DNA of 64,000 nt from an uncultured Bacillota bacterium (GTDB lineage: Bacteria; Bacillota; Clostridia; Christensenellales; Borkfalkiaceae), in assembly GCA_949297575.1 (NCBI GenBank), contig CASFTB010000002.1, positions 1 to 64,000 of the forward strand, written 5' to 3'. Below, one piece after another: positions 1 through 64,000 of the stretch. The stretch's first letter is position 1. The number at the start of each line of letters is the position of its first letter. Position numbers and translations under genes: made by a program. Under the pieces are notes generated by a model. That model was not told where the DNA came from, searched no databases, and saw only the letters and a program-made list of their open reading frames with translations.

Positions 1-1
1 G

Positions 2-172
2 ACGACCGCCAAAGCTATCGGCGTGAAGGCGGTCAAAGAAGGCTACGAAGGTCTGCTGCCCTGTGATATGCAAATAGCAACGAGCGCTACCGCGACCGAT
101 GCCACGATCGATAACATCATCGTGCATTTGGAAAAAGCAAATGAGGAGGAAAGGCATGCTGAATTTAATTAA
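2..172 (+). CDS. ABC transporter ATP-binding protein, 3' end only (partial)
   Basis: An open frame enters from the left edge and stops at the TAA at 170-172, giving 56 residues. No nucleotide-binding motif lies inside the window. The call rests on two things: the C-terminal segment with ATIDNIIVHLEK resembles the tail of ABC-2-type export ATPases, and the stop overlaps by 17 bases the start of an ABC-2-like permease at 156, the usual ATPase-permease coupling. The ribosome binding site of that permease (GAGGAGGAAAGG) lies inside this frame. It could be another protein; the upstream sequence would settle it. Confidence 0.45.
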   Translation, partial: TTAKAIGVKAVKEGYEGLLPCDMQIATSATATDATIDNIIVHLEKANEEERHAEFN

Positions 173-808
173 AAAGGAAGTCGCTCTTTGTATGCATCCT
201 ACGGCTTTTATCTTTCTCTTCTTTGCCGTGCTTGTTTTCGTACCGAATTATCCGTATGAAGTCATTTTCTTTTTCTCCTGCCTTTCGGTATTTTTCTGCT
301 GTATGATGACAAGAGAAAACGGCGATATTGCCTTTTCCTGTGCATTGCCAGTCAAAAAGGAGTATATTCCCCTCGCAAAGATGCTGGTGGTGTTCGGGCT
401 ACAAGGTATCATTTTGTTGTTTGTCGGTATCATCGGCGCAGTGGCGCTGTTTTACCTGTGGAACAGTATGTCAATCAAGCGGGTATCTCGGCAAATCTTG
501 CTCTGGTCGGCAATGGTGCGGTATTGCTCGGCGTGTTCAACCTGATCTTCTTCCCTCGTTATTTCAAAGCCCCCGATAAAATCGGCGTTCCGTTCGTGAT
601 CGGCGCGGCTGCCATGTTCTTGCTGATCGGCGTTTTTATCGTTTTACGTTGGGCAACGCCACTGTATTCCATCACGCTGAACGGGCTGAATTCAGAAAAT
701 ATCGGAGCAAAAGCAGCCGCTTTGACCATAGGGATCGTAATTTATATTATCCTGTCTGCGATAAGCTGCAAATTATCAATGACGCATTTTCAAAGATATG
801 ATGCTTAA
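156..808 (+). pseudogene. ABC-2 type transporter permease, frameshifted
   Basis: The frame beginning ATG at 156 (behind GAGGAGGAAAGG) encodes MLNLIKKEVALCMHP followed by hydrophobic helices. This is typical of the small ABC-2 permeases that sit next to a GntR regulator and an ATPase. After about residue 100 (near 440-458) the hydrophobic, family-like reading continues in another frame, from about VEQYVNQAG at 458 to the stop at 808, with further membrane segments. Restoring one missing base near 440-458 would give a single protein of about 217 residues with roughly six helices. The cause may be a true inactivating deletion or a sequencing error; a run of T (450-453) lies at the spot. Confidence 0.6.
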
Positions 809-872
809 AATGCTAAACACAGAGAGCTGCCAAAGACTCAAAATAAAAACTGTCCATAAAAATATGTGACAG
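809..872. other. Composition junction with a small inverted repeat
   Basis: AT-rich spacer between the broken permease and a gene with no 5' end. Bases 850-858 (CTGTCCATA) and 863-872 (TATGTGACAG) form an inverted repeat around AAAA with one bulged base. GC content rises sharply to the right. Together with truncated coding sequence on the right this looks like a recombination, deletion or assembly joint. It could be an insertion-sequence end, but no transposase is present. Confidence 0.4.
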
Positions 873-2329
873 TGGAGGGCAACTATCTCACATTTACTAC
901 GGCGCATTTCTCCGAGTTTTATATCCTCGGCGATACCGAACTCAATCTGTGGTGGCTCATCATTACGCTTCCCGTCATCCTCGCGCTGGAGCTCGTTGTC
1001 ATCGCCCTGCTTGCGGCGCGCAAGAAAAGGGATAAGGAGGGCGATGCGGAAAGAGGAAGAGACGCTTCAGATCCCCGGAACGGGGCAGAGCAGGGGACGG
1101 CGAAGATGAACGCCTTTGTTCCCGCGCCTCTCCTGGCGGTAAACCTCATCCCCGGCGGAGCTATCCCCGCGATCATTGCGCTCGCGGTGCTCGTGGCAGT
1201 CGCCGCCGGCGTCATCGTTGCATTGCTCCTCAAGGGTAGAAGGCGTGAAGAAGACGCGGAAGAAGAGCCTGCCGAAGAGGAAGCCGCACCCGCCTCCACT
1301 CCCGCACCGGTGCAGGAAGCCCCCCGGGCGGCATCTGTATCCGCGGGCTCTGTCGCGGCAGGCGGTGCGCTTGTTGGCGCCGCTGCTGTCCCTCTCGTCA
1401 TCGGCGAGTGGTATACGCGCATCATTTATGACAGGAGCTTTGAAGCCAGACTCATTCAGTCGGACGAGCGGACAAAGAACTATTACAGCGAACTGAAAAA
1501 TGAGTTGATGTCCTATAAAAAGGTCACGGCGCGCATGAGCTGGAAGCACGAAGCTTTCCGCCGCGGCAGGCCCACGGTGGCAAAATTCGTGTTCCGCGGC
1601 AAAACGCTCTGCCTGTGCCTCGCTCTTGACCCCAAGGCGTATGAGGACAGCAAATACATCATTGACGACATGTCAGAAGTCGCGCGGTTCGAGGGTACGC
1701 CCCTTCTTTACCGCATCAAAAACGACCGCCGCCTGCGCTATGCAAAGGAACTTATCGCAGTTCTCCTTGCAGAGGCGGAGAGGCTGAACGCCGAGTCGGC
1801 CAATTATGCGGATATCCCTTATGAGGAGACGCAGCCGCTCGTAGAGCGCGGGCTCATCCGCATCGTCGGCACCGAGCGCGTGCGCTACGACGGGAAGCGG
1901 ACCTCTGCCTATGAAGATGAAGGGGATGACGCCGCGGAAGAGGCCGCCGTCTCCGAAGATGTCTCTGCGGCCGAGGGGGCAGAAGGGCAGCTTGCAATCG
2001 TCAGCGCCGCAGAAGTCGATTCCCTCATGGAGGATGAAGCGGCCGAAGCGAGCATCGAGGAAAGCGTGCGCTATGCAGACAAGACAAAGACGGGCATCGT
2101 CAATGTAGACACGCTCAGCAAAGTCTTTGCGGAAGGCGAAAAGGTCACCCTTGAGGAGATCAAAAAGCGCGTTCGTTCTATCCACAAAAAGACGACGTAC
2201 ATCAAAATTCTCGCGCGCGGTGAGCTGGACAAAGCGCTCGTCGTCGAGGCAGACGACTATTCGGTCGAGGCGGTCAAAATGATCCTGCTTACGGGCGGTA
2301 AAGTCATCCGCACGCGCAGAAGGAAGTAA
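866..2329 (+). CDS. Membrane protein with uL15-like C-terminal domain, probably 5'-truncated
   Basis: 487 residues from a GTG with no ribosome binding site. The first ~25 residues (FTTAHFSEFYILGDTEL) read like the last strand of a repeat-containing cell-surface protein. A membrane helix (about 29-50) and basic stop-transfer residues follow, then a second Pro/Gly/Ala-rich hydrophobic stretch (about 85-123) and an acidic Glu/Ala/Pro linker. The middle (about 185-320) is a soluble domain I cannot name. The last ~85 residues (INV..LSKVF..GEKVTLEEIKK, then KILARGEL and SVEAV..LLTGGKVI) match the C-terminal half of ribosomal protein uL15. It is not the ribosomal protein itself, since no L15 N-terminus is present. 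The true start was probably upstream and has been lost at the 809-872 junction. The next gene begins two bases after the stop. Confidence 0.6.
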   Translation: MTVEGNYLTFTTAHFSEFYILGDTELNLWWLIITLPVILALELVVIALLAARKKRDKEGDAERGRDASDPRNGAEQGTAKMNAFVPAPLLAVNLIPGGAIPAIIALAVLVAVAAGVIVALLLKGRRREEDAEEEPAEEEAAPASTPAPVQEAPRAASVSAGSVAAGGALVGAAAVPLVIGEWYTRIIYDRSFEARLIQSDERTKNYYSELKNELMSYKKVTARMSWKHEAFRRGRPTVAKFVFRGKTLCLCLALDPKAYEDSKYIIDDMSEVARFEGTPLLYRIKNDRRLRYAKELIAVLLAEAERLNAESANYADIPYEETQPLVERGLIRIVGTERVRYDGKRTSAYEDEGDDAAEEAAVSEDVSAAEGAEGQLAIVSAAEVDSLMEDEAAEASIEESVRYADKTKTGIVNVDTLSKVFAEGEKVTLEEIKKRVRSIHKKTTYIKILARGELDKALVVEADDYSVEAVKMILLTGGKVIRTRRRK

Positions 2330-2331
2330 AA

Positions 2332-3126
2332 ATGGACGGTTTCAATAAAAGACAGGCAGAATTCAATGCCTCGCCCGAAGAGAGGCGCGCCGCTGCGTCC
2401 AACGCGTCGGGGAAGGAATTCCAAGGCGTAGAGGAAAGCAGTGCTCCCGCAAAAAAGAAGCGTTCGCGCGCAGCAAACGGCGTCAGAACATTCCTGTTCG
2501 GGCTGACGGCGGCCGCAGTCGTCACGGCCGCCGCGGTTTTACCCGCAAATGCAGCCGAGGCACAGATCGTCGACCTCGGCGCAACGGATACCGTTATCTC
2601 CTATACCGTCGATGTAAAAGAAATGTCCGGGCCCCTGAAGCTCGTCCTGTACAACGACTTTTCGCGGCGAGAAGCGGAATTATTTGCAGGCGAAAACAGC
2701 GGTAAATTTGCGGATCTGCAGCCGGATATGCGCTATACGGTGGCGATCGAAAGCGGTACCGCGTTCGGCGGTATCGCGCTGGAAAAGAGGGAGGTCAGCA
2801 CGCTTTCACCCGAGGAGGTCCCCGTTACAGAACTTGTTTCCGTATCGCACGAATGCACCTGTGATGTGGACGGCCTGTTCCATTTTGAAATGGAGTTTAC
2901 GGACGAAAACGGCTGGTGGTCTGCATTCGAGGCGACGCTCACCGACGCGGACGGAAACGTGGCGCGGTGTATCTTTACCGAGGACGCGCATGAAGCGCAG
3001 ACCATCGACGTTGTAGGGAATGACCTGGTCGGCAATACGGCAGAGTTTTCCATCTCATGCCTGAGTACGAAGAACGCCGAGGGCGGCGTGTGGGTCGTGT
3101 TATTCAAAGAGACTGTAAAAATATAA
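2332..3126 (+). CDS. Hypothetical exported or membrane-anchored beta-rich protein
   Basis: 264 residues, starting two bases after the preceding stop, so almost certainly co-transcribed and translationally coupled. The N-terminus is a ~50-residue polar, charged segment rich in Ala, Lys and Arg. A hydrophobic helix follows (about 53-72, FLFGLTAAAVVTAAAVLP) that ends in ANAAEA, a possible signal-peptidase site, although the long charged N-tail would also suit a type II anchor. The rest alternates hydrophobic and polar residues with several Gly and Asp turns, consistent with one or two Ig- or fibronectin-III-like domains. A single CTC pair lies near residue 180. No sortase motif is visible and I do not recognise a family. 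Confidence 0.6.
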   Translation: MDGFNKRQAEFNASPEERRAAASNASGKEFQGVEESSAPAKKKRSRAANGVRTFLFGLTAAAVVTAAAVLPANAAEAQIVDLGATDTVISYTVDVKEMSGPLKLVLYNDFSRREAELFAGENSGKFADLQPDMRYTVAIESGTAFGGIALEKREVSTLSPEEVPVTELVSVSHECTCDVDGLFHFEMEFTDENGWWSAFEATLTDADGNVARCIFTEDAHEAQTIDVVGNDLVGNTAEFSISCLSTKNAEGGVWVVLFKETVKI

Positions 3127-3140
3127 GGAGAGCAGATACA

Positions 3141-4166
3141 ATGAAAGAAAAAACGCAAAAGAATGCCGTACTGCGCTATATCATCCTCGCGCTGTTTACG
3201 GCGGGTACGATCGCCGCGTTCGTGTTTTCCACACAGCTCTTCGGCGAAACTTCCATCTTTAACAAGTCGGTCAGTTCCAACAGTTTCGTCAATGTGCTGT
3301 ATCAGAAGATCCCGGCGCTTATCCGCAGCGTGCAGATCGTGACGATCTCCGTCCTGCTCTCCATGCTGCTGCGCTATATCATGCGCAAGGGATTTGCGAG
3401 GAGCAACCGCAGCCTGACCATCGTCAAACTGTTGGGAAATTTCATCCGCTGGGTCATCGCTATCGTCGCAGTGTTTGTCGTGCTCGGCGCATGGGGCGTG
3501 GATACGGCAACTCTCCTTGCCAGCGCAGGGATCTTGACGCTCATCGTCGGCCTCGGAGCGCAGAGCCTCGTCGCCGACATCGTCGCTGGTATCTTTATGG
3601 TATTTGAAGGGGAGTTTCAGATCGGAGACATCGTCATTGTCAACGGCTGGCGCGGCACCGTCCAGGAGATCGGCATCCGCACCACAAAGATCGTCGACGC
3701 GAGCGGCAATGTCAATATCGTAAACAACAGTGAGATCACGACCCTCGTCAACCAGACCAAGGATGTTTCGCTCGCAAAATGCGTGATCGGCATCGAATAC
3801 AGCGAATCGCTGCCTCGCGTCGAAGTTCTCATCCGCGACAATCTGCTCACGATCAAAGAGCATATCCCCGCCATCATCGAAGGGCCGTACTATAAAGGGG
3901 TGGATGCGCTCGGCGCCTCCAGCGTCGATCTGCTGCTCGTCGCCACCTGTAAAGAGGAGGACATCTATCAGGTACAGCGCGATCTGAACCGCGAAATGAA
4001 GCTCCTGTTCGACGCGAACAATGTCAGTATTCCCTTCCCGCAGGTGGTAGTCAATCAACCCGCAGAAACGGTCACGAGGACTACCAGAAAGACGGCGCAG
4101 GGTGCGCGCGAATTCGTCGAAGAACAAAAAGCAGCATCCAAAGGCTTGGAGGACGAGGACACCTGA
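3141..4166 (+). CDS. MscS-family mechanosensitive ion channel
   Basis: 341 residues. The start at 3141 is chosen because AAGGAGAGCAGATACA precedes it; the frame is open further upstream but overlaps the previous gene. Three hydrophobic segments (about 12-30, 60-80, 95-120) lead into the pore-lining helix, where ASAGILTLIVGLGAQSLVADIVAG carries the Gly/Ala packing pattern of MscS TM3. The cytoplasmic beta domain follows (FQIGDIVIVNGWRGTVQEIGIRTTKI). The channel opens when membrane tension rises and releases solutes during osmotic downshock. The C-terminal ~35 residues are charged and not part of the core fold. A terminator-like hairpin follows at 4186. Confidence 0.93.
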   Translation: MKEKTQKNAVLRYIILALFTAGTIAAFVFSTQLFGETSIFNKSVSSNSFVNVLYQKIPALIRSVQIVTISVLLSMLLRYIMRKGFARSNRSLTIVKLLGNFIRWVIAIVAVFVVLGAWGVDTATLLASAGILTLIVGLGAQSLVADIVAGIFMVFEGEFQIGDIVIVNGWRGTVQEIGIRTTKIVDASGNVNIVNNSEITTLVNQTKDVSLAKCVIGIEYSESLPRVEVLIRDNLLTIKEHIPAIIEGPYYKGVDALGASSVDLLLVATCKEEDIYQVQRDLNREMKLLFDANNVSIPFPQVVVNQPAETVTRTTRKTAQGAREFVEEQKAASKGLEDEDT

Positions 4167-4185
4167 CCCTTCCTTTAAAACAAAC

Positions 4186-4210
4186 GGGCCGCCTCGTTAA
4201 GAGGCGGCCC
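4186..4210 (+). terminator. Hairpin after the mscS-type gene
   Basis: A 10-bp perfect GC-rich stem (GGGCCGCCTC / GAGGCGGCCC) with loop GTTAA, 20 bases after the MscS stop. The following bases are only mildly T-rich (ATACTGTTTATG), so termination efficiency is uncertain. Confidence 0.6.
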
Positions 4211-4237
4211 ATACTGTTTATGATGGACCTTGAATAC

Positions 4238-4287
4238 AAAAAAGCCGCGATCGCATAGAACAAAGTTCCTATACAACGCGGCTTTTT
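4238..4287 (-). terminator. Terminator of tRNA-Val
   Basis: Inverted arms AAAAAGCCGCG and CGCGGCTTTTT enclose a 28-base spacer just downstream of the tRNA in the minus direction, giving a stem followed by a T run on that strand. Confidence 0.6.
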
Positions 4288-4290
4288 GTA

Positions 4291-4367
4291 TGGTAGAGAC
4301 AGTAGGACTCGAACCTACGACCTCTCGCATGTGAAGCGAGCGCTCTAACCAACTGAGCTATGCCTCC
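4291..4367 (-). tRNA. tRNA-Val (anticodon CAC)
   Basis: The reverse complement folds as a 77-base tRNA with encoded CCA: acceptor GGAGGCA paired with TGTCTCT (with G-U pairs), D arm with AGTTGGTTAGAG, anticodon stem CTCGC/GCGAG around TTCACAT, T arm GTAGG-TTCGAGT-CCTAC. Anticodon CAC reads GUG. Confidence 0.95.
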
Positions 4368-4500
4368 GAAACAGCTTTTATATTATAGCACATCCCAAAA
4401 AAAATGACAACCGATTTTCGGCGGGCGATCGATTTTTTTTCCGACACGGCAAATTTTTTTCACAAGCCGGGTCTCCCGCCGCTAAACGCAGCTCAATTGC

Positions 4501-4530
4501 TTGACGGTCTGCATGGATACGTTATATAAT
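4501..4530 (+). promoter_or_regulatory. Predicted sigma-A promoter of galE
   Basis: TTGACG at 4501-4506 and TATAAT at 4525-4530 are spaced by 18 bases. Transcription would start near 4537, leaving a leader of about 33 bases that carries the GGAGG at 4554-4558. Confidence 0.7.
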
Positions 4531-4569
4531 AATAAAAGACCAAAATATGCAACGGAGGGCAGGAATTGC

Positions 4570-5604
4570 ATGAAAACCATTCTCGTTACGGGGGGAGCCG
4601 GGTATATCGGCAGCCATACATGCGTCGAGCTCATAAATGCGGGATACGGCGTCGTGATCGTCGACAACCTCTGCAACAGCAAAGAGGAGGCGGTGCGCCG
4701 CATAGAAAAGATCGTCGGCTGTCCCGTCACTTTTTACCGGAACGATATTTTGGATGCCGCCGCTTTGGACAAGATTTTTTCCGAAAACCAAATCGACGCG
4801 GTCATCAATTTTGCAGGTTTAAAGGCGGTAGGGGAGTCCTGCGAAAAGCCGATCGAGTATTATAAGAACAATATTTCCGGCATGCTAGTGCTTCTGGAAG
4901 CGATGCGCAAGCACGGCTGCAAAAACCTGGTTTTTTCCTCCTCTGCGACCGTTTACGGAAAGCCGAAAAGTGTTCCGATCCGCGAGGATTTTCCTCTGAG
5001 CGCGACGAATCCGTACGGCAGGACTAAGCTCTTTATCGAGGAGATCCTTCGAGACGTCTATAAGGCGGATGCATCCTTTAACATCGCGATCCTGCGCTAT
5101 TTCAATCCGATCGGCGCGCATGCGTCGGGGCTGATCGGAGAAGATCCAAACGGCATCCCGAACAATCTGTGCCCGTATATCACGAGAGTCTGCGTCGGGA
5201 AGCTGGAAAAAGTGCACGTCTTCGGAAACGACTATCCGACCCCGGACGGAACGGGGGTGCGCGACTATATACACGTCGTAGATCTTGCGAAAGGGCACGT
5301 CTGTGCGCTTAAAAAATTGTTTGAGGGCTCCGGCCTCTTTACCGTCAATTTGGGAACGGGTACAGGATACAGTGTTTTAGATATCATCAATGCTTTTTCC
5401 AAGGCGCTTGGTCGGCCCATTCCCTATGTATTCGAGCCGCGCCGTCAGGGCGACATTCCGGAGTGTTATGCCGATCCCTCCCTCGCTGAAAAGATGATCG
5501 GGTTTAAGACAAAAAAGACGCTCGACGATATGTGCAGGGATGCACTCAATTTCCAGATGAATAACCCGGAAGGGTATCCCGAGGACGGGCCCGCCAACGG
5601 CTAA
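4570..5604 (+). CDS. galE: UDP-glucose 4-epimerase
   Basis: 344 residues. ATG 4570 is preceded by GGAGG at a proper distance, and the protein then begins at MKTILVTGGAGYIGSH, the NAD-binding Rossmann motif GxxGxxG. The Ser of SSSATVYG (about 122) and the YxxxK motif (YGRTK, about 149-153) are the extended-SDR catalytic residues. NPIGAH and the C-terminal GTGTGYSVLDI match GalE. It interconverts UDP-glucose and UDP-galactose in the cytoplasm for galactose use and surface polysaccharide precursors. The length is normal for the family. It has its own promoter and stands apart from the glycogen operon. Confidence 0.95.
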   Translation: MKTILVTGGAGYIGSHTCVELINAGYGVVIVDNLCNSKEEAVRRIEKIVGCPVTFYRNDILDAAALDKIFSENQIDAVINFAGLKAVGESCEKPIEYYKNNISGMLVLLEAMRKHGCKNLVFSSSATVYGKPKSVPIREDFPLSATNPYGRTKLFIEEILRDVYKADASFNIAILRYFNPIGAHASGLIGEDPNGIPNNLCPYITRVCVGKLEKVHVFGNDYPTPDGTGVRDYIHVVDLAKGHVCALKKLFEGSGLFTVNLGTGTGYSVLDIINAFSKALGRPIPYVFEPRRQGDIPECYADPSLAEKMIGFKTKKTLDDMCRDALNFQMNNPEGYPEDGPANG

Positions 5605-5675
5605 AGCCCTTTTGAGGGGAAGGAACGGGCAGAGCCATGCTATTACTAAATTTTCAGGCGTGAGGTACGATCGTT

Positions 5676-7001
5676 ATGAACATGCGAAACTCATTAAAGA
5701 TCAATGAAAAGGGACATCTCGAGATAGGCGGGGCAGACGCTGTCTCTCTCGCGGCGGCATTCGGCACCCCTTTGTATGTGATGGATGAGGCCCATATCCG
5801 AGCAATGTGTTCCGTTTACAGGGATACGATCGAAAAAGAGTACGGCGGCAACGGCCTCGTCCTGTACGCATCAAAGGCCTTTAGCTGCATGGCCATCTAC
5901 AAGATCGTCGCCTCCGAACAAATCGGGGTCGATACCGTTTCCGAAGGAGAGCTCTATACGGCGCTGAAAGCCGGATTCCCTGCCGAACGTATATTTTTGC
6001 ACGGAAACAATAAACTGCCCGCAGAGCTTGTATATGCGGTCGAAAACGGCGTCGGGACGGTCGTCGTGGATGCGTATGCAGAGCTCGACCTGCTCGACGA
6101 CATCTGCGCGCAGAGAGGAGCAGTGCAGGATATCCTCCTCCGCATCAACCCGGGCGTGGAGGCGCACACGCATCATTTTATTCAGACGGCAAAGACGGAC
6201 AGCAAATTCGGTTTTGCGGTCGCGGACGGTTCCGCCGAAAAAGTGACCGCTTATGCACTCACCAAAAAGAATCTGCGCCTGCGTGGATATCACTGTCACA
6301 TCGGGTCGCAGATCTTTGAAAAGCAATCCTTTGCGCTCGCCGTGGATAAAATGATGGCGTTCATGGCCGCTATCCGCGATAAACATGATTTTACCGCCTC
6401 CGTGCTCAATCTCGGCGGCGGATACGGTATCTGGTATACGGACGAGGATGCCAAGATCTCCTGCGAGGGGTATGCCGATTATCTGCGGACAGTCATAGAA
6501 AAGGTCAGGGAGCGGTCGAAGGCGCTTTCTTATCCCGAACCTTATCTCGTCATCGAGCCCGGCAGGTCTATTGTGGGGGAAGCGGGCGTCACGCTCTATA
6601 CGGTCGGCAACATCAAGGAGATCCCCGGGGTCAAAAAGTACATTGCTGTCGACGGCGGCATGTTTGATAATCCCCGCTATGCGCTCTATCAGGCTAAATA
6701 TACGGCGCTCCTTGCCAATCGCGCGAAGGAAGCGTGCACGGAGGTCGTCTCCGTTGCCGGCAAGTGCTGCGAAAGCGGAGACATCGTCTGTGCAGACGTA
6801 AAGCTCCCGGCAGCAAAGAGCGGAGATATCCTCGCCGTACTCTCTACGGGAGCGTATAACTATTCGATGGCGAGCAATTATAACCGTAACCCCGTTCCGC
6901 CCGTCGTGCTCGTGAAGGACGGCATCGCGGAATATATCGTAAAGCCGCAGTCGCTCGAAGACATCGTGCGCAACGATGTGGTACCCGATCGCCTGAAATG
7001 A
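5676..7001 (+). CDS. lysA: Diaminopimelate decarboxylase
   Basis: 441 residues, fold type III PLP enzyme that converts meso-diaminopimelate to L-lysine in the cytoplasm. LYASKAFS carries the PLP-binding Lys (K67). HCHIGSQ, the glycine-rich LGGGYGI, EPGRSIV and the catalytic Cys in GKCCESGD are all present, as is the conserved YNYSMASNYN near the end. ATG 5676 is the first in frame, with a weak GTGAGG before it; a second ATG two codons later is possible. It lies 71 bases after galE. No lysine riboswitch fits in the gap. Confidence 0.95.
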   Translation: MNMRNSLKINEKGHLEIGGADAVSLAAAFGTPLYVMDEAHIRAMCSVYRDTIEKEYGGNGLVLYASKAFSCMAIYKIVASEQIGVDTVSEGELYTALKAGFPAERIFLHGNNKLPAELVYAVENGVGTVVVDAYAELDLLDDICAQRGAVQDILLRINPGVEAHTHHFIQTAKTDSKFGFAVADGSAEKVTAYALTKKNLRLRGYHCHIGSQIFEKQSFALAVDKMMAFMAAIRDKHDFTASVLNLGGGYGIWYTDEDAKISCEGYADYLRTVIEKVRERSKALSYPEPYLVIEPGRSIVGEAGVTLYTVGNIKEIPGVKKYIAVDGGMFDNPRYALYQAKYTALLANRAKEACTEVVSVAGKCCESGDIVCADVKLPAAKSGDILAVLSTGAYNYSMASNYNRNPVPPVVLVKDGIAEYIVKPQSLEDIVRNDVVPDRLK

Positions 7002-7006
7002 TAACC

Positions 7007-7037
7007 AGCGGGGAAACTCCCCGCTCTTATCTTTTTT
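7007..7037 (+). terminator. Terminator after lysA
   Basis: AGCGGGG-AAACT-CCCCGCT forms a 7-bp stem, followed by CTTATCTTTTTT. It closes the galE-lysA stretch before the next promoter. Confidence 0.85.
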
Positions 7038-7048
7038 GCAGGATTGCC

Positions 7049-7077
7049 TTGCTTTTTTCCTGCAAGTATAGTATAAT
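7049..7077 (+). promoter_or_regulatory. Predicted sigma-A promoter for a leaderless M50-scpA-scpB mRNA
   Basis: TTGCTT (7049-7054), a 17-base spacer and TATAAT (7072-7077). The expected transcription start, seven bases past the -10, is the A of ATG 7084 itself, so the message would have no 5' leader. Confidence 0.75.
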
Positions 7078-7083
7078 TTTTGT

Positions 7084-7785
7084 ATGCAGAAATTGCTCGA
7101 ACGCTTGATTTATCTCATCGCCAGCTTCCTCGCGGTCACGGTCGTTCTCACCTTGCATGAGTTTTCTCATGCTGCGGTCGCTTATAAATGTGGGGATCCG
7201 ACGCCGAAAATGAACGGACGCGTCACACTCAACCCGATGGCGCACTTCGATCTCCTCGGACTCGTCATGTTCACCTTTGCGGGATTCGGCTGGGCAAAAC
7301 CGGTGCCCATAAACCCGTACAACTTCCGCAGCTATCGGCGCGGCCTTACGTTGACGGCAGTCGCCGGCGTCGCGATGAATTATCTGACCGCTTTTTTATG
7401 GTGCCCGCTGTATCTGCTTGCGCTGCGAGGGACGGGGATAGAGGGGCTGGATTATTTCCTCGGGCTGTTTACGCTGTTTCTCTATACGTATTCACTGAGC
7501 TTCTGCGTCTTCAACCTGATCCCGCTGCCGCCGTTGGACGGCTGGCGCGTCGTAGAAGCCGTAGACAGGCGGCAGGGCAGTATCTATCGCTTTTTGCAGC
7601 GGTACGGAAACATCATCCTGCTCGTCCTCATCGGGTACCATTTTTTGGTTTCAGTGCTCTCATCTTCCGGATATTATGAAGTCTCGACGATACTCGGCTA
7701 TGCAGATGTGCTCGGTTGGATCATGAACTACGTAACACAGTGGATCGGTTGGCCGATCATGAAGCTTTGGGGGTTGGTTTTCTGA
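7084..7785 (+). CDS. Site-2 protease family (M50) intramembrane metalloprotease
   Basis: 233 residues, about six membrane segments. HEFSH at residues 25-29 lies in the first helix as the zinc-binding HExxH, and NLIPLPPLDG later in the chain supplies the NxxPxPPLDG motif with the third ligand. This start is required because the catalytic helix begins at residue ~8. No Shine-Dalgarno sequence precedes it; instead a -10 box ends six bases before the ATG. It belongs to the short M50 group without a PDZ domain, which cleaves membrane-spanning substrates; the substrate is unknown. The stop overlaps the scpA start (TGATG), so the three genes form an operon. Confidence 0.88.
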   Translation: MQKLLERLIYLIASFLAVTVVLTLHEFSHAAVAYKCGDPTPKMNGRVTLNPMAHFDLLGLVMFTFAGFGWAKPVPINPYNFRSYRRGLTLTAVAGVAMNYLTAFLWCPLYLLALRGTGIEGLDYFLGLFTLFLYTYSLSFCVFNLIPLPPLDGWRVVEAVDRRQGSIYRFLQRYGNIILLVLIGYHFLVSVLSSSGYYEVSTILGYADVLGWIMNYVTQWIGWPIMKLWGLVF

Positions 7786-8576
7786 TGGCAAAGGATCCCG
7801 CAGAAAATTTTGAATCGGTCGTTGATTACACGACCGTTCTCGACAATTTTGAGGGCCCGCTGGACCTGCTGCTCTTTCTCATCAAGCAGGAAAAAATTGA
7901 GATCAAAGATATCTTTGTCTCAAAAGTTACCGAGCAATTCCTCGACTATATGAAGGGGCTGCCTTATATCGACATCGATAAGGCGAGTGAATATCTGAGC
8001 ATCGCCTCGGCCATCCTCGAGATCAAGGCGAAGAGCCTTGTTCCCGCCATCGTCGAGCCGGAGACAGACGAAGAGGATGCGGAGAGTATGCTCATCCGTG
8101 CTCTCGAAGAATATAAACTGCTCAAAGAGGAAAGCGTAAAACTCAAAGAACTTGAAACTGTCGGCTTTTATTATAAACCGCCGGACAGGAATGTGGGGGA
8201 GGCAAAAATCGTATACAGGGATCTCAACCTGGAAGGTCTGTTGAAGGCCTTCACCGACCTGATGCTGCGGCGCGACGCGCTCATGCGGGAAGAGAACACC
8301 CAGAGGGAGATTCCGAAGGACATCTATACCATCCCGGATCGTGCCGCATACATATGCGAGACAGTGGATGAAAGGGGAGAAGTCGCGTTCGATGAACTGT
8401 TTTCTCTGCATGCAGGGAGAAGCGAGATCATCACGACTTTTCAGGCGCTGCTCGAACTTCTGAAACATCAGTTTATCAAGGTCGAACAGGACGCAACGTT
8501 CGGCCGCATCGTTATCAAATATAATCCGGATAGGAGCGAGGAGGAAGATTTTGGAGATCTTGGAGAATTTGAGTAA
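7785..8576 (+). CDS. scpA: Segregation and condensation protein A
   Basis: 263 residues, the kleisin subunit that bridges SMC heads in the bacterial condensin complex. The N-terminal segment DNFEGPLDLLLFLIKQEKIEI is the family hallmark (about residues 20-40), followed by SEYLSIASAILEIKAKSL and a C-terminal winged helix (about 190-245). The start at 7785 is chosen because it overlaps the previous stop as TGATG; the frame is open upstream only as a shadow of the M50 gene. The 3' end overlaps the scpB start by 26 bases. Confidence 0.95.
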   Translation: MAKDPAENFESVVDYTTVLDNFEGPLDLLLFLIKQEKIEIKDIFVSKVTEQFLDYMKGLPYIDIDKASEYLSIASAILEIKAKSLVPAIVEPETDEEDAESMLIRALEEYKLLKEESVKLKELETVGFYYKPPDRNVGEAKIVYRDLNLEGLLKAFTDLMLRRDALMREENTQREIPKDIYTIPDRAAYICETVDERGEVAFDELFSLHAGRSEIITTFQALLELLKHQFIKVEQDATFGRIVIKYNPDRSEEEDFGDLGEFE

Positions 8577-9276
8577 TATTCTCGAGAGCATCCTGTTCGT
8601 CGCGGGGAATCCCGTGCCGGTCGCCGACATTGCGGAGAAGCTGGGCGTCGGCGAAAAGGATATCCGTGACGCCGCAAAACGGTTGCAGGACCGCTACTCC
8701 GAGAAGGGGGGGATCCGCCTCCTGTCATTCAATAAAAAATTGCAGCTTTCCAGCAATCCTGCCTATAAAGATTACGTCTCTTCCGTTTTGAACCCCATCA
8801 AAGAGAGAGAATTCACGCGCACCATCCTCGAATGTTCGGCGATCATTGCTTATAAGCAGCCGATCACGAAAGGCGAACTGGAGGCGCTGCGCGGGCTGAA
8901 TTGCGATTATGCGATCCATACGCTTCTCGAGCTGAAGATGATCGAGCCTGTCGGGCGAAAGGACGCCGTGGGGCGGCCGATCCTGTATGCTACAACGGAT
9001 AATTTTCTCAAGCGTTTCCGCCTGAACAGCATCGAGGACCTGCCCGATTATGACACGTTGATGGAAAGCATCGCGAAGCTGCACGCAGAGGAACCCGAAT
9101 CTTACCTCTATGCAGGCAATGTCTATGTCGACGAAGGGCAAAAGGAAGACAATGTTTCTGTGCCGGAAGGGCAAGAACAGGGCAAAGCGGCCGAACCAAA
9201 AACGGAGGATGTCGATCCGGATCTGCCCGATTTTTTACAGGACCTTTCCGCCGATGAGATCATTAAAATCGAATAA
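8551..9276 (+). CDS. scpB: Segregation and condensation protein B
   Basis: 241 residues, the partner of ScpA; a dimer of tandem winged-helix domains that binds the kleisin in SMC-ScpAB. Family segments include LESILFVAGNPV near the N-terminus, YKQPITKGELEALRG and VGRPILYATTDNFL. The TTG at 8551 is the best start, supported by GAGGAGG seven bases upstream inside scpA. The last ~50 residues form an acidic tail (EDVDPDLPDFLQDL) outside the conserved core. Confidence 0.94.
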   Translation: MEILENLSNILESILFVAGNPVPVADIAEKLGVGEKDIRDAAKRLQDRYSEKGGIRLLSFNKKLQLSSNPAYKDYVSSVLNPIKEREFTRTILECSAIIAYKQPITKGELEALRGLNCDYAIHTLLELKMIEPVGRKDAVGRPILYATTDNFLKRFRLNSIEDLPDYDTLMESIAKLHAEEPESYLYAGNVYVDEGQKEDNVSVPEGQEQGKAAEPKTEDVDPDLPDFLQDLSADEIIKIE

Positions 9277-9296
9277 CTGGCGTCAGCGTATGGCAT

Positions 9297-9327
9297 AAAA
9301 AAAGCGGGAGGCATCTCCCGCTTTTTT
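9297..9327. terminator. Bidirectional terminator between scpB and hflX
   Basis: AAAAAAAGCGGGAG-GCAT-CTCCCGCTTTTTT works on both strands, between two converging genes. The hflX stop codon (9326-9328) touches its right arm. Confidence 0.92.
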
Positions 9328-10561
9328 ATGGATGGCGATAAAAATCAGAAAACTTTGCAAGATGGATATTCGGAATGCGGGCGCGGATGTCTGCACCCTC
9401 CTCATCATATCCGATCTCCTTTTCAGCGAGGAATCTGCGAAGTTTATTATATCTTCCCATTGCGGAATAGGGGACTTTAAGATGCGCTTCCGTAAATTTT
9501 TCGCGGAATTTAGCCAAGATCTCCCGCTTCAGTCCATCGATGCCAATCCCGGTCTTGGCTGAAATAAAGACGCAGTCCGCAGGATATCCCAGATGTGATG
9601 TGATATTCTCGCTCTTGTTCATGACGATGATGTACGGCGCATCGAAATGCATTTCGCGCAGCGTATCCAAAGTCGTCCGTAGTTGCATCTCATAGTCGCA
9701 CGCCGCATCGCACACGACGAGCGCGAGGTCACAATCGAGCGCGCTTTCGAGCGTTGAACGGAATGCAGAGATCAGATTATGCGGCAGTTCGCGTAAAAAG
9801 CCGACGGTATCTGTCAGGATAAAATCTGTCCCGTCGATAGAAAATTTACGAGAGGTCGGGTCGAGCGTAGCAAAAAGTTTGTCCTCGGCGTAGACATCGG
9901 CGTCTGTCAGAAGGTTCAGCAGCGTAGATTTCCCGGTATTCGTATATCCCACGAGAGATATGGTAAAGACGGCACTCTTTTTTCTGCGAGTACGGAGAAG
10001 GTTCCTTCTGTTTTCGAGCGAACGAAGCTTTTCTTCCAGGTAGGAGATCCGCATGCGGATGCGACGCCTGTCCGTTTCCAGTTTCGTTTCCCCCGGGCCA
10101 CGCGTTCCGATACCGCCGCCAAGCCTCGAGAGGGCTTCTCCCTTGCCCTTCAAGCGGGGGTACATATACTTTAACTGGGCAAGTTCGACCTGCAGTTTCC
10201 CCTCACTCGTCTTGGCGTTTTTTGCAAAGATGGCGAGGATAAGGGTCGTTCTGTCGATGACCTTCTTCCCGTCCAGGGCAGAGGAGATGTTGAGCGTCTG
10301 TGAAGGGGTGAGCTCGCCGTTGAAAAGGATGGTCACATCCAGCCCGTCAAGCCGTTCTTTCAATTCTGCGAGCTTGCCGGCGCCGATGTATGTCGCGGGA
10401 TTGACCTCTCGGATCTGCGGGTAAATCGTGCCGGCATACGCTGCGCCGGCGCTTTCAATGAGAGACACGGCCTCTGTCTGCAGATCTTTATAGGAGGCGT
10501 CGAGTACTGGTTGGATGATATAGATCTTTTCAAGAGTTTCAATATTTTCTATATTTTCCAT
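9326..10561 (-). CDS. hflX: GTPase HflX
   Basis: 411 residues from ATG 10561 (an in-frame TTG three codons earlier is less likely). The N-terminal HflX domain (NPATYIGAGKLAEL, about 55-70) is followed by a helical linker with GGGIGTRGPGETKLE, then the G domain: Walker A GYTNTGKST, switch DPTSRKF, DTVGFL, and the NKSE guanine motif. It is a ribosome-associated GTPase that splits stalled or stress-inactivated 70S ribosomes. No clear Shine-Dalgarno sequence is visible before the ATG; a poly-T stretch precedes it. Confidence 0.95.
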   Translation of the reverse strand: MENIENIETLEKIYIIQPVLDASYKDLQTEAVSLIESAGAAYAGTIYPQIREVNPATYIGAGKLAELKERLDGLDVTILFNGELTPSQTLNISSALDGKKVIDRTTLILAIFAKNAKTSEGKLQVELAQLKYMYPRLKGKGEALSRLGGGIGTRGPGETKLETDRRRIRMRISYLEEKLRSLENRRNLLRTRRKKSAVFTISLVGYTNTGKSTLLNLLTDADVYAEDKLFATLDPTSRKFSIDGTDFILTDTVGFLRELPHNLISAFRSTLESALDCDLALVVCDAACDYEMQLRTTLDTLREMHFDAPYIIVMNKSENITSHLGYPADCVFISAKTGIGIDGLKREILAKFREKFTEAHLKVPYSAMGRYNKLRRFLAEKEIGYDEEGADIRARIPNIHLAKFSDFYRHP

Positions 10562-10594
10562 AAAAAACAAATTTACGATGTACTATGTCTGACA

Positions 10595-11653
10595 TTATTG
10601 ATCTTTTTTATCTTCTTCGCGCAGGCGAACCTTGCCTGCAACGGATCTGCGGATATCTTCGCTGATCGCCGCATAGTGCTTTTTGGTCGTGTTAACATCC
10701 TTGTGCCCGAGTACGTCTGCCACGACATAGATATCCTGTGTTTCCCGATACAGTTGTGTTCCGTATGTACTGCGAAGCTTGTGGGGAGAAATCTTTTTCA
10801 GGGGAGTGACGATCTTGCTGTACTTTTTTACAAGGTTTTCAACGGCACGTATGCTGATGCGTTTTTGTTTTAAAGAAAGGAACAGGGCATTTTCCTTATC
10901 CGGAATTGTCTCATCTTCTTCTTTCTCGGCTATATATCGCGCCAAAGCATCTGCGACTTCATCGGAGAAATAGAGGATGGCCTGATTTCCGCCTTTCCTC
11001 GTCACGCGAAAACTGTTTGAGCGAAAATCAATGTCGTCATTGTTCAGACCGACGAGTTCGCTGATTCGGATGCCGGTGCCGAGGAATAATGTGAGAATAG
11101 CGACGTCGCGCAGCTTTGTCTTTTCATGGTAAGCCCGCTGATGGCCAGACATGCCTTGCCCCGAATCGGCGCAGTTGAGGAGCTCTGCGACCTCGTCCGT
11201 CTCAAGGCGGATGATCTCTTTCTCGTGCAGCTTCGGCATGGAGACCTTCGCTGCATTGTCGACTTTTATCTTTTCCCTTCGGAAGAAGAATTTGAACATC
11301 GCCCGAACGGAAGACAGTTTGCGGGCTTTTGCACGTTCGCTGCAGCTTTCCTGTACGCCGTGGATCTCATAGTGGCTCAGATAGCTAAGGAATTTTTCGA
11401 TATCTGTGGCAGAAACGCTCTCAAGATCCGATAGGGTAATATCCTGCACAGATCTTCCTCTAAAACGCTTTTTGACCAAGAAATCAAAAAAGATGCGCAG
11501 ATCGTACGCATAGTTTAAACGTGTGAGCGTGCTCGTCCTGTTTTCGATACCGAGAAAATATTCGTCGATGAAGGGGGGGAGCTCATCTTTGATGTATTCG
11601 ATCTTTTCAAGGTTTTTTAAATTTCTTGCATTGTAAAAATCTTTTCCGTCCAT
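10595..11653 (-). CDS. Tyrosine recombinase, XerC/XerD-like
   Basis: 352 residues from ATG 11653. An N-terminal SAM-like core-binding domain (about 40-150) precedes the catalytic domain. Active-site residues are visible: Arg in GTGIRISEL, Lys in RKGGNQ, HKLR, GHKDVNTT with the second His, and the nucleophilic Tyr in KKHYA. It has no Shine-Dalgarno sequence; a TTGCTT-17-TATAAT promoter ends six bases before the ATG. No att-like repeats, excisionase or cargo genes lie nearby, so a housekeeping Xer-type role is as likely as an integrase remnant. The C-terminus is rich in Glu and Lys. Confidence 0.88.
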   Translation of the reverse strand: MDGKDFYNARNLKNLEKIEYIKDELPPFIDEYFLGIENRTSTLTRLNYAYDLRIFFDFLVKKRFRGRSVQDITLSDLESVSATDIEKFLSYLSHYEIHGVQESCSERAKARKLSSVRAMFKFFFRREKIKVDNAAKVSMPKLHEKEIIRLETDEVAELLNCADSGQGMSGHQRAYHEKTKLRDVAILTLFLGTGIRISELVGLNNDDIDFRSNSFRVTRKGGNQAILYFSDEVADALARYIAEKEEDETIPDKENALFLSLKQKRISIRAVENLVKKYSKIVTPLKKISPHKLRSTYGTQLYRETQDIYVVADVLGHKDVNTTKKHYAAISEDIRRSVAGKVRLREEDKKDQ

Positions 11654-11659
11654 AGAAAC

Positions 11660-11688
11660 ATTATAGCGCAAACCATCCCAAAAAGCAA
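11660..11688 (-). promoter_or_regulatory. Predicted sigma-A promoter for a leaderless recombinase mRNA
   Basis: On the minus strand TTGCTT (11683-11688), a 17-base spacer and TATAAT (11660-11665), with six bases to the ATG. The hexamers and spacings are identical to those of the M50 promoter at 7049-7077. Confidence 0.75.
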
Positions 11689-11866
11689 CCGGAATAAGAA
11701 TTCGTCGCAAAATAAATATTTATGGATAGCTTTATAAAAGAGCATTCGTAATAGAAAGGATATGGATTTTTAAAGTAAAAGAGGAGATCACAGGCAAAGA
11801 AGTCTTTTTTAGTACCGGAGAAAACACGCCGAAAGGGCATCCTTGATGGGGCATGAAGAGATCTAA

Positions 11867-11900
11867 AACACTGCGCAAAACCCTTCTTTTGCGCAGTGTT
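11867..11900. terminator. Perfect 14-bp hairpin in a gene-free stretch
   Basis: AACACTGCGCAAAA-CCCTTC-TTTTGCGCAGTGTT. Short T runs occur on the minus side (TTTTAGAT). It could be a terminator for readthrough from the glycogen operon or the end of an unrecognised small transcript. Confidence 0.5.
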
Positions 11901-12009
11901 GTGTATAAAAAGGAAAAAGGGCAGTCCCCGGGCGTTTTAATTTAAAAAATGACAGACCTAAAAAGAATTTGAGCTCTCTTCTGCCTAAATTTCTTTATAC
12001 TTATATAGA

Positions 12010-12038
12010 AAGCGCCCTCGTTTTAAGCGAGGACGCTG
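12010..12038 (-). terminator. Terminator of the glycogen operon
   Basis: On the minus strand AGCGTCCTCG-CTTAAAA-CGAGGGCGCT folds with one U-G pair, 35-60 bases after the GH13 stop. The downstream T run is weak, which limits confidence. Confidence 0.65.
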
Positions 12039-12074
12039 CGTTTGCGATTTCAGTTATGTCAGATATAACCGTAC

Positions 12075-13880
12075 TTAATTTACGTATTTGTTGGAGAGAA
12101 TGGCGTAGCTTCTCCGTTTGAGCGAGAAAGAATTTTTATGTTTTTCTCCCGTAAGCAGATCATACAGCACGCCTTTGAATTTCAGATCGAATTTGTTGTC
12201 GCCTCTGTTCATGCAGACAACGACGACCTCGCTCTTGTTACGGCGTTCGTAGACGATACAGTTTTTGTCTGCAAACAGTTCTCGGTAGTCGCCCTCTTTA
12301 AAAACGGTGTGAGAGCTTCTAATCTTTGCCAGGCGCCTGTAATGAAACAAGATCTCCTCATCCATTTTGTCCCAGGCAAAAGGCATGCGGCAGAACGGGT
12401 CTGCATATCCCTCCATCCCGATCTCATCTCCGTAATAGATACACGGGACGCCAAAAACAGTAAACAGCAACACGGTTGCGGCTTTGAGACGTTCTGTGGC
12501 GAGGCGGCGCGTATCTTCATCCAGCACAGTGACGCTCATCGCATCCTTTCCGGCCACGTGAACGCCTCCGAGCGCCGTCAAAATACGCACTGTATCATGT
12601 GTGCCGAGGATATTCATCAATGAGTCGAGGACGCATTTCGGATAATTGTCACGCAGCGCTGCAACTGTCTCGCGGAAATTTGTCGTGTCGTCCGTACTGA
12701 CAAAATGGATGATCGCATCCTTCAGCGGATAATTCATCACGCTGTCCAACTCGCCGCCCTGAAAGTATCTCCGTCTCTTTCCGTATGCAATTTTATTGGA
12801 AGCATCTTCCCATACTTCCCCGAGCACGAGCGCGTCTTCATTGTATCCCTTTACGGACGACCTGATCTTCTCCACGAACTCATCGGGAAGCTCGTCCGCA
12901 ACGTCCAGGCGGTATCCTGAGATGCCGTACCGAAGCCAGTGACGCAATACGCCCCGTTCTCCTGTGATGAATTCGATATAATCCTCACAAGATTCGTTTA
13001 CTGCGGGAAGACAGTCAATTCCCCACCAGGAATCGTATTTGTCCGGGAAATGGGTGAAATTATACCACGCATAGTACTTCGAATCCTTCGATTGAAAGGC
13101 TCCTACGCTGTCATATCTGCCATATTTGTTGAAATATCTGCTGTCATCACCGGTATGATTAAAGACTCCGTCAAGGATGACGCGGATGCCGCGGGCGCTG
13201 CACTCTTTAATAAAATCGGAGAAGTCTCTATCCGATCCCAAGGCCGGGTCAATCTCCATATAATCGCCCGTATCATAGCGGTGGTTTGAATATGCGCGGA
13301 AGATGGGGTTCAGATAGATGACCGTGACACGCAGGCTCTTGAGGTGATCAAGCTTTTTGATGATGCCTTTTAAATTCCCGCCGAAAAAGTCGTTGTTGAG
13401 AACTTTTCCGTCCGCATTCATGCGATATTCCGGCTGCTCGTCCCAACTTTTATGCAGCCATTTGCCTTCCCCTATCGTTACGTCACCGCTTTTATAAAAG
13501 CGGTCGGGAAAGATCTGATACATGATGCCGCCCTTAAACCAGTCCGGCGTCTTAAAGGCGGGGTCGCTTACAAGGATCTGATACGGCTGCGCGGGCTTCA
13601 TAAGTTCCAATCTGCGGAATTTTCCACAGCCCGCACTTTGGCCGCCGATCAAAAACGTATAAAAAAACAGCCCTTTTTCCGCAAAGCATAACTCGATTCG
13701 ATATCCTTCGGGCGTCTTCTCCATCTGCAAATACTGAGCCTCGCCTTCGTCCTTTTTGAGGACGAAGAGGCAAGGCTCAGCCGTTTTGCCAAAAATGTTG
13801 ATGATCAGTTTTTCATTTTGCCGGATCCCGCCGAGAATGCTTTTACACTTCGGGTCCAGGGGATCATAGTAAATTTTCAT
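12075..13880 (-). CDS. GH13 alpha-glucan hydrolase, neopullulanase/cyclomaltodextrinase-like
   Basis: 601 residues. A beta-sandwich N-domain (about 1-105) precedes the (beta/alpha)8 barrel. Region motifs are DGVFNH (237-242), GYRLDVADE with nucleophile D326, LGEVWED with acid/base E355, and GTHD with D429. FPDRFYKSG and the N-domain suggest the cyclomaltodextrinase/neopullulanase subgroups rather than pullulanase, which would carry YNWGYD. There is no signal peptide, so it acts in the cytoplasm, presumably on maltodextrins left by glycogen phosphorylase. It is the last gene of the glycogen operon, four bases after the glgP stop. Exact specificity cannot be read from sequence. Confidence 0.88.
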   Translation of the reverse strand: MKIYYDPLDPKCKSILGGIRQNEKLIINIFGKTAEPCLFVLKKDEGEAQYLQMEKTPEGYRIELCFAEKGLFFYTFLIGGQSAGCGKFRRLELMKPAQPYQILVSDPAFKTPDWFKGGIMYQIFPDRFYKSGDVTIGEGKWLHKSWDEQPEYRMNADGKVLNNDFFGGNLKGIIKKLDHLKSLRVTVIYLNPIFRAYSNHRYDTGDYMEIDPALGSDRDFSDFIKECSARGIRVILDGVFNHTGDDSRYFNKYGRYDSVGAFQSKDSKYYAWYNFTHFPDKYDSWWGIDCLPAVNESCEDYIEFITGERGVLRHWLRYGISGYRLDVADELPDEFVEKIRSSVKGYNEDALVLGEVWEDASNKIAYGKRRRYFQGGELDSVMNYPLKDAIIHFVSTDDTTNFRETVAALRDNYPKCVLDSLMNILGTHDTVRILTALGGVHVAGKDAMSVTVLDEDTRRLATERLKAATVLLFTVFGVPCIYYGDEIGMEGYADPFCRMPFAWDKMDEEILFHYRRLAKIRSSHTVFKEGDYRELFADKNCIVYERRNKSEVVVVCMNRGDNKFDLKFKGVLYDLLTGEKHKNSFSLKRRSYAILSNKYVN

Positions 13881-13884
13881 AACT

Positions 13885-16320
13885 TCATACTTTCAGCGAT
13901 TTGAGGTTCCAAATGTTGTCGGCATATTCCTTGATGCTCCTGTCCGCAGAGAAAATGCCCGCCTGCGCAATATTGTTGAGAGAAATCTTTGCCCACTGCT
14001 TCTTGTCCTGCGCATAGACGGCCTTCATCTTCCTCTGTGCCGTATGGTAAGACTCGAAATCTGCCATGCACATATACGGATCGGCAACCGGAGAACCTGT
14101 GAGCAGGTAGTTTGCCATATCCGAGAACGATTCGCCGTTAAAGCCTTTGATGAGCATCTCGATGATTTTGCGAAGGCGCGTGTTCTGGTTATAATATTGG
14201 CTGGCGTTGTAGCCCTTGTTCCAGATGTCCTCCACTTCATCCGCACGCAGGCCGAAAATGAAGATGTTTTCATCTCCGACGGCCTCGCTCATCTCCACGT
14301 TTGCGCCATCCATCGTGCCGATGGTGACCGCGCCGTTGATCATGAACTTCATATTGCCCGTACCGCTCGCCTCTTTTCCTGCGAGAGAAATCTGCTCACT
14401 GATATCGCTGGCAGGCATGAGTTTTTCTGCCATGGTGACATTATAGTCTTCCATGTAGACGACATTCAGCTTTTCATGGATCTTCGGATGTTTTTTGATA
14501 TCTTCGGCGAGGTAGCAGATCAGCTTGATGATCTGCTTTGCGCGCAGATATCCCTGTGCCGCCTTGGCGCCGAAAATATACGTCTGCGGCAGAATATTGA
14601 GGTCGGGGTTTTCTTTGAGTTCGGCATACAGCGCGATGATGTTCATGACGTTGAGAAATTGGCGCTTATACTCATGCATGCGCTTGGCCTGAACATCGAA
14701 GACGCTTTCGGGATCGATGATGACGCCCTCTTTTTTCCGGGCATATTCCGCAAACTGCCTCTTTTTGATCTGTTTGATCTCCATGAGGCGCTTGAGGACG
14801 CTCGCATCCTTTTCGAACTTTCTGAATTTCGAGAGCTCTGCCGCATTCTTGACATAGCCTTCCCCGATGCAATCGTTCAGAAGAGAACAGAGCTCCGGGT
14901 TCGACTGGCAAAGCCAGCGGCGATGTGCGATCCCGTTGGTGACATTCGTAAACTTATCCGGCCACAGCTGATAAAAACCGTTGAAGATATCCTGTTTGAT
15001 GATCTCGCTGTGCAGCGCAGATACACCGTTCACCTTATGCGAGCCGATGACGGACAGATTTGCCATGCGCACCTGTCCGCCCGAAATGACGGACATCTTT
15101 TCGATCAGCTGATGCTGGCCGGGGTAACGCGCCCACAGCTCGTCGCAGAAGCGGCGGTTAATCTCGCGGATGATCATGTGGATGCGCGGGAGACGGCGCG
15201 CAAGGAGGTCTTCCTGCCAGGTCTCGAGCGCTTCGGGCATGACCGTATGGTTCGTATATGCGAAGACGGACGTCGTGATCTTCCACGCGTCGTCCCACGT
15301 AAATCCGTTTTCATCCATCAGGAGCCGCATGAGTTCGGGGATCGCGAGCGCGGGGTGCGTATCGTTGATATGGATCGCAGCATACTGCGGAAGCAGGCTG
15401 AGCGGCCCATAACGATGCTTGTGATCGTTGATGATGTTCTGGAGAGAGGCGGAAACGAGGAAGTACTGCTGTTTCAAACGCAGAGACTTTCCTTCGTAAT
15501 GGTCGTCTGCCGGATAAAGGACTTTTGAGATGACCTCCGCTTCGTTTTCTTCCTGCATACTGCGCAGATAATCGCCCTGCGAAAAGAGCTTCATATCAAA
15601 GCGCGAGATGTTGCGCGCGCGCCACAGGCGGAGAACCGAAACCGCGTCGCAGTCTTTGCCCGAGATCATCATATCGTAGGCGACGGCCTCCACTTCTTTA
15701 TAACCGCCGTACGTGATCCGAAGGCCGCTGTCCGTCCATTCTTCCTTTACCCAACCGTCAAATTTGACGGTGCAGGATTTATCGCTGCGCTGCGTCAGCC
15801 AGACCTCCCCTCCCGGAAGCCAGATGTCGGGGAGTTCTGTCTGCCAGCCGTCCACAATCTTCTGTTTGAACAGGCCGTAATCATAGCGGATGGAATACCC
15901 CATCGCGGGATAGTTCCCGCTCGCGAGCGCATCCATGAAGCAGGCAGCAAGCCTTCCGAGGCCACCGTTCCCGAGCCCCGCATCCGGCTCCTGCTCATAA
16001 AGGTCGTCTAAAGTTAAGTTGAAGGATTTGAGTGCCTTTTCGTATTCATCCTGCAGACCGAGGTTGTATATATTGTTTTTCAACGATCTGCCGAGCAAAA
16101 ATTCCATGCACAAGTAGTAGACGCGCTTGCCCTTTTTGCTCTTCATTACCTTATGGAACTGCTGCCTTTTCTCGAGGAGGATGTCGCGGACGCTCATCAC
16201 GACCGCTTTATAGATCTGCTCTTTTGTGGCCTCCTTCGGCGAAACGCCGAAGTAACGGGACAATTTTCCCTCGACCAAAAGCTGCACTTCCTTGTCGGTA
16301 ATGCTTTTTGTACTGCTCAT
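13885..16320 (-). CDS. glgP: Glycogen/maltodextrin phosphorylase
   Basis: 811 residues, full family length. The enzyme releases glucose-1-phosphate from glycogen ends with PLP as cofactor. The C-terminal PLP site EASGTGNMKFMINGAVTIGT (about 650-670) and the active-site loop GLGNGGLGRLAAC near residue 120 are intact. VNGVSALH and NVTNGIAHRRW are also typical. The start at 16320 is preceded by AGGAGTAGGAC. It sits between glgA (19 bases upstream) and the GH13 gene, so synthesis and breakdown enzymes share one message. I see no allosteric N-terminal extension of the eukaryotic kind. Confidence 0.95.
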   Translation of the reverse strand: MSSTKSITDKEVQLLVEGKLSRYFGVSPKEATKEQIYKAVVMSVRDILLEKRQQFHKVMKSKKGKRVYYLCMEFLLGRSLKNNIYNLGLQDEYEKALKSFNLTLDDLYEQEPDAGLGNGGLGRLAACFMDALASGNYPAMGYSIRYDYGLFKQKIVDGWQTELPDIWLPGGEVWLTQRSDKSCTVKFDGWVKEEWTDSGLRITYGGYKEVEAVAYDMMISGKDCDAVSVLRLWRARNISRFDMKLFSQGDYLRSMQEENEAEVISKVLYPADDHYEGKSLRLKQQYFLVSASLQNIINDHKHRYGPLSLLPQYAAIHINDTHPALAIPELMRLLMDENGFTWDDAWKITTSVFAYTNHTVMPEALETWQEDLLARRLPRIHMIIREINRRFCDELWARYPGQHQLIEKMSVISGGQVRMANLSVIGSHKVNGVSALHSEIIKQDIFNGFYQLWPDKFTNVTNGIAHRRWLCQSNPELCSLLNDCIGEGYVKNAAELSKFRKFEKDASVLKRLMEIKQIKKRQFAEYARKKEGVIIDPESVFDVQAKRMHEYKRQFLNVMNIIALYAELKENPDLNILPQTYIFGAKAAQGYLRAKQIIKLICYLAEDIKKHPKIHEKLNVVYMEDYNVTMAEKLMPASDISEQISLAGKEASGTGNMKFMINGAVTIGTMDGANVEMSEAVGDENIFIFGLRADEVEDIWNKGYNASQYYNQNTRLRKIIEMLIKGFNGESFSDMANYLLTGSPVADPYMCMADFESYHTAQRKMKAVYAQDKKQWAKISLNNIAQAGIFSADRSIKEYADNIWNLKSLKV

Positions 16321-16339
16321 GTCCTACTCCTAAAGTGTT

Positions 16340-17962
16340 TTATTTCAACATTTCCCCGTAAATCGCTTCGTATTCCTTGGCGGAACGCTGCCAGCTGAAG
16401 TCCGAAGACATCGCTCTTCTGACAAGCTCCGGCCAGAAATCTTTATTGTAATAGCAATTGATCGCCTCGCGAATTACGTACAACATATCATATGCGTTGT
16501 AATTGGCAAAGGTAAAGCCGTTTCCGCCTGCCCCTACAGGCTTGATGCTGTCATACAGCCCGCCCGTCTCGCGAACGATCGGCACGGTGCCGTAGCGGCA
16601 GGCGATCATCTGCGACAGGCCGCAGGGTTCAGACTTGGAAGGCATCAGGAACAGATCGGCGCCCGAATATATCTTTCTCGACAGGTCGGGATTAAAGGCG
16701 ATGATCGTGACGAGCTTGCCGACATAGCGCCGCGCAAGGTCGGAAAAATAATTTTCGTAAGCGGAATCCCCTTTCCCCAGGATGATGACCTGAACGTCCT
16801 GCCGGAGCACCTCTTCGATGACCGTGCGCACGAGGTCGAGCCCCTTGTGCGCGACGAGGCGGGAGATGACTGCAATGACGGGCGTATCCGGTTTGACGGG
16901 AAGGTTGAACATCTTTTGCAGCTCTTCTTTGCACTTCTTTTTCGGCGAGAGATCGTCGATGTTGTAGTGTGCAAAAATAGACTTATCCGTCTGCGGGTCA
17001 TAGGAAACCGTATCGATACCGTTCAGCACCCCGAAGAGCTTGAACTCGTTCCTGCGGACGATGGGATCGAGGCCGTGCGAATAGTACGGGTCCTTGATCT
17101 CCTGCGCATAGCGGGGGCTGACCGTAGAGAATTTTTCACTGCATTCGATGGCCGCCTTCATCAGGTTGATGCATTTATTGTACTCAAGCAAGTATTTCCA
17201 CGTATTGGAGATGCCGAAGAGGTCCTCCAGGATGTCAAGGGAATACTTTCCCTGATACTCGATGTTGTGGATGGTGAACAGGGAACGGATGTACTGGTAC
17301 TCGGGGCGGAAACAATAGATCGTTTTCAGATAGATCGCCGCGAGCGCCGCCTGCCAGTCGTGGCAGTGCATGACTTCGGGATAGAAGTTCAGAAACGGCA
17401 TGATCTCCATGACGCTGCGGCAGAAGAAAGCAAAGCGTTCGCCGTCATCGTAGTACCCGTAGCACCCGGGGCGCTTGAAGTAGTATTCATTGTCGATGAA
17501 ATAGAAGGTGACGTTGTTCTCTTCATAGCTGAAGATGCCGCAGTACTGGTTGCGCCAGGCGAGGGGCACGAAGATATTGCCTACATATTTGAACTTGCTG
17601 CGATAATCCCACGAAATATCGGAATACAGAGGGATGACGACGCGGACATCGAAATTGTCATTTGCGGCTATCGATTTGGAAAGCGAGCCGATGACTTCGG
17701 CCAGCCCGCCCGTTGCGATAAAGGGCGTCGCTTCCGATGCGACAAACAAGATCTTCTTTTTCGGCACGACGATGACCTCCGGTGCTGTTTCTTCTTCCTT
17801 CAAAGCTTCGGGGGCTTGCTGTTCGGCCTCTTTCGCCTTCACTTTGAGCTCTTCCACAGATGCAGGTTCGGGCGTAGGCGCGGCCTTTTTGCGCGTGCGC
17901 GCTGCGGGCTTCTTCACCTCTTCCTCCCCTTCCTTTTTTACGGCTTTTTTCTTCGCCGGCAT
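16340..17962 (-). CDS. glgA: Glycogen synthase (GT5) with charged N-terminal extension
   Basis: 540 residues against about 475 in typical GlgA. It transfers glucose from ADP-glucose to growing alpha-1,4-glucan. The first ~70 residues are an extra Lys/Ala/Pro-rich segment (MPAKKKAVKK..., RTRKKAAP) turning acidic before KKKILFVASEATPF. The ADP-glucose loop normally written KTGGL reads A83-TGGL, and the following D-V is E-V. The rest is standard: HNIEYQGKY, SPRYAQEI, GVLNGIDT and the C-terminal SEPCGLSQMIACRYG with ETGGL. GAGGAGG lies upstream. The extension could be a protein- or glucan-binding tail; that is inference. Confidence 0.93.
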   Translation of the reverse strand: MPAKKKAVKKEGEEEVKKPAARTRKKAAPTPEPASVEELKVKAKEAEQQAPEALKEEETAPEVIVVPKKKILFVASEATPFIATGGLAEVIGSLSKSIAANDNFDVRVVIPLYSDISWDYRSKFKYVGNIFVPLAWRNQYCGIFSYEENNVTFYFIDNEYYFKRPGCYGYYDDGERFAFFCRSVMEIMPFLNFYPEVMHCHDWQAALAAIYLKTIYCFRPEYQYIRSLFTIHNIEYQGKYSLDILEDLFGISNTWKYLLEYNKCINLMKAAIECSEKFSTVSPRYAQEIKDPYYSHGLDPIVRRNEFKLFGVLNGIDTVSYDPQTDKSIFAHYNIDDLSPKKKCKEELQKMFNLPVKPDTPVIAVISRLVAHKGLDLVRTVIEEVLRQDVQVIILGKGDSAYENYFSDLARRYVGKLVTIIAFNPDLSRKIYSGADLFLMPSKSEPCGLSQMIACRYGTVPIVRETGGLYDSIKPVGAGGNGFTFANYNAYDMLYVIREAINCYYNKDFWPELVRRAMSSDFSWQRSAKEYEAIYGEMLK

Positions 17963-18009
17963 ATCATTTTACCTCCTCATCGATATTTTCGAATATTTGG
18001 ATCATAGTT

Positions 18010-19116
18010 TCAGATCATTGTACCCTTCGCCAGGAAATACGGCTGCACTTCACAGCCGGACAGAATCCTGTGGTCGCGGATGACGACGTTTTTGTCGGTT
18101 ATGACGCAGTTGAGCTGCACGTTGTCGCCGATGACCGTATCCTGCATGACGATGGAATTGCGTACCACGGAATTTTTGCCGACTTTCACCCCGCGGAACA
18201 GGATGCTGTTTTCCACCTTCCCCTCGACGACACAGCCGTCGGACACGAGAGAGTTGGAAACGACGGATTCGTTGCCGTACTTGGAGGGCGCCGAGTCGCG
18301 AACTTTCGTGTAGATATCTCTGGCACTGAAGAGCTCGTCGCGGACGGATTTGTCGAGCAGTTCCATGTTGTGCTTGAAATAGGACGCGAGCGAATCGATG
18401 GTTGCATGATACCCCTCGAAGTCATACGCGTAGATCTTCATGCCCTTGATATTGCGCCTGAGCACATCCTCGCGGAAATCGCTGTAACCGTTGGAGACGG
18501 CGTCGGAAATGATTGTCTGCAGCAGGCTGCGGCGCAGCACCATGATATTGATATAGAATTTGCTCTTCTTTTTCCCGCGCTCGTTGATATCGATCCCGAC
18601 GACACGGCCGGTCTCATCGACCTTGACGACCGTATATTCGGCCTTGCCGGAGAGCTCTTCGGAATGGGTCACGAGGGTGATATCCGCCTGTTTATCTTCA
18701 TGATAATCGATTATTTCCGAAAAGTCGATGCGGTAAACGCCGTCACAGTCGCAGAGAACGACATATTCTTCATTGCGGCGGTTGATGAATTCGGAAATGC
18801 TCTTGAGCGCTTCGAGGCGGTTTTTGTACAGGCCGGCGTTATCGAAATCACCGAAGGGCGGAAGAAGGATCATGCCGCCTGTCTTGCGGGCGAGGTCCCA
18901 GTCCTTTCCGCTCCCGAGGTGGTCCATCAAAGACTGATAATTGTTTTTCGTGATAATGCCCACCGTCGTAATGCCGGAGTTGACCATATTGGAAAGGGTA
19001 AAATCGATCAGACGATATCTCCCTCCGTACGGGAGCGACCCCATCGTCCTGCGGCGGGAAAGCTCCGGGATGTTCTCATCATGGATATTGGAAAAAATAA
19101 TACCGACAGCGGACAT
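18010..19116 (-). CDS. glgD: Glucose-1-phosphate adenylyltransferase regulatory subunit
   Basis: 368 residues, nucleotidyltransferase fold with a left-handed beta-helix C-terminus (SILFRGVKVGKNSVVRNSIV). Where GlgC has the GGQGSRL nucleotide loop, this protein has IFSNIHDENIPELSRRRTMGSLP, the mark of the catalytically weak GlgD subunit that forms a heteromer with GlgC in Bacillota. The start lies one base after the glgC stop and its ribosome binding site (AGGGGAGGAAG) is inside glgC, so the two subunits are translationally coupled. Confidence 0.93.
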   Translation of the reverse strand: MSAVGIIFSNIHDENIPELSRRRTMGSLPYGGRYRLIDFTLSNMVNSGITTVGIITKNNYQSLMDHLGSGKDWDLARKTGGMILLPPFGDFDNAGLYKNRLEALKSISEFINRRNEEYVVLCDCDGVYRIDFSEIIDYHEDKQADITLVTHSEELSGKAEYTVVKVDETGRVVGIDINERGKKKSKFYINIMVLRRSLLQTIISDAVSNGYSDFREDVLRRNIKGMKIYAYDFEGYHATIDSLASYFKHNMELLDKSVRDELFSARDIYTKVRDSAPSKYGNESVVSNSLVSDGCVVEGKVENSILFRGVKVGKNSVVRNSIVMQDTVIGDNVQLNCVITDKNVVIRDHRILSGCEVQPYFLAKGTMI

Positions 19117-19117
19117 T

Positions 19118-20323
19118 TTATGCTTCCTCCCCTTCCTTGATATTCTTATCGATCATGGCGCCGGCCGCGATCTTTGCTTTGTCTCCGACGATCACGCCCC
19201 TGCCGATCACCGCGATGCCCTTTGCGGTCTCTTTGTCTTCGCCGACAGTTACGCCTTCTCCCAGGGTCACGCTCTCGTCGATGATGGAATAGGTGACCTT
19301 CGACCCTGCCTTGACAACCGTTCCGCTCATGATGACGGAATCTTTGACCACGGCGCCCTTTTCAATGATGACGTTGCTGGACAGCACGGAATTGATGACG
19401 GTGCCGTACACCTCGCACCCGAGGGCGACCATCGAATTTTTCACTTCCGAGCCTTCGCCGAAGTATTCGGGGGGAGCGAGGGGGTTGCGCGAGTGGATCT
19501 TCCAGGAATTGTCAGCTACGTCGAAATTGGGCGTGTCGCCGAGCAGATCCATATTCGCCTCCCACAGCGAAGAGATCGTGCCGACGTCTTTCCAGTACCC
19601 TTCAAAGCGATAGGCAAACATGCGCTCACCAGCCGCCAGCATCGCGGGAAGGACGTTTTTGCCGAAGTCCTTGGAAGAATTCGGATCGTCATCGTCCAGC
19701 TCGAGATATTTATACATCTTTTCGGCCGTAAAGATATAGACACCCATCGAAGCGAGGTTGCTCTTCGGCTGTTTGGGCTTTTCCTCAAACTCATAGACGG
19801 ATCCGTCCTCGTTCGTGTTGAGGATGCCGAAGCGGGAGGCCTCTTTCAGCGGGACTTCTATCGCGGCGATGGTGCAGTCCGCATTATTGTCGATGTGTGC
19901 GCGCAGCATCTTACTGTAATCCATCTTATAGATATGATCACCCGAAAGAATGAGCACGTACTCCGGATTGTACATCTTAATAAAATTAAGATTTTGATAG
20001 ATCGCGTTCGCCGTTCCTTCGTACCACGCAGACTTCGCCTTCTTCTGATACGGCGACAAGACGTGTACTCCCCCAAAGTTGCGGTCGAGATCCCAAGGCT
20101 GTCCGTTTCCGATATACTCGTTGAGCACGAGCGGCTGATACTGCGTGAGCACGCCGACCGTGTCGATCCCCGAATTGATACAGTTGGACAGCGGGAAATC
20201 GATGATCCGATACTTTGCGCCGAACGGAACTGCCGGTTTTGCGATATTATTGGTCAGCGCGTAGAGCCTGCTCCCCTGCCCGCCGGCCAGCAACATTGCA
20301 ACGCATTCCTTCTTTCTTTGCAT
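19118..20323 (-). CDS. glgC: Glucose-1-phosphate adenylyltransferase catalytic subunit
   Basis: 401 residues, making ADP-glucose from ATP and glucose-1-phosphate, the committed step of glycogen synthesis. The N-terminal loop [25 protein letters not shown], the [11 protein letters not shown] region, the sugar-binding [10 protein letters not shown] and [14 protein letters not shown] are all present, with a beta-helix C-terminus. ATG 20323 is chosen over ATG 20329 because the GGGGG before it then has about eight bases of spacing. Second gene of the operon, 68 bases after glgB. Confidence 0.95.
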
Positions 20324-20391
20324 ATGCATAACCCCCAAACAAAAATATTTATATAAACAATACTTTCCTCTATCCCCGTTTATGACGCGAA

Positions 20392-22275
20392 TCAGAGGAT
20401 TTTTTGCAGATATACACAGGTAAACTTAGGAAGCTCGATCTTGATGGAATATTCCTTTCCGTGGCTCGGCTTGCGCTCCGTATTGAAGATGCGTTTACGG
20501 AGTTCATCGTTTCCGCCGAACTTCGGGTGGTCCGTATTGAATACGACTTTATATTTCCCTTTCGGTACGCCGAGCCTGTAATTTTCCGTCTTTGCGCCGG
20601 AAAAGTTGATGACGACGAGGTAAGAATTTCCCTCCTTGTCGCGGCGCATATACGCGAGCACGTTTCTGTCGGCGTCGTTGGGAGCGATCCATTCAAACCC
20701 GTCCCACGAATCTTCGATCTCGTGCATGGCGGGCGTATCCCGATAGAACGCATTGAGCGCCGCATTCATGTCGGACAATTTTTTGTGGAGAGGATACTCT
20801 TTCAGGAAAAATTCGAGACCCTCTTTATAATTCCACTCCTTGAACTGTCCGAACTCACAGCCCATAAAGAGCAGTTTTTTGCCGGGGTGCGACATCATGT
20901 ATCCCATAAAGGCGCGTACATTCGCAAACTTGTCTTCATAATTCCCGGGCATTTTGTCGATCAGGGAATGCTTGCCGTATACGACTTCGTCGTGCGAAAT
21001 GGGCAGAACATAGTTTTCCGTAAAGGCATACATCATCGAGAAGGTAAGTTTATTGTGGTTGCCCTTCCGGAAATACGGGTCTGTCTGCATGTAGTCGAGC
21101 ACGTCGTTCATCCAGCCCATGTTCCATTTGAAGTTGAACCCGAGCCCGCCGATATCCACGGGCTTGGTGACCAACGGCCATGCGGTAGACTCCTCCGCGA
21201 TCATCAAAGCGTCGGGATATTGGGAAAAGACCGTCGAATTGAGCCTGCGCAGAAATTCGATCGCCTCGAGGTTTTTGTTCTCCCCGTATTTATTGGGGAG
21301 CCACTCGCCGGGCCGCTTGTCGTAGTCGAGGTACAGCATGGAGGCGACGGCATCCACGCGAAGGCCGTCGATATGGAATTTATCGAAGAAAAAAACGGCG
21401 TTCGAAATGAGGAAAGAGAGGATCTCGTTCCTGCCGTAATCAAAGCGGCGCGTTCCCCAGCTCTTGTGCTCCTGCCTGTCCCACGCGGGGCTCTCGTACA
21501 GGGGCTCACCGTCAAATTCATACAGGCCGTGCGCGTCCTTCGGGAAGTGCGCTGGTACCCAATCCATGATCACGCCGATGCCGTTTTTGTGGCACTCGTC
21601 GATCAGGCGCATGAAGTCGTGCGGCGTGCCGAGGCGGGAAGTGATCGCGTAATACCCCGTCACCTGGTAACCCCAGGATCCGTCATACGGATATTCGCTG
21701 AGGGGCATAAACTCGATATGCGTATACCCCATCTCCTTGACATAAGGGATGAGTTCGTCGATCAGTTTGTTGAAGTCGAAGAAATTGCCGTCCCCGTATT
21801 GCCTCCAGGAAAGCGCATTCATCTCATAGATATTCATCGGAGAGGAATACGGGTTCCTTTCCCTGCGCTTTTTGAGATACTCTTTGTCGGACCAGCGGAA
21901 GCCGTCCATGTTATAGGTCTTGGACGCCGTCTTCGAGGGCGTTTCCGCATGGAAAGCATACGGATCCGCTTTATAGAGGAAGCGCCCGTCGTGCGTGCGG
22001 ATACAGTATTTATATACGGAAAATTCCTTTATCCCCTCGATAAAGACGGACCAGGTCTCGCCGTCGAGCAGACGCTCCATCTTGTTCGCATCGGGATCCC
22101 ACTCATTGAAATCCCCGACGACGGATACTTCCGCCGCGTGCGGCGCCCATACCCTGAAGCGGTATCCTTTGCGCCCATCGTCCTTTTCCGGGTGCGCCCC
22201 GAAAAAATCATACGCTTTGAAATTTTCCCCGTGATGGAAGACATATAAAGGGAAATCGACAACTGACTGCATCAT
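20392..22275 (-). CDS. glgB: 1,4-alpha-glucan branching enzyme
   Basis: 627 residues, GH13 enzyme that makes alpha-1,6 branches. A CBM48 N-domain ([21 protein letters not shown], about 40-60) precedes the barrel with [26 protein letters not shown] carrying the nucleophile Asp, [10 protein letters not shown] with the catalytic Glu, and SHDEV with the third acid. The double N-terminal CBM48 of some proteobacterial enzymes is absent, normal for Bacillota. GGAGG lies four bases before ATG 22275; the adjacent ATG at 22272 is equally possible. First gene of the operon behind a strong promoter. Confidence 0.95.
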
Positions 22276-22287
22276 TTATCCTCCGCA

Positions 22288-22343
22288 ATTCGGATCCATC
22301 CCGAATCCTATATTATTATACAATAAAAATAAACGCTTTTCAA
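22288..22343 (-). promoter_or_regulatory. Promoter of the glycogen operon with an adjacent inverted repeat
   Basis: On the minus strand TTGAAA (22338-22343), a 17-base spacer and TATAAT (22315-22320). Just past the expected start, ATTCGG-GATGGAT-CCGAAT (22288-22306) forms an inverted repeat that could be an operator or leader hairpin, sitting before the GGAGG of glgB. Confidence 0.7.
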
Positions 22344-22475
22344 CAGTTATACGAAAAAAGTCAGAATTTTTTGCATATTAATTACAATATCTGCTTCGTT
22401 TTTGCGAAGAAAAGCTAAATATTGCACAAAATGCACCTAAACCGTCACAAATTGCAAGAGCGCGCGCCCGGCGGA

Positions 22476-23978
22476 TCAATCTTCCCGTATTGTTTTCCCG
22501 TATGCGAACAATCCCCTCTTATCTCTCCCGAGAGGAAGAGGGTTCTCCTGCTCGACATCCTGCTCCCACAGCAACAGCGCCATGGAATAGACGAGCGCGG
22601 GGAAAACGTGGAAGATATGATTGTCGAGCAGTGAGGTGCCGCTGATCATGAGAAAGATCGCAAAGTACAGCATCCTTTCCGCCGTGGGGCTGCGGAGCAG
22701 AAGGTTCAGGATCTGTGCAAAATGCAGCATGTATGCAAGCATGCCGGCCAGGCCGCAGCAGGCGAGCGTCTGCACGAGCAGGTTGTGGTACATATCCGGG
22801 AAGACCCAGTTTTCTATATTGATGTCCACATAAAACGGTTCGAAAAAACCTACGCCGAAGACGGGCTCTTTCAGGAAATTGAGAACGCCGTTCCACCAAA
22901 TCTCGAAGCGCTGCGAATCCCCGAAGCCACGCTCAAAAATGACGGCAAAGATCTCGACGATCTTGTCGCGCAGCGCAAGGCAAAACAGGATGCCGCAACA
23001 GACGGCGGCTATATTGAAAATACGGTAAAAAGTGCGGCGGGGGCTCTTTACCACCGATAGGACGACCATCCCCGCGACGAGCATCGCTCCCCCGACAAGC
23101 AGCGAGCTGCGGCTCAACGTAAAAGCGACCGCCCCCATCTGCACGAAGGCGAGCAGATAGAAAATCCATCCGTGGCGCAGCTTATACGCAAGATACAGCC
23201 AGGCAGGCATAAACATGGCAAGCATGCCGCCCACATTGTTGCTCATCCCCCACCCAGCGATCATGAGGTCCTTATTGATGGAGCCGTCCTCCGTAAAGAT
23301 GCTTATCGTCCCCTGCGGCGTACCGGTATGCCCGAAAAGGAGCAGTTTGGCGACCTGCAGCAGGATGACGGCGGAAGCGAGCGCGAGGATATACGCGAAG
23401 TAGATCCCCGCGTCCTCTCTTTTTCTCCTGTAAGTCCCGTAAAAGAAAAAATAGACGGCGATGTAGGAGAGCGCGATGAGCGCGCCGAAGAAAAAGTCTT
23501 TAAGGATATAGCCGGAATAAAAGATCCCGTTCAGGGTAAAGGCGAGCGCGAGGGCAAGGAGCCCGCTCTTCAACCTCGTCGGAGCGGAAATAAAATTTCT
23601 GTTTCTGCGGTGAACTACAAGGCGGAAGATCATCGCCGCCACTGCGATCGCCCCGAGCACGATGATGCCGCCGAGCACGCGCGGGTCGTTCAGAAAGGTC
23701 GCGTTGTACGGCGGCTGCGGCGTATGCTTCCAGCTCGTCGAATATACGATGAGCGCGATGGGGGCAAGCAGCGCCTTCGTATCTTCCGCAAACAGACAAA
23801 CAAAAAGAATGACGGCAACCGTCACCGCATAGACGAGGAACTCGAGCCCGCACAGAGAACTTATAAAGCAGAGCGAGGCATAAGCGGCGGGATAGTACCA
23901 GCCGTCAAAAAAACCGAGCACCGCGCGCATCCAGGGAAGATGCGCGGCTTCCTGCAATTTTAAACGTACAGCCGTCAT
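22476..23978 (-). CDS. O-antigen ligase/polymerase-like membrane protein
   Basis: 500 residues, nearly all hydrophobic, with about twelve membrane segments. A larger hydrophilic loop around FGDSQRFEIWWNGVLNFLKEPVFGVGF (split by the membrane) carries the RxxxWxxxLxxxxxxPxxGxG pattern of the Wzy_C ligase family, followed by PDMYHNLLVQTLACCG with the conserved His. Such proteins join or polymerise lipid-linked glycans on the outer face of the membrane; in a Gram-positive they serve capsule or teichuronic-type polymers. GGAGGG lies before the ATG. No other polysaccharide gene touches it. Confidence 0.8.
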   Translation of the reverse strand: MTAVRLKLQEAAHLPWMRAVLGFFDGWYYPAAYASLCFISSLCGLEFLVYAVTVAVILFVCLFAEDTKALLAPIALIVYSTSWKHTPQPPYNATFLNDPRVLGGIIVLGAIAVAAMIFRLVVHRRNRNFISAPTRLKSGLLALALAFTLNGIFYSGYILKDFFFGALIALSYIAVYFFFYGTYRRKREDAGIYFAYILALASAVILLQVAKLLLFGHTGTPQGTISIFTEDGSINKDLMIAGWGMSNNVGGMLAMFMPAWLYLAYKLRHGWIFYLLAFVQMGAVAFTLSRSSLLVGGAMLVAGMVVLSVVKSPRRTFYRIFNIAAVCCGILFCLALRDKIVEIFAVIFERGFGDSQRFEIWWNGVLNFLKEPVFGVGFFEPFYVDINIENWVFPDMYHNLLVQTLACCGLAGMLAYMLHFAQILNLLLRSPTAERMLYFAIFLMISGTSLLDNHIFHVFPALVYSMALLLWEQDVEQENPLPLGRDKRGLFAYGKTIRED

Positions 23979-24120
23979 AAACAGCCCTCCATCCTGCCTC
24001 TATATATTTTACCATCGTTCTCTCTTTTTTGCAAGCTTGCGGCACGCAAAAAAAGAATATTTTAAATCACCTTCGACTATTTCACCTCGAACAATGCAAA
24101 GCGCAAATACCGCCGAGAAG

Positions 24121-24160
24121 CAGCAAAAAGCCCTGAAAGGCGGTTTGCCTTTCAGGGCTT
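24121..24160 (-). terminator. Terminator of tRNA-Leu(GAG)
   Basis: AAGCCCTGAAAGGC-loop-GCCTTTCAGGGCTT is a perfect 14-bp stem followed on the minus strand by TTTTTGCTG, 30 bases after the tRNA. Confidence 0.9.
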
Positions 24161-24190
24161 GCCGTGGACAGCATTTTTATCCACGAAACA

Positions 24191-24275
24191 TGGTGTGAAG
24201 AATGGGACTTGAACCCACACGGATTTCTCCATACGCCCCTCAAACGTACGCGTCTGCCAATTCCGCCATCCTCAC
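24191..24275 (-). tRNA. tRNA-Leu (anticodon GAG)
   Basis: 85 bases with encoded CCA on the minus strand. Acceptor GTGAGGA pairs with TCTTCAC; anticodon stem TACGT/GCGTA encloses TTGAGGG, so the anticodon is GAG (CUC/CUU codons). A long variable arm and the T loop GGTTCAAGTCC confirm a class II leucine tRNA. Confidence 0.94.
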
Positions 24276-24319
24276 AAGCGAAAACTATTTTACAATATTC
24301 CGAGAAAAAAGTCAAGCCA

Positions 24320-24865
24320 TCAATACAGGATTTTATAACAATTCCGAAAAAAATTTATTCTGTCCACGTAGCGTGCGGTCTCGGCATACGGTATGCCCTT
24401 CAGATGCGCTCCGTCATCGCTGTACGCGCCGTCTCGAAGCCAGGAGCGGACGGTGCCTTCTCCCGCATTATATGCCGCCAGCGCCTCTCTCTCCCCCTCA
24501 AATCTCGTCAGAAGATAGCGCAGATACCACGCCCCCGCGCGAATATTCTCTGCCGGGATAAGCAGGTCGCAGGAAAACCCCGCCTGCCGTTCTATAAAGC
24601 GCGCCGTCGACGGCATGAGCTGCATCAGGCCGACCGCCCCGGCAGAACTGACGGCATCGGGGCGAAAATTGCTTTCTGCTCGCATGACGGCAAAGAGGAG
24701 CTCTTCCTCTATCCCGTACGCGGACGATGCGTCCGTCACCTCTTCTCTGTATTTTTGCGGAAAATAGAAGAGATACGCCGCGAGCGCCGAAAACAGAAAG
24801 AGGGCGGCAAAGAACAGCACACATGCGCTAATCGCTATACTTTTGTACGAGCGCCGCAACGGCAT
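24320..24865 (-). CDS. Membrane-anchored lytic transglycosylase (SLT domain)
   Basis: 181 residues. An N-terminal helix (about 11-34) anchors it outside the membrane. The SLT domain follows with the catalytic Glu in VMRAESNFRP, then GAVGLMQLMPSTA and ALAAYNAGEG, the three signature blocks of the soluble lytic transglycosylase fold. It cleaves peptidoglycan glycan strands with 1,6-anhydro formation. Its 5' end overlaps coaE by 38 bases, making a polA-coaE-slt operon. Confidence 0.9.
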   Translation of the reverse strand: MPLRRSYKSIAISACVLFFAALFLFSALAAYLFYFPQKYREEVTDASSAYGIEEELLFAVMRAESNFRPDAVSSAGAVGLMQLMPSTARFIERQAGFSCDLLIPAENIRAGAWYLRYLLTRFEGEREALAAYNAGEGTVRSWLRDGAYSDDGAHLKGIPYAETARYVDRINFFRNCYKILY

Positions 24866-25490
24866 CGGTCACCTGCCTGTTCAACGAAGAAAGATCTCCG
24901 TCGTTATATATTACAGTATGCCCGGATGGCAGGTTTTTTTCATAGTCGAACTGATTTTTCATGCGCGCCATCGCCTCCTCGGCGCTGCAGCCGTCGCGCG
25001 CGACAGTCGCGGCAATGCGGCTTTCCTCTCTGCGCAGGATGACGATGACCTCATCGAAATATTTTTCGTACCCGCCCTCAAACAGGAGAGGGATCTCGGC
25101 AAACAGAAAACGGCCTCCGGCTCTGCGCATCAGTTCAAACAGGCGGTGCATGATCGCAGGGTGCATGATCGCATTAAGATCGGCGAGAGCTTCGGCATCC
25201 GAAAAGACGATCTGTGCCAGCTTTTTTCTGTCACGTTTTCCGCCGGAAAAGCACTCCGGAAAGCGTGCAAGCATAGCCGGCAGGACCTCCGCATATCTGT
25301 CGGCAGTTTCCGTCCGCCTGCGTGACGCTCCGCCCGTTGCCAACAAAAAGTCCATGTATCTGTAAAGGCTGCGGGAGATGCGGTCGGCCGAAAAAACCGG
25401 ATATCCCATGTCCGCGATCGCGGCGAGAGCAGAAGATTTACCGCTGCCGATCCCTCCCGTCACGGCGATCAGAACTTTACTTTGCTTCAT
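24828..25490 (-). CDS. coaE: Dephospho-CoA kinase
   Basis: 220 residues from ATG 25490. The longer open frame upstream is a shadow of polA. Walker A GGIGSGKS begins at residue ~12, with the usual SADRISR a few residues later. HP.IM.R and FAEIPLLFEGGYEKYFDEVIVI match CoaE. It catalyses the last step of coenzyme A synthesis. The start lies 14 bases inside the polA 3' end; a polA-coaE neighbourhood is common in Bacillota. Confidence 0.93.
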   Translation of the reverse strand: MKQSKVLIAVTGGIGSGKSSALAAIADMGYPVFSADRISRSLYRYMDFLLATGGASRRRTETADRYAEVLPAMLARFPECFSGGKRDRKKLAQIVFSDAEALADLNAIMHPAIMHRLFELMRRAGGRFLFAEIPLLFEGGYEKYFDEVIVILRREESRIAATVARDGCSAEEAMARMKNQFDYEKNLPSGHTVIYNDGDLSSLNRQVTDAVAALVQKYSD

Positions 25491-28035
25491 ACCAGTTTTT
25501 CCCGAAATGTACTTCCGCCGTGAGCGGAACGAGGAGCTGCACCGCGTGCTCCATCTCATATTTAAGGATCTCAGAGACCGCCTCCCTTTCGTCCTCAAAC
25601 GCGTCGATGACGAGTTCGTCATGCACCTGCAAAATGAGTTCGGACCGGTACCCGCCTGCTTTCAGGCGTTTGGCAATGCGGACCATGGCGATCTTTATGA
25701 TATCCGCGCTGCTGCCTTGCAGAGGCATATTCATGGCGGCGCGCTCGCCGAAAGAGCGGATGTTGTAGTTGGAAGATCGGATCTCGGGGATGACGCGCTT
25801 TCTGCCCAGCAACGTCGTCACATAGCCGTGTTCACGCGCAAAGGCGACATTCGAATCCATGTACTTTTTCACGTCGGAATACCGCTCAAAATATTTTGCG
25901 ATGTACTCGCGTGCCTCTTTCGTAGCAATATTCAGGTTCGTCGCCAGCCCAAAATCGCTGATGCCGTAAATGATGCCGAAATTGACTGCCTTTGCCGCGC
26001 GGCGCTGCTGTGGCGTCACCTCGCCCTGCGGTATGCCGAACACCTGAGAAGCGGTGAGTGAATGGATATCCTGCCCCTCGTTGAAAGCCTCGATGAGCTC
26101 TTTGCAGCCGGAAAAATGCGCGAGCAGGCGCAGTTCGATCTGCGAATAATCTGCATCCAAAAGGACGCGATCCGTGCTTCGCGCGACGAAAAGTTTGCGC
26201 AGCTCTCTGCCGTCGTCATCCCGCACGGGGATGTTTTGCAGGTTCGGGTTGGTGCTTGAAAGCCTTCCCGTCGAGGTCAGTACCTGATTGAATGTCGTGT
26301 GCACGAGATCGGTCGCGGGGTCGATGAGCGGTTTGAAGCCGTCGATATAGGTGGAGAGCAGTTTCTGAAAATGTCGGCAGCGGAGCACGTCGCGGACGAT
26401 CTTATGATCGGGCGCAAGTTTTTCCAGCACCTCCGCATTTGTGGAATACGCCCCTCTTTTCCCCTTTTTCGGCGCAGGCAGCCCGAGCTTCTCGAACAGA
26501 ATCTTTCCCAGCTGCAACGGAGAACTCAGGTTAAATGCTTCCCCCGCCTGCCGGTAAATCTCGGCGGTGATCTCCTCTATCTCCGTTCTGTATCTCTTTT
26601 CAAAGAGAGCGGACATCGCGCGGTCCACTTTCACGCCGCTTTTCTCCATTTCATACAGCACATCGGCGAGAGGGAGTTCGACCTCCCTGTAAAGGGAGAG
26701 CAAACCCTCTTTTCGGATCTTCTCCAACAGCGCCCCGTACATTTCCAGCACGCCGACGGCGGGGGCGTCCGCAGACAGGCCGTATCCTTCCAACGCGGAA
26801 TTCAAATCATCCTTGCCCGTATAGTCTGCAAGATATTTCAGCAAGGAGACGTCTTCCGCTGGGCAGCAAAGCGCAGCACCCATCGAATCCAATGCATGGC
26901 GAAGGTCCTTTTTCCCGTATACAATGACCGTGCAGTCCGTCCGCGCGAACAGCCTCTGCAAGATCCGCGCTGCCTCCGCCGCATTCACGCCCTCCAAAAG
27001 AAGCGTGTGAGAAACGGAAAGGACAAACTCTCTCCCACCCGCGGCGAAGTGGTATTCATCGCCCGTCCGCACGGCGGAAAAGACGGACGGAGCGCCGAAT
27101 GCCTCAAAAAATTTTTCTTCGGCCGACACGATCACGCGCTCGGCGGCTGGTTTTTGTGCCGGCAGGGCGGACATCTTTTTCTCGGAAAAGATCGGCAGCT
27201 TGAGCAGAGAGGTAAATTCGAGGCGCAGGAACTGCGTGCGCACCTCCTCGGAAAAGGGCATTTCGATCTTTCCCGCATCGGCAGGAAGGTCGAGCGGCAC
27301 CGCCCTGTCTATGGTCGCGAGCGTACGGGATAGATAGGCCGAATCTTTTCCGTTTTCAAGTTTTTTTCTGATCGACGGTTCCAATTCCCCGATGTGTTCA
27401 TATATAGAGTCAAGAGCGCCGTATGCCGTCACGAGCCTGAATGCTGTCTTTTCCCCGATGCCGGGGACACCGGGAATATTGTCCGAACTGTCCCCCATCA
27501 GCGCCTTCATGTCGATGACGCGCGCCGGCTCATACCCTATTTCCGCGCAGAAATTGTCCTTGTTCAGTTTATACAGGTCGCTGACACCCGTCTTCGTGAT
27601 ATAGACGTCCGTGTGCTCGTCTACGAGCTGATAGGCATCCCTGTCCCCCGTGATGATCACGCTGTGCGCATTCTCAAACGCATGCGAGAGCGTGCCGATC
27701 AGGTCGTCCGCCTCATACCCTTCCTTCTCACACATCTCGATCTTCATGGATGCGAGCATAGATTTCAGCATGCCGACCTGCACGGCGAGGTCTTCGGGCA
27801 TCGGCTTGCGCGTCGCCTTGTACCCGTCGTACATTTTATGCCGGAACGTCGGCGCTTTCAGGTCAAAGGCGACGATCAGCTTGTCCGGCGAAAGATCGGA
27901 TATCAGTTTTAGAAGGAGTTTGACGAACCCGAACACGGCATTGGTCGGCGTACCGTCCCGCGTGGTCAGCATCTTGGTCGCATAAAAAGCGCGATTCAAA
28001 AGGCTGTTGCCGTCTATCAGCACGAGTTTATCCAT
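25477..28035 (-). CDS. polA: DNA polymerase I
   Basis: 852 residues from ATG 28035, preceded by AGGAGGAAAT. The N-terminal 5'-3' exonuclease (LIDGNSLLNRAFYA..., DDLIGTL, GDSSDNIPGVPGIGEKTA) spans about 1-290. The middle domain (about 310-480) keeps the 3'-5' exonuclease fold, but the DxE metal motif is missing (FSAVRTGDEY), so proofreading is probably absent, as in other Bacillota. Polymerase motifs A (DADYSQIELR), B (RRAAKAVNFGIIYG) and C (QVHDELVID) are intact. It acts in Okazaki fragment maturation and repair. Confidence 0.96.
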   Translation of the reverse strand: MDKLVLIDGNSLLNRAFYATKMLTTRDGTPTNAVFGFVKLLLKLISDLSPDKLIVAFDLKAPTFRHKMYDGYKATRKPMPEDLAVQVGMLKSMLASMKIEMCEKEGYEADDLIGTLSHAFENAHSVIITGDRDAYQLVDEHTDVYITKTGVSDLYKLNKDNFCAEIGYEPARVIDMKALMGDSSDNIPGVPGIGEKTAFRLVTAYGALDSIYEHIGELEPSIRKKLENGKDSAYLSRTLATIDRAVPLDLPADAGKIEMPFSEEVRTQFLRLEFTSLLKLPIFSEKKMSALPAQKPAAERVIVSAEEKFFEAFGAPSVFSAVRTGDEYHFAAGGREFVLSVSHTLLLEGVNAAEAARILQRLFARTDCTVIVYGKKDLRHALDSMGAALCCPAEDVSLLKYLADYTGKDDLNSALEGYGLSADAPAVGVLEMYGALLEKIRKEGLLSLYREVELPLADVLYEMEKSGVKVDRAMSALFEKRYRTEIEEITAEIYRQAGEAFNLSSPLQLGKILFEKLGLPAPKKGKRGAYSTNAEVLEKLAPDHKIVRDVLRCRHFQKLLSTYIDGFKPLIDPATDLVHTTFNQVLTSTGRLSSTNPNLQNIPVRDDDGRELRKLFVARSTDRVLLDADYSQIELRLLAHFSGCKELIEAFNEGQDIHSLTASQVFGIPQGEVTPQQRRAAKAVNFGIIYGISDFGLATNLNIATKEAREYIAKYFERYSDVKKYMDSNVAFAREHGYVTTLLGRKRVIPEIRSSNYNIRSFGERAAMNMPLQGSSADIIKIAMVRIAKRLKAGGYRSELILQVHDELVIDAFEDEREAVSEILKYEMEHAVQLLVPLTAEVHFGKNWYEAK

Positions 28036-28119
28036 ATAAATTTCCTCCTTTTTACAGGGGGCCGTTCCCGGACCTGTTCGAAAAATGCGCTCGTGCACAA
28101 GAGCGCCGCAAAACTTGAA

Positions 28120-28140
28120 AGGCCCCGCAAGGCGGGGCCT
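28120..28140 (-). terminator. GC-rich hairpin between the DUF4870-like gene and polA
   Basis: AGGCCCCGC-AAG-GCGGGGCCT, 9-bp perfect stem, 12 bases after the DUF4870-like stop. The minus-strand T tract is interrupted (TTCAAGTTTT), so termination is moderate at best. Confidence 0.55.
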
Positions 28141-28151
28141 CATTGAACAGC

Positions 28152-28595
28152 TTATCTGATGATGCGGAAACGCCCCAAAAGCGGAAGTTCCGTCTTCTCC
28201 CCTTTGACCACGCCGACGATCGCCCAAATACACGCGATGAGCATGAGCAGGCCGAACAGGCCGCACAAAATGCCGAGTATGGGGAACACAGCGCACAGGA
28301 TCCCGAAGAGAACTTCTCCCGCAACGGTGGCGATCAGAATGACGCACGCCTGGTTTGCGTGGAATCGCGCAAAATCATCCACGGGGTACAGGATAAGAGG
28401 CAGAAAAAACAGGATCCCGAAAAGATAAGCGAGCGCACAAACCGCTTTCTTTGTTTGTTCGTCCCCGCTTTCCTTTCCGCTGTTTTGTCCTTCTTCGTCA
28501 GGAGAAGGTGCCTCCGCCTGCTTCTGCGCAGTGCAGTCTTCCTGGCGCCGGCTCTCCTCTTCCTTTTCTTCGATATCTTTGTTTTCTTCAGACAC
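28152..28595 (-). CDS. DUF4870-like small membrane protein
   Basis: 147 residues from GTG 28595, supported by GGAGG eight bases upstream. The first ~48 residues are a highly charged, Glu/Gln-rich cytoplasmic tail. Three hydrophobic segments follow, with FARFHANQACVILIATVA resembling the conserved FHxxQ motif of the DUF4870/Tic20-like family. The molecular role of these proteins is unknown. It lies between lgt and polA on the same strand. Confidence 0.75.
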   Translation of the reverse strand: MSEENKDIEEKEEESRRQEDCTAQKQAEAPSPDEEGQNSGKESGDEQTKKAVCALAYLFGILFFLPLILYPVDDFARFHANQACVILIATVAGEVLFGILCAVFPILGILCGLFGLLMLIACIWAIVGVVKGEKTELPLLGRFRIIR

Positions 28596-28649
28596 GGTCC
28601 AAGCCTCCGATCTTTGTTCTATCTTTCATTGTATTCCATAGGCAAAAAA

Positions 28650-29513
28650 TTATTCGCCAGTTGTTTCCTCTTTTGGCTTCTCCTCCGCCTTCGCATAGGG
28701 CGGGTATAATGTTCTGCCCTTGGAACGGAGCACATAAGCGGCGACGATGACGGCCGCGCCGATCAGTATGAGCAGAATCGCCGTCGTCTGCGACGGAGAG
28801 AGAAAGGGAATGAAGGAGGCGCCCCGGTCGTCCGTGCGGAAAAATTCGACGACAAAACGCCAGATGCCGTATGCGATGAGGTAAACGGGGAATTCGAATC
28901 CCTTCCCCTTCCAATACATAAAAATTATGACGGCCGTCAGCGCAAAGAGGAAGAGTGCTTCAAACAGCTGGAGCGGGACGACGTTTGCCCAACCGTGCCC
29001 CCCGGTCGGCAGTTCGACCCACTGTCTTACGCCGTACCACGCGTCGGTGATGCCGCCATGGCAGCAGCCTGCCGTCAGGCACCCGATGCGCCCGAACCCG
29101 TGTGCGAGCGGGACGCATGCCGCCGCGATATTCGCGAGCGTGGGAAACCAGCGGTAGTGCTCGCCGCCCTTGCCGCAGAGGATTCGCCCGCCGATAAAAT
29201 AGACGAGCAGCATGCAGAGGACGCCGCCGATGAACCCGCCGTAAAAAGTGGCGCCCGTATTTTTATCGATCATAAATTTTCCCGTCGCAATGGCGTTGTA
29301 AACCGCCTGAAAGAGGACCGCGACGAGGTAGCCGACGACGACGGAGGCGACGATGCCGATCAGGATCAGATTCTGCAATTTCGCCGGCATCTTTCGCTTA
29401 TCGGCCATGATGCGGCAGAGCACGATGGCGCCGATGACGCCGAGCAGGATAAACACCTCGTACAGGGTGATCCCGGAGCCGTCCGCAAAGGTGATGATCT
29501 TGTTGGGATACAT
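28650..29513 (-). CDS. lgt: Prolipoprotein diacylglyceryl transferase family protein
   Basis: 287 residues with about seven membrane helices. The conserved segment VPLAHGFGRIGCLTAGCCHG (about 138-157) matches the variant GRxGC..AGCCHG signature common in Clostridia, in place of GRxGNFxNxE. The C-terminal part has the conserved Arg in GIWRFVVEFFRTDDRG. The enzyme moves diacylglyceryl from phosphatidylglycerol to the lipobox Cys of prelipoproteins. AGGAGAAAAC precedes the ATG. The gene lies eight bases after the ABC-F gene stop. Some proteins with this variant may not be canonical Lgt. Confidence 0.85.
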   Translation of the reverse strand: MYPNKIITFADGSGITLYEVFILLGVIGAIVLCRIMADKRKMPAKLQNLILIGIVASVVVGYLVAVLFQAVYNAIATGKFMIDKNTGATFYGGFIGGVLCMLLVYFIGGRILCGKGGEHYRWFPTLANIAAACVPLAHGFGRIGCLTAGCCHGGITDAWYGVRQWVELPTGGHGWANVVPLQLFEALFLFALTAVIIFMYWKGKGFEFPVYLIAYGIWRFVVEFFRTDDRGASFIPFLSPSQTTAILLILIGAAVIVAAYVLRSKGRTLYPPYAKAEEKPKEETTGE

Positions 29514-29521
29514 GTTTTCTC

Positions 29522-31099
29522 CTAATCCCCGATCAGGTCGAGGTATTCGTCATACGTTACATTCTTGTCGAAGGTCTTAGTGCCGTTGATCTCGACGATG
29601 CGGTTCGCGACTGTATTCATGAGCTCTTGGTCATGCGAAGTAAAGAGCATGCAGCCTTTAAAGTTGTTCATGCCGTTGTTGAGCGCCGTGATGGATTCGA
29701 GATCGAGGTGGTTCGTAGGCTCGTCGAAGATGAGGAAGTTGCTGCCTTCCAACATCATCTTCGCGAGCATGCAGCGCACCTTCTCTCCTCCCGACAAGAC
29801 CTTCGCTTTTTTGAGGGCCTCTTCACCCGAAAAGAGCATCCTCCCCAGCCAGCCGCGCAGATATTCTTCGTAGTGATCGCTTGAAAATTGGCTGAGCCAT
29901 TCGACGAGGGTAAGATCGCACCCCTCGAAATACTCGTTGTTGTTCTGCGGGAGTACGGAAAGCGTGATGGTCTTCCCCCACTTCACCGTCCCCGCATCCG
30001 GCTGCACTTTTCCGGTCAGCACGTCGAAGAGCATGGTGATGGTCGTGCTCTTATCCCCCACGAAACCAATCTTGTCGTTCTTTTGAACGATCAGGTCCAG
30101 ATTTTCGAAATACCCCTTTTTCGTCAGCCCTTCGACCATGAGGATATCGTTGCCGATCTCCCTTTCAAATTTAAAGTCGATGAACGGATATTTGCGGAGG
30201 GAGGGCTTTATGTCGTTCAGCGTGAGTCTTTCGAGTTCTTTTTTACGGGAAGTCGCCTGGCGTGATTTGGAGGCATTCGCCGCGAAGCGGGCGATGAACT
30301 CCTGCAGCTCTTTGGCGCGCTGCTCCATCTTCTTGTTCTGGTCGCGCATCTGGCGGGCAATGAGCTGGCTGGTCTGATACCAGAAATCATAATTCCCGAG
30401 GAAGAGCTGTATCTTGCCGAAATCGACGTCGCAGATATACGTGCACACCTTGTTCAGGAAGTGCCTGTTGTGCGAAACGATGATGATCGTGTTCTCAAAA
30501 TCCAACAGATAGTTTTCCAACCAGCGGACGGTCTTAATGTCAAGGTTATTTGTCGGCTCGTCGAGGAGCAGGATATCGGGATTGCCGAACAGGGCCTGGG
30601 CGAGCAGCACCTTGACCTTCATCTTCGCATCCAGTTCCCCCATCATCATCTGATGGTATTCGGAAGGGATGTCGAGCTCATTGAGGAGCGTTTCCGCCTC
30701 CGATTCCGCTTCCCAGCCGTTCAGTTCGGCAAACTCGCTCTCCAATTCGGACGCGCGGATGCCGTCCGCCTCGGAAAAATCCGCCTTTGCGTACAGCGCA
30801 TCCTTCTCGTCCATGATGTCCACGAGGCGCTTGTGCCCGAGCATGACCGTCCGCACGACAGTCTGGTCGTCATAGGCGTTCTGGTTCTGCATGAGCACGG
30901 ACATACGCTCATTTTTGTCCATCGAGACCTCGCCTTTATTCGGCTCGATCTCTCCAGAAAGCACCTTCAGAAAAGTGGATTTTCCCGCACCGTTCGCGCC
31001 GATGATCCCGTAGCAGTTCCCTTTCGTGAATTTGAGATTGACGTCCTCAAACAGCTTCTTGCTGCCATATTGAAGGCTGACGTTCGTTACCTGTAACAT
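29522..31099 (-). CDS. ABC-F family ATPase, YbiT/YkpA-like
   Basis: 525 residues, two ABC domains joined by a charged linker (about 245-300), no membrane segments. ABC1 has Walker A GANGAGKST (34-42) and LLLDEPTNNLD, but its signature region reads MMGELDAKMK instead of LSGGE. ABC2 has a canonical signature LSGGEKVRCMLAKMML and FDEPTNHLD, but its Walker A reads VGDKSTTITMLF with Ile at the Lys position. One composite ATP site therefore looks active and the other degenerate. ABC-F proteins act on the ribosomal E site in translation control; the role of this one is not known. GAGGT lies before the ATG. Confidence 0.88.
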   Translation of the reverse strand: MLQVTNVSLQYGSKKLFEDVNLKFTKGNCYGIIGANGAGKSTFLKVLSGEIEPNKGEVSMDKNERMSVLMQNQNAYDDQTVVRTVMLGHKRLVDIMDEKDALYAKADFSEADGIRASELESEFAELNGWEAESEAETLLNELDIPSEYHQMMMGELDAKMKVKVLLAQALFGNPDILLLDEPTNNLDIKTVRWLENYLLDFENTIIIVSHNRHFLNKVCTYICDVDFGKIQLFLGNYDFWYQTSQLIARQMRDQNKKMEQRAKELQEFIARFAANASKSRQATSRKKELERLTLNDIKPSLRKYPFIDFKFEREIGNDILMVEGLTKKGYFENLDLIVQKNDKIGFVGDKSTTITMLFDVLTGKVQPDAGTVKWGKTITLSVLPQNNNEYFEGCDLTLVEWLSQFSSDHYEEYLRGWLGRMLFSGEEALKKAKVLSGGEKVRCMLAKMMLEGSNFLIFDEPTNHLDLESITALNNGMNNFKGCMLFTSHDQELMNTVANRIVEINGTKTFDKNVTYDEYLDLIGD

Positions 31100-31157
31100 T
31101 TTTACCTCTTCGATCTCGTATTACACCAATTATAACACATTCGGCGGCAAAGCACAA

Positions 31158-31191
31158 CAAAAAGAGCAGCCCCGAAAAAATTCGGAACTGC
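31158..31191 (-). terminator. Terminator of the SPFH gene
   Basis: On the minus strand GCAGTTCCGAA-TTTT-TTCGGGGCTGC (two G-U pairs) is followed by TCTTTTTG, about 75 bases after the SPFH stop. Confidence 0.75.
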
Positions 31192-31263
31192 ATTCCTCTC
31201 TTTTTCGCCCGGAGGAAACGGATGCGGCTGCGGGCGCCGCAGCACCCGCTCCCGCTCAGTATG

Positions 31264-32196
31264 TCACATCGATCCGCTGTTTACGACGGGCTGTGCGTCT
31301 TTGTTTCCGCACAGGACGACGAGGAGGTTTGAAACCATCGCTGCCTTTTTCTCTTCGTCCAGCTGAACGACGCCGTTCTCATTCAGTTTCTTGAGTGCCA
31401 TTTCGACCATACTGACTGCACCGTCCACGATCTTTTGGCGCGCCGCGATGATCGCAGACGCCTGCTGCCTCTGCAGCATCGCCGCGGCGATCTCGGGGGC
31501 GTAGGCAAGGTGGGCGATGCGCGCCTCCGATATTTCTATCCCCGCGATCTCCACGCGGCCCTGGATCTCGCGGCGTAGGATCTCAGCTATTTCGACGGAA
31601 GATCCCCGCAGCGACTTTTCGTCGCCGTTTTCGGATACGTCGTACGGGTACTGCCGCGCGACCTGGCGGATGGCGGCATCACATTGCGTCGATATGTACG
31701 ACACATAATTGTCTACGTCAAAAACGGCGCGCGCGGTATCCACGACCTTCCAGATGACGACGACGCCGATCTCGATGGGGTTTCCCTCTTCATCGTTGAC
31801 CTTCTGCTTTTCATTGTTGAGCGTCATCGCCTTTAAAGAGAGTTTCTTTCCCGTTCCGACGAAATTCCCCGACGCGGGGTTGAAAGCCGAACAGAAAGGA
31901 TTCACCCAGAAAAACCCTTCCGTCTTGATCGAGCCGTGATATTTGCCGAAGAGCGTAAGCACGAGCGCCTCGTTCGGGTTCACGATCTTCAACCCGAGCA
32001 GCATAAACGAACCGACCACGATAAGAGCGACCCCCGCAGCCACGAGCAAGATGAGCAACGCGTCCGACCCCGTCTGTCCGCTTGCCGCGCACAGCGCGAT
32101 GCCTGCCGCGAGAAGGAGCACGCACAACGCGAGCATACCCCAGCCGTGTTTGGGGCGAAGCACGATCTCCGCCGTCTGCTTTTTAGCCTCTTCCAT
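31264..32196 (-). CDS. SPFH/band-7 domain membrane protein
   Basis: 310 residues from ATG 32196 (AAGGAGGAATACC upstream). Two close hydrophobic segments (about 20-40 and 45-68) anchor it, followed by the SPFH domain starting NPNEALVLTLFGKYHGSIKTEGFFWVNPF. The core reads VIWKVVDTARAVFDVDNYVSYI and AYAPEIAAAMLQRQQASAIIAARQKIVDGA, very close to the flotillin-like/stomatin group. Such proteins form large cage-like assemblies on the membrane that organise proteases or transporters. No NfeD-like partner is adjacent. Confidence 0.88.
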   Translation of the reverse strand: MEEAKKQTAEIVLRPKHGWGMLALCVLLLAAGIALCAASGQTGSDALLILLVAAGVALIVVGSFMLLGLKIVNPNEALVLTLFGKYHGSIKTEGFFWVNPFCSAFNPASGNFVGTGKKLSLKAMTLNNEKQKVNDEEGNPIEIGVVVIWKVVDTARAVFDVDNYVSYISTQCDAAIRQVARQYPYDVSENGDEKSLRGSSVEIAEILRREIQGRVEIAGIEISEARIAHLAYAPEIAAAMLQRQQASAIIAARQKIVDGAVSMVEMALKKLNENGVVQLDEEKKAAMVSNLLVVLCGNKDAQPVVNSGSM

Positions 32197-32225
32197 TTCG
32201 GTATTCCTCCTTTTTTGCTGATTCA

Positions 32226-32254
32226 ATGATAACAAAAAGAGAGGCTCTCGTCAA
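32226..32254 (-). promoter_or_regulatory. Predicted promoter of the SPFH gene
   Basis: On the minus strand TTGACG (32249-32254), 17 bases, TATCAT (32226-32231), with the GGAGG of the SPFH gene downstream. Confidence 0.6.
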
Positions 32255-32255
32255 G

Positions 32256-33302
32256 TCATTTGCCGATGCCGATCCCCGTTTCTCCGTAAGAGAGCGCGGG
32301 TGCGTCGGAAAAGGCGAGCCCGTTCTTCAGCGCAAACTCTTTGAACCCCCTGTACAGGGCGGGATATCGGCTGTTGAACGCGGTATAATCTGCCAGCCCG
32401 CAATAGGCCGTCAGCTCCAAAGCGGGGTCGAATGCGGACAGCGACATGGACGGGAGCGAGAAAAAGTCGGTCAGCTCGCGCGTGCGGGAGTCAACGGTAA
32501 GGAAGAGTGCCCCGATCCCCTTCCAGAGCGCGATCACGTTTCCGTGAAATCTTCCGCCCATAGAAAAGCTGCATCCGTCCAGCGCCGAAAACCACTCGCG
32601 GATGCCGAGCGGCATTGCGGCCTCCCTGTACAGCCATCCCGCCACATAATTATAAAAGGCGGTATCCTGTGCATGCTCCGGCAAAAACTTTCGTGCCGTC
32701 TGCTCGATAAAGCGCATGCCGCGGTCTGCGCAGTAGCGCAGAAAATGTTTCTCCGGCGCGCTGAGGCGCCCGTAGAAAGTTCTGAAATTCGCGCACGCCT
32801 TCTTGCATCCGTCCGCGGCGCTAATTTTCAGCGCTGCGTTTTTCCAGCGGTACATCGAGGGGCAGCCGATGACCGCCGTATTCCGGATACCGTGGCGCTC
32901 CAGGATATCCGCGCTGTAATATCCGCGGACGCCAAGCAGCGCGCGCTCCTCCATCTTCTTCAGCAGACGAACGGTTTCGGGAGACAGTTTGAAGTGCGGG
33001 TCGAAATCGCCGCTCTGCAATCCGACGCTGACGGGAATAAACGGGATCGGGCAGGCATCCACCAACTTTTCCAAATGCGGGTAGCACGCGCCCTGCCTGA
33101 TCCAGATGAGGTCGGTGACGATGACCCTCCCGCATCCGCCGATCGCTTCGGCGGAATACGGAACGATCTTCGGCGCGAACAGCCTCTCGATGGAATCCCA
33201 AAAGGCGAGATTTCCCGTATTTTCCCCCAGCAGCCTGCATTGCTCTGCGGCCGTCGCGTCCTGAGGCAGAATATTCCGAAGAAGCCCCGTCTGACCGCTC
33301 AT
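32256..33302 (-). CDS. Polysaccharide pyruvyltransferase family protein
   Basis: 348 residues. ATG 33302 overlaps the upstream stop by four bases (ATGA) and has GGAGGAAA before it; the longer open frame upstream is a shadow. It shows the GT-B-like layout of the CsaB/WcaK family: VTDLIWIRQGACYPHL, a central IPVSVGLQSGDF, and a C-terminal MGGRFHGNVIALWKGIGALF with the conserved RxHG and VDSRTRELTDFF. These enzymes add pyruvate ketals to surface glycans. The translational overlap with the glycosyltransferase-HAD gene suggests both act on the same polymer. Confidence 0.82.
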   Translation of the reverse strand: MSGQTGLLRNILPQDATAAEQCRLLGENTGNLAFWDSIERLFAPKIVPYSAEAIGGCGRVIVTDLIWIRQGACYPHLEKLVDACPIPFIPVSVGLQSGDFDPHFKLSPETVRLLKKMEERALLGVRGYYSADILERHGIRNTAVIGCPSMYRWKNAALKISAADGCKKACANFRTFYGRLSAPEKHFLRYCADRGMRFIEQTARKFLPEHAQDTAFYNYVAGWLYREAAMPLGIREWFSALDGCSFSMGGRFHGNVIALWKGIGALFLTVDSRTRELTDFFSLPSMSLSAFDPALELTAYCGLADYTAFNSRYPALYRGFKEFALKNGLAFSDAPALSYGETGIGIGK

Positions 33303-36300
33303 TTCCTCCCTCCTTTTGCCGCTTTCTTTGCCGCGCGGCGCGCTTTCATTTTTTCGCGAAACTTCTCCCTGTCGAACGACCAATAGAAAAACGCCTTTGC
33401 AAACTTTGACCTGTCCTTTAAAAAATGGTATTCTGAGGGCTGCTGTACACCTTTTTCCGGCGCTGCCTCCGCCGGTGCCGGCAGCGTCCCGAGCTGCCAA
33501 TCCCAGATCTCGCAAAAATTTTTTCTCGCATATCCGCCGTACACTTCGTCTTCGACATAGGAGGCGGAAAACATCCCGCGGTCGAACGGAGTCGCGTCGA
33601 GCAGAAAATTTTCAAACGGTAAAGAGACCTCCGTCGGCCTGCAATAAAAACCGCCGAGCCAATCACCCAGGTGCTCTTTTACATAGGCGCAATAATCGAG
33701 CGCCCCCCGCTGTAATTCGCGCACGGCATGCTCTTCCGCATACGATGGCACGTTTGCCGCAAGGCGCGGGCGCACTTCTCCGTCCAAGATCTCATAGCCT
33801 GCGCCCGATGCGGACGGATCGGAGATAAGAAATTCGCGGAGCACGCCGCTGACGGTCGGAGAAAAGTCATAAAAGCGATGCACTTTGAACCCCGCGTCCC
33901 TTGCGAGCCGCTCCGTCTCGTAGCCGTTTCCGTGGATATACAGGCAGTCGACGGGCTTTCCCGCCAATTCTCCGATAGCTTTTTGCAGCTTCCCGCTGTA
34001 TCCGATATCGAAACAGGCGCATTTTCCGGAAAAATAGTGCGTAAAAGCGACGGACAGTTCGCGGAAGGCGCCGTCCGCTTTCCGCTCGTCATACGAGATC
34101 TCCTTCATGGCGTCCGCAAAGCGGAAAAAGTTTTCCTTCGAGCGAAGAGGCTTGTCCGTCTCTATCCCTCGGCGGCGGTACCGGGCGAGCCCTTCGAGCG
34201 TCAGTTCCCTGCATACGGGCGCAAAGAGCGCCAGTACGCCGTCGGGCGTCGCCTCCCGTACGTCGATAAACCGGAGGAGGCCGTACAAATCCCCCTTTAC
34301 CGCATAGGGCAATAAAAGTTTCCTCCCCGCATAAAAATAATCGGACGCGATCTGGTCTCCGTAGAACAGGCGAAACGCGCGCATCGCGAGTTCGCCGTCC
34401 CTCGCAAGGAAGACGATGCGTTCATATCCTTCTCTCTTTGCCGTATCGTAGATCCATTTCGCGACGCCGAAAAGGTGCATCCCGAGCGCGGTATATCCCG
34501 CAAAATACGGGTCCGCATTATAGCGAGAGGCGCGATTGAAGGAATTGAACGGGTCGTCAAAGGCCCCGTTCGCGGCGCAGGCGAACAGGCACCTGAGGGG
34601 GATCTGGCCGATCATCCCGCGGCTGTCGAACAGGCGGTGACTGCCCGCATAGATACTTTTAAATGCATCCCCAGTGTAAATATTTGAAATGTTGTTCGTG
34701 TACGTCTCCGTCGCCTTAGGCAAAAAGAGAGCCCGCATCCCCTGTGCGCGTGCCGCAAGGATGTCCGCATTCCAGTTATCCCCGATGTGCAGGATGCGCC
34801 CGGGAGCTGTACCTTCCCGCGCAAGGACGGCGCCGAACAGCGTCCCTCCCTTCACCTTCCGCAACGATGAAGAGAGATACAGCGCGCCGTACTCCGCATA
34901 CCCGCACTTTTTCAGGATTTTGCGGACGTGCTCTTCTTCCATGTACATGTCGGAAACGAGGATGACCTTCTTATTTTCCGCACGGGCGAGCTCATACAGC
35001 ATCTTTCCGCAAGCGCGCGGGTAGCAGGATGAAAGTTCGATCTCTTCTTCCGCAGCCTGCAGGGCGGCTGTCTCCTCCTTCGTAAAACCAAACTCTTCCC
35101 GCATGAACGCATAGATCTCGGACAGCGTCACATCTTCGCCGCCGTGGGCAGACCTTTCCGCCGCGCGGCACTTTTCTTCCGCCCCGAGGCGCATCGCGCG
35201 GAACAGTTCCGGATCCTTTACGATACGCCGCGATCTGAGCCCGACGGCATAAAAAAGGTCGGTCGGCTCCCAGAACGGGCGGAGAATGAGCGTGTCGAAA
35301 ATATCGAAGCTGACCGTCTCGACTGTTTCGGCGCGCAGCTTATAGCGCAGTTCTTCGAGTTTTTCGTCCCATTCCGTCTGCGCGCGATAAAAATAAAATT
35401 CATCCCGATCCGGCATGCCGAGCGCGCTCTGCGAAAATCCGTTCAGAAGAGCGGAGACTGCTTCCGCATCCTTCTCCATGCCGGCGGCGCGAAGATTTCC
35501 CGACCAGATCCTGAAATATTTTTGTCTGAACAGGAAAAAATCATCCTGCACGGTCTCCGCCATGCCCGCCTCTTTCAGATACGCTTCGGCGAACGCGAAG
35601 ACGCGCACGATATCCCTGATGTTTTGACGGATGCGCTGCGGAGGAAGCGTAATACTGGTTGAAGCCTGCCCGTGTCGCAGGTAAAAGTAACAGTCATTGT
35701 CGCAGAAAGCCATTTTTTCGGCCATTGTATAGAGCACGCAGGAAAAGGCGATGTCTTCCCCCATCACGAGCGGCGGCTGCATCTTTTCGAGGGCGGGGAA
35801 AGCCCGCAAGAACAGTGATCGCCGATATACCTTGTTCCACACGGTATGCCACAAAAAGCATTCCCCGTGCTGGGCAAAAAAAGCGCGTTTCAGTTCCTCC
35901 CCCTCGAGCGACGGTCTGTTTCTGTTTAACGCGCGGAAATAGTTGTAATAGGTGCGCCGCCCGCTTTCGTCCACCATCACCGTATTGCCGACGACCATAT
36001 CGGCTCGCTCGGCTTCCGCTTTTTCGATCAACGGACGGAACCAGTCGCACGAAACAAAATCGTCGCTGTCAACAAATGCCACATATTCTCCCCGCGCCGC
36101 ACAGATCCCCGTGAGCCTCGCATGGAACAGCCCCTTGTTTTCCGCATGTTTCAGCAGACGGATCCGCCCGTCCTCGGAAGCGAGCCTTTCGACGATCGAT
36201 CGACAGCCGTCCGGGCTGGCGTCGTCCACGCATAAGATCTCAATATTTTTATAGGACTGCGTGCGAACGCTCAGCAGGCATTTTTCCAAAAATTTTTCCG

Positions 36301-36343
36301 TATTGTAAATGGGTACGATGACGGACAGCAGCGGTCCTTCCAT
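33299..36343 (-). CDS. GT2 glycosyltransferase fused to a HAD-like hydrolase region
   Basis: 1014 residues from ATG 36343 with GGAGGGAAAGAC. Residues ~1-230 form a family 2 glycosyltransferase (LSVIVPIYNTEKFLEKCL, CVDDASPDGC, FVDSDDFVS). From about 355 a HAD domain begins with SFDIFDTLI as the DxDxT motif, continues with LVSDMYMEE and ends near HIGDNWNADI, as in the COG5610 group. The remaining ~430 residues (YERIVFLARDGELAMRAFRLFYG, FDIGYSGKLQKAIGEL) occur with these HAD proteins but have no function I can state. Likely a cytoplasmic enzyme for surface polysaccharide assembly, paired with the pyruvyltransferase-family gene. Confidence 0.85.
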   Translation of the reverse strand: MEGPLLSVIVPIYNTEKFLEKCLLSVRTQSYKNIEILCVDDASPDGCRSIVERLASEDGRIRLLKHAENKGLFHARLTGICAARGEYVAFVDSDDFVSCDWFRPLIEKAEAERADMVVGNTVMVDESGRRTYYNYFRALNRNRPSLEGEELKRAFFAQHGECFLWHTVWNKVYRRSLFLRAFPALEKMQPPLVMGEDIAFSCVLYTMAEKMAFCDNDCYFYLRHGQASTSITLPPQRIRQNIRDIVRVFAFAEAYLKEAGMAETVQDDFFLFRQKYFRIWSGNLRAAGMEKDAEAVSALLNGFSQSALGMPDRDEFYFYRAQTEWDEKLEELRYKLRAETVETVSFDIFDTLILRPFWEPTDLFYAVGLRSRRIVKDPELFRAMRLGAEEKCRAAERSAHGGEDVTLSEIYAFMREEFGFTKEETAALQAAEEEIELSSCYPRACGKMLYELARAENKKVILVSDMYMEEEHVRKILKKCGYAEYGALYLSSSLRKVKGGTLFGAVLAREGTAPGRILHIGDNWNADILAARAQGMRALFLPKATETYTNNISNIYTGDAFKSIYAGSHRLFDSRGMIGQIPLRCLFACAANGAFDDPFNSFNRASRYNADPYFAGYTALGMHLFGVAKWIYDTAKREGYERIVFLARDGELAMRAFRLFYGDQIASDYFYAGRKLLLPYAVKGDLYGLLRFIDVREATPDGVLALFAPVCRELTLEGLARYRRRGIETDKPLRSKENFFRFADAMKEISYDERKADGAFRELSVAFTHYFSGKCACFDIGYSGKLQKAIGELAGKPVDCLYIHGNGYETERLARDAGFKVHRFYDFSPTVSGVLREFLISDPSASGAGYEILDGEVRPRLAANVPSYAEEHAVRELQRGALDYCAYVKEHLGDWLGGFYCRPTEVSLPFENFLLDATPFDRGMFSASYVEDEVYGGYARKNFCEIWDWQLGTLPAPAEAAPEKGVQQPSEYHFLKDRSKFAKAFFYWSFDREKFREKMKARRAAKKAAKGGRK

Positions 36344-36497
36344 TGTCTTTCCCTCCTCTGTCGATACCGTTAGTATGCCACGTTCGGCAAAGGCAATGCA
36401 ATAAAAGGACAATCCGTTCCGCTTTGCAGGCAGATACAGATGCGCCGATCGATTGACTTTGCCGCCTCTTTACGCTAAAATAATGGACAGAAAAGAG

Positions 36498-36554
36498 TTG
36501 TCCTCGCCCGAGCAGGACGAGGACAAAAGAAAAGCAGCCCGAAAAACGGACTGC
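36498..36554 (-). terminator. Two tandem hairpins after tRNA-Trp
   Basis: On the minus strand GCAGTCCG-TTTTT-CGGGCTGC followed by TTTTCTTTT (36523-36554), then a second stem TTGTCCTCG / CGAGGACAA (36498-36526). The first is a good intrinsic terminator of the tRNA; the second may be a backup. Confidence 0.85.
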
Positions 36555-36557
36555 TTT

Positions 36558-36632
36558 TGGCAGGGGAGACGCGATTCGAACACGCAACCTACGGTTTTGG
36601 AGACCGCTACTCTACCGTTGAGCCACTCCCCT
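36558..36632 (-). tRNA. tRNA-Trp (anticodon CCA)
   Basis: 75 bases with encoded CCA. Acceptor AGGGGAG pairs with CTCCCCT, the anticodon loop CTCCAAA gives CCA, and the T arm is TGCGTGTTCGAATCGCG. The only tryptophan tRNA in the window. Confidence 0.96.
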
Positions 36633-36709
36633 AAGCACTCTGTAATTATATAATAAAAATAACTTTTAGTCAACGGTTTTTTGACCGTTATCGCAAAAAG
36701 GAGAAAAAA

Positions 36710-37516
36710 ATGAAAAAGCAGTTCAAACTCGGCGTGATCGGCGGCGGCTTCATGGCGAGCGCTATCGTCAGGGGCGTCACCGGTTCCGGATTCGTAAAGG
36801 GCAAAAAGATCGTCGTCGCAGATCCGTCCGAAGCGGCGCGGAGCAAGATGGAAGAGCTCGGCGTCAACGTCTCTGCGAACAACAGGGAAGTTGCCGAAAA
36901 CAGCGAATATCTTCTCTTTGCGGTGAAGCCGCAGAACTTCCCCGCCGTTGCGGAAGAGATCGGCGGCATCGGAACGGCGAAGGCGATCTCCATCATGGCG
37001 GGCGTAAAAAAGCAGAAGATCCGTGCCGCCCTTTCGGGCTGCGTGAAGGTCGCGCGCGCCATGCCAAACCTCCCCTGCTCCGTCGGCGCCGGGATGACCG
37101 CGGTCGATATTTCCGACTTTGAAGACGCGGAAGACTGCGCGTTCATCCACGGCATCTTCGACAGCCTCGGGAACGTGCTCATCTGCTCGGAAGACAAGCT
37201 GAACGCCGTCACGGGGATCAGCGGCAGCGGCCCCGCCTATGTCTATATGTTCATCGACGGGCTGATCCGGGCGGGCGTCGCGCAGGGTCTGACGGAAGAC
37301 GAAGCGAAGACGCTCGCCGTAAATACCGTCGCAGGCGGCGCGGAGATGGTCGCCCGATCGGAAGATAAGACGCTCGGACAGCTGATCGATGCGGTTTGCA
37401 GCAAGGGCGGCACCACCATCCAGGCGGTGGACTCTTTCCGCGAGGACGACCTGTACGGCACCATCGGGCGCGCCGTCGCCGCATGCGTAAAGCGCGCACA
37501 GGAGCTCTCCGAGTAA
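36710..37516 (+). CDS. proC: Pyrroline-5-carboxylate reductase
   Basis: 268 residues, the NAD(P)H-dependent last step of proline synthesis. The N-terminal Rossmann motif reads GVIGGGFMASAI, and the C-terminal dimer helix carries the family signature TGISGSGPAYVYMFIDGLIRAGV, with the SKGGTT motif further on. AAAAAGGAGAAAAAA precedes the ATG. The gene opens a two-gene unit with rnhA three bases downstream. Standard length, no anomalies. Confidence 0.96.
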   Translation: MKKQFKLGVIGGGFMASAIVRGVTGSGFVKGKKIVVADPSEAARSKMEELGVNVSANNREVAENSEYLLFAVKPQNFPAVAEEIGGIGTAKAISIMAGVKKQKIRAALSGCVKVARAMPNLPCSVGAGMTAVDISDFEDAEDCAFIHGIFDSLGNVLICSEDKLNAVTGISGSGPAYVYMFIDGLIRAGVAQGLTEDEAKTLAVNTVAGGAEMVARSEDKTLGQLIDAVCSKGGTTIQAVDSFREDDLYGTIGRAVAACVKRAQELSE

Positions 37517-37519
37517 TTT

Positions 37520-37969
37520 ATGAAGCGGATCGAACTTTACACAGACGGCGCCTGCTCCGGAAATCCCGGGGCGGGCGGATACGGCGCCATCCTCATCTAT
37601 AACGGCATAGAAAAGGAGCTCAGCGGCGGCGAGCCCTCCACCACGAACAACCGCATGGAGATCTATGCGGTCATTGTCGGGCTGCGTGCACTGAAAGAGC
37701 CCTGCGAGGTCACCGTATACAGCGATTCCGCCTATACGGTAAACGCCTTTAACGCGGGCTGGATCGCCTCCTGGGAAAAGGGCGGCTGGAAAAAGGCGGA
37801 CGGCAAGCCTGTCCTCAATGTAGATCTCTGGCAAGAGCTCCTCTCCCTTATCCGAAAGCACCGCGTCCGCTTCATAAAAGTGAAAGGGCACGCAGACAAT
37901 GACTACAACAACCGCTGCGACGCGCTCGCCCGCGCAGCGATCAAAAAAATCACCCCCCCTCCCGCATGA
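37520..37969 (+). CDS. rnhA: Ribonuclease HI
   Basis: 149 residues. The DEDD active site is D9 (YTDGACSGNPG), E47 (NNRMEIYA), D69 (YSDSAY) and D134 (NRCDALA), with H124 in VKGHADN. It removes RNA from RNA-DNA hybrids. The basic-protrusion segment WEKGGWKKADGKPV is present, so it is the canonical bacterial type. It begins three bases after the proC stop and so is co-transcribed. Confidence 0.96.
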   Translation: MKRIELYTDGACSGNPGAGGYGAILIYNGIEKELSGGEPSTTNNRMEIYAVIVGLRALKEPCEVTVYSDSAYTVNAFNAGWIASWEKGGWKKADGKPVLNVDLWQELLSLIRKHRVRFIKVKGHADNDYNNRCDALARAAIKKITPPPA

Positions 37970-38032
37970 ATGAGCAGCCGATCGGATATACTATATCAGT
38001 ATACCGTAAAGCGCACAGCGGAGGGATAGCCA

Positions 38033-39061
38033 ATGCGGCCGTCAGCAAAACAAAAACTGCATACAGCGATATCTGCAGCCGTTGCGATCTTCAGCGCAGC
38101 GGCTACCGTTCTCTTTACCGTCCTGTGCATGTCCAATTTTAAGAGCGGCTTCCTGTACCGGCACGCCGTCGTCATCACTTCCGTCGCCGTCTTCGTCGAG
38201 ATCGTGTGTATTGCGCTCGCAGCAGTCTTTTTTGTGGCCGGTAAAAAGACCGCCTATAAATGTATGCTGACGGTGCTCGTCCTCGCGGCGGTCGCTCTGT
38301 TCACCCTCTACATTTTTCAGGTGACGGGGCTGCTTGCGCGCATAGACTCCGTGGAATCCCTGCGGGACATCATAAAGGGTACGGGCATCTGGGGGCCGAT
38401 CGTCTTTATCCTCCTGCAGGCTCTGCAAGTCTTTATTTTGCCTATCCCCGGCGTCCTTACCATCCTCGCCGGAGTGCTCGCGTTCGACAACATCTTTCTT
38501 ACCTGTCTGTACAGCTATATCGGCATCCTGGCCGGCTCCTTCATCGCCTTTTTTATCGGAAGAGCTGTCGGTTACAGGGCCGCGGCGTGGCTGGTCGGCA
38601 AAGAGTCCCTCGACAAATGGCTCACCCGTTTAAAGGGCAGAGACAGGCTGATCCTGTCGGCAATGTTTATCCTGCCCCTCTTCCCCGACGATATCCTCTG
38701 CTTTATATCAGGTCTCTCTTCGATGACCTGGAAATATTTTTTCGTCATGCAGCTGATCTCGCGCGCCCTCTCGGTGGCGGTCTCCTGTTTTTCCATAGAC
38801 GGAAGGATCATCCCGTACGATACCCCCTGGGGCATCGCGCTTTGGGTATGCATCGGACTCGCCGTCATCGCGCTCTTCATATTCCTCTATAAAAAGGGAG
38901 ACAAGTTCGAACAATGGGTCTCACGCCTATTGCACGGCAGACGCAGACGGAAAGATCTCCCGGCAGCGGAAAAAAGCATGCAAAATGCGGATGGCTCCGC
39001 TGCGGCACAAAAAAGCGATCCTGCGAAACATGCCCGCGCGGATACGCCGAAAAACACGTGA
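38033..39061 (+). CDS. VTT-domain (TVP38/TMEM64/DedA-like) membrane protein
   Basis: 342 residues, start behind GGAGGGATAGCCA. Three N-terminal helices (about 10-110) are followed by the VTT core: PIVFILLQALQVFILPIPGVLTILAGVLAF, then SYIGILAGSFIAFFIGRAVG, LILSAMFILPLFPDDILCFISGLSS and two last helices. The re-entrant FILPIPG and PxxPDD blocks are those of TVP38-type proteins, linked to lipid scrambling or undecaprenyl-phosphate recycling. The C-tail (about 300-342) is cytoplasmic, Lys/Arg/Ala-rich and variable. An inverted repeat (ATACT...AGTAT, 37987-38002) lies before the gene. Confidence 0.85.
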   Translation: MRPSAKQKLHTAISAAVAIFSAAATVLFTVLCMSNFKSGFLYRHAVVITSVAVFVEIVCIALAAVFFVAGKKTAYKCMLTVLVLAAVALFTLYIFQVTGLLARIDSVESLRDIIKGTGIWGPIVFILLQALQVFILPIPGVLTILAGVLAFDNIFLTCLYSYIGILAGSFIAFFIGRAVGYRAAAWLVGKESLDKWLTRLKGRDRLILSAMFILPLFPDDILCFISGLSSMTWKYFFVMQLISRALSVAVSCFSIDGRIIPYDTPWGIALWVCIGLAVIALFIFLYKKGDKFEQWVSRLLHGRRRRKDLPAAEKSMQNADGSAAAQKSDPAKHARADTPKNT

Positions 39062-39120
39062 CCCCGAACGCGCCGCTTCTGCAGATATATGATGACGCAG
39101 GAACTTCTTTCTTGACAGGA

Positions 39121-39152
39121 CAAAAAAGAACACCGAACTTACTTCGGTGTTC
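39121..39152 (-). terminator. Terminator of tRNA-Thr
   Basis: On the minus strand GAACACCGAA-GTAAG-TTCGGTGTTC followed by TTTTTTG, six bases after the tRNA. Confidence 0.93.
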
Positions 39153-39157
39153 CAAAA

Positions 39158-39233
<76 letters not shown>

Positions 39234-39379
39234 AAATTTATTTTTTAAAGACAGCTTATTTATTATAAGCGATAAGGCATAAAAAGTCAATTCTTTCGTG
39301 CAGAGATTTTTGAGAAAATAAAAAAATGTTCATAGAACGGGCACCGCTGCAAGATCTGCCGCGGAGCCCGTTTTTTTCA

Positions 39380-39964
39380 TCAGCTCCTCTTTTCATCGAT
39401 ATAGGTCGCTTCAAGGTCAGAGACATGCAGGAGCACGGCGAGCGGATACCTCCTGTATGCGTCGCTGACGGAAGAGTCACCGCCCCTGGCGCGGGCATCG
39501 AACCCGCCCATATGCCAGTTGATCGCCATCGCCTCCTCGCGCGTCAGTTTAATAAAACTGCCCGCAATATACACGGATTTTTCTCCGTGTCCGAAAGGCA
39601 GAGCTTCCTCCCTCGTAAAGCACGGCTTGCGGATCCATTCGCCGTTTTCCTTTACGTTGCGGAAATCGGGTTTATAAAAATCGATCTTACACAGGTCGTG
39701 CAGCAGCCCGCATATGGCGATCGTCTCCTGTGAAACGAGTTTTTCCCGCTCCTCCCCGTATTCGGCATCCGCATTGGCGAGGAGCCTGCGATACACATTG
39801 ACGCTGTGCTCGCAGAGCCCGCCCTCATACGCGCAATGATACCGCATGCTTGCGGGCGCACGGAAAAAATCGGATCGGTTCAGATAAGCGAGCAGATCGT
39901 CGGCACCCGGGCGACGGATGTTTTGCTCGAATATGCGGATAAATTCTTCCTTCGCGTTTTCCAT
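39380..39964 (-). CDS. HD-domain phosphohydrolase
   Basis: 194 residues from ATG 39964 (AAGGAGGAGGAAAGGCC upstream). HCAYEGGLCEHSVNVYRRL and CGLLHDLCKID supply the metal-binding His and HD pair, and INWHMGGFDA provides a later His, so the metallo-phosphohydrolase site looks complete. The substrate is not known; this short single-domain type is common in Clostridia. It has its own promoter (TTGACG-18-TATAAT, 39983-40012). Confidence 0.8.
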   Translation of the reverse strand: MENAKEEFIRIFEQNIRRPGADDLLAYLNRSDFFRAPASMRYHCAYEGGLCEHSVNVYRRLLANADAEYGEEREKLVSQETIAICGLLHDLCKIDFYKPDFRNVKENGEWIRKPCFTREEALPFGHGEKSVYIAGSFIKLTREEAMAINWHMGGFDARARGGDSSVSDAYRRYPLAVLLHVSDLEATYIDEKRS

Positions 39965-39982
39965 GGCCTTTCCTCCTCCTTC

Positions 39983-40012
39983 ATTATAGCAAAACAGCGT
40001 TCGCTTCGTCAA
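39983..40012 (-). promoter_or_regulatory. Predicted promoter of the HD hydrolase
   Basis: On the minus strand TTGACG (40007-40012), 18 bases, TATAAT (39983-39988), followed by the GGAGG of the gene. Confidence 0.65.
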
Positions 40013-40117
40013 TCAAAAGAAAACGTATTTTCCCCTGTACGATCCGTCTGCTTTGCTGCCCGACGTTCGGTTCGTCTCAGACGATCGATTTGCGACGCAA
40101 AACGGTGCTTCGCGGCA

Positions 40118-40146
40118 TTGACTTGCACACAAAAAAAATATATAAT
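40118..40146 (+). promoter_or_regulatory. Predicted promoter of the LysR-type gene
   Basis: TTGACT (40118-40123), 17 bases including an A8 run, TATAAT (40141-40146), then GAGAAAGGAG before the start. Confidence 0.78.
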
Positions 40147-40166
40147 ATTTGAGAAAGGAGACCAAA

Positions 40167-41057
40167 ATGGAGATCAGACAAATGAAATACTTCCTCGCCG
40201 TAGCGAGGCAGGAGAGCATCACTAAGGCCGCTGAGCTTCTGTTTATCACACAGCCCAGCCTTACCCGCCAGATCCAGAGTTTGGAAAAGGAGATCGGGAG
40301 CCCGCTCTTTGTCCGCGGCAAAAGGAAACTCAGCCTCACCGAGACAGGCAAACTGCTTCGCAAGCGTGCGGAAGAGATGCTGCTGCTCTACGAAAAGACG
40401 GAGGCAGAGCTGCTGAGCGCATCCTCTGCCGTCGGCGGCGATGTCTTCATAGGCGGCGGAGAAAGTTATGCCATGGGCTACCTCGCTTCCGTTGCGAAGG
40501 AACTGCACGAAAAAAATCCGAACATACACTTTCATCTCTTCAGCGGCGATATAGCGGATGTCACCGAACGCCTGGACAAAGGCCTCCTAGATTTCGGCCT
40601 GCTCATTGAACCGGCCGATCTGACGAAATACGATTTTATAAAGCTTCCCGTCAAAGATACGTGGGGCGTCCTTCTCCGCCGAGACCATCCTCTGGCAAAG
40701 CTGCCGCACGTCACTGCGGAAGACCTACGGAACACAGACCTCATCATTTCCCGGCACGCTTTAAACAGGAGCAATGTTACGGAATGGTTTGGCGGCAAAC
40801 GCATGCTGGAGGCCTGCGTGACATATAACCTTCTCTATAATGCGGCGCTTTTTGCGCAGCAAGGGATCGGGGCCGTGGTCTGCCTCGATAAGCTCATCTC
40901 CCTCACGGACGACAGCGACCTGTGCTTCCGCCCCTTTTTCCCTAAACTTGAATCCGACCTCTCCGTCGCATGGAAAAAACATCAGGTATTTTCCAAAGCC
41001 GCGCAGCTTTTCCTCGACATCCTGAAAACTCGCGTCGATGCGGAGAAACTTTTCTGA
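40167..41057 (+). CDS. LysR-family transcriptional regulator
   Basis: 296 residues. The winged-helix DNA-binding domain is at residues 1-60 (MKYFLAVARQESITKAAELL, ITQPSLTRQIQSLEKEIGSPLF, then TETG). The effector domain (about 90-290) resembles the periplasmic-binding fold, with GLLDFGLLIEP and VLLRRDHPLA. The ATG at 40167 is chosen over an upstream ATG at 40149 because AAAGGAG lies seven bases before it. It does not face a divergent structural gene that would reveal its target. Confidence 0.93.
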   Translation: MEIRQMKYFLAVARQESITKAAELLFITQPSLTRQIQSLEKEIGSPLFVRGKRKLSLTETGKLLRKRAEEMLLLYEKTEAELLSASSAVGGDVFIGGGESYAMGYLASVAKELHEKNPNIHFHLFSGDIADVTERLDKGLLDFGLLIEPADLTKYDFIKLPVKDTWGVLLRRDHPLAKLPHVTAEDLRNTDLIISRHALNRSNVTEWFGGKRMLEACVTYNLLYNAALFAQQGIGAVVCLDKLISLTDDSDLCFRPFFPKLESDLSVAWKKHQVFSKAAQLFLDILKTRVDAEKLF

Positions 41058-41074
41058 CACTTCGTTGTAATAGC

Positions 41075-41105
41075 AAAAAAGAGCTCCTGTCGGAGCTCTT
41101 TTTTG
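41075..41105. terminator. Bidirectional terminator between the LysR gene and the small Cys-rich gene
   Basis: AAAAAAGAGCTCC-TGTC-GGAGCTCTTTTTT, symmetrical, serving the two converging genes. Confidence 0.93.
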
Positions 41106-41339
41106 CTATTTCGCGGCACGCGCCTTGCCCGCCGCTCTCGCGGTACGCTTTGCAGGCGCCTTTTTTACAGCAGGTTCGTCCTTTGCATAGAAGGACTTGT
41201 AGGCCGACGCACAGGGATAGCATGCGCTCTTGTCGCACCGTTTGCAGTACGGAAAGGAACCGCATGCGTCCTTTCCCTCCCGCTCGCTCTCATACCATTT
41301 ATCGGCATCGAGCACCTTTTGTAATTCTTCCAATTCCAT
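41106..41339 (-). CDS. Small cysteine-rich protein with histone H1-like basic tail
   Basis: 77 residues from ATG 41339 (CGGAGG eight bases upstream; an earlier in-frame ATG lacks that support). An acidic helix (MELEELQKVLDADKWYESE) leads to a five-cysteine cluster CGSFPYCKRCDKSACYPC, then YKSFYAKDEP and a Lys/Ala/Arg/Pro tail (VKKAPAKRTARAAGKARAAK). The spacing suggests a zinc or Fe-S site, and the tail suggests nucleic-acid binding; both are inference. I recognise no family. It is monocistronic, between a shared terminator and the alpha/beta hydrolase. Confidence 0.7.
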   Translation of the reverse strand: MELEELQKVLDADKWYESEREGKDACGSFPYCKRCDKSACYPCASAYKSFYAKDEPAVKKAPAKRTARAAGKARAAK

Positions 41340-41433
41340 TGACAGTACCTCCGTTCTCACCTGTCCCCGCTATCCATTGCAATTATAGTCATTTTTCAAA
41401 AAAGTGCAAGCGTTCTGCCCGCAAAGAAAAAAT

Positions 41434-42474
41434 TTACACAGATTTTTCATCCTCGAAACAGGAGAAGCAAAACCTTCCGATCTCCTCCATGACGGCTGGG
41501 TCTTCTTCCGTCAGAAGGCTGTAATCGACATCGGCAAGAAGATCCGCCGCTTTTATCTTCTGTTTTTTTGCGAGAGAGAGCCGACGGACGAACTCGCCGT
41601 TCATATAAGACTCTGCCCTTTCAGACAGATACACGTTGTGCCCCTTGTTCTCATAGGAGATAAACTTTATATTTTTTCTATTACGGACGGCCTGCGCGAC
41701 GCGAGCGCCGTTATACTTATAAGAAACCGTTCCGTCCTTTTTCCCGTATAACAGCAGGACTTTTTTCTCCGTATTGCACAGAGAAGAGATGCTGTTTTTG
41801 TTCCCTTCTTTACCGAACCGCAGTCTGTTGGACCACCTGAAAAAAACGCTCAGCAGGAGAGACAGCGGACGGAATTTCGGGCACCCCGTCTGACCCATTG
41901 CCTCGGCCGCCGAAACGAAGCCGCACATCGCGACGCCGCCCGCTATGCGTGCATCCGTTTCCAAAGAATTCATGACCGTAAAGGCGCCCCAGGAATGCCC
42001 GACCAGCACGATCCTCTCAAAATCGCACAGGCGCACATCCGTCGACGCAAAACGCAGCGCAGCGGCAAGATCGAACGGCCCCTGTTCAAAACCGCGCATG
42101 ACCCCGTCGCTCAGCACACAGCCGCTACCGTCATAGGCAAGCACGAGGAAGCCGCAGCCGACAAGGAAGGCGATCTCCGTCATATAAGCATGATGCCCTG
42201 CCCCGAAGCCATGCACAAAGACGACGAGACCTTTCGACGAATCGACTGCACTGTACAAAAAGCCGCGCAATATTTGACCTTGATCGGAAAGAAAAGATAC
42301 CGGCTCTGCGCGTATCCCGGGGAAATCCTTTTCGGTAAAATATTTCAGATGGATATTGCCGTCATAACGCTTATCGGAAAAGCGCAAATACGCGATCGCC
42401 GCAATAACAAAGAGAAAAAGGAAGAGGAAAATCAATACGCCGGCTATGCCGGATATTAAAAGGACCGTAAACAT
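41434..42474 (-). CDS. Membrane-anchored alpha/beta hydrolase
   Basis: 346 residues. One N-terminal membrane helix (about 4-30), then an alpha/beta hydrolase core: oxyanion segment VFVHGFGAGHHAYM, nucleophile elbow VLVGHSWGAFTV, acid likely in LLYGKKDGTVSYK, and His in YENKGHNVYLSE. The catalytic triad looks complete. The family covers esterases, lipases and peptidases, so the substrate is open. GGTGA lies four bases before the ATG. The last ~60 residues are a charged helix beyond the core. Confidence 0.85.
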   Translation of the reverse strand: MFTVLLISGIAGVLIFLFLFLFVIAAIAYLRFSDKRYDGNIHLKYFTEKDFPGIRAEPVSFLSDQGQILRGFLYSAVDSSKGLVVFVHGFGAGHHAYMTEIAFLVGCGFLVLAYDGSGCVLSDGVMRGFEQGPFDLAAALRFASTDVRLCDFERIVLVGHSWGAFTVMNSLETDARIAGGVAMCGFVSAAEAMGQTGCPKFRPLSLLLSVFFRWSNRLRFGKEGNKNSISSLCNTEKKVLLLYGKKDGTVSYKYNGARVAQAVRNRKNIKFISYENKGHNVYLSERAESYMNGEFVRRLSLAKKQKIKAADLLADVDYSLLTEEDPAVMEEIGRFCFSCFEDEKSV

Positions 42475-42548
42475 TATTTCACCTTAATTATTCCAGATAT
42501 AGTACTTCGCAAATCGACAAAATTACAAAATTTAACAAATTCTTTCAC

Positions 42549-42577
42549 TTGCATTTTGGAATAATATTTGATATTCT
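42549..42577 (+). promoter_or_regulatory. Predicted promoter of the SH3-NlpC/P60 gene
   Basis: TTGCAT (42549-42554), 17 bases, TATTCT (42572-42577). The short leader carries GCGGAGG before ATG 42598. Confidence 0.65.
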
Positions 42578-42597
42578 ATTGCGCGGAGGAAAAACAA

Positions 42598-43521
42598 ATG
42601 AGAAAGATACAATTGCAGATCGCATCCTTGTTTCTTATGGTATGCATCTTGTTTGCCGGCGCCGTCGGAGCTTTGCCTCTCTACAACGGCGAGCAAAACG
42701 ACGGAGCACATGCAGGTGAAGAGCCCTTGCCGGATGGCGACAGCTCGCCCGGAGACGGCGCGCCTCCGCATCCCCCCGCTCATCCCGACGGAGAGAGTAC
42801 AGATGAGAGCGGAGGCGTCGCCGAAGACGATCCGCCGAAGGAGGACGTCCCCGTAGACGAGAAGCCACAGCCCCCGAAAACCGCCGCTTATGTCCGTTCT
42901 AAAGTAGACGGGCTGAATATACGCAGCGGGCCGGGCACAAGCTTTTCCGTTCTCGGCAGTCTCGACCGAGGAGATATGCTGATCCTTTTGTCGAGGGAAG
43001 GCAGCTGGTATAAAACTGTCTACAAAAACAGAACTGCCTATGTCAGTGCAGGGGCGGCGTATACAGAATCATACGAGCTTCCCCTTTCCGAAAACGACGC
43101 CGTCGAAAAGGTTATCGACGAAGGCGTGCGGCTGTTGGGTTTTCCGTACGTCTACGGCGCGATACGCCTGCACGACGGAAAGGGAAACAAACTGAAGGAT
43201 TTTAATGCATCCAAATACGATTGTTCATCCCTGATGCAATATATCTTCTATTACGGCGCAGATGTTTATCTCAACATGACGACCAGGACGCAGGTATCGC
43301 AAGGCTCCTTTGTCGCCAGAAAAGATATCCGCCGCGGCGATCTGATCTTCTTTACAAATTCGACGCGCTACAACAAAACGGGCGTCGAGAGGATCGGCCA
43401 CGTCGCCATGTATCTCGGCGGGAATTATATTCTCCATACGGCGACCGACCATGCCGTGATAGAAGAGATCAGCGATCAACGCTGGAAGTATTATATCGAG
43501 ACAAGACGCATGATCCTATAA
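42598..43521 (+). CDS. Secreted SH3b-NlpC/P60 cell-wall hydrolase
   Basis: 307 residues. A signal peptide (about 1-26, IASLFLMVCILFAGAVGA) is followed by a disordered Pro/Asp/Glu/Gly linker (about 30-98), an SH3b domain (VDGLNIRSGPGTSFSVLG...GSWYKTVYKNRTAYV) and an NlpC/P60 peptidase domain. The catalytic Cys is in YDCSSLMQY, the first His in IGHVAMYLGG and the second in LHTATDH. It cleaves peptide bonds in peptidoglycan outside the cell. ATG 42598 has GGAGG before it. A terminator follows. Confidence 0.93.
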   Translation: MRKIQLQIASLFLMVCILFAGAVGALPLYNGEQNDGAHAGEEPLPDGDSSPGDGAPPHPPAHPDGESTDESGGVAEDDPPKEDVPVDEKPQPPKTAAYVRSKVDGLNIRSGPGTSFSVLGSLDRGDMLILLSREGSWYKTVYKNRTAYVSAGAAYTESYELPLSENDAVEKVIDEGVRLLGFPYVYGAIRLHDGKGNKLKDFNASKYDCSSLMQYIFYYGADVYLNMTTRTQVSQGSFVARKDIRRGDLIFFTNSTRYNKTGVERIGHVAMYLGGNYILHTATDHAVIEEISDQRWKYYIETRRMIL

Positions 43522-43529
43522 TAAAACAA

Positions 43530-43556
43530 CAGGTGCCCGCACAGAGCGGGCACCTG
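43530..43556 (+). terminator. Terminator of the NlpC/P60 gene
   Basis: CAGGTGCCCGC-ACAGA-GCGGGCACCTG, 11-bp stem, followed by CCTGCTTTTA. It lies just before the end of the converging HD gene. Confidence 0.8.
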
Positions 43557-43563
43557 CCTGCTT

Positions 43564-44235
43564 TTACAGCAATCGAACTCCGTTGATGACGAGCGCAAAT
43601 TTTTTACCGAGAAAATCGGCAGCCCGCCTGCACAGCTGCATGCGTTTGAAGTAGATCTCAAAATAATCCATGACGGGGCAGATCGCCGTGTCGATAATGA
43701 TATTTAAAGTGATCTCACCTTTTTGCGCATCCACTTCCAGAACAGATTTTTCCGCAGCGAGGTTGACTCTGTCATGAATGTTCAGATTTTCGGTGTTCAG
43801 GCGCGTACTGTTCGGTCGCACACGGCTCTTATGCACGTCCGCCTTATCCGCGATGATCAGGGCAGACGTTATGTCGCTGACGGGCAACCCGTGCTTTTCG
43901 TCATGATTCCCGATGGCCATCATGATATCTGCGGCATCGCGATACCCCATCCCCATACGCGTAAGGATCTGATATGCGAGGATCGCTCCGCTCTGCGCGT
44001 GGTCTTCCCTGTTTACGCTGTTTCCGATATCGTGCAGATACCCGGCTATGCGCGCAAGTTCAATGCGGTGCGGATCCGCGCCGATCTTTTGCAGGAGATC
44101 CCCTGCCCATTTACTGACGATGCTCGAATGTCGTACCGAGTGCTCGGTAAAACCGAGCGCTTCGATCTGGCTCTCCGCCATAAACATGATCGTCTTGACT
44201 TCTTCGTCTGCTTTGATGTCTGCTATCGTCAACAA
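43564..44235 (-). CDS. HD-domain protein
   Basis: 223 residues. The start is uncertain: two consecutive TTG codons (44235, 44232) lie 12-15 bases after GAGGAG, and the next ATG is 16 codons in. SVRHSSIVSKWAGDLLQ, GYLHDIGNSVNREDHAQSG and AIGNHDEKHG give the His, HD and downstream His of an HD phosphohydrolase. Later ADKADVHKSRVR and a beta-strand-rich C-terminus follow. The stop-to-start gap to the PfkB gene is six bases, so the two are co-transcribed. Its substrate is unknown. Confidence 0.82.
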   Translation of the reverse strand: MLTIADIKADEEVKTIMFMAESQIEALGFTEHSVRHSSIVSKWAGDLLQKIGADPHRIELARIAGYLHDIGNSVNREDHAQSGAILAYQILTRMGMGYRDAADIMMAIGNHDEKHGLPVSDITSALIIADKADVHKSRVRPNSTRLNTENLNIHDRVNLAAEKSVLEVDAQKGEITLNIIIDTAICPVMDYFEIYFKRMQLCRRAADFLGKKFALVINGVRLL

Positions 44236-44241
44236 GGCCGC

Positions 44242-45165
44242 TTAAAACTCCTCGATCTTTAAATTCGCATAGATCTCGTCGTATTTTTCCTTTGTAAAGG
44301 AGATGGAGCCGAAGGTGGTGACGGTCGCCGTGCCCGCGGCGACGCCCGCGCGCAGGATATCATCCAGCGCGGCGCCCTGCTCGAGCATCATGGAAGCGGC
44401 GGCGACCATCCCGTCGCCTGCCCCGACCGTAGAATTGATCGCGACATTGATGCTCTTACAATAATAATTTTTGCTGCCGTCCGTAATGATGGCGCCCTTT
44501 TTGCCGAGCGAGAGCAAAACGCGCTTTGCGCCCTTATCCAGCAGGGCGTAGCACCCCTTCAGCATATCGTCGCGAGAGCGCAGTTCCTGTCCCAGCGTAT
44601 TTTGCAGCTCATCCTTGTTGGGTTTGACGAGGTCGAGCTCCGCCTTGAGCGCCGCCAACAGGCGAGGCCCCTCCGTGTCCGCGATCTTCAGCGTCCCTGC
44701 TGCAGCGACCGAAAAGAGCTTTGTGTAATAATCGCTTTCGACCCCCTGCGGAAGGCTTCCCGACACGACCATCACGCTGCTCGTCTTTGAAAGATTTCCG
44801 ACCATCTCTACGAGCTCGTCCTGCTTGTGTTCGCTGATATTTTCGCCGACGTCATTTACTTCGGTCAGCATCGATTTGTTGTCGATAAACTTATAATTTT
44901 CGCGCACGCGCCCTTTGTTCCAGACAAAGGCGCTCGGCACACCCTCTCGATCCAATGCCTGTTCGAACAGAGAGCCGTTCTCGTTATACATGAAGCCCGT
45001 CGCATAGCTCTGCCCGCGCAGGCGCGCGACGCCGATCGCGACATTCAGAGCCGCCCCCGTAAAGCTGAGCGATTTGCTCTTCACGTGGTTGATCTTCCCT
45101 ACGTTCAGGGAATCGAGTTCTATCGTAACATCGGTGCACGGGTTCAGACATACGGTTAAGATCAT
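44242..45165 (-). CDS. PfkB-family sugar kinase (1-phosphofructokinase-like)
   Basis: 307 residues. MILTVCLNPCTDVTIELD, with a Gly-containing FTGAALNVAIGVARL block where FruK has the substrate-binding GGKGxN, SGSLPQGV, KPNKDEL and the catalytic loop STVGAGDGMVA (Asp as base) are those of the 1-phosphofructokinase/tagatose-6-phosphate kinase group. The absence of a fructose PTS gene or DeoR regulator next to it leaves the physiological substrate open. CGGAGA lies before the ATG and a promoter at 45251-45279. Confidence 0.85.
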   Translation of the reverse strand: MILTVCLNPCTDVTIELDSLNVGKINHVKSKSLSFTGAALNVAIGVARLRGQSYATGFMYNENGSLFEQALDREGVPSAFVWNKGRVRENYKFIDNKSMLTEVNDVGENISEHKQDELVEMVGNLSKTSSVMVVSGSLPQGVESDYYTKLFSVAAAGTLKIADTEGPRLLAALKAELDLVKPNKDELQNTLGQELRSRDDMLKGCYALLDKGAKRVLLSLGKKGAIITDGSKNYYCKSINVAINSTVGAGDGMVAAASMMLEQGAALDDILRAGVAAGTATVTTFGSISFTKEKYDEIYANLKIEEF

Positions 45166-45250
45166 GTTTTTCTCCGATAACGAACATCAGCGCTCGGCTC
45201 AGCAGGCTCAGATCGATCGCACGCGCTTGTCCGTACATACTCTATACTAT

Positions 45251-45279
45251 ATTATATTACACATTCAAAAGAATTTCAA
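45251..45279 (-). promoter_or_regulatory. Predicted promoter of the PfkB kinase gene
   Basis: On the minus strand TTGAAA (45274-45279), 17 bases, TATAAT (45251-45256). The leader of about 80 bases is longer than usual here and could hold a regulatory element; I recognise none. Confidence 0.68.
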
Positions 45280-45337
45280 GAGGCTTTTTATATTTTTTGC
45301 AGAATTTCTCAAAATTCTCTTTTTTGCCGTTTCGGAC

Positions 45338-45364
45338 AAAAAAACCGCCGCTTGACAGCGGCGG
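45338..45364 (-). terminator. Terminator of pfkA
   Basis: On the minus strand CCGCCGCT-GTCA-AGCGGCGG followed by TTTTTTT, shortly after the pfkA stop. Confidence 0.93.
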
Positions 45365-45380
45365 CACGGGAAAACAACGC

Positions 45381-46343
45381 TCACATAGAGATCATCTGAA
45401 GGGTCTCGTACAGTTCGTAATTGAACTTCTTTTTCATGCTGACCGCTTCGATGATGTCGAGATCGATGATCTCGTTTTTATGGATACCGACGACCCTGTT
45501 GCCGATGCCCTCTTTGAGCATACGGACGGCGCGGTTGCCGAACTGCGCAGCGAGCATCCTGTCCGCCATGGAAGGCGAGCCGCCCCTCTGCACGTGACCG
45601 ATCGTCGTGCCACGCACGGAGTACGTCGTCATCGCCTGCAGCTTCTTGGAGAATTCGTCAGCCGTAGACACGCCTTCCGCGAGGACGATGATATTGCTGT
45701 GCTTGCCGTTTGCGCGGCTCCTGTTGATGCGGAGAACGACGTCCTCCATATCGTACGCGATCTCGGGCACGATGATGATCTCCGCCCCGCTCGCAATGCC
45801 GGAATACAGGGCGATGTCGCCGCAGCGGCGCCCCATCACTTCGACAACGCTGATGCGCTCATGAGAGGTCATCGTATCGCGCAGCTTGTTGATGATGTCG
45901 AGGCAGGTATTGACTGCAGTGTCAAAGCCGAGCGTATAGTCGGTATATTCGAGGTCATTGTCGATCGTCCCGGGGATGCCGATCGTCGGGATGCCGTATT
46001 CCTCGCTCAGGCACTTTGCCCCGCGGAAAGAGCCGTCTCCGCCGATGACGACGAGGCCTTCGATACCGCGGTCATTCAATGTTTTCACCGCCTGTTTCTG
46101 GCCCTCGACGGTATACATCTCTACGCAGCGGGCCGTGCGGAGCATGGTGCCGCCGCGCTGGACGATATCGGAAACGCTGCGCATCTCCATCGGGACCATG
46201 TCATCGTTGATCAGTCCGGCATATCCCTGGCGGATCCCGTAGATCTCCATCCCAAAGTATTTTGCCGTCCTGACGACCGCCCTGATACAGGCGTTCATGC
46301 CCGGCGCATCGCCGCCGCTCGTCAATACTCCGATCCTTTTCAT
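45381..46343 (-). CDS. pfkA: ATP-dependent 6-phosphofructokinase
   Basis: 320 residues, the standard bacterial length. VLTSGGDAPGMNACIRAVVR is the ATP loop, GGDGS (about 102-106) marks an ATP- rather than PPi-dependent enzyme, and GTIDND carries the catalytic Asp. EVMGRRCGDIA and GHVQRGGSPSMADR bind fructose-6-phosphate. CGGAGG precedes the ATG; TGTTATAAT at 46403-46411 (minus strand) is an extended -10 candidate upstream. In many Clostridia pfkA follows dnaE and precedes pyk; here pyk is missing and a PfkB kinase follows. Confidence 0.96.
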   Translation of the reverse strand: MKRIGVLTSGGDAPGMNACIRAVVRTAKYFGMEIYGIRQGYAGLINDDMVPMEMRSVSDIVQRGGTMLRTARCVEMYTVEGQKQAVKTLNDRGIEGLVVIGGDGSFRGAKCLSEEYGIPTIGIPGTIDNDLEYTDYTLGFDTAVNTCLDIINKLRDTMTSHERISVVEVMGRRCGDIALYSGIASGAEIIIVPEIAYDMEDVVLRINRSRANGKHSNIIVLAEGVSTADEFSKKLQAMTTYSVRGTTIGHVQRGGSPSMADRMLAAQFGNRAVRMLKEGIGNRVVGIHKNEIIDLDIIEAVSMKKKFNYELYETLQMISM

Positions 46344-46521
46344 AATAACCCTCCGAACAAGCTATTTTTTCATTCGATCGATATCTAAAAATCTACAGTT
46401 TAATTATAACAGATGGTTTGGGAAAATAAAAGTATTTTTCTGTACCACCCGTCCCCGACAAAAAAACCTGACAAAATTAACATTTTTTGAAAATTACCGT
46501 TAAGCGCTGGGGAACAGAAAC

Positions 46522-49500
46522 TCAAACGAGCACGATGTCTGCATCACTTAGGAAGAGGCACAGTTCGTCTCTCAGCCCGCGGCAGTCATTGATGCCCTTC
46601 AGCTTGTACATCTTGCCTCCTCTCTTGATTTTGACGACGGTCTCGCCGTTCATATAGTGTGAAAAGAGGGAAGTCAGGTCGTCAAACTCCTCTTCCGTCA
46701 GGGAGGAGGCGTTCAGCCACAGGGCGTGTTCCCGCGCGGGTGTGCGCTGAGGAGCCTGCCCCGCCTCCGCCGCATTCCCCTCGTCCGGCCTGTATTCCTG
46801 CAGCTTATCCAATAAGATGACGGGCGCCTTTTCGTCGTCCAACTGCAACTTTCCGGAAAGCCGCACGATCTTGTCTGCCGCCACGTCCCCGCGGATCTTT
46901 TCAAAGACGTTGGGGAAGGCGACGCATTCGATGCTGCCGTACAGATCTTCGACGGAAATGAAGGCCATGCTCGCCCCCGTCCGCGTATTGATCTTCTTGA
47001 ATGTACCGATGATCCCCCCCATCGTGACGGAGGCGCCGTCCGTAAGATCCGGATAGGTACGGCGGCCGTCCTCGTCTTCCTCATAGTTCTGCATCATGAG
47101 GCAGTTGAAAGTACAGTCCGTAAAAGCGGAAGCATATTTTTCGAAAGGATGCCCGCTGACATAAACGCCCAGGACGGCCTTCTCCTTTGCAAGCTTCTCG
47201 TTCGTATCGTACTCGGCGACGTCCGGGTAAGCGATGTCCGTCAAATCTTCCTCAATGATATCGCCGAACAGGCTCATCTGCATGCTCTGCTTTTGTTTCG
47301 CGATCTTGTTGGCGCGGTCGAGCACGCTCTCATATACGGAAGAGAGCTGCGCCCTGTTTTTCCCGAAGCGGTCAAACGCCCCCGCACAGATCAGCCCTTC
47401 GAGCATCCTTTTGTTCAGCAGATGCGCGCACCTGAAAACGAAATCAGGAAAGCTCGCAAAGGGGCCGTTCGTCTCGCGCTCGTCGATAATAGCCTGCGTC
47501 GCGCCGATTCCAACACCCTTTAACGCGCTCAGCCCGAAACGAACTCCTTGCCCCTGCACGGAAAAGTATGCCTTGCTCTCGTTGATGTCCGGCGGGAGGA
47601 CAAGGATATTCTTCTCTTTGAGGTAAACGATATATTTTGAAACTTCGTCGATCTTGTCGATCCGGTTGTTGAGGATCGCGGCGAGGAATTCCTTTGGATA
47701 AAACCTTTTCAGATATGCAGTTCGATAGGCGAGCACCGCATAGCAGGTCGCATGCGCTTTGTTGAACGCGTAGCTCGCAAAGCTCTCCATATCGCCGAAG
47801 ATCTTTGCGGCAACTTCTTTCGGGATCCCGCGGCTGACGGCCCCCTCTATGTTTCCCCCATCCTTGATGTTGCCGAAGATGAATTTGTCCTTCTGCGCCA
47901 TCAGTTCCGCCTTGTTTTTCTTGCCCATCGCGCGGCGGACGAGGTCCGCCTGCCCGAGCGAGAATCCGGCAAGATCCTGGAATATCTGCATGACCTGCTC
48001 CTGGTACACGATGACGCCGTACGTGACTTTCAGGATATGTTCGAGGAGCGGTGTATCGTATTTTACCTGAGAGGGATTTAGCTTATTCGCGATATAGGTC
48101 GGGATATACGCCATGGGCCCGGGGCGGTACAGGGCGACGCCCGCTATGATATCTTCGAGGCAGCCGGGCTTAAGTTCCTTCATGAACTTCTTCATGCCTC
48201 CTTGCTCGAGCTGGAACACGGCGTCCGTATCGCCTTCGGAAATGAGCTCGTAGGCCTCTTTGTTCTCATACCCGATTTCGTCCCAGTCGATGACCCTGCC
48301 CGTATCCTCGCGGATATAGTCGCAGGCCTTTTTGATATCCGTCAGCGTCGTCAGCGCGAGGAAGTCCATCTTGAGCATGCCGATAGACTCAACTTCCTTC
48401 ATGTTGAACTGCGTCGTGATATCCTCGCCGTTGCGGGAAAGAGGCACCGCTTCCGCGATGGGCTTGCGGCAGATGACGACGCCCGCCGCATGCATGGAAG
48501 TATTACGAGGCATTCCCTCCAATTTCAGCGCCATGTCGATGACGCGGTGGAGCTGTTCGTCCGTCTCGTAGAGCGAGATAAAGTCCTGGTTCCGCTTCTT
48601 TTCCTGCTCTTCGAGCTTTTTCTGCAATTCGGCGCGCTTGTCTTCGTCCGTTTCCGATGCGATCTTCTGCTGCAGTCCAGGGATATTTCTGCCGAGGAGC
48701 TCCCCGATGGCAGACTTGCCGTCCATCAGCTTCGTCACGCGGTCTGTTTCGGAATACGGCACGCGCAGTACTCTGCCAACGTCCTTGATCGCCGCCTTTG
48801 AGGCAAGCGTACCGAACGTGACAATTTGAGCGACGTTCTCGGGGTGATATTTTTTACGAACATATTCTATCGTTTCCGGCCGCCGTTCGTTGCAAAAATC
48901 GACGTCGAAATCGGGCATGGTTACGCGGTCAGGGTTCAGGAACCTCTCAAAGAAGAGGTCGTATTTGAGGGGATCGATATCCGTGATCCCGATCGCATAG
49001 GCAACGATGCTCGCCGCGCCGCTCCCGCGCCCCGGCCCGACGGGGATACCCTTTGACTTGGACCACTGGATAAAGTCCATGACGATGAGATAATACTCCG
49101 CAAACCCCATGCCGAGGATGATCCCGAGCTCATAATCGGCGCGCTTTTTGACGGCGTCCGTGATCTCCCCGTAGCGGCGCTTGAGCCCCTCCCATGTCAG
49201 TTTCGTCAGATAGTCCTTCGGGTCGGATCCGTCCTCCGGCGTATATCCGGGGATAAGCGATTTATCCTTGATCGGGTCGCCGTTATCCTTCAGGTCGAAG
49301 CACGGCTCCTCCGCACATTTTTGTGCGATGACGAGCGTGTTTTCGATCGCCTCGGGAATGTAAGAAAAGAGCTCCGACATCTCCTCAGCAGATTTGAGGT
49401 AAAACTCATGCGTCCCGAAGCGCATGCGCTTCGGGTCTTCTATCGTCTTTTTCGTCTGGATGCAGAGCAGAACGTCCTGCATCTCCCAATCGTCCTTGCG

Positions 49501-50118
49501 AAGGTAATGGACGTCGTTGGTCGCGACGGGCGGGATGCTGAGTTCTTTGGACAGGCGAAGCAGCAGCGGCAAAATCCTGCGCTGCTCTTCCAGTCCGTGA
49601 TCCTGGATCTCAATATAAAAATCGTCGCCGAAAATCTCTTTCAGCTCGAGCGCAGCGGTCCTCGCTCCCTCGTAGTTGTTCTTGAGGAGCAATTTCGGGA
49701 TGCGCCCCGCAAGACAGGCGGAGAGGCAAACAAGCCCCTCGCTGTGTTCGCGCAGAAGCTTATAGTCGATGCGAGGCTTGTAATAAAAGCCGTCGACATA
49801 GGCGACGGAATCGAGCTTGATAAGATTTTTATAACCCGTCTTGTTTTTGGCGAGCAGGACAAGATGTTCAAAATCGCTCGTATTGTCCTTTACATGCAGA
49901 TCCTGCGTCAAATACATTTCACAGCCGATGATCGCCTGGATGTTATTTTTTCTGCACTGCTCGGCAAACTGCAGCGTCCCGTACATATTCCCGTGGTCGG
50001 TAATGGCGATCGCCTTGATGCCGTTTTTGACGCAGTGCGCCACAAGTTCCTTTATCTTGCATGCACCGTCGAGCAGGCTGTATTCCGTGTGGAGATGAAG
50101 ATGTACAAAATCAGACAT
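46522..50118 (-). CDS. dnaE: DNA polymerase III subunit alpha
   Basis: 1198 residues from ATG 50118. The N-terminal PHP domain (FVHLHLHTEYSLLDGACK, ITDHGNMYG) is followed by the Pol III catalytic core with GPGRGSGAAS, PDFDVDFCNERR carrying the metal-binding Asp pair, the tau/beta-binding region with FNKAHATCYA, and a C-terminal OB fold (VTMGGIIGTFKKINTRTG). It is the replicative or lagging-strand polymerase. Its place after whiA and the Crh-like gene, before pfkA, is the conserved clostridial order. The gap to the Crh-like gene is 25 bases. Confidence 0.96.
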   Translation of the reverse strand: MSDFVHLHLHTEYSLLDGACKIKELVAHCVKNGIKAIAITDHGNMYGTLQFAEQCRKNNIQAIIGCEMYLTQDLHVKDNTSDFEHLVLLAKNKTGYKNLIKLDSVAYVDGFYYKPRIDYKLLREHSEGLVCLSACLAGRIPKLLLKNNYEGARTAALELKEIFGDDFYIEIQDHGLEEQRRILPLLLRLSKELSIPPVATNDVHYLRKDDWEMQDVLLCIQTKKTIEDPKRMRFGTHEFYLKSAEEMSELFSYIPEAIENTLVIAQKCAEEPCFDLKDNGDPIKDKSLIPGYTPEDGSDPKDYLTKLTWEGLKRRYGEITDAVKKRADYELGIILGMGFAEYYLIVMDFIQWSKSKGIPVGPGRGSGAASIVAYAIGITDIDPLKYDLFFERFLNPDRVTMPDFDVDFCNERRPETIEYVRKKYHPENVAQIVTFGTLASKAAIKDVGRVLRVPYSETDRVTKLMDGKSAIGELLGRNIPGLQQKIASETDEDKRAELQKKLEEQEKKRNQDFISLYETDEQLHRVIDMALKLEGMPRNTSMHAAGVVICRKPIAEAVPLSRNGEDITTQFNMKEVESIGMLKMDFLALTTLTDIKKACDYIREDTGRVIDWDEIGYENKEAYELISEGDTDAVFQLEQGGMKKFMKELKPGCLEDIIAGVALYRPGPMAYIPTYIANKLNPSQVKYDTPLLEHILKVTYGVIVYQEQVMQIFQDLAGFSLGQADLVRRAMGKKNKAELMAQKDKFIFGNIKDGGNIEGAVSRGIPKEVAAKIFGDMESFASYAFNKAHATCYAVLAYRTAYLKRFYPKEFLAAILNNRIDKIDEVSKYIVYLKEKNILVLPPDINESKAYFSVQGQGVRFGLSALKGVGIGATQAIIDERETNGPFASFPDFVFRCAHLLNKRMLEGLICAGAFDRFGKNRAQLSSVYESVLDRANKIAKQKQSMQMSLFGDIIEEDLTDIAYPDVAEYDTNEKLAKEKAVLGVYVSGHPFEKYASAFTDCTFNCLMMQNYEEDEDGRRTYPDLTDGASVTMGGIIGTFKKINTRTGASMAFISVEDLYGSIECVAFPNVFEKIRGDVAADKIVRLSGKLQLDDEKAPVILLDKLQEYRPDEGNAAEAGQAPQRTPAREHALWLNASSLTEEEFDDLTSLFSHYMNGETVVKIKRGGKMYKLKGINDCRGLRDELCLFLSDADIVLV

Positions 50119-50143
50119 TTTTCTTTCCGTTCCCGATCGTTTC

Positions 50144-50395
50144 TCAGAGCTTTGAAATAAAATCGGCAAGGCCCTTCGCGGCCGCGCGTGCATCCGGCCC
50201 TTCGGCGAGCACGGTATATTCGTCCCCTTTCAGGAACTTCATGGAGAGCAGGCCTATGATGCTCTTCGCATTCCCGCGCTTGTTCCCATCTTCAAAGACG
50301 ATCTCGCTTTTATACTTACCCGCTTCAAAGACGATGCGCTGCGCGTCGTACGCATTGTAGGTGTCTTTGTTGTATATAAAAGTCCTTCTTTCCAT
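50144..50395 (-). CDS. Crh-like HPr homologue lacking the phosphorylatable histidine
   Basis: 83 residues with the HPr fold pattern: FEAGKYKSEIVFEDGNK, NAKSIIGLLSM and KGDEYTVLAEGPDARAAAKGL. The active-site loop that reads GIHARPA in HPr is TYNAYDAQ here, and the whole protein contains no histidine, so it cannot carry PTS phosphate. The kinase-target Ser (S45 in AKSIIG, HPr Ser46) is kept. This is the profile of Bacillus Crh, the catabolite corepressor that HPr kinase phosphorylates on Ser and that then binds CcpA. Location agrees: it begins one base after whiA, as crh does in Bacillus, and hprK lies 3.8 kb upstream on the same strand. Confidence 0.87.
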   Translation of the reverse strand: MERRTFIYNKDTYNAYDAQRIVFEAGKYKSEIVFEDGNKRGNAKSIIGLLSMKFLKGDEYTVLAEGPDARAAAKGLADFISKL

Positions 50396-50396
50396 G

Positions 50397-51359
50397 CTAT
50401 TCCTCCTCCGGATAAGACCGGGCGATCTTTTCCAGCCGCCTCAGCCTGTGGTTCAAACAGCTCTTTGAGATATGCAGCCGCTCCGACAGTTCTTTGAGCG
50501 AGGCCTCCTTATCCATGAGCCGTGCTTCGGCCGTTTCCCGCAGAACGGGATCGAGTTCCCCGAGCCCGTCCGCCGCCGCGATGCGTTCGATGGCACACAC
50601 CTGCCTTACGGAAGCGATCGCGGTCCTGTCAAAATTTTTTTGCATGCAGTTTGCCACGCGGTTGATGTTGTTCCGCTCGTCCTTTTTCCATGCAAGTTTA
50701 TCCAATTTCTGCAGAGAATTTTTTGCGCCGATCAGATCCAGAAAATCGGAAATGCTCTCCCTGCTTTTCAGGTAAACGACGCTCGTCCCCTTCCTCGATA
50801 CGTTCTTTGCCAAAACGTCAAAATGCTCCAAAAGCCCCAAATAGGCCGCGGCGACCGTGCCGGACGAAAACACGATCTCCAAATGGTAACCGGAGCGCGC
50901 GTTCTCTTCCTTCGGCACGCTGCAGCTCCCGCTGCCGAGAAAAGCACCTTTGATGTATGCCCTCTTGCAGCACTCATTCTCCGTGAGGTACTTGTCGATA
51001 TCGAAGCTGAGGGCGATCTCTTCCCCCGCCCGCTCCGCAATTCCGAGCTCGGACAGGATAAAGAGAGACCTCTCTGAAAGGCAGCGGAACGCGAGCCTGT
51101 TCTTCCCGTTGCGGGCATCCTGTACCGCCTGAACAACGTTCAGCTCGGCGCCGTAGATATCCTCCAGCAAGCCGACCATGTATTCGGCGATCTCCTCGTT
51201 TTCGGTCACGAACTCAAAGCCGACCAGCGAGCCGCTGCGTATGATGCTGCCCGTGGCGCGCAAAAACGCAGACAGAGCCGCCGTCTTGCAGCACGTGTTT
51301 TCAAACCCGTCGCGCAGTATTTCCCTCTTGATCTCGGCCGTAAAATTCCCCGCAGACAC
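50397..51359 (-). CDS. whiA: WhiA-family DNA-binding protein
   Basis: 320 residues from GTG 51359, chosen because VSAGNFTAEIKREILRD matches the WhiA N-terminus, with AAGGAG about 12 bases upstream. The N-terminal two-thirds are a degenerate LAGLIDADG homing-endonuclease fold (CCKRAYIKGAFLGSGSCSVP), and the C-terminus (about 280-310) is a helix-turn-helix, ASLKELSERLHISKSCLNHRLRRL. WhiA influences cell division and chromosome segregation in Bacillota and sporulation in actinomycetes. Usually rapZ and yvcK precede it; here a PHP gene does. Confidence 0.94.
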   Translation of the reverse strand: MSAGNFTAEIKREILRDGFENTCCKTAALSAFLRATGSIIRSGSLVGFEFVTENEEIAEYMVGLLEDIYGAELNVVQAVQDARNGKNRLAFRCLSERSLFILSELGIAERAGEEIALSFDIDKYLTENECCKRAYIKGAFLGSGSCSVPKEENARSGYHLEIVFSSGTVAAAYLGLLEHFDVLAKNVSRKGTSVVYLKSRESISDFLDLIGAKNSLQKLDKLAWKKDERNNINRVANCMQKNFDRTAIASVRQVCAIERIAAADGLGELDPVLRETAEARLMDKEASLKELSERLHISKSCLNHRLRRLEKIARSYPEEE

Positions 51360-51360
51360 T

Positions 51361-52137
51361 TTACAGGTGTTTCTCCTTATATTCTCTGAAACGGAAAGAA
51401 GGTCTCCTTCCGTCAATGTTGTCGATACGCTCCCTCGGGATGTCGACGCGGGACAAAAGCTCATCCACGAGTTTAGTGTCGCCGATACGATCCACGCTGT
51501 GCGCGTCGGAATCGACGATGAAGCGCACGCCTGTATCGCAGACCTTTGCCAGTTCTTCATCGCTCAGATGTATCTTTTTTGCGTTGAGTTCGATGTAGGT
51601 GCCGTGATCGCGCGCGGCCTTTGCGACCTCTGCAACGTCGCAAAAGCTCTGGTAATTCAGGTGCGTGATCGCGTCGATCGGATACTTTTCTATGCTCCGG
51701 ATATATGCATTTGTATTGTAGCGGATCAGACTCTTGCTCGGCTGCAGGCGGAAGGTCGTACAGAAAGAGTTTGCCACGAGCAAGTTCCAAAAATCGTGGA
51801 AGCTGGAAAATTTCACGAACCGATGGATGCCCATCAGATAGATGTCGAAGTCCTTGTAATCCTCTTCCCGCAGATCCGTCCGCCCGTCTTCGTCACACAG
51901 ATTCGCCTCGATCCCGACGTAGACGTTCAGCCCCGTCTTTTCCCTCGCTTCTCTGCAATCTTCGATCAGCTGCGGCATCCGTTCGCGCCGCAGCCCGAAA
52001 GCGAGCTGCTCAAAACCGTGGTCGCTGATCGCGATCTCTTCGAGGCCGATCTCCTTTGCCCGCATCACGTTCTCCATCACGGTCCCTTTCCCGTGGCTGT
52101 AGATCGTATGCGTATGATAATCACCCGTCAGAAGCAT
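51361..52137 (-). CDS. PHP-domain phosphoesterase
   Basis: 258 residues. DYHTHTIYSHGKGT supplies the first metal-binding HxH and a later His, AISDHGFEQL the next, GIEANLCDEDG a Glu, and VDSDAHSVDRIGD the final Asp-His pair: the full trinuclear metal site of the PHP family (YcdX/histidinol-phosphatase-like). Whether it acts on histidinol phosphate cannot be decided; no his genes are near. It overlaps murB by 17 bases and ends one base before the whiA start codon, so all three are translated together. Confidence 0.88.
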   Translation of the reverse strand: MLLTGDYHTHTIYSHGKGTVMENVMRAKEIGLEEIAISDHGFEQLAFGLRRERMPQLIEDCREAREKTGLNVYVGIEANLCDEDGRTDLREEDYKDFDIYLMGIHRFVKFSSFHDFWNLLVANSFCTTFRLQPSKSLIRYNTNAYIRSIEKYPIDAITHLNYQSFCDVAEVAKAARDHGTYIELNAKKIHLSDEELAKVCDTGVRFIVDSDAHSVDRIGDTKLVDELLSRVDIPRERIDNIDGRRPSFRFREYKEKHL

Positions 52138-53026
52138 ATTGGTCTCCTATGTATCTTATCTCTTCCTCGAGCACTATACCCGTCTCGGAGAAAACTTTCT
52201 CTCGTACCGCCGCAATGACGCGGCAAAAATCCGCCGCCGTCGCTCCGCCGCAATTGACGATAAAATTCGCATGCTTTTCGGATACGCGCGCCCCGCCGAT
52301 CCGCAGTCCCTTCAAGCCCGCCCTTTCAATGAGCTCCCCCGCAGATGCGCCGCACGGATTTTTGAACACACACCCCATGCTGCGCTCGCGCGGCAGCGAT
52401 GCTCTTGCAGCCAGCGCCGCGGCGATCGCCTCCCCCGCCCGTTCGTCCGCCTCTGTGCGGAACGTCGCCGAAAGGATGACGGAGCCTTCGTGCATAAAAC
52501 GGGTATCCTTATAGTCGAAGCGGCATTCGCCTGCGCGCAGGCATCGGACTTCGCCCTTTTCATAGACGGTGACGCTCTCCGCCGCACCGCCGATGTAACG
52601 GCCGCGCGCCCCCGCATTCATAAACAGTGCCCCGCCGACAGTCGCGGGAATGCCCGCCAGGAACGCCAAACCGCCGCGGCCGTGCGCGGCTGCCAGAGAA
52701 AGCATCGCCGCTACGGGCGCACCGCACTCCGCAAAGAGCCGTCCTCCTCGCAGTACCATCCGGCCGGCATGGACAGTACGGATGATCGCGCCGCGGAATC
52801 CCGCATCCGCCGGCAAGACGTTTGAACCGAAACCGAGCAAAAAATAAGGAACTTTTTCCTGCTCCGCCGCACGGACACAGCGAACGATCTGCCCCGCGCC
52901 CCGCGGCCGAAAGGCGACGGACGCGTCACCTCCCACGCCGACCGTGCTGTGCGCCCCGAGAGAAAACGGAGCGTCGTAAGGTATATCCCGCAGCCGTTCA
53001 AGCAAACGCAGCAATTCCGTGGCCAT
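52121..53026 (-). CDS. murB: UDP-N-acetylenolpyruvoylglucosamine reductase
   Basis: 301 residues, FAD-dependent second step of UDP-MurNAc synthesis. GGDASVAFRPRG, LGFGSNVLPADAGFRG and GLAFLAGIPATVGGALFMNAGA form the FAD site. The type IIb signature MGCVFKNPCGASAGELIERAGLKGLRIGGARVSEKHANFIVN follows, with the catalytic Ser position occupied by Cys (GCVFKNP), which occurs in some families. AAAGGAGG precedes the ATG. Members of the hprK cluster in Bacillota often include murB. Confidence 0.95.
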   Translation of the reverse strand: MATELLRLLERLRDIPYDAPFSLGAHSTVGVGGDASVAFRPRGAGQIVRCVRAAEQEKVPYFLLGFGSNVLPADAGFRGAIIRTVHAGRMVLRGGRLFAECGAPVAAMLSLAAAHGRGGLAFLAGIPATVGGALFMNAGARGRYIGGAAESVTVYEKGEVRCLRAGECRFDYKDTRFMHEGSVILSATFRTEADERAGEAIAAALAARASLPRERSMGCVFKNPCGASAGELIERAGLKGLRIGGARVSEKHANFIVNCGGATAADFCRVIAAVREKVFSETGIVLEEEIRYIGDQYASDG

Positions 53027-53070
53027 TTTTTCCTCCTTTATTATACAGCAATTCTGTTTTTTTTACAATG

Positions 53071-54069
53071 TTATATGAGGAAATTTTCCAACTTTTTTGC
53101 GCCGTTTTTGTCTCCGCGCAGTGCGAGGACGGCGCTGTCAAGAAGGGCTGCACGCGCCTCTTCGGAGAGGAATGCGCTCACGGATAAGGCGGGCTTTAGT
53201 GTTTCCGCCTGCGAAAGGACGCTTTCATTTCCGTACACCGCATACTTTGCGCTCAACATGCCGATCCGCGGCAGGCGCGCCTGCACATCCTCTGAAAGCA
53301 AATAATCCAGAAAGGCAAGACATCGTGCGTACGCTTCTTTCTGCCCTGTACAGACGCACATATATTGCCAAAGGTCTGAAAAGTCTCCCAAAGGTTCTGC
53401 TCTGAAAGAGACGCCCTTTGCGCTGAGGCGCCAGTAATCCCGCTGCGTTGCGACCAGATAAGAATATTTACCGGATACGAGATCCGAATATGCGCGCAGA
53501 GGCTCTTCCTGTCTATAGTCACCGGAAGGAAGTCCGCCGCGCACGGCGGCAACGGCCGCTGCAGTCTTCCCGTTAGTGCCGAGAACGGTGTTCTGCGCCG
53601 TCGCTCCTGCCGGGTCTTCCCCCGTCGAAAAGAGAAAGTAGGCGCCCCTGCACCACGGATAGGCGAGCGTGTCTCCTCCCGCGCGGGCATACGGAAAGCT
53701 GTAGCCTTCCAGCGGGCGTGCAACGTCAGCCGCAAACGGGCTGTCTGTCCCGAAGGAGAGCAGGTCGGGGATATCTCCGCCCTTTATCGCCGCCGCGGCA
53801 CTTTCGGCCGTGTACGCCGATACAAGCACAAAAACGCCGCTCTCCCCGGCATAGTCCCGCGCAACGTCACGCAGAAAGGAGGCGCGCGAACCCTTTCCTC
53901 CTTCAAAGCTGTCGATATGCCAAAGCCGCAGTATCCCTCCGTATTCGGCGGGCTCCCTTTCATCCTCCGCATTGGCCGCAGGATACACCCAAAAGCACAC
54001 CGCCAGGACGACGGCACACAAGACAGCGCATAAGATCGCCGTACACACTCTTCTCGGACATTTCCTCAT
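53071..54069 (-). CDS. Exported solute-binding-protein-like protein (orphan)
   Basis: 332 residues from ATG 54069. A basic N-terminus and a long hydrophobic segment (VCTAILCAVLCAVVLAVCFW) end in PAANA, a likely signal-peptidase I site; no lipobox Cys is in place. The rest resembles a reduced family 1 solute-binding protein: GILRLWHIDSFEGGKG, IPDLLSFGTDSPFAA, then a C-terminal region with YMCVCTGQKEAYARCLAFLDYLLSEDVQARL. No ABC permease or ATPase gene is nearby. It starts straight after the hprK terminator with a -10 box (TATACT) six bases before the ATG and no Shine-Dalgarno sequence. Confidence 0.72.
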   Translation of the reverse strand: MRKCPRRVCTAILCAVLCAVVLAVCFWVYPAANAEDEREPAEYGGILRLWHIDSFEGGKGSRASFLRDVARDYAGESGVFVLVSAYTAESAAAAIKGGDIPDLLSFGTDSPFAADVARPLEGYSFPYARAGGDTLAYPWCRGAYFLFSTGEDPAGATAQNTVLGTNGKTAAAVAAVRGGLPSGDYRQEEPLRAYSDLVSGKYSYLVATQRDYWRLSAKGVSFRAEPLGDFSDLWQYMCVCTGQKEAYARCLAFLDYLLSEDVQARLPRIGMLSAKYAVYGNESVLSQAETLKPALSVSAFLSEEARAALLDSAVLALRGDKNGAKKLENFLI

Positions 54070-54075
54070 AGGAAT

Positions 54076-54081
54076 AGTATA
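54076..54081 (-). promoter_or_regulatory. -10 element of a possible leaderless solute-binding-like gene
   Basis: TATACT on the minus strand ends six bases before ATG 54069. The region 17 bases upstream (TGCTAT) is a poor -35, so the call is weaker than for the other two leaderless candidates. Confidence 0.5.
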
Positions 54082-54106
54082 TTGCACGACGCGCCGCGAT
54101 AGCACG

Positions 54107-54137
54107 AAAAAAGAGCAGCGCCCGCTCTGCACTGCTC
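54107..54137 (-). terminator. Terminator of uvrC-HAD-hprK
   Basis: On the minus strand GAGCAGTGC-AGAGCGG-GCGCTGCTC (one U-G pair) followed by TTTTTTCG, 20 bases after the hprK stop. Confidence 0.9.
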
Positions 54138-54156
54138 CCTCGGATATAAAATCACG

Positions 54157-55071
54157 TCATCTGCCGATCGTCCGCCCGATCAGTTCCTGCGCCGCGTCAT
54201 AGCCCATGCTCTTAAGTCGGAAGTTGCGCGCGGCGACCTCGATGATGATGGAGAGATTTCTGCCCGGTTTGACGGGGATCACATGCTTCATCACCTTCAC
54301 CCCGAGGATGGTCTCATAGAGCGTCCCCTCGCCCAGGCGGTCGTATACCTTCCCCTCTTCCCAGTTTTCCAGCTCCATGACGAGTTCGATCTCCTTTTCG
54401 TTGAGAAAAGACCCGGACCCGTACATATTTTTGACGTTGATGATGCCGATCCCGCGCAGCTCCATAAAATAACGGATCATTTCCGGAGACGTGCCGATCA
54501 GCGAATCGGAGACCTTTTTTATGATGACGCTGTCGTCTGCGACAAGACGATGCCCGCGTTTGATGAGCTCCATAGCAGTCTCGCTCTTGCCGACGCCGCT
54601 GTGCCCCGTGATGAGGATACCGACGCCGGAGATGTCCATCAGCACGCCGTGTATCGTCGTCTGCGGCGCCAACTTCTTGTTCAGGTAGAAGAACAGGTCG
54701 TTCATGATCGCCGTCGTCACCTTATCCGTCCGCAGGATGGGGCAGCCCGTCTTGCGCGCCTCCCCGATGATCTCCTGTAAGACGGGCAGATCGCGCGAAA
54801 GGATGAGGCACGGGATGTCTTTATAGGAAAAGAGCATCTTCACGCGTTCGCGGCGGATATCGGGTGAGAGGTCGCGGAGATATTCATATTCAGAGTTTCC
54901 GAATACGATGATGCGCGACGAGTCGAAATATTTGAAATATCCCGCGAGCTGCAGTCCCGGCCGCGTGACACTGTAAGAGGAGAGCGTCACCCTCCCCCTC
55001 CCGGCAAAGACGATCTCGAGGCCCAGATCGCCGCAGAAGCTGTCAAGCAATATCGTTTCCTGTTCGTTCAT
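54157..55071 (-). CDS. hprK: HPr kinase/phosphorylase
   Basis: 304 residues. Walker A GHSGVGKS at 156-163, RLVADD with the catalytic acid at about 179, and the family signature MELRGIGIINVKNMYG (about 203-218) are all intact, behind an N-terminal Mur-ligase-like domain. It phosphorylates Ser46 of HPr and Crh according to fructose-1,6-bisphosphate and phosphate levels, the sensor step of CcpA catabolite repression. It overlaps the upstream HAD gene by four bases. A suitable target, the Crh-like protein, is encoded 3.8 kb downstream; a His-containing HPr is not in this window. Confidence 0.96.
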   Translation of the reverse strand: MNEQETILLDSFCGDLGLEIVFAGRGRVTLSSYSVTRPGLQLAGYFKYFDSSRIIVFGNSEYEYLRDLSPDIRRERVKMLFSYKDIPCLILSRDLPVLQEIIGEARKTGCPILRTDKVTTAIMNDLFFYLNKKLAPQTTIHGVLMDISGVGILITGHSGVGKSETAMELIKRGHRLVADDSVIIKKVSDSLIGTSPEMIRYFMELRGIGIINVKNMYGSGSFLNEKEIELVMELENWEEGKVYDRLGEGTLYETILGVKVMKHVIPVKPGRNLSIIIEVAARNFRLKSMGYDAAQELIGRTIGR

Positions 55072-55889
55072 CTCTCTTCCCCCAATCCGTATTTGTAAAT
55101 GACCTGCGCGACGCCGTCCTCATCGCACGAGGCGGCAACCACGTCTGCCTCCGCTTTCAGTGCTTCATCTGCATTTCCCACCGCGGCGCCGATCCCCGCA
55201 CGGCGGATCATGGGCAGATCGTTGATATTGTCTCCGACGGCGACCGTTCTTTCAAGCGGGATCCCATAACTTTGCGCAAAAAAGGCGAGCGCGTCTCCCT
55301 TGTCGCACCCGGGCATCGTCAGTTCCACAAGATTTGCCGTGCTCGTCGTCACGTAATACCGTTCGCCGAACTGCTCGCTGACGGCGGCATAGATCTCATT
55401 CCGTTCGGAAGCGTCGCACATGACGAGCACTTTGTGCGGACAGATACGACCTTTTCGCACTTTTTCGGCTATATCCGTCCCCGTAACGATCGCCCTTACG
55501 CCGCATATCTTCTCATACATCCCGAGATAATCATCCCGCATATTGGAATAAAAAATGTCCCCGTCATACACATGCACATGCCTGTCCCCTTTCTGCATGA
55601 ACGCGGCGATCTCTGCCGCGTCACCGCAGGGTATTCGCACGTCGCAAAGCCTGCGGCCGGAGACAACGTCGAAAACGATCGCGCCCTGATAGGCGGCGGC
55701 GATCCCATTCGGCGTCAGCCTGCGCGCATACGGCAATATGGAAGAAGCCATGCGCCCCGTACAGAGACAGAATTTACCGCCTGCGGCAAGATACTCGCGG
55801 ACGGCGCCCGCATTCGTCGCCGAAACGCCCCCTTCCGTGCGGCGCAGGGTCCCGTCGAAGTCAGAAACGATAAGTTCGTATTTCAGCAT
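55068..55889 (-). CDS. Cof-type HAD hydrolase
   Basis: 273 residues. VSDFDGTLRR is the DxDGT nucleophile motif, CTGRM motif II, and KGDALAFFAQSYGIPLERTVAVGDNINDLPMIRRAG gives motifs III and IV of the IIB (Cof) subfamily. It dephosphorylates sugar phosphates or nucleotides; the substrate cannot be read out. Its ATG overlaps the uvrC stop (TAATG), and its end overlaps hprK. Confidence 0.9.
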   Translation of the reverse strand: MLKYELIVSDFDGTLRRTEGGVSATNAGAVREYLAAGGKFCLCTGRMASSILPYARRLTPNGIAAAYQGAIVFDVVSGRRLCDVRIPCGDAAEIAAFMQKGDRHVHVYDGDIFYSNMRDDYLGMYEKICGVRAIVTGTDIAEKVRKGRICPHKVLVMCDASERNEIYAAVSEQFGERYYVTTSTANLVELTMPGCDKGDALAFFAQSYGIPLERTVAVGDNINDLPMIRRAGIGAAVGNADEALKAEADVVAASCDEDGVAQVIYKYGLGEER

Positions 55890-57694
55890 TACAGTTCTTC
55901 CTCAAAGTATTTTCGGATAACGGCGGCAAGGCCCTCGCCGATGCCGTCCACCTGCGCCAATTGTTCGGGCGTGGCGCGCATGATGCGGTCGATGGTGCCG
56001 AACTTCTCGATGAGCGCGCGCCTCTTTATCTTGCCGACGCCGGGGATCTCTGCAAGCACGGAAGTGAGCGAGCGCTTGCTGTGGATGCTGCGGAAAAAGG
56101 TGATCGCAAAGCGGTGCGCCTCATCGCGGATGCGCTGCAGCATCTTCAGGCCGTAATCCCTCCTGTCCAGGAGGACGCCCTCTTCGCCGGCAGCGGTAAA
56201 GACTTCTTCTTCCCGCTTTGCGAGGGAAATGAGGTCGATCCCCGCGATCTCCGCGCCGTCAAATATTTCCTTTACGGCGGAGAGCTGCCCCTTGCCGCCG
56301 TCTATGATGACGAGGTCGGGGCGGGGAAAATGCTCTTCCTCTTCCGTGCCGAGTTTGGAAAGGCGCCTGCGGAGCACCTCCTGCAGGCTTGCAAAATCGT
56401 TTGCGCCCTCCACCGTCCTGATGCGAAACCGACGGTATTGGGATCTGTCCGCCTCGCCGTCTATGAACACGACCATTGAGCCGACTTTGTCTACGCCGCT
56501 GATGTTGGAAATGTCATAGCACTCCATGCGGCGCGGATAGCGCGAAAGCCCCAACACCTCCTGCAGATGCCTGCAGGCATTGACGGTCATATCCTCTTTA
56601 TGCTTTATCTTGTCGATCGCCTTTTCAAGATATTCGGAAGCATTGTTTTCTGCCATGTCGAGGAGCTGCCTGCGCACCCCCTGTTTCGGAGAAAGAACGG
56701 AAACGCTCTTCGCGTACGAATGCCTGAAAAACTCTTCGATGAGCGCGCTTTCACAAAACTCCTGTACGATGAGCTCGTCGGGTATTTGGTGGTTTGCATA
56801 ATACTGCGCGATAAAGGAAGTGAGCGCCTCTTCATCGGAAGACGCATTTTCCACAGCAAAAGTGCTCGCCCCCTGCATGATGCCGCGGCGGGTGATGAGG
56901 ATATTGACGGCGGAATACAATTTATTGCTCACATAGGCGATGACGTCCGCATTGATGTCCCTGTTGAGCGCGGTGATGCGCTTGAGAGAGATCTTGGAAA
57001 GCATCTCCAGTTTATTGCGGCAATCGAGCGCAAGTTCAAACTCCTCGGCCTCGGCAAAGGCGCGCATCTTCTCTTTCAGCAGCCGCTCGACGTCGCCTTC
57101 CTCGCCGTCCAGGAAGCGCATCGCCGTCTTCACCCTTTCACCGTATTCCTCCGCGCCGATCAGGTGCGCGCAGGGCGCCGCGCAGCGGTGGATGTGATAA
57201 TTGAGGCAGGGCTTTTTCGCCTTTTCACCGATAGAAGTCTGGCACGTGCGCACGCCGAAAGCCATATTGACGATCTCCAACACATCCCGCACGCGCACGC
57301 CGCCCATATACGGCCCGAAATATTTACTGCCCTTTCTGAGCTTCCGCGACACCGTAAAGGCGGGATACTTTTCAGAGACGGATACTTTGATATAAGGATA
57401 CGTCTTGTCGTCCTTTAAAAGTATGTTATATTTCGGCTTATATTTTTTGATCAGGTTATTTTCGAGAGAAAGCGCGTCGATCTCCGATTTTGTGATGATA
57501 TAATAGAAATCGGAGATGTTTGCGACCATCGCCGCTACTTTCTCAGTCTTGAGCGAAGAATGAAAATACTGCCGTACTCTGTTTTTGAGCACGCGCGCCT
57601 TGCCGACGTAGATGACGTTCCCGTCCCTGTCCAGCATGATATATACGCCCGGCTTATCGGGCAGAAGTTTTAGCTTTTCCTGTAATTCGCTCAT
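55889..57694 (-). CDS. uvrC: Excinuclease ABC subunit C
   Basis: 601 residues. The GIY-YIG nuclease domain (KPGVYIMLDRDGNVIYVGKA, about 14-33) makes the 3' incision, a UvrB-binding UVR motif lies near 205-235, the RNase H-like 5' nuclease follows (PRRMECYDISNISGV, VIIDGGKGQLSA), and the C-terminus has tandem helix-hairpin-helix motifs (IPGVGKIKRRALIEKFG, VDGIGEGLAAVI). It is nucleotide excision repair's dual nuclease. The upstream region holds a promoter at 57733-57761. Confidence 0.96.
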   Translation of the reverse strand: MSELQEKLKLLPDKPGVYIMLDRDGNVIYVGKARVLKNRVRQYFHSSLKTEKVAAMVANISDFYYIITKSEIDALSLENNLIKKYKPKYNILLKDDKTYPYIKVSVSEKYPAFTVSRKLRKGSKYFGPYMGGVRVRDVLEIVNMAFGVRTCQTSIGEKAKKPCLNYHIHRCAAPCAHLIGAEEYGERVKTAMRFLDGEEGDVERLLKEKMRAFAEAEEFELALDCRNKLEMLSKISLKRITALNRDINADVIAYVSNKLYSAVNILITRRGIMQGASTFAVENASSDEEALTSFIAQYYANHQIPDELIVQEFCESALIEEFFRHSYAKSVSVLSPKQGVRRQLLDMAENNASEYLEKAIDKIKHKEDMTVNACRHLQEVLGLSRYPRRMECYDISNISGVDKVGSMVVFIDGEADRSQYRRFRIRTVEGANDFASLQEVLRRRLSKLGTEEEEHFPRPDLVIIDGGKGQLSAVKEIFDGAEIAGIDLISLAKREEEVFTAAGEEGVLLDRRDYGLKMLQRIRDEAHRFAITFFRSIHSKRSLTSVLAEIPGVGKIKRRALIEKFGTIDRIMRATPEQLAQVDGIGEGLAAVIRKYFEEEL

Positions 57695-57732
57695 AGAGTA
57701 TACTTCACGGCAGGCATTCTTCCGTCGGAAAC

Positions 57733-57761
57733 ATTATACAATACCGCGGCAAAATTTGCAA
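57733..57761 (-). promoter_or_regulatory. Predicted promoter of uvrC-HAD-hprK
   Basis: On the minus strand TTGCAA (57756-57761), 17 bases, TATAAT (57733-57738). The leader is about 30 bases. The -35 abuts the arsR terminator. Confidence 0.72.
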
Positions 57762-57762
57762 T

Positions 57763-57788
57763 AAAAAAGAGCAACTGCACGTCGCCCT
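57763..57788 (-). terminator. Terminator of the arsR-type gene
   Basis: On the minus strand AGGGCGAC-GTGCA-GTTGCTCT (two G-U pairs) followed by TTTTTA, overlapping the last codons of the arsR-type gene region. Confidence 0.75.
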
Positions 57789-57793
57789 TTTTC

Positions 57794-58141
57794 TCAGTAC
57801 CCCAAAAACTCGACACCCTTCAGCAAAACGTCGTTCACGGTATCGTTTTTGAGGCTGTAAAAGATAACTTTCCCGCAGCGGCTGCACTTGACGATGCCGA
57901 TATTTTTCAGCAGGCGCAGCTGATGGGAAACCGTCGTCTGGTTTATGCAGAGGACGCGTGAGATATCCGTCACGCACATCTCTGTAATTGCCAGCGCAGA
58001 CAGGATGCGCACTCTCGTGCCGTCTGCAAACACGGAAAAGAAATCGACGATACCCGCAAGGATCTCGCCCTCCGGCACATAACTCTCTACAAGCTCCTGC
58101 GTTCTGCCGTCCAAAAGCAAGGTTTCTCCAATGCCGACCAT
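57794..58141 (-). CDS. ArsR/SmtB-family metal-responsive repressor
   Basis: 115 residues, GGAGGGCGGAC before ATG 58141. The winged helix reads FADGTRVRILSALAI, EMCVTDISRVLCINQTTVSHQLRLLKN and ends in YSLKND. EMCVTD (C56, D59) sits where the alpha3 metal motif ELCVCDL lies in CadC/ArsR-type sensors. Extra Cys residues are C65 and a C86-x2-C89 pair in KCSRCGK. Metal or thiol sensing is therefore likely, but the metal cannot be assigned. It lies downstream of copA on the same strand with its own promoter, and both promoters share a motif. Confidence 0.88.
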   Translation of the reverse strand: MVGIGETLLLDGRTQELVESYVPEGEILAGIVDFFSVFADGTRVRILSALAITEMCVTDISRVLCINQTTVSHQLRLLKNIGIVKCSRCGKVIFYSLKNDTVNDVLLKGVEFLGY

Positions 58142-58174
58142 GTCCGCCCTCCGCCGAATAAAATTTATACTTTC

Positions 58175-58203
58175 ATTTTATACGTTGCAGGCTGATATGT
58201 CAA
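58175..58203 (-). promoter_or_regulatory. Promoter of the arsR-type gene with a candidate operator
   Basis: On the minus strand TTGACA (58198-58203), 17 bases, TAAAAT (58175-58180). The spacer holds TGCAACGTATA (58179-58189), one base shorter than the TGCARCCGTATA pair at the copA promoter, which suggests autoregulation by the same repressor. Confidence 0.65.
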
Positions 58204-58365
58204 TATAAGCATATGAGATCTTTCGTCGCATTTGCGCTGTTTATGAACTATTTTGTCAAAGCGGGCTCTTTCGGGGCCTGAACAGGTTTCTCCCGTCCGC
58301 GCGCCCCTGCCCGGCGAAGACAGCCAAAGGCGCGCAGAACCTGCAGCAACCCGCCCATCGGGCGG

Positions 58366-58566
58366 TCATTTGACCTCTTTGACGGTATATCCCGCATCTT
58401 CCACCGCCCTGACGAGGACATCGTCCGGGACATCCGTTTCCACGATCGCGCGCTTCTTTTTGAGCTCCACCGCAGCCTGTACGCCCTCGATGGCATTCAG
58501 TGCCTTTTCGACGCGCGCGCTGCAATGCGGGCAGCTCATGCCTTCGATGATCAAGATCTTTTTCAT
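58366..58566 (-). CDS. copZ: Nested in-frame CopZ-like copper chaperone (possible internal start of copA)
   Basis: 66 residues, the usual length of a free CopZ, beginning at ATG 58566 inside and in frame with copA and sharing its stop. AAAGGAG (58575-58581) with an 8-base spacer is a better ribosome binding site than that of copA itself. The domain has GMSCPHC for Cu(I) binding, a beta-alpha-beta-beta-alpha-beta pattern and the typical VEDAGYTV ending. Either the cell makes both a fused and a free chaperone, or this was a separate copZ whose neighbour lost its stop. That it is translated separately is inference. Confidence 0.5.
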   Translation of the reverse strand: MKKILIIEGMSCPHCSARVEKALNAIEGVQAAVELKKKRAIVETDVPDDVLVRAVEDAGYTVKEVK

Positions 58567-60882
58567 GTTTTTATCTCCTTTGCCTTTTTCGGCTTCCGAT
58601 TTATGCTTCGGTTTAAATCGCATCAGCCTGAGTGCGTTTGTCACGACAAAGACAGAACTGATGCTCATCGCAAGGGCGCCGATCATCGGGTTCAGCACCC
58701 ATCCGACGGCATATAGGGCGCCGGCTGCGATGGGGATGCAGAGCAGGTTATAAATAAAAGCCCAGAACAGATTTTCTTTAATATTCCGCACCGTCGCCTT
58801 GCTCAGGTCGACGGCAGAATTGAGTGCCCGCAGATCTCCTCCCACGAGCACGACATCCGCAGAGTCGATCGCGACGTCCGTTCCGTTCCCCATGGCGATG
58901 CCGATATCCGCCTCCTTGAGAGCGGGAGAATCGTTGATCCCGTCCCCGACCATCGCCGTAACGGCGCGCTCTTTGTTTTCGGCAACGGCAGCCAGCTTGT
59001 CCGCCGGAAGCATTTCCGCGGCGACGCGTTCAATGCCCGCCTGCCGCGCGATCGCATGCGCGGCAGAAGGAGCATCGCCGGTCAGCATGACCGGCTCTAT
59101 GCCGCGCTCTTTCAGCCCCTTGACGGCGTCTGCACTCCCTTCCTTTATCGTGTCTGCCACGGCAAAGAGTGCGGCTACCGCCCCGCCCGAAGCAAAATAC
59201 AAGACCGTCTTCCCTTCCTCTTCCATGCGCGGTGCATCTTTTTCCGCGGCCGAGACGATGACCCCGCGCTCCTCGAGCAAGCGCCGGTTTCCGATCAGGG
59301 ATTCCTTTCCTGAGCACAGCGCAACCGCGCCCTTACCCGGGAGATATTCAAACGCAGACGTGTCTGCAAAGCGGACACCTTCCTGCCTACCCTCCTCTAC
59401 GATGCAAGCTGCAAGCGGATGATTCGAGTTCAGCTCTACCCCGCCTGCTTCCGAAAGTGCAAGTTCGCGCGTATAGTCTCCGTAGACGAAAATATCCGTG
59501 ACGCGCGGCTTTCCTTCGGTGATCGTCGCCGTCTTATCCAACAGGACGATGCCGATGTCCTTCGCCCGCTGCAGAGCCTCCGCGTCTTTATACAGGATCC
59601 CCATCGCGGCACCCCGCCCCGTAGCAGCCATGACGGCGACGGGCGTCGCAAGGCCGAGCGCACACGGGCAGGAGATGACGAGCACGCTGATCGCCATGCT
59701 CAGGATCTCGGGAACGGTGACGCCGACGGCTCCCGTCCCCCAAAGGATCATCCAGACCGCGAAAGTCGCTGCAGCGATCGCGAGAACGACGGGCACGAAA
59801 ATGCCGGCGATCTTATCCACGATCCTTTCGATGGGCGCCTTGGACGAACCCGCCTCGCGCACCATCTTGATGATCTTCGACAGGACGGTATCTCCGCCGA
59901 CCTTCTCCGCACGGATGCGGAGGATATTTCCCCGGTTGACGGATGCGCTGGTGACGAAGTCGCCTTCGCCCACTTCGACGGGCAAGCTCTCCCCCGTTAT
60001 CGCCGATTTGTCCACAAACGAATTTCCGGACAGAACATGGCCGTCCACCGGAAGGCTGTCGCCCTGTTTGACGACGACGATGTCCCCTTGTACCACTTCG
60101 GACAACCTGATCGTCCGCTGTTCGCCATCTCTTTCGACCGTGACGCTGTCCGGCGCGAGGCGGAGCAACTTTTCCACTTCCTCGCCCGTCCTGCTCTTTG
60201 AGCGCGCTTCCAGCCATTTTCCGAGCGTAACGAGCGTCAGCACCATTGCGGCAGATTCAAAAAAGAGATCGTCCATGGCGAGTGCGTGCGCATCCTCCGC
60301 AAAGGGAAGGAGGAACATGACGACGACGCTGTATAAAAAGGAAACGGCGCTCCCCAGGCTGACGAGCGTATCCATGTTCGGTACCCTCTTCAGGAGGGCG
60401 CGCACACCGCTCTTGAAGAAGGCAAAATTGATAAAGAGCACGGGTGCCGTCAGGAGGAGCTGCATGAGCGCAAAGTTGCCGGCGCTCTCATGCGGGTCCC
60501 AAAAGAAAGGCAGAGGCGCCCCGAACATGTGCGCCATCGTAAAGTACATGAGGGGAAGCAAAAAGCAGAGGGACAGGAGAAAGCGCCGCTTCAATTTCTT
60601 TGCCTCTTCCCCGAATGTATTTGCATGCCTTTCCGCCGCGACCTTGGCGACCTCGGCTCGTTCCTCACCATTTTCGAAGGCTTCCGCCCCATACCCGAGC
60701 GCGATGACGGCATCTGCGATCTCTCTGTCCGTGACCGTGCTTTCATCGTAATCGACGGTCATGCACTCACCCATCAGGCTGACATTCGCACTCTTCACGC
60801 CCGCCATCTTTCCCACCGTCTTCTGTATCCCGGCGGAACAGGCTGCACAGGTCATTCCCTTGACAGTAAACTTCTTTTCCAT
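58366..60882 (-). CDS. copA: Copper-exporting P1B-type ATPase with C-terminal CopZ-like domain
   Basis: 838 residues. An N-terminal heavy-metal domain (C12-x2-C15, MTCAAC) is followed by eight membrane helices with the CPC metal site (405-407), the TGES actuator loop (296-299), phosphorylation site D449 in DKTAT (normally DKTGT), SNHPLAA and GDGINDSPAL. The catalytic core ends at about NALRLMRFKPK. A short linker then joins a second heavy-metal domain, MKKILIIEGMSCPHCSARVE (C784-x2-C787). The linker DNA contains AAAGGAG eight bases before the ATG of this domain. The pump removes Cu(I) from the cytoplasm. GAGGG precedes the start. Confidence 0.95.
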   Translation of the reverse strand: MEKKFTVKGMTCAACSAGIQKTVGKMAGVKSANVSLMGECMTVDYDESTVTDREIADAVIALGYGAEAFENGEERAEVAKVAAERHANTFGEEAKKLKRRFLLSLCFLLPLMYFTMAHMFGAPLPFFWDPHESAGNFALMQLLLTAPVLFINFAFFKSGVRALLKRVPNMDTLVSLGSAVSFLYSVVVMFLLPFAEDAHALAMDDLFFESAAMVLTLVTLGKWLEARSKSRTGEEVEKLLRLAPDSVTVERDGEQRTIRLSEVVQGDIVVVKQGDSLPVDGHVLSGNSFVDKSAITGESLPVEVGEGDFVTSASVNRGNILRIRAEKVGGDTVLSKIIKMVREAGSSKAPIERIVDKIAGIFVPVVLAIAAATFAVWMILWGTGAVGVTVPEILSMAISVLVISCPCALGLATPVAVMAATGRGAAMGILYKDAEALQRAKDIGIVLLDKTATITEGKPRVTDIFVYGDYTRELALSEAGGVELNSNHPLAACIVEEGRQEGVRFADTSAFEYLPGKGAVALCSGKESLIGNRRLLEERGVIVSAAEKDAPRMEEEGKTVLYFASGGAVAALFAVADTIKEGSADAVKGLKERGIEPVMLTGDAPSAAHAIARQAGIERVAAEMLPADKLAAVAENKERAVTAMVGDGINDSPALKEADIGIAMGNGTDVAIDSADVVLVGGDLRALNSAVDLSKATVRNIKENLFWAFIYNLLCIPIAAGALYAVGWVLNPMIGALAMSISSVFVVTNALRLMRFKPKHKSEAEKGKGDKNMKKILIIEGMSCPHCSARVEKALNAIEGVQAAVELKKKRAIVETDVPDDVLVRAVEDAGYTVKEVK

Positions 60883-60903
60883 ACGGCCCTCTCAAACACT
60901 ACC

Positions 60904-60948
60904 TATACGGTTGCATTTATTATAATATACGGCTGCATTGCAAGTCAA
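60904..60948 (-). promoter_or_regulatory. copA promoter with two direct repeats as candidate operator
   Basis: On the minus strand TTGACT (60943-60948), 18 bases, TATAAT (60919-60924). TGCAGCCGTATA (60927-60938) and TGCAACCGTATA (60904-60915) are spaced 23 bases apart, about two helical turns, on either side of the -10. A bound repressor there would block the promoter. Confidence 0.7.
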
Positions 60949-61022
60949 GAGTTCCGAGCCGCCTTTCCGCACGGAGACAGATCCTGCGGCATTTAAGCCC
61001 TATAAATTGCCCTCAAAAAGCA

Positions 61023-61071
61023 AAAAAGATAGCCCGGACATCCTCTTTAAGGCAGAGTGTCTGAGCTATCG
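61023..61071 (-). terminator. Terminator of tRNA-Leu(CAA)
   Basis: On the minus strand GATAGCTCAGACA ... TGTCCGGGCTATC, an imperfect stem, is followed by TTTTTTGC, just after the tRNA. Confidence 0.75.
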
Positions 61072-61076
61072 GAAGT

Positions 61077-61163
61077 TGGTGCCGCTGGTCGGGTTCGAAC
61101 CGACACGGTATCGCTACCACTGGATTTTGAGTCCAGCGCGTCTGCCAGTTTCACCACAGCGGC
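61077..61163 (-). tRNA. tRNA-Leu (anticodon CAA)
   Basis: 87 bases with encoded CCA. Acceptor GCCGCTG pairs with CAGCGGC (distal part CCAGCGGC), anticodon stem CTGGA/TCCAG encloses CTCAAAA (anticodon CAA, codon UUG). A long variable arm and T arm GTCGGTTCGAACCCGAC mark class II. Second leucine tRNA of the window. Confidence 0.95.
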
Positions 61164-61223
61164 GCTTACTTTATTATTATAATATAACGGCGGATTTTTT
61201 TCAAGCAAAATGAGTCTGTATTT

Positions 61224-61260
61224 AAAAAAAGAAGGGAACACGGCGCACCGTGTCCCCTTC
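61224..61260 (-). terminator. Terminator of htpG
   Basis: On the minus strand GAAGGGGACACGG-TGCG-CCGTGTTCCCTTC, 13-bp stem with one G-U pair, followed by TTTTTTT, immediately after the htpG stop. Confidence 0.93.
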
Positions 61261-61265
61261 CTCGC

Positions 61266-63110
61266 TCAGCCGACGTACGTTTTCAGCAAAGACATATTGT
61301 TTTCCGTAAACGCCTTCATCTCTTCGGGCGTAAGTTTTTTATAAGAGAGCATCGCCATATAATACACCTGGTTGGCGACAAACTTTCTCTTCTCTTCATC
61401 AAGCCCCATAAAGGCGGCAATGACGGGATTTGCCGTGTTTATGATGATGGTCATGTCCCTGTCCGCGTCCGCACCCGCAAGGCCGTAAAAGGCGTTCATC
61501 TCGCTGAACCTGCGGGAAATTTCCGCCACGTTGATGATTGCAGGTACGCCCGCATTTTTCAGCTTTTCTGCCTTGACGGCGATCTGCGTATTGGCGAGAG
61601 CTGCCTTGAAGGCTTCGACGAGTTCCTTGTTCTCTTCTTCTACGCCCGCGCCCTCTTTGAGCGCCGCATCGACATCCGCGTCGATACGCAGGAAACGGTA
61701 TTTGCCTGTATCCTTGAATTCGAGATAGCTCAAAAAGTGAGGGTCTATGAATGTATCGCAGACGATGGCATCCAGCCCGGCATCCTTGAACATGGAGATG
61801 TACTGCGCCTGCCCGACTTCATCCGAAACATAATAGACGGTCATCGGCTCCTTTTTTTCGTCCTTCTTCTCTTCCGCGGCACCTTCTCCCTGTTCCTGCC
61901 CGCCCATTCCGACAAATTCTTCGAGCGTCTTGTATTCGCCGTTCAGCTCCTTGAAGATGATGATGTCCTTGACCTTAGAATAAAAGTCCTCATCCTTGAT
62001 ACAGCCGAGTTTGATGAATACGGAAATATCGTTCCAGCAGGCGACAAACTTTTCTTTATCGGTCTTAAACAGGCCGGTGAGCTTATCGGCGACCTTCTTG
62101 GTGATATGGCGGGAGATCTTCTGCACCTGCCTGTCATTCTGCAAAAAGCTGCGCGATACGTTCAGCGGGATATCCGGGCAATCGATGACGCCGTTGAGCA
62201 GCAGGAGGTATTCGGGGATGACCTCTTTCAGGTTGTCGGCAATGAAGACCTGATTGCAGTACAGCTTGACCTTTCCTCGTTCAAGCTCCACTTTGCTCTT
62301 GACTTTGGGGAAGTACAGGATCCCCTTCAGGCGGAAGGGATAATCCATGTTCAGATGGATCCAGAAGAGCGGATCGTGGTAATCGTGGAAGGTCTTTCTG
62401 TAAAAATCCCTGTATTCCTCATCTGTACAATCCTTCGGATTCTTCAGATACAGCGGGTGGGTGTCGTTGAGCGGCTTGTCGTCCTTGCCCTTGTAATCAT
62501 AATAGATATTGTACGGCATGAACGCACAATATTTTTCGACGAGCGAGCGCAGCGTGCCCTCTTCGAGGAATTCCTTTTCTTCCGGCGCGATGTGCATGAC
62601 GATCTTTGTTCCGCGCCCCTCTTTTTCGCAGGTCTCAATGGTGTAGGTGCTCTCTCCGTCCGACTGCCAATGAACGGCAGGCGCACCTTCCTTGTAAGAC
62701 TTTGTAAAGATCTCGATGTTTTCCGATACCATGTAGGCAGAGTAAAAGCCCAGGCCGAAATGCCCGATGATCCCTTCACCTCCCGCCTTTTCGTACTTTG
62801 CAACGAAATCTGCGGCGCCGGAGAAGGCGATCTGCGTGATATACTGTTCGACCTCCTCTTCCGTCATGCCGATGCCGTTGTCCTCGACGGTCAGAGTGCC
62901 TGCCTGTTTGTCTGCCGATATACGAACGGAGTATTCTGCCTCGTCTCCGGCCGCCTCGCCCATATCTACGAGCTTTTTGAATTTTGTGATGGCATCCACG
63001 CCGTTCGCAACGATCTCGCGCAGAAAGATGTCCTTGTCCGAATACAGCCACTTCTTGATGATGGGCATCATATTTTCGCTGGAGATCCGGATATTCCCTT
63101 GTTTAGCCAT
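61266..63110 (-). CDS. htpG: Molecular chaperone HtpG (Hsp90)
   Basis: 614 residues from ATG 63110 (CGGAGG upstream). The GHKL ATPase domain has FLREIVANGVDA, VEDNGIGMTEEEV and GHFGLGFYSAYMV, where the usual IVSNASDA reads VANGVDA. The middle domain carries GILYFPK and the catalytic-loop VSRSFLQNDRQV, and the C-terminal dimerisation domain ends at about 614. It is an ATP-dependent cytosolic chaperone. It lies 63 bases after the S1-domain gene, with a hairpin between. Confidence 0.95.
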   Translation of the reverse strand: MAKQGNIRISSENMMPIIKKWLYSDKDIFLREIVANGVDAITKFKKLVDMGEAAGDEAEYSVRISADKQAGTLTVEDNGIGMTEEEVEQYITQIAFSGAADFVAKYEKAGGEGIIGHFGLGFYSAYMVSENIEIFTKSYKEGAPAVHWQSDGESTYTIETCEKEGRGTKIVMHIAPEEKEFLEEGTLRSLVEKYCAFMPYNIYYDYKGKDDKPLNDTHPLYLKNPKDCTDEEYRDFYRKTFHDYHDPLFWIHLNMDYPFRLKGILYFPKVKSKVELERGKVKLYCNQVFIADNLKEVIPEYLLLLNGVIDCPDIPLNVSRSFLQNDRQVQKISRHITKKVADKLTGLFKTDKEKFVACWNDISVFIKLGCIKDEDFYSKVKDIIIFKELNGEYKTLEEFVGMGGQEQGEGAAEEKKDEKKEPMTVYYVSDEVGQAQYISMFKDAGLDAIVCDTFIDPHFLSYLEFKDTGKYRFLRIDADVDAALKEGAGVEEENKELVEAFKAALANTQIAVKAEKLKNAGVPAIINVAEISRRFSEMNAFYGLAGADADRDMTIIINTANPVIAAFMGLDEEKRKFVANQVYYMAMLSYKKLTPEEMKAFTENNMSLLKTYVG

Positions 63111-63130
63111 ATTAACACCTCCGAATGAAC

Positions 63131-63157
63131 AAAGGCCCCGCTTGCGGCGGGGTCTTT
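63131..63157 (-). terminator. Hairpin between the S1-domain gene and htpG
   Basis: AAAGGCCCCGC-TTGCG-GCGGGGTCTTT forms an 11-bp stem with one wobble pair on the minus strand. The next bases are not T-rich, so it may attenuate rather than stop transcription. Confidence 0.6.
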
Positions 63158-63173
63158 GGAAAATATACAAAAA

Positions 63174-64000
63174 TCAGTCGTTGTTCTTGTTCTGAAGCAT
63201 CTCTGCGATGGAAGCGCCGCCGACGCCGCCTTCCGTCCATTCTCTGAAGTCGCCCTCTTCCCTGCTCTCTCTCGGCTGACGGGGCTTTCTGCCGCCTTTG
63301 CGCTCGCCCTTGTTCTCGTCGTCGCGGCGGCTGCGGACCTTCGTGACCTCGGGTTCGGGCAGCAACGCCTTGATGGAAAGAGTCATCTTTTTATTGGCAG
63401 GATCGAGCACGAGGATCTTCGCGTCCACTTCCTCGCCGATGGTCAGAACGGAAGTAGGATTCTCCAGCCATTCGTGAGAGATCTGGGAGACATGCACCAG
63501 ACCGTCCACACCGTTCTCCACTTCGACGAACGCACCGAAGGGAACGATACGAACAACTTTGCCGTGCACGACGTCGCCTTCCGCGTATTTCTCGGAAACG
63601 AGGTCCCAGGGCTGCGGCTGCAGCTGCTTATAACCGATGGAGACCTTCTTATTCTCCTCATCGACCTTGAGCACTTTGAACTGATAGCGCTTGCCGATCT
63701 CGAGGACGTCCGTAACATTCTTTGCGCCCGACCAGGAAAGATCGGAAATATGCGCGAGGCAATCGAACCCGTTTACGGAGACGAACGCCCCGAAGTTGGT
63801 GACGCGCTCGACCTTGCCCTCGACGACGTCGCCGACGTGGACATTCGCGAAGAACTCCGCTTCCTTCTCCGCCTTTGCGGCATCGCGTGCTGCCTTTTCC
63901 TCTTCGAGGATGACGCGCTGCGAGGCGATGATCTCCTTTTTGCGCTCAGACTTCTTGATCTCGAGCGCCTTCAGGCGAAGCTTCTTGCCAACATATTTAT
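63174..64000 (-). CDS. S1 RNA-binding domain protein, 3' part (partial)
   Basis: The minus-strand frame is open from the right edge to the stop at 63174, about 275 residues. A basic helical segment (KKLRLKALEIKKSERKKEIIAS) leads to one S1 domain (HVGDVVEGKVERVTNFGAFVSVNGFDCLAHISDLSW) and a second (EGDVVHGKVVRIVPFGAFVEVENGVDGLVHVSQISHEWL), then a disordered Arg/Glu/Gly tail. It matches the C-terminal half of clostridial ribosomal protein S1-like proteins (rpsA), sometimes fused to IspH; the missing 5' part would decide. It binds mRNA during translation initiation. Confidence 0.88.
   Translation of the reverse strand, partial: KYVGKKLRLKALEIKKSERKKEIIASQRVILEEEKAARDAAKAEKEAEFFANVHVGDVVEGKVERVTNFGAFVSVNGFDCLAHISDLSWSGAKNVTDVLEIGKRYQFKVLKVDEENKKVSIGYKQLQPQPWDLVSEKYAEGDVVHGKVVRIVPFGAFVEVENGVDGLVHVSQISHEWLENPTSVLTIGEEVDAKILVLDPANKKMTLSIKALLPEPEVTKVRSRRDDENKGERKGGRKPRQPRESREEGDFREWTEGGVGGASIAEMLQNKNND

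Follow-up and report, generated by a model that had tools for sequence, protein, structure and literature searches.

A histidine-free HPr encoded next to whiA in Candidatus Borkfalkia: a candidate serine switch read by HprK apart from the PTS and CcpA

The window analyzed here, a stretch of 64,000 nucleotides from a draft genome of Candidatus Borkfalkia (Christensenellales; 1.67 Mb, 91.8% complete), encodes an HPr-family protein that contains no histidine and retains the equivalent of HPr Ser46. The best explanation, which we consider probable though by no means settled, is a regulatory-only HPr whose serine switch is read by HprK, free of the phosphotransferase system (PTS) and of CcpA. Its basis is a modeled HPr fold, the missing His, the kept Ser, a conserved new loop, a search that found no enzyme I, and joint occurrence and joint absence with HprK.

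In the textbook view, HprK and HPr Ser46 are an add-on to the sugar PTS, with CcpA as the output. HprK phosphorylates the HPr serine at high ATP or fructose-1,6-bisphosphate and dephosphorylates it at high inorganic phosphate.

MATERIALS AND METHODS

'Family' and 'order' refer to groups as drawn by the genome search tool. The family sample comprised 101 genomes and the order sample 247 genomes of at least 90% completeness. In the order sample, HprK was counted when over the cut-off, and HPr matches were accepted up to E 0.001. Counts outside the five-genus comparison carry no correction for kinship among genomes. The context table of HPr loci covers all loci other than L003 and L033–L083.

RESULTS

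An HPr protein without histidine

The HPr gene starts with ATG and its 83 codons include none for histidine, as the preliminary description had stated (Table 1). A strong ribosome-binding site, GGAGGAGG, ends 6 bases before the ATG. The product belongs to the PTS-HPr family (Pfam PF00381, 57.5 bits against a cut-off of 23, E 1.4e-15), and its top sequence match in the PDB is Bacillus Crh (1zvv, E 2.1e-9). Alignment to a canonical HPr from the same order (L084) bore out the claim that TYNAYDAQ replaces HPr GIHARPA and that the serine is kept: Asn and Tyr occupy the positions of His15 and Arg17, by which PtsH is defined, Asp occupies position 18, and Ser45, inside GNAKSIIGLLSM, corresponds to Ser46.

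Table 1. Features of the window and of the second HPr locus in the same genome
Feature	Position	Strand	Evidence or remark
whiA-linked histidine-free HPr (Crh-like), 83 aa	50144..50395	-	TYNAYDAQ loop, residues 12-19; Ser45 aligns with HPr Ser46
whiA	50397..51359	-	TIGR00647 207.6 bits; GTG start at 51359, TAAGGAG upstream
PHP-domain gene	51361..52137	-	PF02811 49.4 bits
murB	52121..53026	-	NF010480 264 bits
solute-binding-protein-like gene, longest start	53071..54132	-	PF13531 22.4 bits, under cut-off 25
hprK, HPr(Ser) kinase/phosphorylase	54157..55071	-	TIGR00679 356 bits; PF07475 232 bits; PDB 1ko7 E 2.8e-76
promoter-like site before uvrC, possible operon start	57733..57761	-	consensus match 10/12; predicted
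dnaE, directly downstream of HPr gene	46522..50118	-	ORF; presumptive name, from sequence
pfkA-like gene after dnaE	45381..46343	-	ORF; presumptive name, from sequence
terminator-like stem 3' of pfkA-like gene	45365-45344	-	consensus match only
glycogen cluster	12078-22275	-	glgX- or amylase-like gene, glycogen phosphorylase, glgA, glgD, glgB
second His-less HPr (L002), 74 aa	G000:C12 1465-1686	+	Ser46 motif DAKSILGIFSL; adjoins DUF4364 gene
DUF4364 gene directly after L002	G000:C12 1789-2310	+	second HPr's neighbor

Replacement of His15 with retention of Ser46, a gene directly after whiA and an HprK in the genome are all features of Crh that apply to this protein. Its score against NF010354 (PRK13782), which we take to be the Crh model, is 50.9 bits, compared to a cut-off of 123. 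Because it falls below that cut-off, and because the genome yielded no CcpA partner (see below), the protein should not be filed as Crh.

An AlphaFold2 model (72 sequences; pLDDT 96.4) has the HPr order of elements. As modeled, residue 14 immediately precedes helix 15–25, and Ser45 immediately precedes helix 46–50. Foldseek with this model returned 37 chains at E < 0.001, all of them HPr or Crh (TM 0.79–0.95 by query length). The closest solved relatives include Crh from a CcpA complex, and rank 2 is 7ff5, a phosphocarrier structure from Clostridium cellulolyticum.

Gene neighborhood

Genes on the same strand follow the order uvrC, HAD-type gene, hprK, solute-binding-protein-like gene, murB, PHP, whiA, HPr, dnaE and pfkA-like gene, where uvrC, HAD, dnaE and pfkA are presumptive names given from the sequence. 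Given the longest start for the solute-binding-like gene, neighbors from hprK to dnaE overlap or are separated by at most 44 bases. A single base lies between the end of whiA and the HPr gene, and hprK is 3.8 kb upstream within the same tightly packed run, so the placement first reported, directly after whiA with HprK nearby, is correct. The region contains 22 promoter-like sites (7.6 in shuffles) and 31 terminator-like sites (15.0 in shuffles).

All 10 Borkfalkia genomes in the family sample carry the HPr gene after whiA, which is far from chance. In five of these (G000, G076, G085, G093, G100) hprK and the HPr gene are no more than 5 kb apart; in the other five they are 132 kb apart or on separate contigs. 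We also inspected the 15 kb downstream of hprK at 15 loci from the family's other genera. No whiA was seen in 13 of these regions, which include one with pfkA-like matches (L241) and one with a pfkB match (L244). Two loci, L238 and L243, have the hprK-to-whiA run with no HPr gene after whiA. The solute-binding-protein-like gene, oddly located between hprK and murB, is also present in these two loci, which belong to another genus.

The preliminary description had proposed coupling of sugar status to glycogen and glycolysis genes. The evidence for such coupling is positional, namely a pfkA-like gene downstream and a glycogen cluster 28 kb from the HPr gene. The window shows no enrichment of cre-like sites (3 observed, 5.6 expected). 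One special case of the regulatory-only reading is direct control, without a transcription factor, of an enzyme to which the free or phosphorylated form would bind, for instance methylglyoxal synthase, glycogen phosphorylase or a phosphofructokinase. We see this as a possibility on the unlikely side. It is in keeping with the pfkA-like and glycogen phosphorylase genes within the window, with E. coli HPr binding glycogen phosphorylase according to the titles of PDB entries 9s8k and 9s8b, and with regulation of MgsA by Bacillus Crh, as given in the accessible part of PMC10714963.

HprK is present; enzyme I and a His15-bearing HPr were not found

HprK of the window genome is full length, exceeds the equivalog cut-off of 240 bits and contains the motifs HGVL, GHSGVGKSE, ADD and ELRGIGI, with what we take to be the catalytic residues all in place. 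The P-loop residue after the first Gly varies within the family (H, N, K, S, E); it is His in the Borkfalkia genes read and Asp in two aligned solved relatives.

At 91.8% completeness, the window genome has no TIGR01417 (enzyme I) match over the cut-off, nor did we find in it an HPr with His15, so the genome search for a normal HPr and ptsI yielded neither. Partial enzyme I matches on contig C31 lie within a dikinase-like gene (named by eye). The genome has two believable HPr-family genes, the whiA-linked one and L002, which also lacks His at position 15. A third PF00381 match (C34, 14.4 bits) was put down to chance, as its frame runs opposite to a gene that by eye resembles an ECF transporter. 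With His15 and Arg17 gone and neither enzyme I nor a His15-HPr found, the protein cannot relay phosphate through His15.

A normal PTS might merely be missing, enzyme I and His-HPr included, from an incomplete assembly. The completeness value leaves some room for this, as does the presence of enzyme I in another Borkfalkia genome (G085). However, enzyme I is over the cut-off in just 2 of 101 family genomes (G012, G085) and 22 of 247 order genomes. Moreover, each of the 10 Borkfalkia sample genomes shows only two HPr matches, one whiA-linked and one beside DUF4364; the whiA-linked protein was read in all 10 and has no His15, and the DUF4364-side protein was read in G000 and located by coordinates in the rest. 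These counts make a normal PTS missed by the assembly highly improbable.

G012 has enzyme I plus a canonical HPr (L004). In G085, enzyme I lies beside an EII-like gene; of its two HPr matches, one is linked to whiA and the other adjoins DUF4364. At this enzyme I locus (L081, G085:C16, 335–3111, plus strand), enzyme I is behind an ORF that by eye resembles EIIBC running into a pyrophosphatase-like C-terminus. Acquisition of a PTS cassette or an assembly error may account for this arrangement. Two other enzyme I genes (G102:C3:238284-239924 and G257:C40:15710-17311) contain one in-frame TGA each, and may be broken or read TGA otherwise.

No recognizable CcpA partner

The preliminary description had the protein acting with CcpA and made its reading depend on CcpA being there; no recognizable CcpA was found in the draft genome. 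The ccpA equivalog cut-off was passed by none of the 101 family genomes, 54 of which have matches below it; the cut-off is strict, with 2 of 14 control genomes passing. The window genome has a single LacI-type gene, beside a maltose ABC operon. Pfam recognizes only its HTH and no sugar-binding core; where its product aligns with PDB chains of CcpA, the match stays within residues 13–97. No LacI HTH was detected at E 0.001 in 3 of 28 Borkfalkia genomes (G028, G056 and G328; 95%, 94% and 88% complete). On the strict cut-off, the HTH-only gene and the LacI-free Borkfalkia, we rejected CcpA as the leading partner.

These results bear on a classic Crh role, in which the Ser45-phosphorylated protein would act as corepressor with CcpA or with a LacI-type protein in its place. 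The nearness in fold to Crh in a CcpA complex is consistent with such a role, and possible stand-ins exist, since 25 of the 28 Borkfalkia genomes have at least one LacI-type gene, some full length. HPr Arg17, presumably a CcpA contact, is Tyr in the window protein, which together with the unenriched cre-like sites adds to the counts above in arguing against it. A Crh-like protein of C. cellulolyticum has been proposed, in the portion of PMC3656788 available, to work with LacI-type proteins. On balance we regard the classic role as quite unlikely.

The loop is conserved within Borkfalkia

We read 44 Borkfalkia-type proteins, from the 10 sample genomes and 34 named contigs (the same species possibly twice). 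Histidine is entirely lacking in 31; the remaining 13 carry it elsewhere, never at position 15. When GTDB species genomes were scanned using the Borkfalkia alignment, 36 loci were returned, 34 with a YNAYDAQ-type loop, and the genus-named records among them are Candidatus Borkfalkia. The loop is nearly fixed within Borkfalkia and varies by genus across the order (DGLKAKAAA, EGLRASKAA, KRMNADTAT, etc.).

To gauge constraint, dN/dS was computed for 42 Borkfalkia sequences over 83 codons (861 pairs), using pairs with dS < 1.5 only, as synonymous sites are near saturation. The median was 0.086 for residues 11–25 (208 usable pairs), 0.063 for residues 42–54 (329) and, over the gene as a whole, 0.20 (137). 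Judged by these ratios, the Borkfalkia loop is a kept surface rather than a product of decay, under about the same constraint as the serine region. Part of the loop constraint may be a fit to HprK itself.

The loss of His15, Arg17 and Pro18 could also be what is left of an HPr decaying into a relic without function. Purifying selection, strongest in the loop and Ser region, contradicts this, as do the 83–84 residues, unbroken, at all 44 Borkfalkia-type loci, and we give the relic hardly any credence.

HPr types across the order

The proposed alignment of whiA-linked HPr genes was run within Christensenellales on 111 sequences: 67 from the order sample (one per genome, window included) and 44 others, namely 43 further Borkfalkia-type loci and one more locus from the GTDB scan. 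His15 is missing in 110 and Ser46 is present in all 111; the sole protein with a position-15 His is L207 (G205), which reads GLHPKT. Arg17-Pro18 is retained in four. That the window loop departs further from HPr than the loop of Bacillus Crh, as had been remarked, is true, yet such an altered loop is the rule in the order, as is loss of His15.

All 20 enzyme I-linked HPr proteins read have His15 and Arg17-Pro18, and 12 of them have lost Ser46, with Arg or Lys in its place (L004, L087, L088, L090–L092, L094, L096, L098, L105, L110, L196). Nineteen proteins had other or undetected contexts: 10 have Ser46 without His15, 4 have His15 without Ser46, 3 have both and 2 are doubtful. An HPr tree splits 81 whiA-linked genes 41/40 across the midpoint root with weak support, and we therefore make no claim that all whiA-linked copies share common descent.

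A second His-less HPr beside DUF4364

The HPr-DUF4364 pair was read in 27 loci, L002 included; His15 is present in none and Ser46 in all. This adjacency raises the possibility that HprK serves both His-less HPr proteins and that DUF4364 is the transcriptional output. A DUF4364 model is winged-helix-like by weak structural matches, among which are also unrelated proteins; its structure search gave no PDB match under E 0.01, and adjacency is not binding. Furthermore, DUF4364 occurs in 94 of 101 family genomes compared to 49 for HprK and 47 for HPr, and being far commoner it does not depend on them. We find this output unlikely.

HprK follows serine-type HPr proteins, not the PTS

Among the 247 order genomes, 134 have HprK, 130 an HPr match and 22 enzyme I. 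HprK and enzyme I occur together in 10, HprK only in 124, enzyme I only in 12 and neither in 101 (phi -0.06); the presence of HprK is thus independent of enzyme I.

By comparison with HPr type, HprK is present in 77 of the 78 order genomes with a read Ser46 HPr that is whiA-linked (67 genomes) or of another His-less type (11 genomes), the exception being G166; 77 of the 78 are without His15. For some of those 11 the type was assigned from sequence alone, neither DUF4364 nor whiA having been detected beside the gene; there are ten such loci, some of them in genomes counted as whiA-linked. Of 15 genomes with only His15 proteins, 12 lack HprK and three have it (G112, G134, G260). A further 37 genomes with HPr matches, 35 unread and weak and 2 doubtful, were counted apart, and all 37 have HprK. 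The doubtful two are G262 and G292 (reads L138 and L215, from the 'other' group); in G292 a His15 protein, L092, was read as well.

When these 37 are counted as His-less, HprK and His-less HPr occur together in 114 genomes, HprK without it in 20, His-less HPr alone in 1 and neither in 112 (phi 0.84). The 20 (of 134 HprK genomes) comprise 17 with no HPr match at this threshold and the three with only His15, indicating that the pairing is incomplete or that weak genes were missed. HprK matches of 22–23 bits in G177 and G293 are under the cut-off and were counted as lacking HprK. The pairing is strong, and incomplete at this sensitivity.

In the family sample, 46 genomes have both HprK and HPr, 51 neither, 3 HprK alone (G045, G069, G079; genera g2, g13 and g17) and 1 HPr alone (G034; genus g18). 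Five genera of the family include both states, with both genes in 17 genomes, neither in 22 and no mismatches. In one of the family's genera (g10), each of the five genomes with HprK (G009, G042, G055, G084, G099) has hprK on one contig and the HPr gene on another, so that joint absence in sister species does not readily come from a single deletion. Collectively, these data show that HprK follows serine-type HPr proteins, not the PTS, and is mostly kept or lost jointly with His-less HPr.

DISCUSSION

The window HPr very probably serves HprK, and it probably works like Crh for the serine switch only. Of the dedicated regulatory HPr that was first proposed, the Crh-like character, the lack of a His15 carrier role, the HprK with its presumed catalytic residues and the joint occurrence all stand; the CcpA part is not supported. 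In the regulatory-only reading, HprK would most likely phosphorylate Ser45 according to energy and sugar state and then remove the phosphate. Loop 12–19 and the Ser45 helix would form the face through which a partner is bound or released by the phospho and free forms. Phosphorylation, signal and partner are what we infer here; the partner is probably not CcpA but more likely a metabolic enzyme or a regulator outside the LacI type.

Compared to known systems, Crh of Bacillus subtilis is alike in its HPr fold, lack of His15, kept Ser46, whiA-adjacent gene and accompanying HprK; that whiA and crh adjoin in Bacillus is stated in the accessible part of PMC10714963. It differs in its loop, GLQARPA rather than TYNAYDAQ, and in that Arg17 and Pro18 are lost in the window protein, whose NF010354 score is low and whose genome yielded no CcpA, His15-HPr or enzyme I. 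PtsH shares the fold, the Pfam family and the Ser46 region, whereas the window protein is without His15 and Arg17 and no enzyme I was found. HprK and HPr with an incomplete PTS in Gram-negative bacteria (Brucella, Xanthomonas) are, in the partial accounts available, a similar use of HPr-type regulation without sugar permeases. Unlike the window genome, Brucella retains EI-Ntr and NPr in those accounts.

A Crh-like protein without HPr is already known: Ccel_0806 of Clostridium (Ruminiclostridium) cellulolyticum, for which LacI-type CcpA homologues are the proposed partners in the available portion of PMC3656788. In view of this prior art, that combination is not new. Among the papers listed by the literature search, we found none describing an order-wide division between His-only and Ser-only proteins, an HprK that is independent of enzyme I, or the LacI-free case, and the search returned no paper on DUF4364 together with HPr. 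None on HPr or HprK in Borkfalkia or Christensenellales was among the best matches of a search that covered mainly open-access papers, apart from bioRxiv preprints. The part seen of a duck gut metagenome paper (PMC11316934) contains Borkfalkia, in a single mention, and phosphotransferase.

A broader proposal, which we regard as evenly balanced, is that Christensenellales have divided the functions of HPr. Enzyme I-linked proteins would keep His15 and often lose Ser46, while in whiA- and DUF4364-linked proteins Ser46 would be retained and His15 lost; together with HprK, this serine half would form a stand-alone pathway without PTS or CcpA, its lineage-specific loops fitted to new partners.

HprK with two His-less, Ser-kept HPr-like proteins, and with no enzyme I or CcpA found, suggests a purely regulatory sugar-sensing branch. 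HprK persists across a gut-bacterial order that mostly lacks enzyme I, as in 124 of the 134 HprK genomes. These bacteria offer a natural setting for the serine branch alone, in which non-CcpA targets of HPr(Ser-P) and Crh become testable.
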